A stretch of 64,000 bases of DNA from Microthyrium microscopicum (taxonomy: Eukaryota; Ascomycota; Dothideomycetes; Microthyriales; Microthyriaceae): the NCBI GenBank assembly GCA_010405405.1, contig MU004235.1, positions 2,302,426 through 2,366,425 on the forward strand. The letters run 5' to 3'. The notes below the pieces were generated by a model. The model was not told where the DNA came from, did no database searches, and was given only the letters and a program-made list of their open reading frames with translations. Each line of letters begins with the position of its first letter. Positions within the stretch are counted from its first letter, which is position 1. Shown one piece after another: positions 1 to 64,000 of this stretch. The position numbers and the translations under genes are program-made.

Positions 1-477
1 GCATCTATCATTGTTTGCCACTATGGTCAATGGTAACAAGCGTCCGAAATTGAGGTAGAATGAAAATGAACAGGACTGACTCCGGTGCTCGGCTGTATTA
101 GTCAAAGGATAAAAGAAAGCTAATGTATACGTCATGACTGTATCCTGTAAGCTAATAACAGCCTCCAGAATGCTCGTTTACATGTGCCGCTCTTGCTTGA
201 AATAAAATGAGGGAAATGAGGTGGAAGCAGAACTACAGAAGTTCGACATATTAGTAATCTCCATTTCCGTTCACGATTACGGTCAGATCTGTTCTTTTGA
301 TTTCCAAACATAATAATTGATGTCTATACTTTAGAGTGCCAGAGCTGCATCTTTTTACCCAAAATCGAAATGGAACCACCATCGCTTATGCTGTTTGACA
401 ATTATTACCCACCCATCAGAAGTGGACACAGCAGTTCGCAACCCATCAACCATCAGCATGGTTCAGAAAGTATCCGC
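1..477. other. Left-edge intergenic stretch
   Basis: I see no coding region in this stretch. It lies downstream of the cyclase gene that ends at 478 on the minus strand, so it probably holds that gene's 3' untranslated region and the start of an intergenic gap. Whatever follows on the left is outside the window. That matters because a missing member of the mycosporine cluster, such as an ATP-grasp ligase, could sit there. Confidence 0.5.
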
Positions 478-657
478 TCATGCACCATTGCTGACACCAT
501 TTTGTACACCATTCGTGGCAGCGGCCTTGACGCCATTGCTGTCACCGTTCTTGGCTCCGTTACTATGGCCGTTCTGGACCCCGTTGCCAACGCCATTGGG
601 GATGACCGTCTTTAGGTCGTTAGCCACGCCGTTCTTGACTTCACCATTGGCTAAATC
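478..657 (-). repeat. Asn-Gly-rich low-complexity tail of the cyclase
   Basis: The C-terminal coding part repeats the dipeptide NG about ten times ([18 protein letters not shown] and similar). The DNA repeats in short imperfect units of about 9 to 12 bases. It lies beyond the catalytic domain and is likely a disordered tail grown by replication slippage. Confidence 0.75.
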
Positions 658-2106
658 GTCGTTGAGCACATTGATCTTGACAGCATTCGAATCGCTGGTA
701 GTCGTCATAACCGACTTGCCGTTCATGGTGTAGCCAGTATCGCTCGGGTCCACAAAGGCATCAATACCCTCACCATTGCGAGGATAGCCCTTCATGATTT
801 CCTTGTGCTTGCGTAAGGCAGCAAGGAGATCTTCCTGTGACACGTCGTTCAAGAAAACGCACTTCCCAAGTGGACTTGGAACGGCCGCTCGTAAAAGACC
901 ATCTCTTGTTCTCAAAATTGCTTGTGTACCCTTGTCGAGAATTTCTTCGTCGAATTGAGGATGGTCCATTGATAAACCGGCCTTGGAGAACAGGTTGAGT
1001 AGACGCTCATGTTGCTCATTGCTAAGCAAACCTTGGACGTTAGCCAGTGTAGCGGAATAAGCCATATCAATTGAAATGGCATGACCATGTCGTAGAGGAA
1101 CTTCAGGTACTAGTTCATGTAGAGGGGACCACCTGTGGAGGTTAGTAATGAGAAATATATTGTCTGACAAAAGCTTCTTACGTATGTCCGTAGGCAATGA
1201 CTCTATCGAGACCAATTTCGTGTAAGTTTGGCGTCTCGAGTTTCAACATCTCGTAGATACCGGCCTTGTTGATTGTATCTGCTGCATCACGCACCTCTTG
1301 GGATGCGCCATCGGCACGACCAAATGCAGTACCAATGAGCTGCTCACAGTATTTGTCGAGGAGATCGAAGGTAGAGATGTGAGCACAAGATGATATCTTG
1401 ATCAACTCTGCAAATCCATTGCGAATCTGGGCCTCTGGAAGTGTTCGCAGAAAGCTAAAGTCAAGAAATGTTTTCATGGGCGCATGATAAGCACCAAGAC
1501 GATTCTTATAGTTGCCATGATTGACAGCTACCTTGATCGAAACCGATGCATCAATCAGACCAATCAAGGTCGTTGGAACACGAATGAAGTTCGTGTTTCG
1601 TCGGTAAGCGGCGGCAGCGAAACTATATCAGGTCAGTATGTTATCGTGGTGAAAGTGTAGCGTAGACAGAGGACTTTGTACCCAGCGACGTCAGTAACTA
1701 GTCCACCTCCAACAACGAGAACCGGTTCCTAGGGAAGTCAGCCAAAGTTTATCTCATCATATTGCGCGTGATTTACTTTTCTGTAAATGCCAAACTTGGT
1801 CATGGAATCCACAATGCTCAAGAATGTATCGATGGTTTTTGCTTTCTCACCAATCTTGGTCTTATGCACGCTCAGGGTGATGTCGTGGTGATCGAAATAC
1901 TTCTGAATCTGCATGCCATAGCTGTTGAAGATGTTGGCGTCCATGACAGCCAAACATCTGCCCCATCTTTTGTAGCTTTCCGCAAGGTTGGGCTTCGAGG
2001 TATCGAAGACGTTATCCAGGAAATGAAAATCGTACTCGATCTTCTCGTAGCCCGCCACATGAAAACCATCTGGTCGCTCAGCGACAGTGGCTTGAAGATT
2101 GGACAT
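478..2106 (-). CDS. Sugar-phosphate cyclase, desmethyl-4-deoxygadusol synthase (DDGS/EEVS-like)
   Basis: This enzyme belongs to the dehydroquinate-synthase-like sugar-phosphate cyclases. It would turn sedoheptulose 7-phosphate into desmethyl-4-deoxygadusol (or 2-epi-5-epi-valiolone) using NAD and a metal. There are four exons: 2106-1777, 1728-1682, 1622-1182 and 1132-478, giving 490 aa. The NAD-binding motif [14 protein letters not shown] crosses the second intron. The metal-site region reads [10 protein letters not shown], then GHTWSPLHE, then [10 protein letters not shown], which is the cyclase pattern and not that of shikimate-pathway DHQS. The start fits the family N-terminus ([12 protein letters not shown]). 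The last 60 or so residues are an odd Asn-Gly-rich tail. The gene is divergent from the O-methyltransferase, which supports a shared pathway. DDGS is preferred over EEVS because of that neighbour; the sequence alone does not settle it. Confidence 0.9.
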
Positions 2107-3271
2107 GTTTTGGAAAAGCTCTGTGGTAACACTGCAATCACAATTGGTTATGGTCTGTAGTCTTCAAAGGTACCCTCAGCTTCTTGTACTCTCAGGGAAC
2201 AGTTTTGGAACCCAGCTCTAGAACAATCATGCTGTAATGAGGTATTAGAACTAGCTTCTACAAGCTCAGCCATTTCTTGAGTACTACTTGTGAATTGAAA
2301 GCATAATCCACAATTGCTGCTGTATTGTTGACATGTTGAATATGCACCTCGCAGGTATGTGCGATTTCGGATGCTTGTGAAGACTACCAAAGCCCTGTAT
2401 TGAGCTTTGAGTACCTGTCATGGATGTGAGATGCAGCGCGTTCAGATGTCTTTTCCCTGTTGATTCATCGATTCCGTGTGTCTTGGACGCGATCTGCGAA
2501 AGATTTCTTCGTACAAGCATTCCATTAGACTGGCACGCCGTTCAAACGTGTTCTTGGCTCTTTCTGTGGTCGAGGTTCGAGAATTTGAGGTCGAGCGAAT
2601 TGCTACGCTGAATAAAGCGTACATGCGTCATTCAATACCTCTCTATGACGGGCTGATGGGATTGTGAAGGTTAACCATGCATTTTGCAGCCCAGAGAACC
2701 AAGATATTGCAAGCTCCGGTAACCCTGTACATTCACAGACTTCGATGACGCTAAAAAAAGATAGAAATGCTTCCAGGGACAATAATTCACATGTTTTAGC
2801 GTGCTTCAGCCCCAGCTTTCGCTCAGATCCACACTTTAACTCCTAACTCTATTCTAGCCTCCATTATGTAGCCACATATCTTCTCAATACCTGCTCCTGT
2901 ATCCAAGATCAAGCTCGTTGGATCTGGCGTACTTGCTTGCTCCCCAGACTTCTCCCGTCAGTAGTCACTCTAATAGATATGACGCTAAACCTAGAACAAT
3001 AACCATAGCGATCATGACCCAGAGTTATCATTCTAGACTTGCATGAGGTTAATCCTTGAACCGATGTTTTGTCTGAGCTGTAGGTAATGGTGACGACCAA
3101 CAACCCACCATCTCCCCACGCAATCATGTCAGAAATTGCGTGCGACCATCACACTAAGCACAATTGCAGGATCGGAACGTGTTTACAGTGCTTGTCAGGC
3201 ATCACAGTGTGAAATTGATATACGATCACTTAACACTAGAACTATTGGATAAGCATCCATATCAACTGTTA
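2107..3271. promoter_or_regulatory. Divergent promoter between cyclase and O-methyltransferase
   Basis: About 1.2 kb separates the two divergent start codons and holds no convincing gene. A shared bidirectional control region is expected for a two-enzyme pathway. I see scattered CGG and CCG triplets, the usual half-sites for Zn2Cys6 regulators, but no strong palindromic pair. Confidence 0.5.
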
Positions 3272-4176
3272 ATGGCACAACATAGCTTCAATCCAGAAAA
3301 GAAGTATGCGGAGCAGGAAGACATATTTGTAAGAGTATGACCCTCCAAATAATGATTTCCTACTAAAGTTGACAGTTTGACGATGGCAGAGAAATCGAGT
3401 TGTTGCATTTCGTCTATGGTCACCCGCAAATCGATGATATAAGAGGGAATCCACAGCGGGTCCTGGCAGCCATTGACGAATTTGGTCGCACTAAGAAATA
3501 CCTCATGAACGTTGGTGAGGACAAAGGTCGCATTGTAACGGAGAGAATAGCCAGTGAGAAACCAAAAGTAATGATGGAACTTGGTGGTTACGTTGGATAC
3601 TCGGCTATACTATTCAGCGATGCCCTACGCAAAGCTGGGGGCACACGTTATTGGACTCTTGAGCGCAATCCTGAGTTTGCAGCCGTTGTGGCCTCACTGG
3701 TAGATCTGGCAGGGCTCAGTGATCTCGTTAGAGTTGTTGTCGGACCAAGCGATGCATCAATATCACGATTACACAAAGCAGGCCAATTGAAGCATGTCGA
3801 TGCTATATTTCTGGATCATTACAAACCGGCATACACAACAGATCTCAAGCTCTGTGAAGAGCTCAAGCTTGTAACACCTGGATCCATTCTCTTTGCAGAC
3901 AATGTCATCAAGCCCGGAAACCCTCCATATCTGGAGTATGTGAGAAGCACTTGTGAGGAGAAGCGGAAACGAGTAAAGGTCGGGAAGGTCAACGGTATCG
4001 ATAGCCAATTTCCGGATCGTACAGCGAGTCAGTACAAATCTCGAGAAGGTCAAGAGAAGCTGGATGAAACGAGATCAGGCAATCCAAATCTGATATATGA
4101 GAGTGAGTTGGTTCATAGCTATGAACCGAGCGGTGTTAAGGTTCGTCATTTCAGGACTGCGAATTATCTTCACTGA
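3272..4176 (+). CDS. Catechol-type SAM O-methyltransferase (deoxygadusol-forming)
   Basis: This is a class I SAM-dependent O-methyltransferase of the catechol (COMT) type. Next to the cyclase its likely job is methylating desmethyl-4-deoxygadusol to 4-deoxygadusol. Two exons, 3272-3328 and 3376-4176, give 285 aa; the intron is 47 bases with CTAAAG near the acceptor TTGACAG. Motif I reads ELGGYVGYSA (about residues 86-95). The metal/catalytic motif LDHYK lies near 164 and ADNVIKPG near 192, matching the DH(W/Y)K and DN positions of COMT. The short first exon (MAQHSFNPEKKYAEQ) is inferred from splice signals and continues the family N-terminus FFDDGREIELLHFVY. The chosen start is the first ATG in that frame, so an earlier exon is possible. 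Confidence 0.88.
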
Positions 4177-4813
4177 CGGAAAGCAGGATGCAATAGAAAT
4201 TACAAGATGTGTCGGAGAAGAATAACGCAAGCAGCAGCACTAATTGTAAAGGTTGCATAGAGTCATGGCAACATCTCATCAACATGATCCGCAGAAAATA
4301 CCGGAAGTGTCAGAAGCTTGATCATACACAGGTTGACAGGGCGTCTTGTACGGAATTAAAGTTAAAAGTGGGCGACGTATGTTGAGAGACAGTCGGCTTC
4401 TTCGCCAAACACTCAAAATGAATAATAATGCTAGCATTGTATTGTGCGAAATGATACCTGGCATCAATCTACTATAAACAGAAGTTTCATGAGTCATTTC
4501 AGATATAGCTTTAATGCTGAATGTAGGCAAGGTGAGAAAATCGTATGGCTGTTTCAATGCTCAATGCATCACGAGTTCACGACCATGTTTGTGAACACCA
4601 CTACATGCTAATGCTTTCCAAAGTGAAAACAAATGATTCGCAACCTTAATGCTAACAAGCTCTACTCAGCTCCGATCATCGGTCAAGTCTATGATCTCAT
4701 CGTTGGTACGCCATGAGAGTTGGGGCCCCAATCAAACTTTCCTTGGTGACTGGTAGCATCGCAAGAATTTTAGTTCGTCCAGTCATTTGTCACCATGGAC
4801 CGTCTCGGTTGAT
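4177..4813. promoter_or_regulatory. Promoter region of the A-T-R gene with CCG-N5-CGG site
   Basis: There is no gene here. At 4672-4682 the sequence CCGATCATCGG forms an everted CCG-N5-CGG pair, a spacing and arrangement that Zn2Cys6 dimers are known to bind. It lies about 130 bases before the first in-frame ATG. Binding by the cluster regulator at 8401-10438 is an inference. Confidence 0.4.
4795..4812 (+). promoter_or_regulatory. Five-codon upstream reading frame before the A-T-R start
   Basis: A short frame (MDRLG, then TGA) starts in a strong context, CACCATGG, and stops one base before the first in-frame ATG of the A-T-R gene at 4814. If both lie in the mRNA, the better-placed first ATG would capture ribosomes, and the main frame would depend on re-initiation or leaky scanning. 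The alternative is that transcription starts between them or that the real start lies in an unseen upstream exon. Confidence 0.45.
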
Positions 4814-7800
4814 ATGGAAAGCAATTACTTTGTATGTACACTTGGAGAGGCAGACGAGTGTACTCACAAGCCGCATTATCAAAACGTTAACCAACTACTG
4901 GACGAACAATTTCAGAAAAATCCTGATCTCCCGGCCATAGGATTCTATACGGTCTCAAAAACCATTACAGCCGAATATGAAGAGCTTGGATACGAAGTTC
5001 TAACCTTCAAGCAAGTACAACAAGGTGTACTGCTCACTGCGGAACTACTCAAAGACAATATCACTGCGAACCCGAAGCAAGCCGTAGGACTTCTGTGCGC
5101 AAGCTCCCCTAGATTCCTCTTCACATGGCTGGCTTGTATCAGACTGGACCACCCGGTGTTGTTGATAGCACCAGAGTGCTCGGCAGCAGGTATTGCACAA
5201 CTCTGCGAAGATTGCGGAGTCAAAGTCCTCATTACCGACGACAAAAATGCGGAACTTGGTCAAGATGCATCAAATCAAAGGGCGAATGGCGAAAAAGTTG
5301 GATTGTCGATTGTAACCATGCCTTTTAGTGAGGCAGAAGTCAGCGAGATCGTCAGGAGAGAAACAAAAAGCTTCCTGGTATCTCCCATCGTCGCCAGTAA
5401 AGAAACTGCATATTTTCACCATACCTCCGGCACATCCTCTGGCTCTCCAAAGCCCATTCCACAATCACATCATGGAGCTGTAGGAGTACTTCCGGTATTT
5501 GATGGGGAGAGTATGGCAACATTCACTACAACACCGTTGTACCATGGTGGACCAGCAGATATCTTTCGCGCCTGGACAAGTAATGCTCTAATATGGCTCT
5601 TTCCATCACACAAGCTGCCCATTACCCCAGGAAACATCTGTCGATGTTTGGCGACAAGCAGCGCTGCTGCAAAGACCCAACGACTGCCACCGATATGTTA
5701 CTTCGCGACGGTCCCCTATATACTACAAATGATGTCGGCGCAAATGTCCGCGGAAAAGACCGCAGTTGCATCTATGCAACGTATGAGTCTAGTGAGCGTG
5801 GGTGGTGCGGCTTTATCAAGAAAAGTTGGCGACGTCTTGGTCAGGGAAGGCGTGAAACTGGTTTCCAGATTTGGCAGTGCCGAATGTGGATTTCTCTTGT
5901 CATCTCATAGAGACTACCTCAGGGACCGAGAGTGGCAATATCTCAGACCACCAGACAACTCAAACAAACTCAAATTCGAAAAACGGGAAGAAGGACTGTA
6001 TGAGTTGGTCGTACTCGCTGGCTGGCCGCACATGGCGAAGAGCAACCGCGAGGACGGATCATATGCCACTTCAGATCTTTTCGAGCCACATCCGCGTCTT
6101 AAAAATGCTTGGAGGTACCACTCGAGGGCTGATGCCCAGATCAGCTTGGTTACAGGAAAGAAGTTTGATCCAGCGCCCATCGAAGATGCCGTAGTCGCAG
6201 CAACCTCATTATTAGCGCATACGTTAGTCTTTGGCAACGATAAGCCATATCCTGGAATGCTCTTATTTCGATCTGAAGGAGCCGCGGAGATGAGTGATCA
6301 AGAAATCATGGAAGTACTGGCACCGATCGTACACAGAATTGGTGTCGAAGGTCAAGCTCATACGCGGATATCAAATGATATGCTCATACCTCTGCCATTT
6401 TCAAGGACCGCTCTGGAAAAAAGTAGTAAGGGCACGATTCTGCGTGGCCGAGCACAAAAACGCTACGCTAGGGAGATTGAGAGCGCCTATGACAAAATTG
6501 GAGACTGTGGCAGCCGGAGCTGTCCTGATGAGGAATTGCCAAATGTAATCACTCGCATTGTGCTGAGCAGCAAGCCCGACCTCGATGCTGAGAAACTTCA
6601 TCCAACTACAGAGTTGTATTCTTTTGGGATTGACTCAATTGCGAGCATAAAGATTAGAAAGCAGCTCCAGCAACTGCTGCCTGAAGATGCGCAACATGTA
6701 TCCTTCAGTGTGGTTGAAGATTGTGGTTGTGTGGCACATTTGGTTGACCACATTCGAGCTCTCAGAGAAGGAGTAGATCAAAGCGATACAGCATCGGCAG
6801 AGGACAACCATAAGATGATGCTTGACCTAGTGGCTAAATACAGCAACTTTGCTGAGCATACCTCACAAGCCTTTAAGCCAGAAACTGTCAACAACCCAGT
6901 AGGGCAAATGGACGAAGTAGTGGTTCTGACTGGTGCTACTGGATTCCTCGGATCGTATGTGTTAGATCTGTTGAGATCAAATCTAGGTGTTAAGCATATA
7001 TATTGCTTGGTACGTGGTGCCACATCGACAGCTGCGTATGAACGTGTACACGAGTCACTCCAAAGCAGACAACTCTCTGGTCTAGAAGACAGCAAGAACA
7101 TCTCAGTGCTACAAGCAAGACTGGGCGACGAAGATCTTGGCCTGGATGCTGAAAGCCTCGATAAAATCAGACATGAAGCTACGATTGTCTTGCACCTTGC
7201 GTGGTCAGTCAACTTCCGTCTAAAGCTGCCTAGCTTCGAGAACGATATCGCAGGTGTGCGCAATCTCATCAACCTCTGTGCCACATCCTCGCGAACAGAG
7301 AAGCCAAAATTCGTGTTTTGTTCGTCAGTTGCAAGTGCATTGAACCACACTTGGTTAGTCGTGCCTGAAACAATCTTGGACGATCCTTCTTCGGCAACAT
7401 CCATCGGATACTCGCAGAGCAAGTGGGTTGCTGAGCAAGTATGCTCAAAAGCTGCTGCAACGACGCTCCAAGGCAGAATAACGATTCTTAGAGTGGGTCA
7501 ACTGAGCGGCAATTGTTGGAACGGTGTTTGGAATATGAAGGAAGCCTGGCCGCTAATGTTGAGTACTGTAAAGCTCACTGGTAGCCTCCCCGAACTAAAA
7601 GGGGAAATGTTGGATTGGCTACCCGTTGATATAGCAGCAGCAGCTGTTGTTCAATCAGGGATGTGCTCAGAAGTGGAAAACACGTTAGAAGTATTTCATG
7701 TTATGAATGAGGACACGAGGGTGCTTTGGCAGGATGTGCTGGACTGGTTACAGAAAAGACTTTGTGTGCCTTTGGAGATAGTCACCCCTCAGCATTGGGT

Positions 7801-8047
7801 TAAGCAGCTGGAGAATGCGCGGGATGCCGGTTCACAGCATCCGGCTCTACAACTTCTCGAGCATTGGAAAAATAGCTACCAAGATTATAATGGTGTTTAT
7901 GTTGATCGGAGAAGATTCAGTATGGAACGTACCGGATGGGTTTTGCCAATGCTGAATTGGGTACAACCGGTCGACTTGCGGTATTTCCACGCGATTTGGA
8001 CTTGGATCGATTCCTACTCTCAAGATGTAATAGATCTTAGTAATTAA
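4814..8047 (+). CDS. Adenylation-thiolation-reductase enzyme (NRPS-like, A-T-R)
   Basis: A single-exon 1077-aa adenylate-forming reductase. The adenylation domain covers about residues 20-560, with core motif TSGTSSGSPKPIPQSH near 200-215 and GGAALSRKVG near 331. The carrier domain has the phosphopantetheine site FGIDSIAS with Ser608. The reductase domain begins at VVLTGATGFLGS (about 702) and keeps Tyr866 and Lys870 in GYSQSKWVAEQ, so it should use NADPH to release a thioester as an aldehyde or alcohol. There is no condensation domain. Placed beside DDGS and the O-methyltransferase, it may activate an amino acid, or a mycosporine carboxylate, and reduce it to an amino alcohol. The start at 4814 is the first in-frame ATG; an upstream TTG at 4787 is less likely. 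Confidence 0.87.
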   Translation: MESNYFVCTLGEADECTHKPHYQNVNQLLDEQFQKNPDLPAIGFYTVSKTITAEYEELGYEVLTFKQVQQGVLLTAELLKDNITANPKQAVGLLCASSPRFLFTWLACIRLDHPVLLIAPECSAAGIAQLCEDCGVKVLITDDKNAELGQDASNQRANGEKVGLSIVTMPFSEAEVSEIVRRETKSFLVSPIVASKETAYFHHTSGTSSGSPKPIPQSHHGAVGVLPVFDGESMATFTTTPLYHGGPADIFRAWTSNALIWLFPSHKLPITPGNICRCLATSSAAAKTQRLPPICYFATVPYILQMMSAQMSAEKTAVASMQRMSLVSVGGAALSRKVGDVLVREGVKLVSRFGSAECGFLLSSHRDYLRDREWQYLRPPDNSNKLKFEKREEGLYELVVLAGWPHMAKSNREDGSYATSDLFEPHPRLKNAWRYHSRADAQISLVTGKKFDPAPIEDAVVAATSLLAHTLVFGNDKPYPGMLLFRSEGAAEMSDQEIMEVLAPIVHRIGVEGQAHTRISNDMLIPLPFSRTALEKSSKGTILRGRAQKRYAREIESAYDKIGDCGSRSCPDEELPNVITRIVLSSKPDLDAEKLHPTTELYSFGIDSIASIKIRKQLQQLLPEDAQHVSFSVVEDCGCVAHLVDHIRALREGVDQSDTASAEDNHKMMLDLVAKYSNFAEHTSQAFKPETVNNPVGQMDEVVVLTGATGFLGSYVLDLLRSNLGVKHIYCLVRGATSTAAYERVHESLQSRQLSGLEDSKNISVLQARLGDEDLGLDAESLDKIRHEATIVLHLAWSVNFRLKLPSFENDIAGVRNLINLCATSSRTEKPKFVFCSSVASALNHTWLVVPETILDDPSSATSIGYSQSKWVAEQVCSKAAATTLQGRITILRVGQLSGNCWNGVWNMKEAWPLMLSTVKLTGSLPELKGEMLDWLPVDIAAAAVVQSGMCSEVENTLEVFHVMNEDTRVLWQDVLDWLQKRLCVPLEIVTPQHWVKQLENARDAGSQHPALQLLEHWKNSYQDYNGVYVDRRRFSMERTGWVLPMLNWVQPVDLRYFHAIWTWIDSYSQDVIDLSN

Positions 8048-8290
8048 TACGTCCATAGAAGTGTTCGCGTTTCTCAACCTGCATTGTACCAAATAAGCTC
8101 TAGGATTGGCGTAGCCCACGATAATGGAAGACAACTCTGTAGCAGGCTTCGAGAACAAGAGAAAATCTTAGAGTGACAAGCTCAAGCTGATAGAGTATCT
8201 CGCTTGTCCCAAGTACAACCATCCCGCAATCCTTTCCAAACTTCAAGAAAGCGCTCAGCCTTGCCAACCTTGTCAGCCTTATAGACTTTT

Positions 8291-8320
8291 CGGCAAATGC
8301 CGTCGGAATGCCGAAATCCG
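8291..8320. promoter_or_regulatory. CGG/CCG cluster upstream of the cluster regulator
   Basis: Within 30 bases there are two adjacent inverted pairs, CGG-N6-CCG at 8291-8302 and CGG-N4-CCG at 8304-8313, then another CCG at 8318. The two units resemble each other (CGGCAAATGCCG and CGGAATGCCG). It lies about 80-110 bases before the start of a Zn2Cys6 gene, so self-regulation is plausible but untested. Confidence 0.5.
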
Positions 8321-8400
8321 ACCATCTTTGACCACAACCTTTCCGGCTTTCTATTTCTACAACATCTATTTTTGTATTCCCTACCAATTTGGACGTATCG

Positions 8401-10438
8401 ATGTCTGAATCATCATCCCGGCGTACGGGAAGCGCAGAGTTCCCACGCGCACCTTATGGAAATGCCTGCATGGAGTGCGCCCGCAGCAAGACAAAATGTA
8501 CCCTTTCCCGTACCGGCCCGAAATGTGAAAGGTAGTAAGCAGTGCCTATTTTACACATTTGTCTCATATTGATGGACTGGTAGATGTACTCGGCTAGACA
8601 AGAGCTGTTCCCCAGCCACCAAAGGTCGCAGACGCGGTGATGTCGGAAAAGGGGCATCGACTGCCCTCGCTTCCAAGACCGATGCACTAGAAGAGAAACT
8701 TGAAGGTGTCTTGAGAATTCTGCAGCATTCGAATCCTAGTGCCTCGTCAGCGCTACATGCCAAAGCTCAACCTGGGGGACACAAGGAGCGACCATCAGAA
8801 ACGCCAGCGACGTCCGAGTCACTGGCCGGACCTGTAGGTTCGAACTCACTAGCAGGGCACAAAAGATCGTCGAAAAATCTTCACAAATATCCTCTGGAAT
8901 CTGAAGCAGAATGCGAGGAGTTCCTAGCAACCTACCGCCTCAAAATGTTACCATTCTTTCCCGCGGTCATTATCCCTCAGAACACAACGGCCAAAGAACT
9001 AAGCATTCAGCGTCCATTCCTCTGGCTAGTCATCAGAGCCATATGTAGCAAAAACTCAGCTCGACAGAAGGCACTGATAGCGGAAGTTTTCCAAGCACTA
9101 AGCAATGACCTTGTGCTCACATGTACAAAAAGTCTCGACCTGCTTCTCGGAATTGTAGTCTTTTCTGGCTGGGCGCTTTTTTACCTCTATCAAGGGCCAA
9201 TGCGCTTGACCACAGTGCTACTTCTCGGACAGGGGCTTGCGACGGAGCTTGGATTGCTGAAGCCTGTTCCTCGCGGACCTTTCGGAAGATTGTTGGGCTT
9301 TAGTCGACAGCAGAGCCTCACTTCAGCTACCGGCATGGTTGAATCCACTGGCACGCTGGAAGAGCGAAGAGTAGTACTAGGACTTGTCCATCTCACTTCA
9401 ATGTTTGTGGAGCCCATTGCCACAAAATCTTGACCTTTCAAGTGCAAGCTAACCTTTAAATTCTCAGCGCGGCCAACGTTTTTCACCGCCTTGAACCCAT
9501 GCAATGGACTCCATATTTGGCGGAGTCCCTACAGAAGCTCAGTGAAGCAAAGGAGTACACCACGGACGAGTTCCTCGTGTATCTTGTAAGGGTGCAGCAG
9601 ATCTGTGACAAGGCTATGTCGACCGATGTTTCCGCAGTCGGTGTTCCTCAAGACGTTTATGTGCAAATCTACCAATCGCAAATAGAGGAACTCAAACGAT
9701 CGATCCCGGAACACCTCCAGTCGAACCGTAATAGGCTGCCTCCTTTCGCCTCTTCAACATATGCTGATTATGTTCACAGAAATATTACAGCTACACATAC
9801 TTGATGCTCAGATTAGTATCCATGAGCGAAGTCTCATTCCTCAACAACAGCACAAACAGTCTGCCTCAGCTCAAATACAACGCCTCGAGAGTATTTGGGC
9901 TTGCTTTAATGCAACTAATTCCTGGATTTCGACAATGAATTTCTGTCTTGGTCCTGCTAGCTGGCCACACATGTCGTTGGCAATATTCGCCCAGATCTCT
10001 CATTGTATGATCTCACTGTTTCGCTTGAGCATATTCGAATCCCCTGAAGTCTTTTGGGACCGCCAACGGGCTCGTCAAGAACTAGACTTGGCAGAAGTTC
10101 TCAAGATGTGGATCGCGAACGGCATAAAAGTTGCCGAAAGCATGAAGATGGACGATAACTCTCTGAGTGATGAAGAGAATTGCTGGACTCATCTTGTCAA
10201 GCGCTTGTCCTCGGTGCTGGAGTGGTGGGAATCTAAAGTGCTGCCAAGATTGATAGCGACCGAATCTCGAGATCAAGCATCGAAGGATGCTTCCGCACTA
10301 GCCGCGTTTGACGTTTCGAGTTTGCAAATGGCTGAGCCACTGGACTTGACGATGATGAACTGGGACTTCTTCGATGATCTATGGATGCAAGAGCTGATGA
10401 ATGGAGGCGACGAGCCTATGAGAGACGCTATATATTAG
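8401..10438 (+). CDS. Zn2Cys6 transcription factor, likely cluster regulator
   Basis: A fungal binuclear zinc-cluster regulator of 622 aa. Exons are 8401-8531, 8584-9402, 9468-9727 and 9780-10438. The first intron splits the zinc cluster: CMECARSKTKC precedes it and CERCTRLDKSC joins across it, giving all six cysteines. The cluster is followed by a basic GRRRGD stretch and a short linker predicted to dimerise (TDALEEKLEGVLRIL). The middle region (TYRLKMLPFFPAVIIP and after) looks like the usual fungal regulatory domain. It lies 353 bases downstream of the A-T-R gene in the same direction, and its upstream region is rich in CGG/CCG pairs, so it is the best candidate for the pathway regulator of the mycosporine-type genes. 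Confidence 0.88.
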
Positions 10439-10796
10439 TTTCGAGGTATGTCAAAGCCTCGTAAGTAGATGTTCACTTGTCATTACTCATATCTCAATTG
10501 ACTCACGTTTGTCAATTTACAGACAAAACATTACATACATCAGCATTATCACCCAAACCGACAATTCACCCAGTTCTAGACGAATACGACCTGCGCCTGA
10601 TTTACTGGCAGCAGTTCCTGGCCTGGAAGAGTCAGCTATATTTGACCAACATAACGAGACACAGACACAAACGAAAAGATGAGCAGTTAGACGCGGATAC
10701 TCAAATACATTATACTACACATCATCGAACATATCTATACAGTTGAAAGAGGCGTACTCGAGCACAGATACAAATACAAGTCAGAGAATCGGGCAC
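10439..10796. other. Convergent gap between regulator and lipase gene
   Basis: Both flanking genes end here, so the stretch should carry two 3' untranslated regions. I see no coding sequence of its own. A small open frame at 10477-10746 has no recognisable features. Confidence 0.5.
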
Positions 10797-12382
10797 TCAC
10801 ACAGTGGGCGCCACATGCACCTCCCAAGGCGTTTTCAGCACACTGGCATTTGGGAACAGCTTGAATGTCGGATACGTCACATTCGTCGCCAACAATCCAG
10901 TGATGGTCTTGTTGCTGACATATGTCAGAAAATCGCCTGATACGGCGACATATTGCAGGAGAGCAACTTTCGGGTCGAGGGTGATGAGACTGGTATCATT
11001 GGTGAAGAATTGCACGAAGGACGAGGCTATGAGGCCAACATCTGTGAGGGATGTGTGGACAGTGCCAACTAAAGAGAGTTAGTTGATGGGAGAGTCAATG
11101 GAAAGATTGGTCGTACGAAGCGTCATGAACCAGCCAGCGCCGGTTTTGTTGAGGGAGCTGGCTGCGATGGATTTGACGACATCGAAGTGCTGACTGCCGT
11201 AGAAAGGGGTGGGCTTCGCGCTCCATTCTTCGGAGTCGGGGATGAGAATTGGCAAGGAGACATCAGTGGGGAGTGGACCGCTGTCTTTGCCACTGGTAAC
11301 AATCAGTATGATTATGTGATAGACAGGAAAAACTTACGGATCAAACGGTAAAGCGGCAACTGCAGGCACGAGTGGTTTTGAGTCTTGCAGGTAGCGGAGC
11401 TGTGTGTGTCAGAAGAGAAGGGAAGCTGCTAAGTATATTGACACTTACAACTGCGTTCGACCCAAAAGAGTGGCCTGCGATTATGGTGCGATTCATGTCA
11501 ATTCGACCTTTCCATTGAGCAAGAGCCTGGCCTTCGCTGCGCGAGTTGGCGCTGAATACAGCTTGACCGTCGCCGTTGGCGATAGACTGAAGTGTGCGGG
11601 TAACTTCAATAAATTCAGCCTGCCGCATCTCAAGCTGGCGGCGGTGAAACTCGGTGTCATTCATCGTCGGTCTATCTGATGTCAGCTACCTTTTATGATC
11701 CTTGCAAAACGGCGTTGGCTTACGAGACGACATCCTGTGTAAAAGCTGTCACGTTATACGATGTCCCGTTCTTAAACTTCACTACTGTCGCTGGAGAACT
11801 GCCATCGCGATGCGCCACGCCGGCTATGACAACTCCGCGACTTGCCATCTCTCCGTAGTACTGCGAATACCAGTCTGTCATAGTCGGATTTCCATGGGAG
11901 AAGATCATGACTGGAAATGATTCATTACCAGGCAGGAAATTAACATCCACTTCAGCGGGAATAGCTAGATCTGATGCAAAAATTCCGAACCCAATCTCAA
12001 TGAGGGCAGGCGAAATTGAGCCATTGAGAGAGTCTGAGAGGCCTTTGGCGATGAGGTCGGCAGAGACAGACAGCCATGGATGTTGAGGCTTTGTAGACTT
12101 AGTGTTCTTGTCAATAGGATAGTAAACATTGATCAGTGTGGTATCAAGCTTGTTCAGTCAGTCTCTCTGCCAACGTAATCAACAAGAACTTACCTTGAAG
12201 GCGGGTTGTTTGGTAGCTTTGAACACAGTATCCGTGATATTTCTTGGATCCGCAACAGGAACCTCCAGTGCAATGGTCCCGACTCCATAAGTGCCCGAAT
12301 ACGCTGGCAGTGCCGCGCTTACTAGAGTTGAATAGTTGATGATGGTCAATATCAGACTTGCGTGTCGTAAGAATGAAGCCAT
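10797..12382 (-). CDS. Secreted PAF-acetylhydrolase-like alpha/beta hydrolase
   Basis: A 448-aa lipase/esterase similar to platelet-activating-factor acetylhydrolase (isoform II type). Exons are 12382-12194, 12148-11724, 11671-11449, 11399-11338, 11292-11117 and 11068-10797. It begins with a clear signal peptide (MASFLRHASLILTIINYS, cut near VSA-AL). The oxyanion region reads MIFSHGNPTMTDWYSQYY. The nucleophile elbow is AGHSFGSNAV, with Ser in GHSFG. The later exons carry FDVVKSI, a possible His region. Several NxT/S sites suggest glycosylation. The substrate is unknown; short-chain phospholipid acyl groups are the family norm. I see no link to the cluster at its left beyond proximity. Confidence 0.83.
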
Positions 12383-13050
12383 CGCGATCGGATTTGCGGG
12401 GGCAGACCACGGTTTTGACTTCAAGTTACCTTCCACGCTCTTGCTTTTATGACCCAAGTCAGGATAACATCTGGAATAAATTTCAAGGTCAAGTCAGGCG
12501 ACTTCTTGTATACCTTCAAGAGGTGCACAGAGTTGGGCCATTTGATCAAAATTGCCTTGGAAATAGGTCCCTTGTGCCCAACCAATCAACGTGGAGATCG
12601 CTCAAGGCAAGGCTGGAGAGGCTCAAATCCTAGATCAAATCAGACTGTGAAACAGCATTATTACCCTAGTGAATACTACCTTAGAGTAGTAGTGCGAGGA
12701 AATCTTGGAGGGCAAGAATTTTATCGATAATGACTAGTACTATTGAAGGTGGTTCCTTAAAGCTTACCTAACATTGATACGACTATATGACTATTAGAAC
12801 GCAAGGAGCATACCGTATATGCCATTAGGTAGAATATATGATTTGGGTCGAAGAGGAATTATTTTTGAGCGCTAGTATTAATTGGTTGCTTACTACTTGC
12901 AGCTCCAACTGCGCTTGTCCATATCTTAATTTCAGCTTATTTGTGACGCAACACCATGTCGATCTCCATTGTCTAGTACCTGGTAGTAACTAAGGTACCC
13001 AGGTACCACCAACTCTCTTTTCCTTCAAGCCAGTTATCACCAGTTGTATC
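12383..13050. promoter_or_regulatory. Divergent promoter with GGTACC-rich hairpin
   Basis: This gap separates the lipase gene from the Zn2Cys6 gene at 13051, which are divergent. Near its right end an 8-base inverted repeat (GTACCTGG at 12976-12983, CCAGGTAC at 12999-13006) can form a stem with a 15-base loop. No coding region is apparent. Confidence 0.45.
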
Positions 13051-14148
13051 ATGGCCCATAGCTCGCCGAACATTGCTCTCCTTCCGAAGCTCACGCGAGC
13101 ATGCAATGCGTGCATAAAAGCGAAGCGGAAATGTAGCTTAGACTCGCCAAAATGCAAACGTTGCCAAAAAAGACAAAGCGAATGCGAGTACGTAAATCAG
13201 CCACTGACCGCTAAAAACTTCAGTAAAGCGAATAATCGTGTGGAACATGAGTTCAGTACTCCACATACGTCTCCTGGAGCACTTAACCCCTATATATACT
13301 CCGTATGCATTTGTCTGGACGACCCCATTGCTACGCTTACAGTTGACCCGCGAACACTTCTATTTCTCACAAACCATCTCAGGAAAGAGATAAACTCCTT
13401 CAGCCAGACGGGAACCAACAACTTCATCCATACCAAAACGCCGCCATCTGCACTCCTCAGTGACGTGCGATGCTTGATAAACATGCTTGGATCTGAAGAG
13501 GCACTGGATCACGCCAGTCAACTCAACACTATTCCACCTGGTTACATGCAACTCCTCCATCATACACTAATCAACATCATCTCCGCTATACCTACTCTCC
13601 ACGACCATGCTAGTCTCCTTCCATTCACGCAATCACTGATACTGGTTCAAATTCTTACCCTCTTTATCCTTCCGCCTGGATTCATACCACCATGGATCCA
13701 ACAAACCAGCCAGGCACGTCGCAAACTTCTCAACCGCGCAATGCGCAAACTCTGGCAAGCAGCTCCAGCCTCTATTTCGTCAACATTGTCAAAACACGAA
13801 GCATATGCCTTGGCTGAGTCGATACGCCGCACTGTAATCATGGCGTTGGAACTCGAAGCGCAATGTAGCGTTTATGAGACGGGTGTCTATAGTATTAGCC
13901 TCTTTGGAATCACTTTCCCTTTTGATCGGCGCTTCCGCTTATGGGGTATCGAATCTGTGGCATTTGAAAAAGCAATAGAGAAATCCGGAGATGGTTACGG
14001 GATACAGCATATGGTTAGCCATCGCGAATTCTGCGACATGTTCGACCGGAGAGAGCTTGAGCTGGAGGGCCCGTTTGACTTGCTGTTACTGGTTGGAGCA
14101 AAGGGATTGGATACGGTAGAAGCGAGATATGGGATTGAATTCACTTGA
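13051..14148 (+). CDS. Small Zn2Cys6 DNA-binding protein
   Basis: An intronless gene for a 365-aa protein. The zinc cluster is near the N-terminus: CNACIKAKRKC, then CKRCQKRQSEC, at about residues 17-45, with all six cysteines in place. The remainder is mostly alpha-helical with leucine-rich stretches and lacks the large fungal regulatory domain that I would expect in a 600-aa member. It converges with the NmrA-like gene and may control that gene or the divergent lipase; this is inferred only from position. Confidence 0.85.
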   Translation: MAHSSPNIALLPKLTRACNACIKAKRKCSLDSPKCKRCQKRQSECEYVNQPLTAKNFSKANNRVEHEFSTPHTSPGALNPYIYSVCICLDDPIATLTVDPRTLLFLTNHLRKEINSFSQTGTNNFIHTKTPPSALLSDVRCLINMLGSEEALDHASQLNTIPPGYMQLLHHTLINIISAIPTLHDHASLLPFTQSLILVQILTLFILPPGFIPPWIQQTSQARRKLLNRAMRKLWQAAPASISSTLSKHEAYALAESIRRTVIMALELEAQCSVYETGVYSISLFGITFPFDRRFRLWGIESVAFEKAIEKSGDGYGIQHMVSHREFCDMFDRRELELEGPFDLLLLVGAKGLDTVEARYGIEFT

Positions 14149-14230
14149 TTTAATCAAGCGAAGCGGACCGCTAAGTCACAATATACTCCTCTCTAACCCC
14201 TGCTCATCTACAAGTTGTCCATTAACCACT

Positions 14231-15313
14231 TCAAGTAGCAGCGGGAACGATGGTGAGCACATCCTCAGACTTGGAGGATCCTTCTCTGTTATCCCACCAC
14301 TCGACGACACCTTTGACACTCGCTTCGAGATCATCCGTCTCCAAACCTAAAGCGTCATTCCACAAGCCTTTGTTCGCGCTATAGTTGTTGAGATTCCCGT
14401 TGCCATAGATAGTCGCCCATATGCTTTCAGCTATACCGTCTACATACTCCAGATTGCCGGTCGGTCGAAATCCAGGAAAACTCTTCTCAGCTCGCGCATT
14501 CCCATCCTTTGCCATCTCTGCTGCATTCACCTGCTTCACTTCGAACTTGCTGCCGGTGTGCTTCTCGAGCAAGTCAAGGACTTCGTTCTGCGTAGTGGTG
14601 AAGGAGTTGACATAGACGTATTTGTTCTTGGCGAGTTCCGACATGGGCACATTCTTTCCAGTGCCGTCCTGGAACCCTGGACTCGGCGTCGCTGAGAGAG
14701 CGGCAGCGACCGCGAGCCCAATTTGATCGATATTGGTAGTTTCATATGGAACGTCGCCGCCATCGAAGATCATTGCGGTGCGTGAGGGAACGTTCCAGCC
14801 CATGTTCTCCCGGATCTGGAATGACCAGTCAAAAAATGCACCAGTGCAAATCGCGGACCAAGAAATATCTGATTCGCGGCTCTGCAAGTACTCAACCACG
14901 CTAGTCTTGAGGAGTGCCAATGGCAAATTCTTCTTCAATGAGTCTGAGGCAGATGTGTCTATGCCATATTCCGAAGGAATGAATCTCTGCACCGTCTTGG
15001 CAGCAATGGCGGCATCAATGATGGCTCTCTGCTGCGCAACCGTGAATGTCGATGTGGCAGAGACGATGGCGTCCTGACCTTCGAAGCTGGACTGGAAAGC
15101 TGAGAGTGCCACGTCCGGGGATGAATAGTCCGCTGTATAGATCTTGATGGAGGAGTCTGGGAACATGTTGCGTGTTCTGTCTAGTGAGGAAGAGCGAGTG
15201 AGAATGGAGATCGTGTAGCCTTGGGGGTGGGAACGTAGGGCATTCACAATGGCTGGGCCTACACTGCCTGTTGCGCCAATAACGAGGACATTCTTGATGG
15301 ATTTAGGAGACAT
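14231..15313 (-). CDS. NmrA/isoflavone-reductase-like NAD(P)-binding protein
   Basis: A single-exon 360-aa atypical short-chain dehydrogenase of the NmrA or isoflavone-reductase/PCBER type. The dinucleotide motif VLVIGATGSVGPAIV is at residues 9-23. SEYGIDTSA follows in the middle, where this family holds its substrate loop. Related proteins are either NADPH-dependent reductases of aromatic compounds or redox-sensing regulators, and the sequence does not decide which. The upstream region carries a striking set of repeats (15543-15838). Confidence 0.85.
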   Translation of the reverse strand: MSPKSIKNVLVIGATGSVGPAIVNALRSHPQGYTISILTRSSSLDRTRNMFPDSSIKIYTADYSSPDVALSAFQSSFEGQDAIVSATSTFTVAQQRAIIDAAIAAKTVQRFIPSEYGIDTSASDSLKKNLPLALLKTSVVEYLQSRESDISWSAICTGAFFDWSFQIRENMGWNVPSRTAMIFDGGDVPYETTNIDQIGLAVAAALSATPSPGFQDGTGKNVPMSELAKNKYVYVNSFTTTQNEVLDLLEKHTGSKFEVKQVNAAEMAKDGNARAEKSFPGFRPTGNLEYVDGIAESIWATIYGNGNLNNYSANKGLWNDALGLETDDLEASVKGVVEWWDNREGSSKSEDVLTIVPAAT

Positions 15314-15542
15314 CTTTGGAAAGGAAACGGCTGTGCTTGTCTATTGAATTGAAAAGAAGGCAGTTGTCGATGTGAGAGTGGAAGCTGATTTGGGTTTCTC
15401 AATTCTATGCTGAAGATGGGGGGATGCTTTTATACCTTTCAAGACGGAGGATCGGTTCAACCTCACCACCTACTAAGCAACTTGTTCTGATTCGAACTTG
15501 ACCTTGATAGTTGTTCTCGCCCATCACCATTCCTGATGAGGA

Positions 15543-15553
15543 TTAGTCTCCGC
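15543..15553. promoter_or_regulatory. TTAGTCTCCGC element, distal copy
   Basis: An exact match to the core of the tandem repeat located 186 bases further out at 15729. It lies 230 bases before the start codon of the minus-strand NmrA-like gene. Its complement GCGGAGACTAA holds a CGGAG half-site. Confidence 0.5.
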
Positions 15554-15728
15554 CATTGCACTCGAGATGCAACCGTGCCGGCATGTTGAAGAGCGCCTTT
15601 TGTGAGTCATTGCTGATGATGCTAGTTTCGAAGAAATCGAGAATAGATAGATCTTCAAGCAGCGTGGAAGTTGAACGATTCTAAAGGATGAAGAAGTGAA
15701 GACTGGAACATGTCAGTCCACTTTGGGT

Positions 15729-15791
15729 TTAGTCTCCGCACATCCTTTTTAGGCTTAGTCCCCGCGTGCCTTTTTCGTGTCTAGCTTCCGC
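15729..15791. repeat. Three tandem 26-base units, TTAGTCYCCGC core
   Basis: The core starts at 15729 (TTAGTCTCCGC), 15755 (TTAGTCCCCGC) and 15781 (CTAGCTTCCGC), exactly 26 bases apart. The first two units also share a CCTTTTT block at offset 14-15. The even spacing, about 2.5 helical turns, suggests a multi-site operator or a young minisatellite. Confidence 0.6.
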
Positions 15792-15804
15792 AACGCAATG
15801 AGGT

Positions 15805-15838
15805 CCATAACGTTATTCATAACTTTGTCCATAACGTT
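15805..15838. repeat. CCATAACGTT direct repeat
   Basis: CCATAACGTT occurs at 15805-15814 and again at 15829-15838, 24 bases apart, with a partial CATAAC copy between. It directly follows the 26-base repeats in the NmrA-like upstream region. Confidence 0.55.
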
Positions 15839-16284
15839 GCCATGGATAAGCATTGGGAGAATAAAATCAAGACCGGTTAGCAAGCAAAGTTTTGACCGCG
15901 CTTGGACAGGTTGCTCTTGCAGACTGTTCATGGAGATCTGATGATGCGGAATTCACCTTACCATATCCGTACTGCACTTGCGGAAATATGTTTATGGCCA
16001 GTACCCCAAAAAAGGGCATGTTCATATTAAAAATCGAACTTCATTTGAGGCTCAGCTGTAGCGATTTTATTGAGAAATATTCAAGATATAACAAGCAGCA
16101 TTCCAATTGGTTGGTTGCCGCCAGCTTCCGCCGTCTCCATTAAATCTTTTTCTACGCCCCTTCCTTTCACCTTGAAACGTCCCAATTAGGATTTGCTCCT
16201 TGTCAGTCACCAACATTGATGGATTCCTCAATCTTCAACCCCATACCATCAACGATTCTATCATGAGCATCCCAGATTGCGAGC

Positions 16285-17481
16285 ATGCCCACAGACGACT
16301 ATTGGGAGAGTGACGAGCTTCAAGACCGCTTATATTATGCTCGCGAACACGAAAAGAGTAAGGAGCAACGCTATTACCCCAGAAGTCGCGTTGCCTGGCC
16401 TCTGCGCAATTTACGACGTTCAAGAACAACTCCATGGATTATAGGATTGACACTGCTGTTCTTGATATGGTGGCTTTCGGGATCGAGTAGGAATTCGACA
16501 AAAGTCGACTGGTCTCGACTTGCATACAGCCAATATGCAACAGATGTCCAGAGCCTTTGCAATGCTTTGATGGTATTCGAAAGTCTGCATCGGTTGAAAA
16601 GCAAGGCTGCTCGCGTGCTCTTGTATCCCCGAGAATGGGTCAAAAATCCGGATCCGATAGCTGTGCGGATGCTGAAGGATGCATCGAAGAAATATGGCGT
16701 CACTCTGGAACCTGTCGACTTGCTTCGAGCAGACGACAAAGTCGCAAGCCCCGGCACACTCGATAGGCCGAGCGACTGGAATCTCAGCATCACCAAGCTC
16801 CGAGTTTTCGATCTCATTCAATATGATCGCGTGCTCCATCTGGACAGCGACATCACACTCCTACAGCACCTGGACGAGCTCTTCACATTACCTAGAACGG
16901 CCATCGCGATGCCGCGCGCATACTGGTCTGACGGCGATCCATCTTCCTGGCCGCTCACGTCTCTCATCATGCTAGTGGAGCCGAATCCAAACGAGTTGCC
17001 ACTTATGGTCGAAACATTGAAAAAATGGCAAACTCAGTCCGACTACGTCAATCACAAAAAGTACGACATGGACTTACTCAATCACCGATTTGGCACATCA
17101 GCTTTAGTCCTGCCGCATCGTCCATATGCCATGCTGACAGCTGAATTCCGTTCGCACGATCACACGACGTACCTTGGATATCGGAACGGTCCTACCCAGG
17201 ACATTCGTGGAAAATGGGATCCAGACAGGGCAATGAAGGAAGCAAAGCTGGTTCATTTCAGCGACTGGCCGCTACCAAAACCTTGGATCATGTGGCCTGG
17301 AGCTGGACTGACCGAGATTCAACCGGATTGTGGTGGTGCAAAGGGAGGATGTAAAGAGAGGGTGCTCTGGAAGGAGTTGTATACGAACTTTCGGCGCAGA
17401 AGGAAGAATGTCTGTAGGATATTGTCTGTTCCTGCGCCAGATTGGGCGAAGTGGAAGAATACCACGGGCGCAGGCGGCTGA
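16285..17481 (+). CDS. Type II membrane GT8-family glycosyltransferase
   Basis: An intronless gene for a 398-aa Golgi-type glycosyltransferase. A short basic cytosolic tail (about 50 residues) is followed by one membrane helix at residues 51-65 (WIIGLTLLFLIWWLS) and a lumenal catalytic domain. The metal/nucleotide-sugar motif is HLDSDI near residue 185. Later motifs include YDMDLLNHRFG and LVHFSDWPLPKPW, the latter matching the HxxxxxKPW end of GT8 and glycogenin-like enzymes. The closest known role is fungal N-acetylglucosaminyltransferase of the Gnt1 kind, which extends cell-wall mannan or glycans; the exact sugar is not determinable here. Confidence 0.85.
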   Translation: MPTDDYWESDELQDRLYYAREHEKSKEQRYYPRSRVAWPLRNLRRSRTTPWIIGLTLLFLIWWLSGSSRNSTKVDWSRLAYSQYATDVQSLCNALMVFESLHRLKSKAARVLLYPREWVKNPDPIAVRMLKDASKKYGVTLEPVDLLRADDKVASPGTLDRPSDWNLSITKLRVFDLIQYDRVLHLDSDITLLQHLDELFTLPRTAIAMPRAYWSDGDPSSWPLTSLIMLVEPNPNELPLMVETLKKWQTQSDYVNHKKYDMDLLNHRFGTSALVLPHRPYAMLTAEFRSHDHTTYLGYRNGPTQDIRGKWDPDRAMKEAKLVHFSDWPLPKPWIMWPGAGLTEIQPDCGGAKGGCKERVLWKELYTNFRRRRKNVCRILSVPAPDWAKWKNTTGAGG

Positions 17482-17774
17482 CACAAATTCCGTCTGAAGA
17501 CCATTTTAAGACTTTTTATTCCGATCGACGTAATATAATCAATTCTGAGTGCTCGAGCAGCGACGACACAAATATCTTTTATTTTTTAGGGATTGACGTG
17601 GGGACGATATCCTCATGAGGGTCGTACAATATGCATGAGAGCGAAAGGAGCATATCCAATAAGACGTGCATGTAGTACAATGTAAGGTAGCTCTCAAGCT
17701 CCATATCAAAGAACACCTCCCTTTCCCTCTCTCTCCAAGCGTCATATCCCACTCCCTCTCAGCCTGACGAAAAT

Positions 17775-20700
17775 ATGGACTTTGAAAGCAGCAACGCAGG
17801 CGTGATGTCTGACACTGAGCCCAAGATGATTCGGCCACGAGGATACCAGCTTGAAATGTTCGATCGAAGTATGAAAGGAAATGTTATAATTGCTGTAAGT
17901 TACCACCACAAATCTAAAACTTTTTGAGACGTTAAGTTAACAATTCCTAGATGGACACTGGAAGTGGCAAAACACACATGTACGGCGTCATTATTGCTTG
18001 TCTTATCCTTGATGTGTCTAATTCTGAATTCAGCGCGTTACTTCGAATAGCCGCGGAAATCGATCGTTGTCCGCCAGGAAAAGTACAAGCTTGACGGAGT
18101 CTATCAGAGGAATTTCCTAACCTCAAATTAGCGAATATGGTTTCTTGCCCCCACCGTCGACCTTTGTGGACAGCAATACAATGTCATCTGCTCCTATTTG
18201 CCAGCAATAGGTACACGCCTCCTAGTTGGCTCGGACGGTGTCGACCGGTGGAGCGAAAAGCGCATTTGGGATGCTGTTTTGGAGAATATTCAGATCGTGG
18301 TCTCAACCCATGCGGTTTTGGCCGATGCTTTGACACACGGGTTCGTAAACATGCTTGATCTTGCGCTCTTGATATTTGATGAAGGTATTGTTTGTTTATT
18401 TATTTGATCGCGGACACACAACACTATTTGTCATTGGCTCTCACTGACAGCATTTCTCTGATTATAGCCCACCATTGCTCTCGAGGGCATCCAGCCAACA
18501 GAATCATGTTTCACTACCACTCTGTACGAGATAAGTATGGAACCAAGCGGCTACCTCACATACTCGGTCTATCAGCTAGCCCCATTGCAAGATCAAAGAT
18601 ATCGGAACTCGAGTATGTCCATGGGTTCGTACCCTTGAACTGATCCAGCTAATGTAATCCAGCAAGATTGAATCGAACCTCGATTCTATCAGTGTCACGC
18701 CTCGAGTCAATCGTCAAGAGCTACTCAAACATGTTCATCGACCGATACTTAGACGACTTGAATATGTGCCATGCGACCCAGAAGCGGATCACATAGACAG
18801 CCAGGCTCTATTCTGCCTCAAAAGAATTTGTAATAATATGAGCATCCCATTTCAGCCTGTTCTACCTCAACCTGGACAACCAGCTCAAGCGCAACCCAAG
18901 AAATGGAAAGGTACTTCCCTCAAAACCCAGCTTGGCAGTTTCTGCAGGAAGGCTGTTCACATATATGAAGAGCTGGGGCCATGGGCCGCGAATTATTTTA
19001 TTCTGGAGTCCATTGCGGTTTTGGCAAAGCGGCATGATAGCACTAGTATGTTCTCAATCGAAGAGCTCCCAGATCGGGAGGCACTTCTGCGAACTCTCAA
19101 CTCTGGCCCACTGCTCAGACTTGGACAGGAGCGTGCGACGGTGAGACATTTCGCTATATCGAACAAGGTTGAGAAGCTCCTCTGCTTTCTAGAGAAGCTG
19201 GACGCCGAGAAGTCATCTGGAATATTATTTGTCAGGCAAAGAGCAACCGTCAGCGTCCTGTGCCATCTCCTATCGGTACACCCAAGAGTCAAAGGACAAT
19301 TTCAATGCGCCACTTTTGTTGGAACTTCGAACAATGCAGCAAGAAAGTACAGCATGGCAGAGCTTCTGGATTTGAAAGCACAAAGCGAAACTCTAGGAGA
19401 ATTTCGCGCCCGAAAGAAGAACCTGATTATAGCGACCGATGTTCTTGAAGAAGGAATAGACATCACAGCATGTAATCTCGTCTTTTGCTTCGATCCTCCG
19501 CCAAACGTCAAATCATTCATCCAACGACGTGGTCGTGCTCGCGCTCAAAAGTCGCAGTTTGTGATTATGTTCCCCGACAATGAAGAGGGAGACAAGATCG
19601 CAAAGTGGCATCGACTGGAAGAACAACTCATTGAGGCTTATCAGCAGGAGCAAAGAGAAATCAAGGACTTGAGAAACATTGAAGACGAAACTGTAGAAGT
19701 TGTGCCTGGCGAGCTCGTTATCGAATCAACAGGGTATGAGATATGTATATCATCGCGTGGTTACATTAGGACTAACCTTTTCATAGAGCATGCATCACAC
19801 CTGACTCGACTATATCTCACATCCATCATTTCTGCGCATGTCTGCCACATGAGCCCTACGTCGACCTTAGCCCAACATTCTCCTTCGCGGAGAATCCATC
19901 CACCAAACGGATATCCGCAACTGTCACTCTTCCAAACTCAGTGATCTCGAGCGTCAGGTCCACTCAAGGACTAAGCACATGGAAAACTGAAAAAGCTGCA
20001 GCAAAGGACGCTTCTTTCCAGGCATATAAAGCCTTGCATGAGGCTGGTTTGCTCAATGACCATCTACTCCCCCTGTCTCGTTCATGGACGGAAGATGTAA
20101 TACCTGACGAAGACGCCATTGCCGCCCTGATCAACAGTAGACCGCAGTACAATCCATGGAAACCACTGGCAGACGCATGGTCGGAACCTGATATTCATCA
20201 AACCCAGATTGTTCTTAGAGGTGATAAAGATGAAGATTTGCATATAACTCTCATCACTCCTGCCGTCATTCCTGCTATTGATCAAATCAATTTGTTCTGG
20301 GATGAAGAGACGAAGCTTCAGCTGCAATTTGTACCCCCAGTCAGAACATGTCTCGACGACTCTGCGACTATTCCAATTCTGAGAGACATCACGCGACTCC
20401 TCATGAATTCTACCAGTGCTCCAAACGGCAATAGAAGCGTTGATTATGTTGCTCTGGTCAGTCCAAACTTAGCGGAAGACCTGTTTTCCGCGTGGCACAC
20501 TGCCAATGAGGGGGGAACATCCGCTTTTGAGCATTATACTGCTAGAAGCATACCTTCTGGAGTTATCAGACCTTCTACCAAATCGAGACTTCCTTACCGG
20601 TTTGTAGGCTGGTCTGACCCGCTTGGAGAACAGCAAGACGATCCGGAAGTTCACTGTGTTAGCTTGACGAGAAGACGTAATTTCCTAAATTCGAGGAGCT

Positions 20701-22268
20701 TCCCGCAGAAGTTTTCATTACCGGTTGATCGAGAGGATGACCCACACAGCCCATCGTCACTTCAAAGCTTCAATATCCAGGACTGTACAGTTGACCGACT
20801 ACCCTATTTATATGCACGATTCAGTCTTTTCATTCAGCCCATTCTAGAGCAAGTCAAATGTCTCATGGTCGCAGAGAAACTACGAACCACTGCATTGAAG
20901 CATGTTCCCATCAAAGATCTTCAGCATATCGTCACGGCTATCAGTGCACCTTCGGCAGGCTTAACGACTGATTATCAGCGTTACGAATTCTTTGGCGACT
21001 CAGTACTCAAGTTCTTCGTCTCTCATCAACTATTCTGCGAGAAGGAAAACTGGCATGAAGGCTTCCTAACTAAACGCAAGAGCTATCTCGTTTCGAACCA
21101 AAAGCTCGCCCAAGCAGCTTTGAGCCTGAAATTAGATCAATTCATCATGACAGAAGAGGCCAAGATTCGAAAATGGAAACCACCAATGATCACCGAAGTC
21201 CTCCAAGAACCAGTCAAACAGCGGGAACTATCCATGAAAGTTCTCGCAGATGTCGTGGAAGCATTGATAGGCGCGGCATATATCGATAGCGGCTTTGACA
21301 CTGCAAGAAGGTGCTTGAACGCATTCCTCCCTGAGATCCATATCGAAACTCCACATACCACTCGATCGCTTCCTAGCAGAGAAAACACGAGTTTCATTGC
21401 AAGAGCCGAATCGATTATTGGCTACGAATTCAAGCAGAAAGCTATTCTTCTTGAAGCTCTGACCCATCCTTCCTACCATGACTTGAATACCGAATCTTAT
21501 CAGAGACTGGAGTTCCTTGGCGATTCTGTTTTGGATATGGTCTTGGTCCGTCTGTTGGCTTCGATACACGAAACCACAGTGCTTACTCCAGCCAAAATGA
21601 CGTGGATTAAGGCAGCTCTCGTAAATGAAGGGTTTCTTGGGTTTCTATGCCTCGACTACGGTGTGGAGTCAAAACGAGTCGTCCGCATTGACGAGAAAGC
21701 CCCAGGAACATTCGTAAAAAGGGTGACGAACAACTCGTTGTCTATCTGGGCGTTGATGCGACATTCCACGGACCGGAATATCACTGCATCACAAGCGGCT
21801 TGCAAAGCTCGATACGAGGAATATCGTGATATCATTCATGAGGCTTTAACCACTGGCAAATCTTACCCTTGGCTTGCGATTGCGCGATTGAACTTGGATA
21901 AGTTCTACTCTGATATGATCGAGTCCATCATTGGAGCTATTTTTATCGATTCGAACGGAGACCTTGACACTTGCGAGGCTTTTATCAGGCGGATCGGACT
22001 CATTACCGTGTTGGAGCGAGTGATACGCGAAGACATTGAAATGCGACATCCAAAGATTCTTTTAGGCATTTTGGCAGACACGAAATCAGTATCTTATGAG
22101 GAGAAGCGAGTGCAAAGACAGCTGAGCGGTTCGCTCGAGGATCGTTATGTGTGTACGGCGTTGGTGGATAATGCCGAGATTGCAACTTCGGGGGACTGTT
22201 TGAGCAGAGAGGAGGCAGTCATCGCAGCTGCTATCGAAGCAGTAGAAATCTTGAAGTTAGAAAGGTAG
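17775..22268 (+). CDS. dcl2: Dicer-like protein 2 (RNA-silencing endonuclease)
   Basis: A complete Dicer that cuts long dsRNA into small RNAs in antiviral and transposon silencing. Seven exons (17775-17894, 17951-17979, 18034-18082, 18132-18384, 18468-18612, 18663-19733, 19787-22268) give 1382 aa, the usual DCL2 size. The helicase part has Walker [10 protein letters not shown] at residues 41-49 and the DEAHHC box formed across the exon 4/5 junction. The helicase C region reads [10 protein letters not shown] and QRRGRARA. A Dicer dimerisation region follows ([13 protein letters not shown]). Both RNase III domains are intact: [10 protein letters not shown] near 953 and [10 protein letters not shown] near 1128. 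The C-terminus resembles a dsRNA-binding domain. I see no PAZ domain. It ends 115 bases from the opposing helicase gene. Confidence 0.95.
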
Positions 22269-22383
22269 CGAACGATTCGACCACGGTTGGGCACAAAAGT
22301 GCACACTGTTATCAGAACTTTTGTCTACTCCCTGAGAAGGTAGTCATACAATTGAGTTGAATATCTCTGCCATTACAAGAGTA
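22269..22383. other. 115-base convergent gap between Dicer and helicase genes
   Basis: The stop codons of the two genes face each other across 115 bases. Fungal 3' untranslated regions are commonly longer than half of this, so the two mRNAs probably overlap as sense and antisense. Confidence 0.6.
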
Positions 22384-25300
22384 TTAATGTTGACGTCTAG
22401 TCCTAGAATCAACCATCAGTAGCAGAGCCGCATCAGACACAAAGTGAGATCCGCCAGCGCATCTGTATCCCCCTTCTTGTTTTATCCAGCGATAACCTAC
22501 TGGACAAACACCAATATCTCTTAGCTTTCGCTGGGCTTCTTCTTCTTTCCGCTTTTCTTCTCTCGCTATTGCTGCTTTCGCTTCCCATTCTGCCTGTTTG
22601 GCCGCTCTTTCTCTCCGAGCCAATTCTTCTTGAATACGTTTTTGTTCATAGCGTCGTCTCATCTCATTGTCCTCGCTTTTCTCCTTGACTTCTCGTAGAA
22701 GACTTTGTAACTCTACCTCGGCTTTGGCATCTTCTGCTTGAAGTGATGCTCTCAGTTTCTTCTCGGCATCTGTCAATTTCTGCCGCTGCTTCTCAAGTTC
22801 TTCTGCAACAAACTTATCACACTGCAGTTGCTGCCATATAGCATCAGCGACCCCCGCATCCCGCTGATGTTGTGGACTATTATTTGCGCAAGGAAGCTCA
22901 TCGGCATTAAGCTCTCGTGGCTGCTCTGCACCCTCTCTTGTCTGAGCAGACATGCCGGGACCATTTTGAGCGGGGTTTTGCAGTTGCAATGTTTGAGTAG
23001 TATCCTCTAGGCCACCTGAATGCAGCCTTCGAGAAGTGGATGCATTCGCTCTATTAATACGCTCATCGACCATCGATTGCACGGCTGCCATTATGTGTTC
23101 TGGCCGAAGCATTAATTTAGGACTTTTCTTCGTGATTGTAGAATCTTTTAACAGTGAGCCGTAAATGCTAGTCGCAAGAGTTTGTAAGTCCCTGGCGTTT
23201 CCCCAAGATGAAAGCTTAGCAAGAGTCTCAAATGCGTCGGTCAAGTCTGCTGAGATGCCATCTACAGCGTTTGCAGTGAATCGTTCGTCCAGTTTACTCT
23301 TCCTCAACAATGTACTCCTCAAAAACTCGACACATTGCCTAGAGCCCAGGCTTTCGAAGACTATTGCCTCTGGAAAGCGGCTCGTGAGTCCAGGGTTCAT
23401 TGCCATGAGCCGGTTGATGTCGTTGTCATATCCAGCGAGGATAGTGACCAGCTTCTTGTGGTACTTTGGCTTGGTTAGGCAGTCTACCAGCTCATCCATT
23501 GCCTCTGTGGAAAACCCTCCTTCGGCAAGACGATAAGCTTCGTCAATGAACAGAACCTTGCCCAAAGCTTTTTCGAGCAGTTTCTGAGTCTTGGGTCCAG
23601 TTTGTCCAACATATTGCCCGATAAGATCGGTTGCGGAAGTTTCCACGACCTCTGCCGTGGATAGAAACCCCATGTCGTAAAATACTTTGCCCATCTTGCG
23701 AGCAGTGGTTGTTTTTCCGGTCCCTGTTTTCATAGGTAAGTCACTTCACGAGAATATTTGGAGTCTCCAGATACATACCAGGCGGGCCACGAAAGAGGAA
23801 ATTGAATGAAATTCCATCCTTAGGATCGTCTCCAAGTGCTTTCAAGTTTGCAGTGATCTTTTGATATCCTTCCAGCTTTTGCACAATCTTCTCGCACCCG
23901 ATGACCCCTTCGAATAGCTTTTTGACATTGGTAGAAGTCCGTTTACCACGATCGAATTCCTCATCGAAGTCGATCGCTTCGAGTAAGCTATTCTCCTTGG
24001 CCTGGCCCGCGGAGACTCTCTTTTGATGACTCATCTTCGCACGGTCTAGGAGTATATCAACTTCTCCAGCATTTCCAAAGTGAGGCTGATTGCGAGCACG
24101 ATCCAGAACATCCAGCGCAACGTGTTTAGCCTGATCAGTCGCTCGGAAGCCTTGAGTTTTCAGCTTGAGAGACAAAATTTGTTGAAGCTCTGGATTATCG
24201 AAATCTTCAAAGACAAATGCAGAGGCGATAGGAAATCTTCTCGCCAGTCCAGGATTGACGTTTTGTAGCATAGATTCCATCTGGTCTTTGTAGCCTAGCA
24301 TCAAGACGCAGCGATCCTCTCCTGGGGTACTCTGAACCTCAGCTACGAGAGTATCGACGACTGCTGTTCGGTAGGGATCGCTTGTGCTTCCACCATTATC
24401 GTTTGAAGATCCAGCTAACATATAGGCTTCATCTATGATAAGAACTTTACCGGCTGTAGCAGCTAAGATCGCTTTGGTGTTACTTTCGGACTGGCCAATA
24501 ACACTCCCAACAAAGTCCGCAGGGTTCTTGGTAATGACTAAAGCAAGATTAGTATATAGATATAAGCCGGGACAGAGGCAGATCTGACCTTCACCGCTTG
24601 ACAAAAGTCCTATATCGGCCAGAATCTGGCCATAAAGCTTGGCAACTGTTGTCTTTCCAGTACCAGGGGAGCCGAGTAGCACTCGATTGAGAGAGAATTG
24701 AACGTACGGCTGCTCGTCCAATTCGCGTTGATAGTTCGATTGAATGCTGTCGAGAAGAGCTTTGACTGATTCTTTCACAACTTTGAGACCAATCATAGTT
24801 TGCACCTTCTTCCATGCCACATTATGCTCTAGTGCCGTGGCAGGTTCGGGGCCTATTAAGTCTTCTTTTGTCAGTTGCAGTACATCAGTTGGTTTCTTCT
24901 GTTTTCGCTCAGCCCGAAGTCTCTTGGCTTGTCGGTCAGTTATATGGGCAAAAGTGTTTTGGACTGCTCGCGCATTGCCAAACCCTTCACGGCCGCGTTT
25001 CGTTCCAATTCGTCGGGCTACAATACGAAGATACAAGCCACCAAGCCCACCTTCAATTTTCATAGTGCCCTTGAACTTCTGTTGAATTCGGTCTTCCAGT
25101 ATCTGCTGCAACTCGGTATCTTTATAATCTTTGAATTGAAGTTGATATGGGATGCGACTTGGAATACCAGGATTGTGCGCATAAAAGGCCTCCATTTGCT
25201 TATTGTAGCCGGCAATGATGAAAACAATTTTGCCAGTGAGGTTCTCAATTTCCGCGAGGAGAAAATCCAGAACCTGGCTGCCACCGAAGCTGTTGGAGGA

Positions 25301-28300
25301 GACCAGCTGATATGCCTCGTCGATGAAAAAGGCTCCTCCGCCTTCTTCCAGAATGGTTTGGATATGCTTCTTGGCTCCATCAACCCCTTCGCTAGCAAGC
25401 CTAGACCCCGATGTCTCGAAGAAATGGTTTCCTGGCAGTACACCCACGGAAGACAAAAAGTCTGCATATAGACGAGCTACGGTAGTTTTGCCTAAAGAGC
25501 GTCAGCTTCTATACGAAGTCATATCGACACTACCAAACAGGGACTTACCAGTTCCTGGATTGCCCAGAAAGGCTGCACCAAACCGCTCGTCTTTGAGATT
25601 AGTATTCTGACGCACTACGGTATCCACTTTTGACTTGATCGTGAGGAACTGTTGCTTCACTTCTTCTAGCCCAGTCATACTCATCAACTTATCTAAAGAC
25701 TCAAGGGAAGCATTCTCGAATGCTTTCTGATATTCCCAGTCTTCCTTGGCCGGCGATTCGGGCACCATATTTGTAGGCGAATGGAGATTGGGCGTAGTAG
25801 GCGAGTTGTCAGAATGGCGTGATGTATCTGTCCCCTCCAAATATGAAGGGGCATTGCTCGACTTATCTTGCGAGGACGCCAAATCTTTAGATCCTGTAGT
25901 TTTTGTTGGTCCTGGTGCAGGCGAGCCTTTCTCCGATTGATTGGTCATATTAACAGGACTATTTTCAGTAAGTCCTTGTTGGGCTTTAACGACTTGTCTT
26001 GATCTCAAATCTGCCAGCTCTTTCCTTTGCTGGGCGAGGACTTCCTCTCTGGTCTCCTGATCACGCGCGTCTCTGAGAATCCGACGTTCATCCGCGATTT
26101 CGTCTTGTAGCTTGAACAATTCAAGAGCGTAGGCACGCTGCTTGGCTTCCCGGTCTGATTCCAGCAAGTTATTGATGCGCTCCCGCTCTTCGCGTTTGCG
26201 TCGCTCGTCTTCACACCTGCGACAAATACTTATTCTTGACTGAAAGCACTGCCATGATAACTTGTGCCCTATCGGGCAGGTATCCTTTATCCAATGCTGA
26301 CATTTCATCTTGGAATGGTCGACGAGCTGGTGACATTTGCGCGGGCATTTGTGAGCACCACACTTTAGGATTGCACCACTGTATATCATTTTTAGCTTTA
26401 GTGTCATGGAAGAATCTTCACAAAACTCACCAAGGCTCTACGCAGCCACCATCAGGGCAATGGATGTCGAATTCCTTCTCATTCTGGATGAGATTTCGAG
26501 ATTCAGGATGCCTCTCACACTTGACTGGCAATCCATCATAGATGTGGCCTCCTGCTTTCAAAATATTCAAAAGAGGGGTCCAAACTTGACTCCCCTTTCT
26601 GGTTTGCATGAATGTTGATGCATTCCCAATAAGTATCAAGGCATCTCTTGCTCTTGAAAGCAGCACGTTGACACGTTCTGGCTCTGCCATGAAGCCAATT
26701 TGCCCAATAGCATTGCTTCGTGTCAACGAAACAATAACAATATCGCTTTCTTCTCCTTGGTAGTTATCTGTTCTTAAGATTAGAAAATCGCCTTTGTTTT
26801 TAGCAAGCAGAAGGATGGACTTGCCTATGGTAGAAAGCCGAATTTGGGGTCTGGCAATTGCTGCACTTGCTGCGGGTAAAAGACCAGCCTGGACTAGATC
26901 AAAAGAGTCCAGGTCGTTCAAAACCGGGTCATTTGAACTTCGCAAGCTGTTGAGAAGCAAGTGTAGCTGACCCAGATATGGGGTGAGGATGACCAATTTG
27001 TCTGTGCCATAGCCTTGCTGCCCAAGATATCGAACGCATTTCAACACCATTTCTACTTCGAACAGGTTCTGCTTACTCAAGGCCAAATCCGGGTCCCGCT
27101 TTTCTGCCACCTGAGACGCTTCGAGCTCAGGATGGTTGTGATTGAAGAAGACCAGCCGATCCTGGAAGCCACGTAATGGGGGACGATTGGCAGTCCCTGG
27201 GGCATCAACAAGGTCTGGATAAGTCAAATTTCTTATCAAAGCAGATATTTCCGGGCTCATGCGATGTTGTTTGAGCAAAGTGGTATGGGGAACGCCAGCG
27301 CTGATAAGCCGTTCGAAAAGAGACACATTGAGATTATAACCGTCGCCCTTTTGTATGGTCAGGCCATAATTGTTGGTCTTTGGGCGTAGTTGTTTATGAT
27401 CTCCAATCAAGATGAGCTGTTTTGTATTGGGTGTTAGAGCTGCCAGTGTATGGCACTCCAGAATCTCACCAGCCTCTTCTACAATAAGAACGCCGGGAGA
27501 GGCGGCCTGGAGTGCTTCTGTGTACATCGCCGCTGCTGTGGTGGTGCACCCTATGACTCGTTTCGATTTGATAAGAGAGACGTCCCGTTCGTTCAATAGC
27601 TTCTTTAGCGACGCCTGCCTCTTGTTGTAATTTAGCATGAGCTCCTGAATTCCGTCCACTTGATCCCGCAGAATCGCTTCTTTCCAGCTGTTGAAATGAA
27701 CCATTCTTGTTTCTAGATCCATGGACCATACATCTACACATGATTTCGGAATGAGGTTCTTGAAAACCCCAGCACTGGAGCCTTTGACCCACTGGTCAAG
27801 TAAATAGAACTTCGAGATGGGCTTTCCGTTTCTGTCGACAACTGTCATTCCGTTGACTCGCTGGGGGAGTACGAAAGACTCATGAAACGGATATTCGCTG
27901 TCAGAAAACTCCAAAAAGTTGAGTATATCACTCCGGTCTCCAGCTCTATCTCGGAAACGCTCGACAATGCGGTGCATGTCAGACTCGATGTTATCTGCTT
28001 CTTGTCTCAAATGATCAATTACACTCCATTTCGCTTGATTGAGCTTGCTGCCCCCACTTTGCTCACGAACGGTTAAACATTTCGTCTTCGCGGTGGACTT
28101 GGAGCCAAGCCGGATGATGGATTTCGCAGGGATACCAATATCCAGAAGATCTTCTAGAAATTGATCCAAAGCATGGTTGGTGTAGCATATAACCTGTATG
28201 GTTTCATTCGAATGCTTAAAGATTGCTTTTGCAAGCAGTGCTCCTATAAAAGACTTCCCTGTGCCTATATTTGGCCGTCTCAGTATATTATCCAATGATC

Positions 28301-29803
28301 ACACCAGCCGCGCTTACCTGGAGGGCCTTGAATTAAGCTGACTCGTTTTGATAATCCGGCATCAAAGGACAGCTGCTGAGAATCATCCAAGATAATATCT
28401 CTCGGCGTATCTAGAATACTCTGAAGTCCTAGCTCCTCATTGTCCAGCATCCTCATTTTGATATCTTCTAGATACGGCGGCACGTCCTGACTGCTCGAAG
28501 TGTCATTGTATTGCAGCAAGTCTCCTGCCAATGGCAGGGCCGTCATTCCTTGCAAGCAGTTCAAAATGGGCTGGTAGGAGAAGATGGGGGTATCGACCTG
28601 AATGAACCGAAGATTTCTGCCGTCCTTGGCAGCCAGCAGGGCCTTTCCAACGGCCGGGCCGTCTGGTATTTCGATAACCAGAACCGGTGGATCTGCGGAT
28701 AGTAGACTCTCGTCACGATCGATATTACCGAAAGCTACAATTTGATTTTCGTGCAGCAAGCAACCGAAAGAATTGTGTTTGATAAATCTTGGGTTTGCTT
28801 TCAGGTAATCACGCGTTTCCAATTTTGATCTGCCATGAAGCTGTGGGATGCCATTGAGGCAGTATAGTGCCAGAGCGCAGGGTTCCCCGTCGCGTTTGAC
28901 TTTCTGAGTTGAGCCACAATATAGTCCAGCCAAAGCAAGATCTCTAAGCACAACGTTCCGTCGTTTCCCTTTTCTTTGTCCAAGCGCAACTTGTAGATCC
29001 GTTCTCAGTTCAGCTAGCATGTCCTCTCTAAGAAGACGAAACTGGTTGTCAAGGTGGATGGCCGGCCGGGCTTCATCTTCTTCTTCACAGACCGCAGTTG
29101 CAAGGCGATAAAAGGATTTTTCCCTCGATTGTAGCTCATCTGCAGTGGGCAAGATTGCGATGCCTCTGAAATCCGCAAAGTCATTGTCATGACGACCTCC
29201 GGGCTTGTAGAGAGAGTTGTAACCCGTAGATACTGCAGTTACCTGAAGAACGTCTTTGATCTTCTCTCCAAAGGAGCGAGTTTCAAACAGTTTGGCACCA
29301 AGAAAAGTCCTCTCATGAGTGAAGCTCTCTGCAGTAGTCCGCTTGTCATCCGGGCCCACGGCAGGAGATATGAGTAGCTCCAGCAACAACCAACCAAGCC
29401 AGCGAGTCGCGTCATCAGTAAGACATTGGGTCTTTTGCGCTTGAAGGAGAGCATGCCAGAAGGTTGGGGGTTCAGTTACGACTTTGAGCACCGTGTGCAG
29501 CAACTGGCCACTGCAAAGAGCCTTGATGGATGGGTGAGCAATGTACTGCAAGAACTGGGTGATGTGCTTGTTGATGAACTCCGGGGACACATCGTATCTC
29601 AAGCTGCGATGAAGACTCTCCAGTGCTGCCGTGCTGGCAGCTAGCTTTTCGATGCATATAGTAGGGTCAGGCTCGCAGCAAATAGACTCCAGGAGGAGTG
29701 TGCCACTGTGTAAGCTATCGACGAGTTTTTTACCAGAAAGTACGCCCCCCAAGAATCTCTTGAGCTGTGTCTTCCTTGCGGTCGAGAGGATTGGGGCGGC
29801 CAT
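22384..29803 (-). CDS. ZNFX1-like SF1 helicase with NFX1 zinc finger and three AAA ATPase domains
   Basis: A 2383-aa protein from six exons: 29803-28318, 28264-26431, 26378-25549, 25491-24589, 24537-23779 and 23723-22384. After an N-terminal region with RHDNDFADF comes a UPF1/ZNFX1-type helicase, with Walker A GPPGTGKSF near 495, CYTNHALDQFLE, VEEAGEILE, LKQHRMSPEIS, DNYQGEESDIV and NVLLSRARD. A cysteine-histidine segment (GAHKCPRKCH) is NFX1-like. Three CbbX/SpoVK-type AAA domains follow, each with an intact P-loop and FIDEAY or IIDEAY Walker B, near 1383, 1660 and 1937. A charged coiled coil and a small Cys-containing end close the protein. Human ZNFX1 is an antiviral dsRNA sensor and fission-yeast Hrr1 an RNAi helicase. 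The start is the first in-frame ATG; the frame is open to 29996, so an upstream exon is possible. Confidence 0.9.
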
Positions 29804-30356
29804 TTGAGCCGCAGCGTACTGAAAAGTTCTCGAATAGATTTGACGCGCGTTCTCAGCAATTAGCGAATGCCAAAAAGTGATAGATTTGAAGGAAGGATAG
29901 CCAAAATCGGCGAACAAATATCGGAATGTGATAAGTGTTGTCAAGGTTGAGGTATAAAGAGCAAGTAGTTTGGCTGAAGGCCAGTTTGCGTAAATTTACT
30001 GGTCCGTAGTCATTGAGATGAGATGGGCAGGAGAACAAAACCGAAGTGTGAGATCTGAATCCAGCCTCTTTGTATTGGGCAAGGAGGTATGCTCCATTTT
30101 ATCGGCAGCCTGCATGAAAGACAACGTTCTGTATGATGAGTCGCCATCCATGAATTATTGTGTTACGCGAGGATACACAATCTGGGTCCTTCCTCAAATT
30201 GCTTCGCTTCTCTCCAATTTCTTGCGCTTTTGATCTGCTTCTCCCAGTGTCTGAGTTGTTCCATATATGTTGTGTGGAATGCAATAAGTAGAACACCTTG
30301 CTATCTTCAAGCATTTCAGACTCAAAATACTCCCTTGTGGAGCTTCTACCCCAGAC
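29804..30356. promoter_or_regulatory. Divergent promoter of helicase and unknown-family gene
   Basis: About 550 bases lie between the two divergent starts. No clear gene is present. A first small exon of the helicase could be hidden here, since the helicase frame stays open for about 190 bases upstream without an ATG. Confidence 0.45.
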
Positions 30357-31807
30357 ATGACCTTTCTACCCCAGAAAAGAGGCGGTAAATGGATACCCAG
30401 AGGCAGAGACAGCACACCCTGGCGAAAGCAGTCTCAGGCTGTTGAGCTACCAGTTGGGCCATCTTTGACTACCATCGCCCACGCTGATATCGGTTTCGGC
30501 GCTGAGTTCGATAAGGATTCCGCATTGATTGATTCATGTGAATACATGGCCTCATATAGTTGGAAGGCTGTGAAGCGTCCAACAATCTTGGTACCTGGTG
30601 AGCTAAAATACTTACTGCTACTTGCGCAGGCCTCAGGCTAATAAATGTTCGTCTTCAAGGTAAGCCTCCAGCGTGGTCGCCACCTGCTCAGACAAGACAA
30701 CTCCAGGCTGATCATGGAGATTACTTTCGTGACCCAAACGCAGCACGCTTTCCACAGTTTCCCACTGAGCCAGCAGTCCAGGCTGTCCTTATGCAGAACC
30801 CCGACCATTCTATGAATGACATCGATATCTTTGCTTGTGCCAGTACCCTTGGGAACCTCCTGAGATTCGCCCGAAATATCGACCGACCCTTCCGATTCAA
30901 CCTGGAGCTCATTGGCAATACGATATTCTTGGTCCGCAAGGAGAGCTCCCCCACAGCTCTGATCGAAGATATCCGAGGATATGGCCATACATTTCCAGAA
31001 TCATACACCAGCTGGGAGCCAGATGTCAAACGATCATCTTCGCATCAGCGAATCGTACGCTATCACTTTGGAGGCTTGAATTGCCTGGTTCGATTCGGGA
31101 CTGATGGTTACTACAAGGATATTGCCAAAGGTGGTGGTGAAGATACTCAGAAGAGCCCAAGCGACACTGGAACAACCATGTTAGAGGATCTGGAAGAGTT
31201 GACAGTTTCTGGTGCGGGAAGACCGGCTACAACCGAGAATGGCGCTGAAAGTCTACTTCAGGCTGAAAAAGCCGGGCAGCCCATTTCTCAGGACGCGATT
31301 CTTGAGATCAAGACCAAGCATGGCAAGTTCCCAATCGACATGGCAGACGTTTACCCGCGGCTCTGGGTTACCCAAATTCGCAATTTTGTTCTTGCCTACC
31401 ACGATAGAGGAGTGTTCAACGACGTCCGACAGCAGGATCTCCATGAAGACGTGGAAAAATGGGAGCAAGACAACAATGAGTCTTTGTGCAGACTGGTCGT
31501 ACTATTGCACAAGATTATCTCTTTTGCAAAGAAAAATCCCGAAGCCAAATTGGAGGTTGTCAGGAAGGAGGGTGGTGATCTCGAAATTCGAGAGCAAGCG
31601 TACCTCGGGCAGGACACCCTCACTGAGGCTACAAAGGCTCGTTGGCTGACAGATGTCGAATCAGGTTCTGGTAAAGTCATCCACTCTGAAGAAGAAGAGG
31701 AAGAATTCGGAGATGCTCAAGACTATTTCGAGGACGACGATGAGGAGCCAGATTACACAGCCTGCTCCGCAGATCACTGTGGTTATTGTGGCAGATGTAC
31801 GTACTAA
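30357..31807 (+). CDS. Conserved fungal protein, often mislabelled geranylgeranyl pyrophosphate synthetase
   Basis: Two exons (30357-30597 and 30660-31807) give 462 aa. The sequence fits a fungal family that automatic pipelines often call geranylgeranyl pyrophosphate synthetase. No DDxxD prenyltransferase motif is present, so that name is not supported. The recognisable core is MASYSWKAVKRPTILVPG, then PPAWSPP, then HQRIVRYHFGGLNCLVRFG. The C-terminus is acidic and ends with a cysteine cluster (CSADHCGYCGRC) that could bind zinc. Function is unknown. It is divergent from the ZNFX1-like helicase, which in turn is convergent with Dicer, so a role in RNA handling or defence is worth testing but is only a neighbourhood inference. 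Confidence 0.75.
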
Positions 31808-32635
31808 ACTTGGTATCTTGATCCTCCTCTTCTTAGACGCCGGGATCGATATTCCAATTGTCTTGATTGTGTTGTAGAGAAGTCGAGAAAATGAGCGTGA
31901 CGGGACGCGTTGAAGGCTGGGTGCAGCTACTTTGGTAGCGCCTGCCACTAAATATCTATTTTTAGCAACCTAATTGTCAAGTCCCGTATGTACAAGGTTC
32001 TGGCAGTAACATTATTTAAATGTGTGAAATTCCTCGCTTTTTTCATATCATGTATAGACCGTAGTGTTCTCAATTCCACTGCTGGACGTGTTGAAGGGTT
32101 CTGGAGGCAAAATGCCTATAAGGCTGAGCGCAAGGCTATATTATCTAGTCGTTGATTGGCTCTCGTGGTTTTCTTTCGATTTACAGTTCCAGAGTATGGT
32201 AAAACTTGCCGTTCGAATTTTGGCGAGTTGATACAAGATATCCACGTCCGCAGTTATCCGATATAAATCACATCACAATGGACTGTCAGGGCGCTTGTGA
32301 ATTTATTCTTGCTGAACAGTTAGATCACGGAACATGCCTTTCTATTTAACGAGCACGCAACTTTGTCTTTAGCTGCGTGTTCAGCTTCCTCGGATTTTTT
32401 TGGTCTTATGCTAGGTAACCCTAATCAAATCTCTCCCTAGTGTGTAAAATAAAATTCATCGTCGTATTGCCACATCTGAAGGACATTCACGCCAACCATG
32501 TAGTTGAGATTTGACCAGATATCCTAGCTTCTCACAATTGCAGTGGCAACGTATCCTTAAGATTCAAAACTGTATATAGCCCGTAGTAACAAGGAACAAA
32601 CTAGATGTACAAAGCGAGAGTCCAACACCATCGAA
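31808..32635. other. Convergent intergenic stretch
   Basis: It lies between the 3' ends of the unknown-family gene and the cupredoxin gene. The sequence is AT-rich and I recognise no coding region or repeat in it. Confidence 0.5.
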
Positions 32636-33387
32636 CTAAAGCAGAAGATAAGCGGTCATGACAACGCCAAGAAGTGCTCCAGCCCATTGAATATGATTTT
32701 TCGCCGTTTCTCCCTTTGGCGTTGGGCTTGCACTTGCAGAGCTACCGGAAGCAGGTGGACTTCCAAGGACACCACCTTGAACATTTGCTGGCTTTGAGGA
32801 CCCACTGCTTTTGGCAGCGGCAGACTTATAATCGCTTAGAGACTGGCCGCTCGATCTGGACACAGTTGTCAGTCTCTGCCACTCATTTAGGACAGTGCTT
32901 GAACTCACGGAGGGTTGATAACGCCCACCATACCGCTCTGGCAATGAGTGACTTGGGCACAGTAGAACCAAATGGGGTCCGTGGAGTTGACAGTGATGGT
33001 GAAGGCTTGGGCCTATGGAGAGGTCAGCATTACAGACACAAAGAACATGCGTTGGGCTAAACCTACGGCAGGTCCGCTGTTAGAGTTGATAAAGCCGCTG
33101 TTGAAGCCAGTTGAGTTCGACTGGCATGGAGTACTAAAGTCCCCTTGAGTGACTGAATGATCGCCTGGATATATCTGAAAGACGATTCTCGATCCCACGG
33201 CAGCAGTCAAGGTATCAGGACTGAAAGTGAAACCATTCTGACCAACAGCAACTGTAGCTACTGAGCCAGATGCAGCCGAAGTCGAACTTGCTGCAGTTGC
33301 GGTAGACGAAGACTGAGCAGTGGTGGAACCATAATTGTATTGCGCGAAAGCCAGAGGCAGAACTGAAAGAATATGGGTGAGCTTCAT
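32636..33387 (-). CDS. Secreted, probably GPI-anchored cupredoxin (serine-rich)
   Basis: A 214-aa extracellular blue-copper-like protein from three exons (33387-33067, 33012-32909, 32855-32636). It starts with a signal peptide (MKLTHILSVLPLAFA). A Ser/Thr/Ala-rich linker leads to the cupredoxin fold, beginning VGQNGFTFSPDTL. Likely copper ligands are His in GDHSVTQ and Cys, His and Met in FYCAQVTHCQSGM. A second Ser-rich stretch leads to a hydrophobic end (GALLGVVMTAYLLL), fitting a GPI signal. Such proteins sit in the cell wall; their role in redox chemistry or copper binding is not settled. Confidence 0.87.
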
Positions 33388-35749
33388 GATGAGATCTGCG
33401 GCTCAATGCAATTGACTGTTTTAGCTTCCATAATGACGGATTTAATCAGATCTTTATGTCATCCAAGCTTTACTGCCAAGGCTGATATTCTCCTTGAGCG
33501 GCGTCAGCATGCCGTGAAGCGGATCGGTTGGCTTTGATCCCGGCATAAGAGTACGAAGCATTGCGCAAGCATAACAAAGCGGCGTCTATAAGCAGCCTCT
33601 AGAACACAAGTAAAGTTGCAGTAAAAGTCACGATGTGCTGTCAGAAGTAGTTGGAATGATAGTCGTCGGGATGTGCCGCGGCAACTTCCGTGACTTCGAC
33701 ATTGTCGTAACGAAGGCTTCTTTGTCGCATATAAGTGGCTAAAAGATATTCCAAATTGAATTACTTGATTTTGTCGGCCTCATCTGCTTGGATGAACAAG
33801 ATTAATAATTGAGCAAAGGCTGAGGCGGACTTGTTCCGCAGACACAGCCTAATGACAGCTTCACCAATCATGAGCTTCCAACCTTCTCGCCCTGCAGGAA
33901 CATCGTGTTCAGATGTCTGTTTGGTTTATTTTAGATAAACGTCGTGAACAGTGAACTTCACTCTCCAATATCGTGGTTCAAGTGATCATCGCAGAAAAAG
34001 CAAGCGACAATGTTACCATGAGTGGTTCGATGCTTTAGGACAAAGCAACGGATTTACCTGAACAACCAGCTATCTGTGAGATTGTTGTCGCCCCGGGTAT
34101 AAGAAATTGTCGTATCTCGTACAGAAGATGCTTTCTTATGCGAAATGCGAGATGAAGACTCCTTTTTGACCCCAGTCATTGTGCAAGAACTTGGCTTTAG
34201 TTCTATGCAGACATACGTTGCTTGCTTGAACATCACTGTGATATCTCGAGATGGCCAGTTGAGTTACCAAATCAGGGCGTTGTTGAAACATTCCTTCAGA
34301 GCGAGAGTATGCAACCTACAAGGATATTGTATATAGACCATGATAGCTTCGTGATATCTTGGCTGTCCAGATTAAGCGTTGCATCCGTACGACTGAAGAA
34401 TCGCCAATCCTGTGGATATCTACTTCCACTCAATGTCAGCCGGCGTATTGAATCCATGAGAATCATGGAAGCTGAAGTCCCCAAGTCTTAAAATATGAGT
34501 AGCTGACCGCAGCAATAGCGGTTTTTTAAAACATAGGTATCTGTTTTGTGTTCTAACGTGGCTTTGACCGATTGTTACTACAAAGTCTTACTAAACGGCG
34601 CGATCAAGCTGCAGTGATCCCTCAAGCCAAATTTCGCAGTGGAATGAAGCCAGAAGAACAAAAGACTAACTTTGTTTGATGTGCATTCGACACCTAGGAA
34701 GAATTCCCATGCTATAGTCCAGACAGATCCTCATGTATAAGCGCTGTAAGATTGAGGACTTACAGTCGATTGCGCACTGAATCAAGGGCACCATGAGAAA
34801 CTACCAACAGTAAGCAGATTGAGGGAAAATAACTTTGTGAGTCAGTACTGCAAGTCTCAAATCGGCCAGTGATGCGAGACCTTGTGGGGAATGCTTGGTC
34901 TGGGGAAAGGCCAACTAAAGAGATTTATTGATCACAGGCTTGGACTCCACGAGTTTAGTACTAAGAAACTGCCATACTTGGTGGCAGACGCGACTCACTT
35001 GAGCTGCTGCTAGTGGTACAATATAGCAATTTAATGTAAAGTAGGCGTGTACCCTAAAGACGAAACGCGAAGGGATGATTTTGATTCGATAGAGTTGAAG
35101 CTTCTCATCCTATCCTTGCGACAAATCTTATGTTAATAAACTGAATTACGTGGTAAGGCCACGAAATCGAACCTTCTATAGACTTTTCGACGCTGGTCTG
35201 GTGCGTACACCTAAGCTAGCATCTCCCATACAACAAAACTTTTGGCGGGCTTTCATTTTTCATGTTCTTGTTGCTATTTGTGTTGATCACAGCAGAGGAA
35301 GCATCAAACTACTCTTCTATAGACAGAGATTAGCTATACTCATGAGTAGGATAGTGCTCAAATATCTATGAGGAAGGCACCTTTGTCACGCGATATATAT
35401 CAATTCATGAAATAAACCCTCTTGCTATTGGATCAAAGCTCAACGACCATGCTTCTGATCAAATTCTTAGATCTCTTGCAATTCCGGGGAAGTGCTCCAG
35501 GCCAATTCAACCTATAATAAATGCCACATCTGAATTGTCGTACCCTAGATAGCATAGCTACCCTCGGTCATTCGTGTACCTGTTGCTGTAGCCGGTCGGA
35601 ATTTAGCGCATACCGATATATGAGAAAGTATCTAGTTCCATATTGCAGAATGAAATATATTCAACAGAGGCCTCGCTGGTTTGATTTGGAGTTCGTCGAC
35701 GTTTTCATCCACATATTCCACAGTCCTTTCCTCGATCCAGAACTTCACC
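33388..35749. other. 2.4-kb gene-poor stretch
   Basis: This is AT-rich sequence between the divergent cupredoxin and cutinase genes. I see only short open frames with no recognisable domain and no clear terminal or tandem repeats. It may combine two promoters, a non-coding RNA, or decayed sequence too altered to recognise by eye. Confidence 0.45.
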
Positions 35750-36670
35750 ATGCGTTACACACTCCTTGCAGCTCTGGCCGGTGTGGCTACAGCCCACCCT
35801 ATGGCTCTTCCTCAGGAAAAGGAAACCATCGGCACACCACCAGCCAACAACCTCCTCGGAACGATTGCCAAATTGACAAACTCCAAGGGTGAATTGGACG
35901 GTGGATGGGGACCAAAGGTCCGAAACGAGATCATTGAGTCGACACCCTGCGGCAAGGTGACATTCATCTTCGCCCGTGCGAGCAAGGAGCCTGCAAACAT
36001 GGTATGAAGGATCCATACTAGACAAAAATAGTCTTTGGGAGTCCGACTCTAATCACTTGAACAGGGAGGTTCCGTCGGTCCCATCATCTGCAACGGCTTG
36101 AAGAAGGCATACGGCCAAGCTGCAGTCAACTGCCAGGGTGTTGGCGGAGCATACACAGCTGGTATCTTGGATAACATCAGCGCCAAGGGCACGTCCGCTA
36201 CTGCTGTCCGCGAGGCAACCTCAATGTTCACCAAGGCCGTCGAGAAGTGCCCCAACAGCCAGATCGTCTTTGGCGGATTCAGGTAATACTCCCCATGTCC
36301 TAGCAACCAGCCACCTGTAGACAATCGCTAACACGATACCAATAGCCAAGGAACTGCAGTCATGCACGGCACGGTCGGCGCACTTCCAGCCAACATCAAG
36401 GCCAAGATTGTAGGAGGCGCGCTATTTGGCGATACCCGTAATACACAGGACAAGAGCCAGGTGCCTAACTTCCCCAAGGAGAAGGTTCATGTGTACTGCG
36501 ACAAGTCGGATGGTGTGTGCTGGGGAACGCTTAATGTCACTAATGGACATTTCGTGTATGCTACGGATGGATCTGCGGAACAGGGATTGGCGTTCCTCAA
36601 GGGAAAGATTGATGCTGCGAAGGGCGGCGCGGCTGCGGAGAAGAAGAGATCGATTGATGCTATGATATAG
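35750..36670 (+). CDS. Cutinase (secreted serine esterase)
   Basis: A 264-aa cutinase that hydrolyses plant cuticle polyester or similar esters outside the cell. Exons are 35750-36001, 36065-36282 and 36346-36670. The signal peptide is MRYTLLAALAGVATA. The family opening FIFARASKEPANMGG is present. The nucleophile elbow GFSQGTAV is formed across the second intron, and the Asp-His part of the triad lies in CDKSDGVCWG and NGHFVYATDG. Cysteines for two disulphides are in place. The first in-frame ATG with a signal peptide is at 35750; an ATG-less extension upstream is ignored. It points to a plant-associated or saprotrophic lifestyle. Confidence 0.92.
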
Positions 36671-37322
36671 TTTCAGTAATGAAAGATTAGAGTTGATCCG
36701 CACGACTTTCGACGTTATACTTATCAGCGATGTACTCGAAGCAACTGCTCGACTCTAAGATGAGCTCGAGCAGGGAGCATAGCGGTACATCCGCATAAAG
36801 CATCGCAAAATCGTCATACTCAAGGCTTTATGGCCCATATCAGTCGCTTTAAACCCCAGACATGGTCGAATACAAAGAGAAAGCTGACATTGTAGTTGAT
36901 CCACCTGAAGACAAGAATTTGGCTTGCCGACAATACCCGAGATATGTCCAACCGGGCCGAATATTCGGTTCAGTGATGAGATCGCTCTTTCCAAGCCCCT
37001 TGATAGCCCCTTGATCTCAACTTCCTTCCACTACTTCCCGCATCTCATACACACGTTCTGCAACTGCCAGATCTTAAACCAGGTTGCTGATTCATCGACG
37101 AACTGGAAGGAGCTCCAACCATTTGCATATAGAAGGCAGGAATTACTACTTATGGCCCATTAATCCAGTTGCTTCTCCACCCACCTTGGAAAATTCTTCG
37201 TGTCTTCATCTTCGTCCTCTGCCTAACTTCCATCAACTCACTCTGTTCTTCATCTACTGCTTGGGCTTCATCTCTTGCGCTTTTTTGCGGCTTGCTTCTC
37301 TCATGCTTCTCTTGCTTCTGTG
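36671..37322. promoter_or_regulatory. Intergenic region and promoter of the prenyltransferase beta subunit
   Basis: No gene is visible. The right half is pyrimidine-rich on the plus strand (TTCTTCATC, CTTGCTTCT blocks), which is typical of a fungal core promoter just before the start at 37323. Confidence 0.5.
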
Positions 37323-38503
37323 ATGTCTCTCGCTTCTGGTCCTGGACTGGGCGGCTCTTCGCCTGATATGCTCTGGGCTGACAAGCATGTCGAATACATC
37401 GTGTCGCTGGACAAGCGCGACGATGAGTACGAGTACTGGCTCACTGAGCACTTGCGCCTGAATGGCGTCTTTTGGGGCCTTCATGCGCTGCACATCCTGG
37501 GCCACCCGACCGCGCTGCCACGCGACGATCTCATCAGATTTACCATGAGTTGCTGGGATGCATCATCAGGCGGTTTTGGCGCCGCCCCTGACCATGATCC
37601 TCATATGCTCTACACTTGCAGCGCAGTCCAGATTCTGGTCATGGTCGATGGCGTTTCTGTGCTTGATGAACCTGCCGAACCTGGCAGCTCAGAGACAAAG
37701 CGCATGCGCGTCGCACACTGTAAGTTTTGATCTCTCCACCTCATTGACCTAACACTGACACTTCAGTCATCTCCTCCCTCCAAGACCGTGAAACCGGTAC
37801 CTTCCACGGAGATAAATATGGAGAGCCTGACACCAGGTTCCTTTATAATGCCCTCAACTCACTGTCCCTCCTTGGAAAGCTAAATCTTGTTGACGTCCCA
37901 CTTGCAGTTAAGTACATCGACTCTTGCTCCAACGCCGATGGCGGTTACGGTACAGTCCCTGGCGCAGAATCCCACTCTGGTCAAATCTTCGTCTGCCTGG
38001 CTGCTCTCTCCATTGCTGGTGTCTTGGACCAAAGGCTTAAAGATGACTCCAAGTGGGCAGATCGCCTTGGTGGCTGGTTATCAGAGCGACAGATATCCAC
38101 CGGCAAAGGATATGGCGGTCTCAATGGCCGACCAGAGAAAGAAGAAGACGTCTGCTATGCCTGGTGGGTTGGCACATCCTTGGTGATGCTCCAGCGCTCT
38201 CATTGGATTGACCGCCCTGCTTTGCGCAAGTTCATCCTTTCTTGCCAAGACGGTGAACATGGCGGTATCTCAGATCGGCCTGGCCATGCCGTCGATGTCT
38301 TCCACACTCACTTTGGTATTGTTGGCTTGAGTCTGCTGGAATGGAGCGAGAACAAAGATGGTGAAGCCTCAGAGCCTCTTGGCCTAGAGGAGGTTGATCC
38401 CGTTTAGTAAGTCTATGATACTATGAAGGTTCAAACCGATTTTCTAACTCTCTGCAGTTGTATGCCACGAAGCATAACCAAGGCACTATCGCGAACAGGA
38501 TAA
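37323..38503 (+). CDS. BET2: Rab geranylgeranyltransferase (type II) beta subunit
   Basis: A 360-aa beta subunit of geranylgeranyl transferase II, which attaches two geranylgeranyl groups to Rab GTPases presented by the escort protein. Exons are 37323-37719, 37767-38406 and 38458-38503. It shows the repeated alpha-alpha barrel motifs of prenyltransferase beta chains ([67 protein letters not shown]). The zinc ligands are likely the Asp and Cys in EEDVCYAWW and the His in DVFHTHFG. The last exon encodes only 15 residues. The length fits the family and the gene is essential in yeast. Confidence 0.93.
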
Positions 38504-40148
38504 GATTCAAGAGCTAGGACTCAGCGAACGCGCATCAATCCTTCACGCTAGCGGACTAGCTGTGCCGAGCACAGCCAGCCTCACACCCCATTCCATGGAG
38601 CCGGATCCTGTGGCCAGAACGCTACGACAACCTTATCTCAACCTCCATCCGGTGGTGTGCGATGCTTGTAGCAGCTCAACATCGTCTCCTCAGGAGTAAT
38701 GACGCCAAGCCCCCATGCTTCTGGATGAGAAGCGCAATATACCATCGCTTGTCTAGGACAATGTCGGTCTCGAGGCAGCTGCTCACGTCCCTGCCATCTC
38801 ATTCCCGACACGATACTCGGGTTTTTGAGGTTTCTGCAAATCAACACTCTATTTCCTGGCAGTTCAACCCTGTTGATACTGGCGATGGAAATTTTGGTTT
38901 CAACTTGCGAGCCTCTTTCGGATTCCTTAGATTTCTAGGGTCTTGCGTCTCATTTCTTTGATCTCGCATGCAATTATCCGGAGATTGGAGATTGGAGATT
39001 GGCCGGAAAACAACGTTCCTTCCTTCTTGGCCTGGGTGCGGACCGGTGACAAGATGGCAGGAAGGAGCGACCTCACCTGAGGAAAGCACGACACAATTGC
39101 ACCTTCCCAAGGACCAACCCGTAGTTGCCCACCTCAACCCAATTATGGTGGGGCAGTTGCTTGCCGCAACGATCTGCCCCTATTTGGGCTAGCCCATGAT
39201 TACTCAATGATGTTGTTTTCGAGTTCACGATACAAATATTGTTGTTGTTGATGGGCTGCAACGCATTTTCAATCATTTTGTGTTGGTTTATTCGGCTTTA
39301 GCAACACCTTCAATTGGCATCATCGATCAGTATTGTCTGATTTACTGGTTGTTGAAGCTCAATTGACTTGAGATTGGCTCAACAATAGCCTCATACGATT
39401 CCCAAAGTCCTCTGTTAGGCCTAGTCTATACACGTCGAGAACAATAGGTGACCGAGCAATTCCCCACTCTGAGCATTGGCTGGTGCTATATCTTCTCCCA
39501 CTATTTTCATCACTGCTCGCTGCCACAAACCTCTTCCTCTCCAAATCTCGAAAGACCAGCTCAGTTCATGCTCTGAAGCCTTTTTCTTTGCTCTATCATC
39601 GCTGTTCAAGCCTTCCAAAACATTGCGTCGCTCAGCTCTTGCTCGCTGCGAAATTACGTGCGTGTGAAGGACCAGCTTGTTCTTGGCCTGTTCTCCAACA
39701 CCCTTGGAGTGACGACAGCTTCTACTCGGCTGTGACTCGAAAACCAGCAAGCTCAACCTCCGTAAGTTCCTCGACTTCCACCACTACTTTCCTTCTCCAA
39801 CCCTTCCACTTCTCGCCAGGCCGCAAGCCAGTTTCAAGAAGTCACTTGCCTTTGCATCACTCCCGTCCTTGATCAGCTTTATTGCTGAACCTTGTCCGCT
39901 CTCGAGCTATATTGAATCCTCAATTGCTCAAGCACACCTTCATTCAAAGCTTCACAGCTAACATTCCTTTTTAGGCGATAGCCATCGCCAAATCTCATCC
40001 CTCTCCCTCACCACCCTTTACCCACCTCTTCTCACTCCTTTCTGTTCCTCTCCATCAGATCCATCTGCACTTGCGATCAACCGCCACTCATCGCTCCAAC
40101 AGGCCTACTCTCTTAGCATATTAGCTCTGAGACTGCCAATCCGTCAAG
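38504..40148. promoter_or_regulatory. 1.6-kb region and long pyrimidine-rich leader of the C2H2 gene
   Basis: No gene is recognised. From about 39,470 to the ATG at 40149 the plus strand is very rich in C and T (TCTTCTCCC, CTTCTCTCCAA, CCCTCTCCCTCACC), typical of a long fungal promoter and 5' leader. It also holds a small GAGATTG triplet repeat near 38,981. Confidence 0.45.
38981..39002. repeat. Short tandem repeat, GAGATTG x3
   Basis: Three uninterrupted copies of the 7-base unit GAGATTG lie in the intergenic region between the prenyltransferase subunit and the C2H2 gene. Confidence 0.7.
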
Positions 40149-42414
40149 ATGGCCTCTATGCCTTTACAATGCCTTATTTGTCCCGACTCGAAGAAATTCA
40201 GCGATGTCTCTCATCTCCTTACCCACATCGGTAGTAAAGGACATTTGTCCAATTACTATCGCAAAAAAGTTCGCTCCGCTGCCCATGATGATGATCGAGC
40301 AGATGTAGCTGCTTATGACCAGTGGTACAACAATTGGGATGTTGACAAACTCATGGCCGAGCGCATGAGCTTGAAGGACAAGAAGAAGTCTGCTAGAGAT
40401 AAGGCTGCTACTGGTTAGTAATTTCCGCTCATGATTGGAAACTCACCTAACTTTTTACCTAGCCCATAACAATCTACGACAAGCTTCCAAGAAAGCCCGT
40501 CAGAGCCATCGTCGAGCCAGCGGAAATTCAAGCTCCTCTTATCGTCCTTCGCCGGCTCCTTCTCACTATGATCCTCGTCTCGATGGATCAGCTTCCATCA
40601 AACACGAGCCTCGAGACCAGCAAATGCCGATTGGTCAAATGGATTTCTCCCGTCACCCAGGCCAGAACTCCCACAACTATCCTCTTCGACCTTCGGGTCT
40701 GGGCCGTGGACCTCAATACCCGATGATGGGTAGTCCTTATGACGACTCCGCATATGGTCGCGGTTACAATGGCAATGGCTTGTATCAAAACACCGGCCAT
40801 CATAACGGCTATATGGACTCGGTCAACAGCAACTCTCCTTTCAATCCTGCTCATCAGATGTCTCGCTCTCCAAAATATGAAGATAGCGACGATGACTTGC
40901 CAGAGGGTGATTCCAGCATCGAAATTAGTACACCCGGAGATCCGAAGCTAAAGGGCATTATTTATGACGGTATGAGTTTGTTTGATAGCGCTACTCCATC
41001 AGCACGCCGCCGCCGCAACCAGAAAAAAGATGCTGCCACCCTTCAACGCCTCGAAGACAACTCTCTAGAGGTTGAGCCTACCGAATGTGTTTGGACCCCT
41101 CGTGGCTCTCTGAAGAAAGCCAAGGAGATCAGCGGATTTCCTACCAGCTCGTCGCCTCTTCGGAGCCCTGCAGAACCTGCATGGCGTCCTTCGCTTGCGC
41201 CGGAGCCTCGTCTCAACTTCAACATTGCGGATCGCTTCAGTGGCTACGCCAATGAGGATGAAGATGAACATATGGAAAATACTACGGCCACTCGCAAGAA
41301 GAAGCGACCATTTGATGTGTACCATAATGTGGACGACGACACATCACTTCAATCAATTACCCAGCCTTCCGTTGCACATCTGAACACGGGCTTACAGTCT
41401 CGCTCGGATCACCACAACGACGCCGATGCTCGTCGTCGTCGCTCCTATGCATCCACCAACGAGAATCAAGCCATTGGCTCCTACGGCAATCAGCACATGC
41501 GCATCAAGACCGAGGAGGTTGAGCAGGGCATGGGTTATTACCAGCAGCGAGCAAATCAAGGACCTGCTGCAGCTCACAATCGTTTACGGACTGCTCTCGA
41601 ATTTCCAGTTCAAACTCCAACTGTTCGTTCACCTCTAGCTGATCCATTCTCTGTTTCTCACAATGGCCAGCATGTTGCTCATCCTTATGACAACAACAAT
41701 TCCATGTTCGGCAATGGTTCAGGAATGGCTCAGCGCTCTGGTATGCACGGTATGAACAATCGCCGCTCCGTTAGTGCTATGCCGATCCAGGACCTCATCA
41801 ATGGAACTACACCTCATCCTCAAGCTATGCCTACCAATCCTCAACAGCATCACAATATGGCCCATGGTCAAGGATATTATGGTCAGCATCATATGGGAAA
41901 TATGGGTATGGGCGCGATGCACAACATGCCAGCTATTGCACCTCCTAACCAACAATGGGCCAACTTTGGGGCCAATTACTGGGGCACTGATTTCAATGGC
42001 AACAATTCTCCTCAATTCTGGAACTACAATCAGGCTATGGTCAACCATCATGGAGCTCAGACTGCGAATGGCAATCATGTCAATGGACACCGTGCGGCTG
42101 CCGAGCAAGGCCCGGTTCATGTCGCTCCAGCTATGACCTCTACCGTCACTACCAACGGACAGGACATTCATGAAACTTCTTCCAATCCTTCTCTTGGAGA
42201 CTTGCCAACCACGTCCAAGTACCACTCTGAGGCCAAAGCTGTCGCCGATGGCAACACTGGGAGCAAGCGTGAGAACGGTCATGTGGCTACTGGCTCCGGT
42301 TCTGGTTCAGCCATCGGTGGAAAAGAACATGCTCATAGCATGTCAATTGGCCACATTGAGGACGATTCTCGCACCATCACAGCTCCTCCGTCTTCTCCCT
42401 TCCCTCATATCTGA
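40149..42414 (+). CDS. C2H2 zinc-finger protein with long disordered region
   Basis: Two exons (40149-40413 and 40463-42414) give 738 aa. A single zinc finger opens the protein (CLICPDSKKFSDVSHLLTHI, with the second His in GSKGH), residues 8-30. Next come basic stretches (YYRKKVRSAAH, KKARQSHRRASG) that could serve as nuclear signals. The remaining 550 residues are low-complexity and rich in Asn, His, Gln, Ser, Gly and Met (GQGYYGQHHMGNMGMGAMHN), so largely disordered. This layout suggests a nuclear regulator, but I do not recognise a named family. The long pyrimidine-rich leader suggests a well-controlled gene. Confidence 0.82.
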
Positions 42415-44265
42415 GGTCTGTCTCGTTAGCGAGCACCATCTTACTGGCTCGAAACCCCTCTCCTTGAACATCCTGCGGCATTCAAAGATTTAGCGGTCCT
42501 TCTTGCCATTCAATCCAAAATTTAGACCGAAACGTGCGAACAAAAATAGGCTTTGACAGCAACTTCCTTGGTTATCTCGACAACCGTTGGAACCTTCTTG
42601 CCAACAAATGAATCACACTCGGTCGTTCTTTTCTTGTATACTATAAGTCAACAGCACCAGGAGTTTACAACTACACCTTCTCCCGTTTCTACTCCCAAAG
42701 TATACTTACCTTCGGCTTTTCCTTGGTGGTGTCAAATTAGTCTCATGGCACCTTTCTATCCTGGATGGCAATGCCAAATCTTGGATCAGCCAGATGGCTA
42801 TGCACATCACCATCGAAATCGATTTTGTTTTTCCCAGCTTCACTTCCCTTGTTTGTCTCCACTTCAGCATTATACCCCATCGGCGCTACTCGGCTAGTCA
42901 TAGCCCCTCCTCAAAAGCTGGTCTTGCTTGCATCAACTCGTTACTTCTCGACAACCCAGGTTGTCGCTGTCATATTAGTTACGTCCAGGAGCTGGATGAT
43001 TTCTATATCGCTAGTTCCGGGTTGTTCTTGTTGCAGCACACTTTGTGGGCAGGGTCTAGGCTCGTGGTTAGGATGGAAATAGTAGTGCATGTGTGCTTGT
43101 AGGTTTGCTTCGTAGTTTAATATAATTGTGCTCAAAAAATGGGTCTCCCCTTCTTGAATCGCTATGCACCGATACAGCAAAGATGTTTTCGCGTTGCGAA
43201 TACATACTATGCTCAGCAGTACAAGTGCTCCTCGCCCGCTCTATCTTAGCCTACTCTTGCTTGTAGAAATATTTACTATATCCTCGAGCCCATACTGGTA
43301 TTACTCATTCGACTCAGACCTTGTTAATGCCTTCTGGATAACAATATCATGCATCGCACTGCTCAAGGATCATATGACGATCATCTGTCTGAGCCGACCA
43401 TATGCAGCAGCTGGAAACACTGGACAATGGCCAAGAAATTGTCATCTCTGACGCCCTTGCCTCCCAGTTCTGCCAGTGTCTTTACTCGAAATCCATTCAA
43501 AGCAATCATGTTTCCGCTCTCCTTGCATTTCATACCGTTTGTTTTGGAGCGAATTTGGCTCCTAGTATATCTTCACTCGACGATTAATTACAAGTCAAGC
43601 AGCAGCTATACAGCTTGGCATCTGACCCAAGCTTTCGGCTGACCGATCGCTTCATCGCCGCTCCTTGCTTGATTACAACTCGTGCTGGCGCTATCATGTT
43701 AGTCTTCACTTCTCAAAGAACTCATGGCTCCCATGGAATGCGCTGGTCGCAACGTTATCTCATGGGCGCCATATGCTCTCTTGTTCATTCCAGCTTCGCT
43801 CTTTGAATATCTCTACCACCATCCTGCCTACCACCCATCTTTCCACTAGTCGCCTTCGCAGGGCCAACTCGCCCTTCCTCGATCACGTCTTTCTCGCAGC
43901 TACCAGCCTCTTCGGCGTCAAATGCATAGAAACGAGCTCCTTTGCGCAACCTCGATGTCCAGTGTTGGACACGCCTCCGTCTCGATCCCCACTGCACTTG
44001 ATGGTGGCCATCGAGTGCAATGACAACCACGAAAATACGATGAGTAGACCTTGCTGAACCAGGAATCCAAGGGATCTTGACGGAAATCTCTACCTATGAC
44101 AAGGACGCTTGTTTCAATTTGAAAATGCAAGGGAATATATTGCGATGGACGAGAGCAGCCCATTTATTCCTTCAGCTCTCCGGCTCCCATTTTGAGAACA
44201 AAAATCTCCTGAAATCGTCAAATATCATAATTTACCTCCGTCGAATTTGAATCTTTATAGCAACT

Positions 44266-44775
44266 TCACTTCTCGCCACAAAACCACGCAATTCCATCCC
44301 TCACAAAAACAGTCTCAAACTTTTCACATACAACTCGTCTCCCTACACCATCGCCAAATTCCCTCGCATTCTCATAACTCTCTCCACTCCCACCTACCAT
44401 AATACTTGATATGTCCACCCCGCCATCCTCATAGTTACCCTCCGCCTCATTCAACGCATGCTCTTCACTGCATTCTTCAAAGCTGCACTCCTCTAGCGCC
44501 CTAGTGACCATCAAAAATAGTGGTTGATCATTCTCGTCAAGCCCGACGGATTAATCGTCTACACCCATATGGGACATGCCGGGGGACGGGCCATGTTGTT
44601 GTGGTGGGTTTGAGACTGGCTAGTGTTTTTGTGTTTAGTTCGGGTACTAGGGATGGCTCGGTTCCGAATTTGAGGACATCTTTGGCACAGAGAGATTAGT
44701 TTCTAGAGCTTTGGAGGCGTAAGATTTGAAGGTGGTTATTTCTGGAGATGTTGGGGTGAGGTTTTGGTCTGGCAT
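44266..44775 (-). pseudogene. Broken small gene of unknown family
   Basis: Coding-like sequence runs on the minus strand from an ATG at 44775 (MPDQNLTPTSPEITTFKSY) to a stop at 44266. The reading shifts frame near 44,695, continues as DVLKFGTEPSLVPELNTKT and TTTTWPVPRHVPYG, and shifts again near 44,560, close to an in-frame TAA at 44551. The last 82-85 residues (MVTRALEECSFEECSEEH and on to VFVRDGIAWFCGEK) stay open. The pieces share one amino-acid style and follow one another without gaps, so one former gene is more likely than chance. I do not recognise the family. An intact gene with tiny introns is less likely, because no proper donor and acceptor fit both shifts. Confidence 0.45.
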
Positions 44776-45228
44776 TTGCGGCAGCTGGCAGATGTGGAAT
44801 TCACGATAGGGTGTAATTGTAACAATTTAGAAAATAAGGGCGTATGCCTACTACATTGCCAAATCTCTTGTCAAATTTCCAAACAGTAAAAAAGCCTGAT
44901 TGTCGAGATATGTCGCAGTGATGGACCAATATCTGAAGCCTTGCCCATTGGGCGTAATGCGCTAGTCCCAGTTTGGAGTTTGCGCCCATGTCGCCCAATT
45001 CGGAAGCTATCATGCCGATCAGCCTTGCGCCCTATGCCGGGCCGGGTACTTTCTAGGCACCAAAGTTTACAAATCTTCTTCTTCAATTGTACGAAAATAT
45101 GGACAGAATGATCCTTCGAAGGCGGAACATTGATCCGGCGGGTCGATTTTACCTTAAATCCGTAGTATTTGATGGCTTGCGTAGAGCCTGATTTGCTGAT
45201 CTGATCGTTAGAGGAGCCTAGGTGCATA

Positions 45229-45238
45229 GGTACCTAGT
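45229..45238. promoter_or_regulatory. TAGGTACCTA palindrome upstream of small membrane gene
   Basis: A perfect 10-base palindrome TAGGTACCTA, preceded by CCTAGGTGCA, lies about 190 bases before the next start codon and just ahead of an AT-rich TATAAAAAGG box at about 45,250. A similar GGTACC-rich element precedes the Zn2Cys6 gene at 13051. Confidence 0.45.
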
Positions 45239-45426
45239 AATGTAGAGTATAAAAAGGTATGTTGCAAGTCTCCGGCTCCTAAAGGTCCATAAGAAAATCG
45301 GAAATCTTGTTCGAGCTTCAGGAACTTTCAGCTCCAAACAATTACCATTCGATCAGCCAGTCACCACGATTTCCATCAACACTTCTCTCCCTTCGGTTTC
45401 ATACATCAGCCAACTACAGCACCATC

Positions 45427-45903
45427 ATGCCGTTCTTCCGCCCCGTTAACCTCCCCTCCTCAATCATCTACGGCGCCATCGCAAACGCCTCCCTCGGTAT
45501 CTACCTCACCGTCACCGGTAGCAGTCCTTTGGTCCTTTTCAGCAAACACGCTCTCCTGGCACCATCCAATCCAATCACTACAAGCGCCAATGCGCGCACC
45601 AAAGACTCCATTCGCGTCATGGGACTTCTGCTCGCTTGTTTGGAGATCACGACACTAGTGTCAAGCTATATGTCTTTTGAAGAGAACCAGTTTATGGCGG
45701 CAATGGTGCCAGTGCGGTTAGGATCTGCCGCGGTATTCGCGGGGTTCGCAGCAGCTAGTGGTGTAGGATTGGTGAAGATGAGTACGGTGGGTCGGTGGGA
45801 GTATGTGGCGTTGGCGATGGTTGATGCTGGGACGGCGGTCATGTTGGGACGGGAGTTGGGGAGGTTTGATGGCATGGTTCGGGGTGCGGAGCGGTGGTTT
45901 TGA
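45427..45903 (+). CDS. Small four-helix membrane protein of unknown function
   Basis: An intronless 158-aa protein. Hydrophobic segments suggest four membrane helices: IIYGAIANASLGIYLTV (about 13-29), IRVMGLLLACLEITTLV (about 60-77), AAMVPVRLGSAAVFAGFAAA (about 90-110) and YVALAMVDAGTAVML (about 125-140). The start at 45427 is the first ATG of the frame and follows a pyrimidine-rich leader. No enzyme motif is visible. It resembles many short fungal membrane proteins of unknown role, and I cannot assign a family. Confidence 0.7.
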   Translation: MPFFRPVNLPSSIIYGAIANASLGIYLTVTGSSPLVLFSKHALLAPSNPITTSANARTKDSIRVMGLLLACLEITTLVSSYMSFEENQFMAAMVPVRLGSAAVFAGFAAASGVGLVKMSTVGRWEYVALAMVDAGTAVMLGRELGRFDGMVRGAERWF

Positions 45904-45982
45904 AACTGTAATGGTAGGTTGTAGTCAAATGCGAATGCTTTGCTTCGGTAGTTCCCGCTCGGCTGGCGTTTAAAAAGGTGTG

Positions 45983-47274
45983 CTATATGGTTGGTTGAAA
46001 TTTCTCATAGTCTAGTCCAAAGTTTGTGAGGACCAGCTCGCCAATGGCATTCTTTAGTATCGTTTTGAGATCCCAGTGCCCAGGAACGTTTGACGTGCTT
46101 TTCTTGTAACGGAGCTCGAAAGTATCAATCGATCGGTACATGCTGATGTTATGCTTCAAAAGACGAATCGAGACACCCTTGTGGTCTGGCTCTGCATCAT
46201 CCCCAATCTGGAGTTCCCTGGCGCATAGAATACCATAACCATGAGCCATACACCTAAGCATGTTATGTTCTGGCGAGGCTTGAAGAGCTTTTTGAAATCC
46301 AGTGGGCGAGTCATGTAGAAGGTCATCTTGATACTTCTCGAATGCGGACTCAATATATTGAAAGACTTCCTCGCGTTTCTTGTTGATCGCTCCTAAGTTA
46401 GATGGTCAGTACGGCACTGATCGTTGCTAAGATGGTTCAAAACCACGAGTGAGCTTTCAAAATCTACAGACCAAGTAGAGATTCTATCTCAACTGTCGTT
46501 CTTTCACGGCATGCACTGAGAAAAATCGAGACTTTTAAACTTACTGAGAATTTTGTCAGGAACTCGATTGGTTTGAAGGCTCTCATCAATAGGCTCTGTG
46601 ATCCAGAGCACTATGAAGCCAGAGAGCGCTTGGAATTGTTCACTGTCGCCAAAAACCCATGCCATCCACAACAAAGTAAGAGTACTATCGTTGTATATCT
46701 TTGGGGCTCCAAACGCTTCCAACCACGCATGCGCATGCGGAGCCACGAGTTTATGCCAGCGATATTTGTCCGTGATTACGGCAATCAAGTAAAGAGTTTT
46801 CCAGTCGACCTTGTCAGGAACATGGGCACTGTTATCATGCATTATTCCAAGTATGATCATCATGGCAGTTGGATCGTCATCTAGATCAATCTTGACAGAC
46901 CCCTTTTCTTTGAGCTCGAGCCCTTCGCGAAATGATGGGCCGCTGAGCATAGATGACCAATACTGTGAAGACGCAATGAGTCTGGCAGAGGAGACCAAGA
47001 ATCGAGATTCTTTGACTTCCAGTTCAAGTAGCCCCATCTTGTGCTTTTTGAACGATTTAGGTATAGCAGGAGGGACAACTGGTGGAAGTGCTGGAGCTGC
47101 GGTTGCTCCATCCAAGTCCGCATTTACGACTTCCACGTCTTTGGCCTGACCATTGACTTCTGCTTCACTTGCTTTGGATATGGAAGCGACCTGAGCCCCC
47201 GTGTTGATCTCCTCCCCAGCCATCGTCAATCGAACATCAGCATCAGAACAGAACTCAATGGTTATGGTGGCCAT
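45983..47274 (-). CDS. BTB/POZ-domain protein, copy A
   Basis: Two exons (47274-46545 and 46392-45983, intron 152 bases) give 379 aa. After an 85-residue variable N-terminus comes a fungal-type BTB/POZ core: LLELEVKESRFLVSSARLIA, MLSGPSFREGLELKEKGSVK, DLDDDPTAMMIILGIMH and LIAVITDKYRWHKLVAPHA. BTB domains form dimers and often recruit cullin-3 ubiquitin ligases; no substrate-binding domain such as Kelch or MATH is visible. The C-terminal part (NMLRCMAHGYGILCARELQIGD) is shared with the neighbouring paralogue. The start was placed at the ATG matching the paralogue's MATxxxxF opening. Confidence 0.8.
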
Positions 47275-47800
47275 CATTGCGGCTCGCGATTCACACACTG
47301 CACCGACGGAATAGAGACCTTGATGAAAGTGTAGTGGGAGGAAAAGTGCAAGGCTCTCGATGTGGAGTTTGAAGTGTGGACGGCTACATCCGCGCCGCTG
47401 TAGTTATTGCACCATTCCTAAAACAGCGTAGCGTCGTTTTTGACTTGAAGGTTCACCCGCAATTGCTTTTCTACATTTCCTGTTCATAGGAATTGATTTA
47501 ACATTGTTACATTTTCGGGATGCTCCATTTTATGACTCAGAAGAGGAATGTGTCTCTGCTTAGACTAATAGCGATACTCCCCTATCACTAATGTCATTCG
47601 AGAAGGTCGTAAAACCTAAGCATGCTTGGTTGGAGGATATAGGGAATTTGGGATGGAGGTAGCCGTGCGATTGATTGAGAAGTCTGTGTTTTTGCATTTT
47701 TAAAGAGAGCATGACTCCTTTGAATGACGAGACAGTTTGAGAGGTCAAGGACGTGATATGTTTGGAGTAGAGTAGATATCGAAGCAATCCTTGAGAGTTG
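47275..47800. promoter_or_regulatory. Promoter of BTB copy A and 3' end of copy B
   Basis: This 526-base spacer separates the tandem paralogues. I see no coding sequence in it. Confidence 0.5.
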
Positions 47801-49259
47801 TTACACAGTTGGCTTATAGTAATCATACTTCAAGCCCCGGTCCATCCTGAACTCTTTTACGGCCGCTTTCAATGCACTCTTTAAGTCCAAACTACCACCA
47901 GGTATAATGGAACGCGGGTTGCTCTTCTTGTCATTGGCATTAACTGCCTCAAAACCTTCCAGCGACGGATATGCTTTGATTAGGCTTCTGATATTGCGAA
48001 TAGAGATTCCACAGTGATCGGGTACAGCGAACTCTCCGAGTCTAAGTTCTTTGGCGCAGACTGTGCCATGTCCGAATGCCATGTATCTTAGCATATTGTT
48101 TTCGGGTACATTGTCTTCGTCGGGAAATTTCATCCCCAGTAGTCCTTCTTGATGCTTTTTGAGCACATCCTCAATTTTTTGTAAAGCACTTCTACGCCTT
48201 TTATTTATAGTGTCTGAGCCGAGTTATCAATATGTGCTTCCTGGCACTCAGAAAAGAGGAAGAAACTTACCAACTATGGAACCAGGAAGTTTGACGTTTG
48301 GATCAGTCGCATCAATGGATTTTGTGAGAGACTGCATAACATGTATGGACAATGCTCGAAATTGCTTCTCTGCCCCAAATACCCACGTCATCCACAAACA
48401 TGACAAATGCCAGTTTGAGAATCCTTCCAGCATTTTACTGTGCTTGAGATAATCGTCCTACAAAAGTCAGCTAGGTTTCAAGTTTCAATGTGCAGGCGAA
48501 CGCCTAAGTCTGCTTGTGGGTGGAAAACTGAAAGCGTGAATAGCAGTATAAGTGTAGCTACCAGTATCAAACAGTAGCCATCAATCACTAGCCAGCAGTG
48601 TTTTTCTGATATTTGGAAAGGTAGAGTCTTACAATCCATATGCTCGCATGGGGCGCTACAACTGCATGCAGTTGATACTTGTCCGTCACAACTGCAAGAT
48701 TGAATAGATCTTCAAACTCCTCGACAGTGGTAGTTGCAGCATCATTACCATGTAGTATCCCTAGGACAACCATCATAGCGGTTGGATCATCGTCTAAATC
48801 GAGCCTCACAAACCCCTTCTCTTGCAATTCAACACCTTCACGGAACGATGGCCCTTTCAGCATTGATTCAAAGACTCGTGAGGATGAAACCAGCTTGGCG
48901 GCAGAGACTCGTAAGTGGTACTTGACAACCTTGACATTTATCAATCCTATACGTCGACTGTTGAGATGCTCAAATGTGCGTTTGCGCGCAGCAGGCGAAG
49001 CTGCCACTGGATTGGAATCTTTTTCAGGAGTTCTGACAACGACCTTCTTTGGGTCTGCATCCTTATGTAAAGCCTGTTCGGCCGCAGTCGCATCGTTTTC
49101 TATCTCTTCCTCTTTAACTTCCACATCTTCTGACTGAGCATCTCCTTTATCTGACTCATCATCGGAATCAGTATCACTCTCACTGATGTAGTCGGACTCT
49201 TCTTCAAGAACTAATTCAACATCTCCTTTGGAGTCGAAATCCAGGGACAATGTGGCCAT
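47801..49259 (-). CDS. BTB/POZ-domain protein, copy B
   Basis: Three exons (49259-48633, 48457-48271, 48213-47801) give 408 aa. It shares with copy A the core MLKGPSFREGVELQEKGFVR, DLDDDPTAMMVVLGILH, LAVVTDKYQLHAVVAPHA and WMTWVFGAEKQFRALS, and the C-terminal block NMLRYMAFGHGTVCAKELRLG. It differs by an acidic N-terminal region (SESDTDSDDESDKGD) and one extra intron after the BTB core. The two lie head to tail on the same strand, a clear tandem duplication that has diverged. Role unknown; likely an adaptor or a transcription-linked protein. Confidence 0.82.
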
Positions 49260-49942
49260 CTTGATAATTGCGCGATGGCTGCGATATTCAGCAATAGCGC
49301 AAAAGGATCGAACTCGATGAACAGAGTCAAGGTTTGAGAGAATCTCGCGATGTGGATAACTTGAGGTTCGACGGCAAACTCCGAAACAAAGAAAGCACGC
49401 TACGCCGCTCCAAGACTAGGACCGTTTCTTCTTCGACTTGCGTCTGCTGAAGAACATCTAAAGCAGACAATTCATACTGATTCATCAACCAAGGAAACAA
49501 GTGAAGGCTAAACTTTCTCGCTAATGAAAATCTCCAGACACTTTTCGCCATTTACGAGTTGACTGAAAAGCTGGGTCATGCGTAGTAGCGTAATACAAGG
49601 GCGAAATATGCACACACGAAGGCAGTTTCAGAGAGTCTAAAAGGTACAAGAGCTCGTCAAGATGTGTATTTACAGCAGCTCATAGACTGTGTTCGGTTAT
49701 TTAATGAACTTGATAGCGACCCGACTGGGAGAAATATATATGAGTAAGAAATCTCGATATATCTCCGCAAGCTGTCGCACTCCATAATCTCATTGCTAGC
49801 GCCACTAGCTTCAGCGCCGGATACTTTCGAGTCTATGACACTCATATGCCTCAACTGATATTGTAAAGCTGAGGCGTTTTGATGCGCGTCTCAGTCAAGT
49901 CCAGATTCCATCTTTGTAATACTACTACTTCAAAGCATTGTT
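49260..49942. promoter_or_regulatory. Divergent promoter of BTB copy B and GT8 gene
   Basis: About 680 bases lie between divergent genes. A 74-codon open frame on the minus strand (49327-49551) has no recognisable feature and no support. Confidence 0.45.
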
Positions 49943-51082
49943 ATGATGATACTGCCGAGATATGCATATACGACGCTCATCACTCGTGCTTCATACCTAC
50001 CTGGTGTTCTCATTCTCGCGCATACTTTAAGAAAGCATTCAAAACTTCCTCTTATCGTTGTATATACATCCTCTCTTTCCATCGAGGCTTTACGGGCACT
50101 AGAACTCGAGTCCAAACTGCCCAGCGTAAACTTGATTTTACGAAAAGTAAATCCGTTAGTACCATCAGAGGAGGGAAAGTTGATTGCGGAGCGCTTTCGA
50201 GACACTTGGACAAAGTTAAGAGTATTTGAACTCTGGGAGTCAAATGATGGCAAGTCTTGGGACGGAATCTGTTATCTGGACGCGGATATCGCCATCTACG
50301 GATTCATTGACGATGTATTCACAGCAGCGGGCCTGCCTCCTGTAGGCCAGAAAGTCGACGAGAACGATCAAAGACTAGACCGGAACCGAGCGATACTTGC
50401 AGCAACGCCAATTTGCTGCTGCAACCTAGATGGCGATTCTTGGGCGCCAGCAGACTGGACGAAAGAGAATTGTCCATACACCGCGGCAGTTCATCCGAGT
50501 AGCTTGAAGATGACACCAAGCTGGGAACAAGGAAAACCGGAACCTTGGAAATCACTCAATGGCGGCGTTTTCGTCTTTCAACCTTCGAAAACGCTATGGG
50601 AAAGCATGATGGCTGCATTTGACCAGTGGGGAAGAGAAGGCAAGCTCGCAAAGATGAAGTTCCCGGACCAGGATTTCCTCAGCGAGTTCTGGCGTGGGAG
50701 ATGGAAAAGCTTGAGCTGGCGATACAACGCATTGAAGACCATGCGCTACTGGCATCCGGATATCTGGAGAGACAATGAGATCGTGGCATTGCATTATATT
50801 GTTGATAAGCCCTGGACGGCTAGGATTGGTGAAGATGGGTCTGCAGGGTATTTGGGGAGAGACGGCGAGACTCACAAATGGTGGTGGCGAGAATGGAGAG
50901 AATGGGAGAGCCTTAGAGAAAAATGGGGGCAACAAGAACTGCTTGACTTGGTTCGACGCGGAGCACACGTGGCTGGATATGAGACCGGCTGTAGTAACAA
51001 CGAAGATATGATGGCCATTGGAGCCAAGGTACAGGATTTAGCAAAAGGTTTGGGAGACTCCTCAAGACTAGCACTCCTATAG
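49943..51082 (+). CDS. Soluble GT8-family glycosyltransferase (glycogenin/galactinol-synthase-like)
   Basis: An intronless 379-aa protein. The N-terminus goes straight into the Rossmann-type nucleotide-sugar fold (YTTLITRASYLPGVLILAHTL) with no membrane helix. The DxD metal motif is YLDADIAIY (about 111-119). NGGVFVFQPS and the C-terminal ALHYIVDKPW (the HxxxxKPW signature) complete the GT8 pattern. Plant and fungal relatives transfer glucose or galactose from UDP-sugars to inositol, a protein tyrosine or other small acceptors. It differs from the membrane-bound GT8 at 16285, so the two are unlikely to do the same job. Confidence 0.87.
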   Translation: MMILPRYAYTTLITRASYLPGVLILAHTLRKHSKLPLIVVYTSSLSIEALRALELESKLPSVNLILRKVNPLVPSEEGKLIAERFRDTWTKLRVFELWESNDGKSWDGICYLDADIAIYGFIDDVFTAAGLPPVGQKVDENDQRLDRNRAILAATPICCCNLDGDSWAPADWTKENCPYTAAVHPSSLKMTPSWEQGKPEPWKSLNGGVFVFQPSKTLWESMMAAFDQWGREGKLAKMKFPDQDFLSEFWRGRWKSLSWRYNALKTMRYWHPDIWRDNEIVALHYIVDKPWTARIGEDGSAGYLGRDGETHKWWWREWREWESLREKWGQQELLDLVRRGAHVAGYETGCSNNEDMMAIGAKVQDLAKGLGDSSRLALL

Positions 51083-51226
51083 CTTGCGGTGGGGATAGAA
51101 GAGATAAGATTAGAGGAGGATTGTGGGCTTCAGAAATTGGAACGACATGGAATAGAAGTGCGGTTCATTGACATCCATTCTGTGCTTTTGCATACTGTAA
51201 TTCTTTTCCAGAAACAACCTTTGCTA

Positions 51227-52450
51227 TTAGTTCCTCTTTCGACCAAAGTCAGGAGCAGGACTCGGGGTATTAGACATGATCTTTTCAATTTCGTCCATCA
51301 CCTCAGGAGTCAACGCATCTATGAGCTTCAGCGCTTTACAGTTGTCGTGCACTTGACGTGGAGAGGAGGCGCCGAGAATCACCTGAATAATGTAAGTTTC
51401 TTGGTTAAACATAGATTGGAGTTCTTACACTGGAGACGTTTTCATTCTTTGCAGCCCATGCCAGCGATAGTGCTGCGGTCGTTCCTCCCAGTCGCTCTGC
51501 TACATCGCCTAACTTCCTGACTTTGTCAATTTTGGCTTTTCCTGCCTCTGATTGTAGCTCTTCGATTGTCGACGAAAAGGTGGAAGCGTTTGTTTTCAGT
51601 CTTGAGTTCTCTGGGATTCCATCATTGTACTTGCCTGTTAGCAATCCGCTGGCAAGTGGACTCCAGATTGTCGACCCGTACCCATACTTCTGAAAGATTG
51701 ACGAGTACTCAACTTCAAAGGTCTCCCGATGAAAGAGGTTGTACTGCGGTTGCTCAACAACAGGCGCGATGAGACTGTACCTCTCTGCAACCTCGATAGC
51801 TTCAGTTATCTGCGCTGCGCTCCACCCTGATGTTCCCCAATAGTAGGCCAAGTTCAAATCTCGAATGACTTGAGTAAATGCCTCGACGATCTCCTTCATA
51901 GGTGTTGCTACATCTGCTTGATGTGCAAACACAACGTCGACATACGGCGTATTCAACCGCTCGAGACTGCTCTTGAGTCCTTCCATGACATGTTTTCTGC
52001 TGAGACCTACGCTATTGGGCTCCCTACGACCAGTCCCAAAGAATATTTTGGTACTGAGGACATATTCGTCTCGAGGCCAGCCGAGTTCTTTCAAAGCTCG
52101 ACCCATCTGAATCTCACTCTCTCCATTCGCATAACACTCAGCCGTGTCAACTTATAACCTTTGTTAGCGTGTTTCTCATACGATGCAAGGAACGCTCACA
52201 GAAGTTGATCCCGTTATCCCAGGCTGCTTGTAGGCACTCCTTCACAATATCTCCCTTTTGCGTACCGCCGTAGGTAAGCCAGCCGCCAAGGGAAAATATC
52301 GACACCTTGAGGCCACTCGAGCCAATATGGCGAAATGGCTGAGTTGTCAGTACATTGGGATTCACTCTCTGCGTGTCGAACAGAGTATATTCAGGTTTGT
52401 CAACCTACCATGTTTTCATTCCCATTGTAGGAGCTTCGTATGGTGTCCAT
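51227..52450 (-). CDS. Aldo-keto reductase, potassium-channel beta-subunit type
   Basis: A 362-aa NADPH-dependent aldo-keto reductase. Exons are 52450-52409, 52368-52200, 52150-51429 and 51382-51227. The catalytic residues are present: Asp and Tyr in [11 protein letters not shown], Lys in LSTKIFFG and His in [23 protein letters not shown] and [11 protein letters not shown] shape the cofactor site, as in KCNAB/YDL124-like members. The small first exon and its 40-base intron are tentative: the splice signals fit and the codon count closes, but the intron is very short. Substrates are unknown carbonyls. Confidence 0.83.
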
Positions 52451-53733
52451 GTCGAGAGGTAGCTTTCTGTGTATCTCTTGGGGTGGACAAATATACAACT
52501 TTCGTTCTATTTACTCGCCACTTGTTGAGGCAGCAAGAGTTGCGAATTATTTGCATCCAGACGCTGTAGAGACATTTCCACGTTGTCGACGTGTTCTTTG
52601 GTAGCAGAGCATTATAGCAGATTTGATTAGCTAAAAGATGTTGTAGAAACAGGGAGGATGCAGCTATTCTGCCCCCCTAAATAGTAACGAACAGGCCCTG
52701 AAACGCCCCTAGGGGCGTTCTTGCTCCATCAACGTGGAACAAGAGTCATGACGTACGCGACACCACAAGAGCAACCTCACCTTTTCGTCGACTAAATCGT
52801 TCATCTCTTTCAATATCAGAGGTACTGAACTTTCAACAGGCCGATCTCGATGGAAGGAAGGACTTCATTCTCCATACTCTTCAAAATGTCCTCCTCATAA
52901 TACTTACTCCGTATCTTCTCACTTTCTAATCTCAAGTGCCTCGACCTATTCTTGCGCTCGCTCTGAGGAGCATTGGAGACACAAATGCCCCATGAAGGCT
53001 AGGGTATAGGTGAGGTACAGCTGGTCTGGAATGCTCAAAGGAGCTTGTCAGATGTATTCAGATGGTCCGCCTCTGGGGCCTTTGGCCTCAGAAGGTCCCT
53101 CCTGGCAGGGCAGGACAATCGAAGATGTGATGACAGTACCATCTAATGCATCTAATGGGGGGCGTTACTGGAAGTCTGTGATCTCTGAAAAATATTAACT
53201 TGATCTTGTTCGTACAAACAAACTTCAGGTTCACGGCCTTCCATTTCAGACGCGACTGGCGTCGTCTTATTTGGCTCGGCAAGTCCCGTCCACAGCGAAT
53301 GCACTACTCCGCTTAGGGAATAGCGCCATTTCCCCAGAATCATCTCCAAAAGCGTTAGAATCAACTGCATCCCATCCCGGCCTATCACCAGATTTCTGTA
53401 GTGGCAACAAGATGATCATTACCGCTTCTGATGCGAGAACATGCAGAGTTCGCCATGGCCAAGCTCACGATGTTGCATCATGCCATGCGACGATCCCCAC
53501 AATCCCGGTGCTCACGAGCCGAGTCAAGAACTTGGGCCCTTAGACCGGGTATAGCCCACAAAATAGCCCCGGCTTAATCCCAAATCATTTGCATTGCTTA
53601 CTTGCACATTGAGATATATTTATCGCGCGAGACCCCAAGCTCGGAGCTCAAGCTTTGCACTACTTGTGTTACCCTGCCCGTCAAAACCTCAAGACATTGC
53701 TTTCGGTGGTCCAACGTCATCCCGCTATCTATC
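52451..53733. promoter_or_regulatory. Divergent 1.3-kb region with CCCCTAGGGG palindrome
   Basis: This is the space between the aldo-keto reductase and the permease. I see no convincing gene. It holds a perfect 18-base palindrome at 52702-52719 and a GC-richer stretch near 53,000 without a clear frame. Confidence 0.45.
52702..52719. promoter_or_regulatory. Perfect 18-base palindrome with two stress-element cores
   Basis: AACGCCCCTAGGGGCGTT reads the same on both strands. It contains CCCCT and AGGGG, the core of the stress-response element known from yeast Msn2/4 and related C2H2 regulators, in a back-to-back arrangement. It lies about 250 bases upstream of the aldo-keto reductase, whose family often answers to stress. 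Confidence 0.55.

Positions 53734-64000: not shown

Follow-up and report, generated by a model that had tools for sequence, protein, structure and literature searches.

Introduction

The closest described fungal system is the MYC cluster of Phaffia rhodozyma, in which the same 2-desmethyl-4-deoxygadusol synthase (DDGS), O-methyltransferase (OMT) and ATP-grasp ligase (ATPG) genes are also clustered and for which mycosporine-glutaminol and its glucoside are the reported products (PMC10057719). Expression of the three Phaffia genes in S. cerevisiae gave a peak that was matched to mycosporine-glutaminol by HPLC co-migration only, and the parts of that study used here do not give the source of the glutaminol. 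Fungal clusters are said there to consist of three core genes without peptide-binding enzymes. Amino-alcohol side chains are, as is also generally known, frequent in fungal mycosporines (PMC10057719), and for marine MAAs a review presumes that a reductase carries out a comparable step (PMC3083659). No enzyme assigned to reduction of the mycosporine side-chain carboxylate was found in those portions of the literature that were searched.

Gene content of the locus

The window analysed here is a stretch of 64,000 nucleotides from Microthyrium microscopicum. Gene models place a DDGS, an OMT, an A-T-R protein and a Zn2Cys6-type regulator next to one another at positions 478-10438, and all four genes were found where the preliminary description had put them (Table 1). 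The window alone gave the impression of a cluster without an ATP-grasp gene, which was ruled out by the left-flank DNA. A MysC-like ATP-grasp gene lies just left of the window, so that ATP-grasp, DDGS and OMT are three adjoining genes and the mycosporine gene set is complete. With it, the locus has the DDGS-OMT-ATPG cluster described in Phaffia plus the A-T-R gene. Judged by sequence homology, the stretch is a fungal mycosporine cluster with the order ATP-grasp, DDGS, OMT, A-T-R and regulator. The genes are not chance reading frames: the open frames are long, the splice sites agree with one another and the relatives listed are 43-84% identical.

Table 1. Features of the mycosporine locus and the linked glycosyltransferase gene
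Feature	Position	Strand	Details
MysC-like ATP-grasp ligase	L003:7918-9477	minus	519-codon frame; start codon ~50 bp outside the window's left edge
DDGS (MysA-type)	478..2106	minus	4 exons, 490 aa; start 2106, stop 478-480; GT-AG introns 1776-1729, 1681-1623, 1181-1133
O-methyltransferase (MysB-type)	3272..4176	plus	2 exons, 285 aa; intron 3329-3375
A-T-R protein (NRPS-like, putative carboxylate reductase)	4814..8047	plus	single open frame, 1077 aa
Zn2Cys6-type regulator	8401..10438	plus	multi-exon; exon 1 from 8401, first intron 8532-8583
GT8 glycosyltransferase	49943..51082	plus	379 aa; Glyco_transf_8; candidate mycosporine glucosyltransferase

The cyclase, previously called DDGS/EEVS-like, keeps only the first half of that label. 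It scored 496 bits with 56% identity against 5tpr, which we take to be a DDGS, 231 bits against 4p53, presumably an EEVS, and at most 117 bits against 3-dehydroquinate synthases (DHQS), and these scores rule out EEVS or DHQS as its identity; the PDB labels of the first two entries are 3-dehydroquinate synthase and Cyclase. At least 120 relatives that are 77-84% identical were found among the matches listed, where some (78-82% identical) are named as (de/des)methyl-4-deoxygadusol synthase. By-eye counting showed that 24 of 30 letters of the Phaffia DDGS segment quoted in PMC10057719 are the same in this protein, which also has a C-terminal tail rich in Asn and Gly. A scan of genome contigs with a single fungal DDGS as query found no relative; the DDGS relatives in the contigs were found with an alignment that added the 5tpr stretch.

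The OMT matches Pfam Methyltransf_3 (49.1 bits). P0301 is predicted to fuse an OMT with an ATP-grasp protein, and across 228 aa its methyltransferase portion shows 65% identity to the OMT. The ATP-grasp protein has a homologue in all 61 DDGS-bearing bacterial mys loci (27-32% identity), and its relatives carry UniRef names such as "ATP-grasp domain-containing" among the matches listed. It reached no Pfam family at E 1e-3 and only insignificant matches to PDB sequences at E up to 1 (best E 0.16). The Pfam miss lowers confidence in the domain label only; the homology to the mys-locus protein stands. In the regulator, the start of the spliced protein shows by eye the spacing C-x2-C-x6-C-x8-C-x2-C-x6-C that is typical of Zn2Cys6 proteins. 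The earlier assignment holds as far as this spacing goes; the protein did not match Pfam Zn_clus at E 1e-3, so the label rests on the cysteine motif.

The GT8 gene lies within the window, 42 kb from the A-T-R gene. Its product matches Pfam Glyco_transf_8 with 42.5 bits (cut-off 24.3) and no PDB sequence at E 0.001. Two A-T-R relatives, P0003 and P0007, are predicted fusions of A-T-R with GT8, and among the five GT8 loci returned this one is the best match to their GT8 part (49-51% identical). We infer that it is a candidate mycosporine glucosyltransferase and a weaker member of the cluster. An aldo/keto reductase frame adjoins it.

The A-T-R protein

The A-T-R protein contains the Pfam domains AMP-binding, AMP-binding_C_3, PP-binding and NAD_binding_4, with the motifs GIDS608 in the carrier and GY866SQSK870 in the reductase domain. 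The carrier serine and the reductase tyrosine and lysine agree exactly with the numbering given earlier, and all three are kept in 120 of the best 120 A-T-R proteins listed. Residues D249, R252 and R378 are equally invariant in these 120 proteins, which suggests that the group has one shared substrate. Asp at the position of PheA-235 is the rule for A domains that activate alpha-amino acids. With this position placed by hand against the PheA motif, the corresponding residue 244 is His in 120/120 listed proteins and the canonical Asp is absent. Prediction of the substrate from the pocket residues, which had been proposed as a check, returned no canonical amino-acid code in the A domain, and structural comparison did not single out a substrate. 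Among solved structures, the R domain closest to this one belongs to the Neurospora crassa CAR, an aldehyde-forming enzyme.

Linkage in other fungi

The preliminary description had suggested looking for these genes side by side in other fungi. Among the matches listed, which include at least 120 A-T-R relatives, an A-T-R relative shares a contig with an ATP-grasp gene in 8 cases besides the present species and with a DDGS in 12 cases, with one contig common to both lists. This gives 19 further cases of linkage (9 + 12 pairs, less the self pair and less the contig in both lists). A-T-R and DDGS share a contig in 12 of 16 comparable assemblies among the matches listed and are on different contigs in the other 4; in Elasticomyces LTR66 the A-T-R and ATP-grasp genes are on different contigs. 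No close spacing of A-T-R and DDGS was seen in the 12 same-contig assemblies, where the 5 with countable tags have the two genes about 25 to 118 genes apart. One of the listed A-T-R relatives, P0094, comes from Knufia obscura, which is related to K. petricola A95, a strain with described CRISPR/Cas9 editing (PMC11303440).

Colletotrichum and Botrytis occur in the best 120 DDGS relatives and are absent from the best 120 A-T-R relatives. Colletotrichum graminicola is reported to make mycosporine-alanine (PMC4974774, PMC4527079). This product would fit a missing reductase; because the profile comes from best-120 lists, it is not counted as evidence. Botrytis, if a maker of reduced mycosporines, would point the opposite way.

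Proposed pathway and alternatives

Homology supports the early steps, in which DDGS would form 2-desmethyl-4-deoxygadusol, the OMT would convert it to 4-deoxygadusol and the ATP-grasp ligase would yield a mycosporine-amino acid by joining an amino acid to it. The A-T-R protein would then adenylate the side-chain carboxylate and attach it to the carrier domain at S608, from which reductive release by the R domain with NAD(P)H would give an aldehyde, or an alcohol after two rounds. The predicted product is mycosporine-glutaminol, mycosporine-glutamicol or a similar amino alcohol, to which the linked GT8 enzyme may add a sugar last.

It is very likely that the A-T-R protein has some role in the mycosporine pathway. 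The possibility that it is a mere neighbour, belonging to an unrelated pathway to another aldehyde or alcohol, appears quite improbable to us: enzymes of this architecture take many different acids, the spacing from DDGS elsewhere is wide and 4 of 16 assemblies are unlinked, but the 19 shared contigs, the predicted fusions to GT8 together with the linked GT8 gene here, and the invariant residues pointing to one substrate all argue against it. Reduction of the side-chain carboxylate by this protein is likely, and the fuller statement that it takes this carboxylate to the alcohol in the mycosporine pathway, in either order with ligation, is reasonably probable. The reductase role proposed earlier is partly supported. 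Linkage to DDGS and ATP-grasp speaks for it; the unlinked assemblies, the wide spacing from DDGS, the description of fungal clusters as three core genes and the Phaffia result in yeast speak against it. Since the three Phaffia genes alone give the mycosporine-glutaminol-like peak (PMC10057719), a reductase gene would be dispensable in that case.

If free glutamine or glutamate were reduced by the A-T-R protein and the ligase then joined the amino alcohol to 4-deoxygadusol, linkage would look the same, and the Phaffia ATP-grasp enzyme is indeed stated to incorporate glutaminol in the part of the study considered (PMC10057719). The His at position 244, found where amino-acid A domains have Asp, is not expected for such a substrate, and we regard this order as unlikely. 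Given that the carboxylate is reduced, we lean modestly towards the conjugate as substrate, and the absence of the canonical Asp suggests that ligation probably comes first, with the mycosporine-amino acid then taken by the A-T-R protein. An arrest at the aldehyde, which another enzyme would reduce or which would cyclise, so that the product is a mycosporine aldehyde or of a new type, would agree with the aldehyde-forming Neurospora relative and with the aldo/keto reductase frame next to GT8, and is hardly probable beside reduction to the alcohol.

A wider reading is that A-T-R and GT8 fill the two late gaps in the route to fungal mycosporine alcohol glucosides, with carrier-bound reduction of the side-chain carboxylate of the finished mycosporine followed by glucosylation of the alcohol, and that Dothideomycetes inherited the pair from their ancestor, in some cases as a fusion and with loose linkage to the DDGS cluster retained. 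We offer this tentatively, at slightly below even chances. With a gene now named, linked relatives known from many fungi and a glucosyltransferase candidate, the reduction step can be tested directly, and these enzymes could serve to produce natural sunscreens in reduced, glucosylated form. If the reading is true, the origin of glutaminol in the three-gene Phaffia cluster needs a second look.

Comparison with known systems

The cyanobacterial and actinobacterial mys systems have DDGS proteins 53-58% identical to the one in the window, and besides the universal ATP-grasp homologue an OMT homologue was detected in 40 of the 61 loci. The next enzyme in these systems is an A-T-TE NRPS-like or a D-Ala-D-Ala-ligase-like protein. 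An A-T-R-like match is present in only 3 of the 61 loci (L041, L050 and L055), all from Rhodococcoides genomes; these CAR genes are 23-24% identical and kilobases from DDGS, and were set aside as support. Fungal carboxylic acid reductases such as the Neurospora crassa CAR share the A-T-R architecture but have genomic partners that differ from those of the present cluster. NRPS-like genes occur in putative mycosporine-like clusters in a survey of Hypoxylaceae, where the portions considered report them without domain order, reaction or product (PMC8403587). The Phaffia MYC cluster has three genes only, with the glucosyltransferase outside it and no A-T-R protein mentioned in the parts of the study used (PMC10057719), whereas the present cluster adds an A-T-R gene to the same three.

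Core enzymes and cluster borders

The cluster cyclase scored 496 bits against the DDGS 5tpr, 231 bits against the EEVS 4p53 and at most 117 bits against 3-dehydroquinate synthases. Two DHQ_synthase matches were found in the genome (36.9 Mb in 20 contigs, with the window at C6:2302426-2366425), namely the cluster DDGS and one within a 1626-aa frame on contig C4 which is presumably the pentafunctional AROM protein, where such a match is expected. The only genomic match of the ATP-grasp protein was itself. The A-T-R and ATP-grasp proteins show 100% identity to the Microthyrium microscopicum proteins P0001 and P0241, respectively, which places the window in this species or a nearly identical strain. 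A contig scan with two-sequence alignment gave 61 bacterial DDGS loci, each of which encodes a protein homologous to the fungal ATP-grasp ligase (27-32% identity; that of L045 is cut by the contig end), and a detectable OMT homologue was observed in 40 of them (23-31% identity, E 1e-5 or better). The OMT shares 65% identity with the methyltransferase half of the predicted OMT-ATP-grasp fusion P0301. The mycosporine three-gene set of DDGS, OMT and ATP-grasp is thus complete here. In three of the 61 bacterial loci, all from Rhodococcoides, a carboxylic acid reductase-like frame lies a few kb from DDGS; these frames share 23-24% identity with the A-T-R.

OMT and DDGS are arranged divergently, and DDGS has, beyond the aligned enzyme core, a repetitive C-terminal stretch of ~80 residues rich in Asn and Gly. 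The left border is probably at the ATP-grasp gene, since the frames farther left resemble, by eye, a mevalonate kinase and a cation transporter. To the right of the regulator, a PAF-acetylhydrolase-like gene, another Zn2Cys6 gene and an NmrA-like one follow; these three were not counted as cluster members.

Coordinates of the cluster genes and other features (window positions unless a locus is named)
Feature	Position	Strand	Remark
ATP-grasp frame	L003:7918-9477 (window -1582 to about -47 from first ATG)	minus	left flank
DDGS	2106-478	minus	gene model, four exons, 490 aa
DDGS tail	478-717
OMT	3272-4176	plus	gene model, two exons, 285 aa
A-T-R	4814-8047	plus	gene model, one exon, 1077 aa
Regulator	from 8401	plus	gene model
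PAF-acetylhydrolase-like, Zn2Cys6, NmrA-like	11344-15340
Dicer-like	18658-22268		Helicase_C, Dicer_dimer, Ribonuclease_3
Tandem pair	46504-47403, 48588-49415
GT8 glycosyltransferase	49943-51082	plus	closest genome match to GT8 part of P0003, P0007
Aldo/keto reductase frame	51408-52151	opposite to GT8
NACHT-type NTPase	58904-61194		NACHT_N, NPHP3_N
Rhodococcoides reductase-like	L041:1640-5149		DDGS at 8001
Rhodococcoides reductase-like	L050:1557-5090		DDGS at 8001
Rhodococcoides reductase-like	L055: near 3031-4995		DDGS at 8001

Linkage in other fungi

Linkage was judged from two proxies for gene coordinates, the listed size of the longest contig and the locus-tag numbers. All of the best 120 proteins for each of A-T-R, DDGS and ATP-grasp were used, entries without a size being skipped, and equal size was taken to suggest the same contig. 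Exact size matches gave at least nine A-T-R and ATP-grasp pairs (one being M. microscopicum), at least 12 A-T-R and DDGS pairs and at least eight DDGS and ATP-grasp pairs; among the matches listed, the 813,929-bp contig of Neophaeotheca was common to all three sets. The M. microscopicum DDGS was not found among the best 120 DDGS matches listed. By size match, A-T-R and ATP-grasp occur together on short contigs of 11,418, 15,604 and 16,199 bp, and their tags in Vermiconidia calcicola are LTR37_002529 and _002532. Elasticomyces LTR66 is a contrary case, with the two on different contigs.

Among the matches listed, 16 assemblies have both A-T-R and DDGS, and in 12 of these (by eye) the two share one contig, against a chance expectation of 1.0 (20 Mb genome) or 0.6 (35 Mb); the formal probabilities of 1e-14 to 1e-17 assume species independence and are not literal. 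Different contigs were observed in Hortaea werneckii D0862, Aplosporella, Teratosphaeria nubilosa and Lambiella. In all of these but Aplosporella, at least one contig measures 103 kb or less, too short for looser linkage to be seen. Friedmanniomyces, Boeremia, Cryomyces and Aureobasidium (same assembly not established) and Meristemomyces LTR85 and LTR62 and Elasticomyces (no DDGS row among the matches listed) were left out.

Outside the short-contig cases, the A-T-R to DDGS linkage is loose. Tag gaps were 76 in Oleoguttula (LTR36_002202, _002278), 69 in Meristemomyces (LTR08_007910, _007979), 112 in Neophaeotheca (g6020, g5908), 118 in isolate NU459 (g0193, g0311) and 250 in Neocucurbitaria (097480, 097730), the last corresponding to 25 genes if the numbering advances in tens; seven of the 12 same-contig members have no countable tags. 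DDGS and ATP-grasp are 2-3 tags apart in Exophiala spinifera, E. bonariae, Zalaria, Salinomyces and Neophaeotheca, and E. xenobiotica LTR70 shows a gap of 13 together with unequal listed contig sizes.

A tree of the best 120 A-T-R proteins was built by a quick method, with eight members marked as ATP-grasp-linked and Neophaeotheca marked with the DDGS group instead. One of the marked members, P0008, is on a contig of 1.18 Mb, where a shared contig need not mean proximity. Seven of the eight fall within one 20-row clade (support 100) and the eighth, P0115, falls in the other half of the tree. The 12 DDGS-sharing members are divided eight and four over the two halves.

A candidate glucosyltransferase

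Two fungal relatives, P0003 (Vermiconidia) and P0007, are predicted A-T-R proteins with a C-terminal GT8 domain and similar short linkers. As the two form a sister pair in the tree, a single fusion or an error common to both gene models may account for this. The GT8 part of these proteins matches window 49961-51010 with 49-51% identity and ~300 bits; the next best locus in the genome, L074, gave segments of 32-34% and 66-77 bits. The window GT8 is thus a candidate mycosporine glucosyltransferase. GT8 enzymes are retaining. The gene is separated from the A-T-R by 42 kb, in which Dicer-like, AAA and further unrelated genes are found. An aldo/keto reductase frame directly beside it could serve in the reduction of an aldehyde intermediate or be unrelated. 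The window also holds a tandem pair of similar proteins sharing stretches such as GPSFREG and DLDDDPTAMM, BTB-like by eye and without a Pfam match, which look like a duplication, and an NTPase split across two adjoining frames.

Comparison with published pathways

In Phaffia, the parts of PMC10057719 covered establish DDGS, OMT and ATPG and place the glucosyltransferase gene outside the cluster. These three genes are reported to be enough in Saccharomyces cerevisiae for a peak co-migrating with mycosporine-glutaminol, and the section on this experiment gives no source of glutaminol. Fungal mycosporine clusters are there stated to consist of these genes, without peptide-binding enzymes. This is, within the literature covered, the strongest published argument against the need for a reductase. 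A reductase was presumed for palythinol in the portion covered of PMC3083659. In the parts of the open-access literature covered, no enzyme was assigned to reduction of the side-chain carboxylate, and this holds for the portions covered of PMC11567843, PMC11303440, PMC10512386, PMC3360786, PMC5999785, PMC7826186, PMC4227064, PMC12204325 and PMC4527079. A 2016 survey, in the part covered, detected no mycosporine cluster in the Colletotrichum genomes that it examined (PMC4974774), whereas the Colletotrichum DDGS proteins P0212, P0219 and P0235 are among the matches listed here. In Hypoxylaceae, NRPS-like genes were described in putative mycosporine-like clusters, with neither domain order nor function in the part covered (PMC8403587); finding an NRPS-like gene together with mycosporine genes is therefore not entirely new to the literature.
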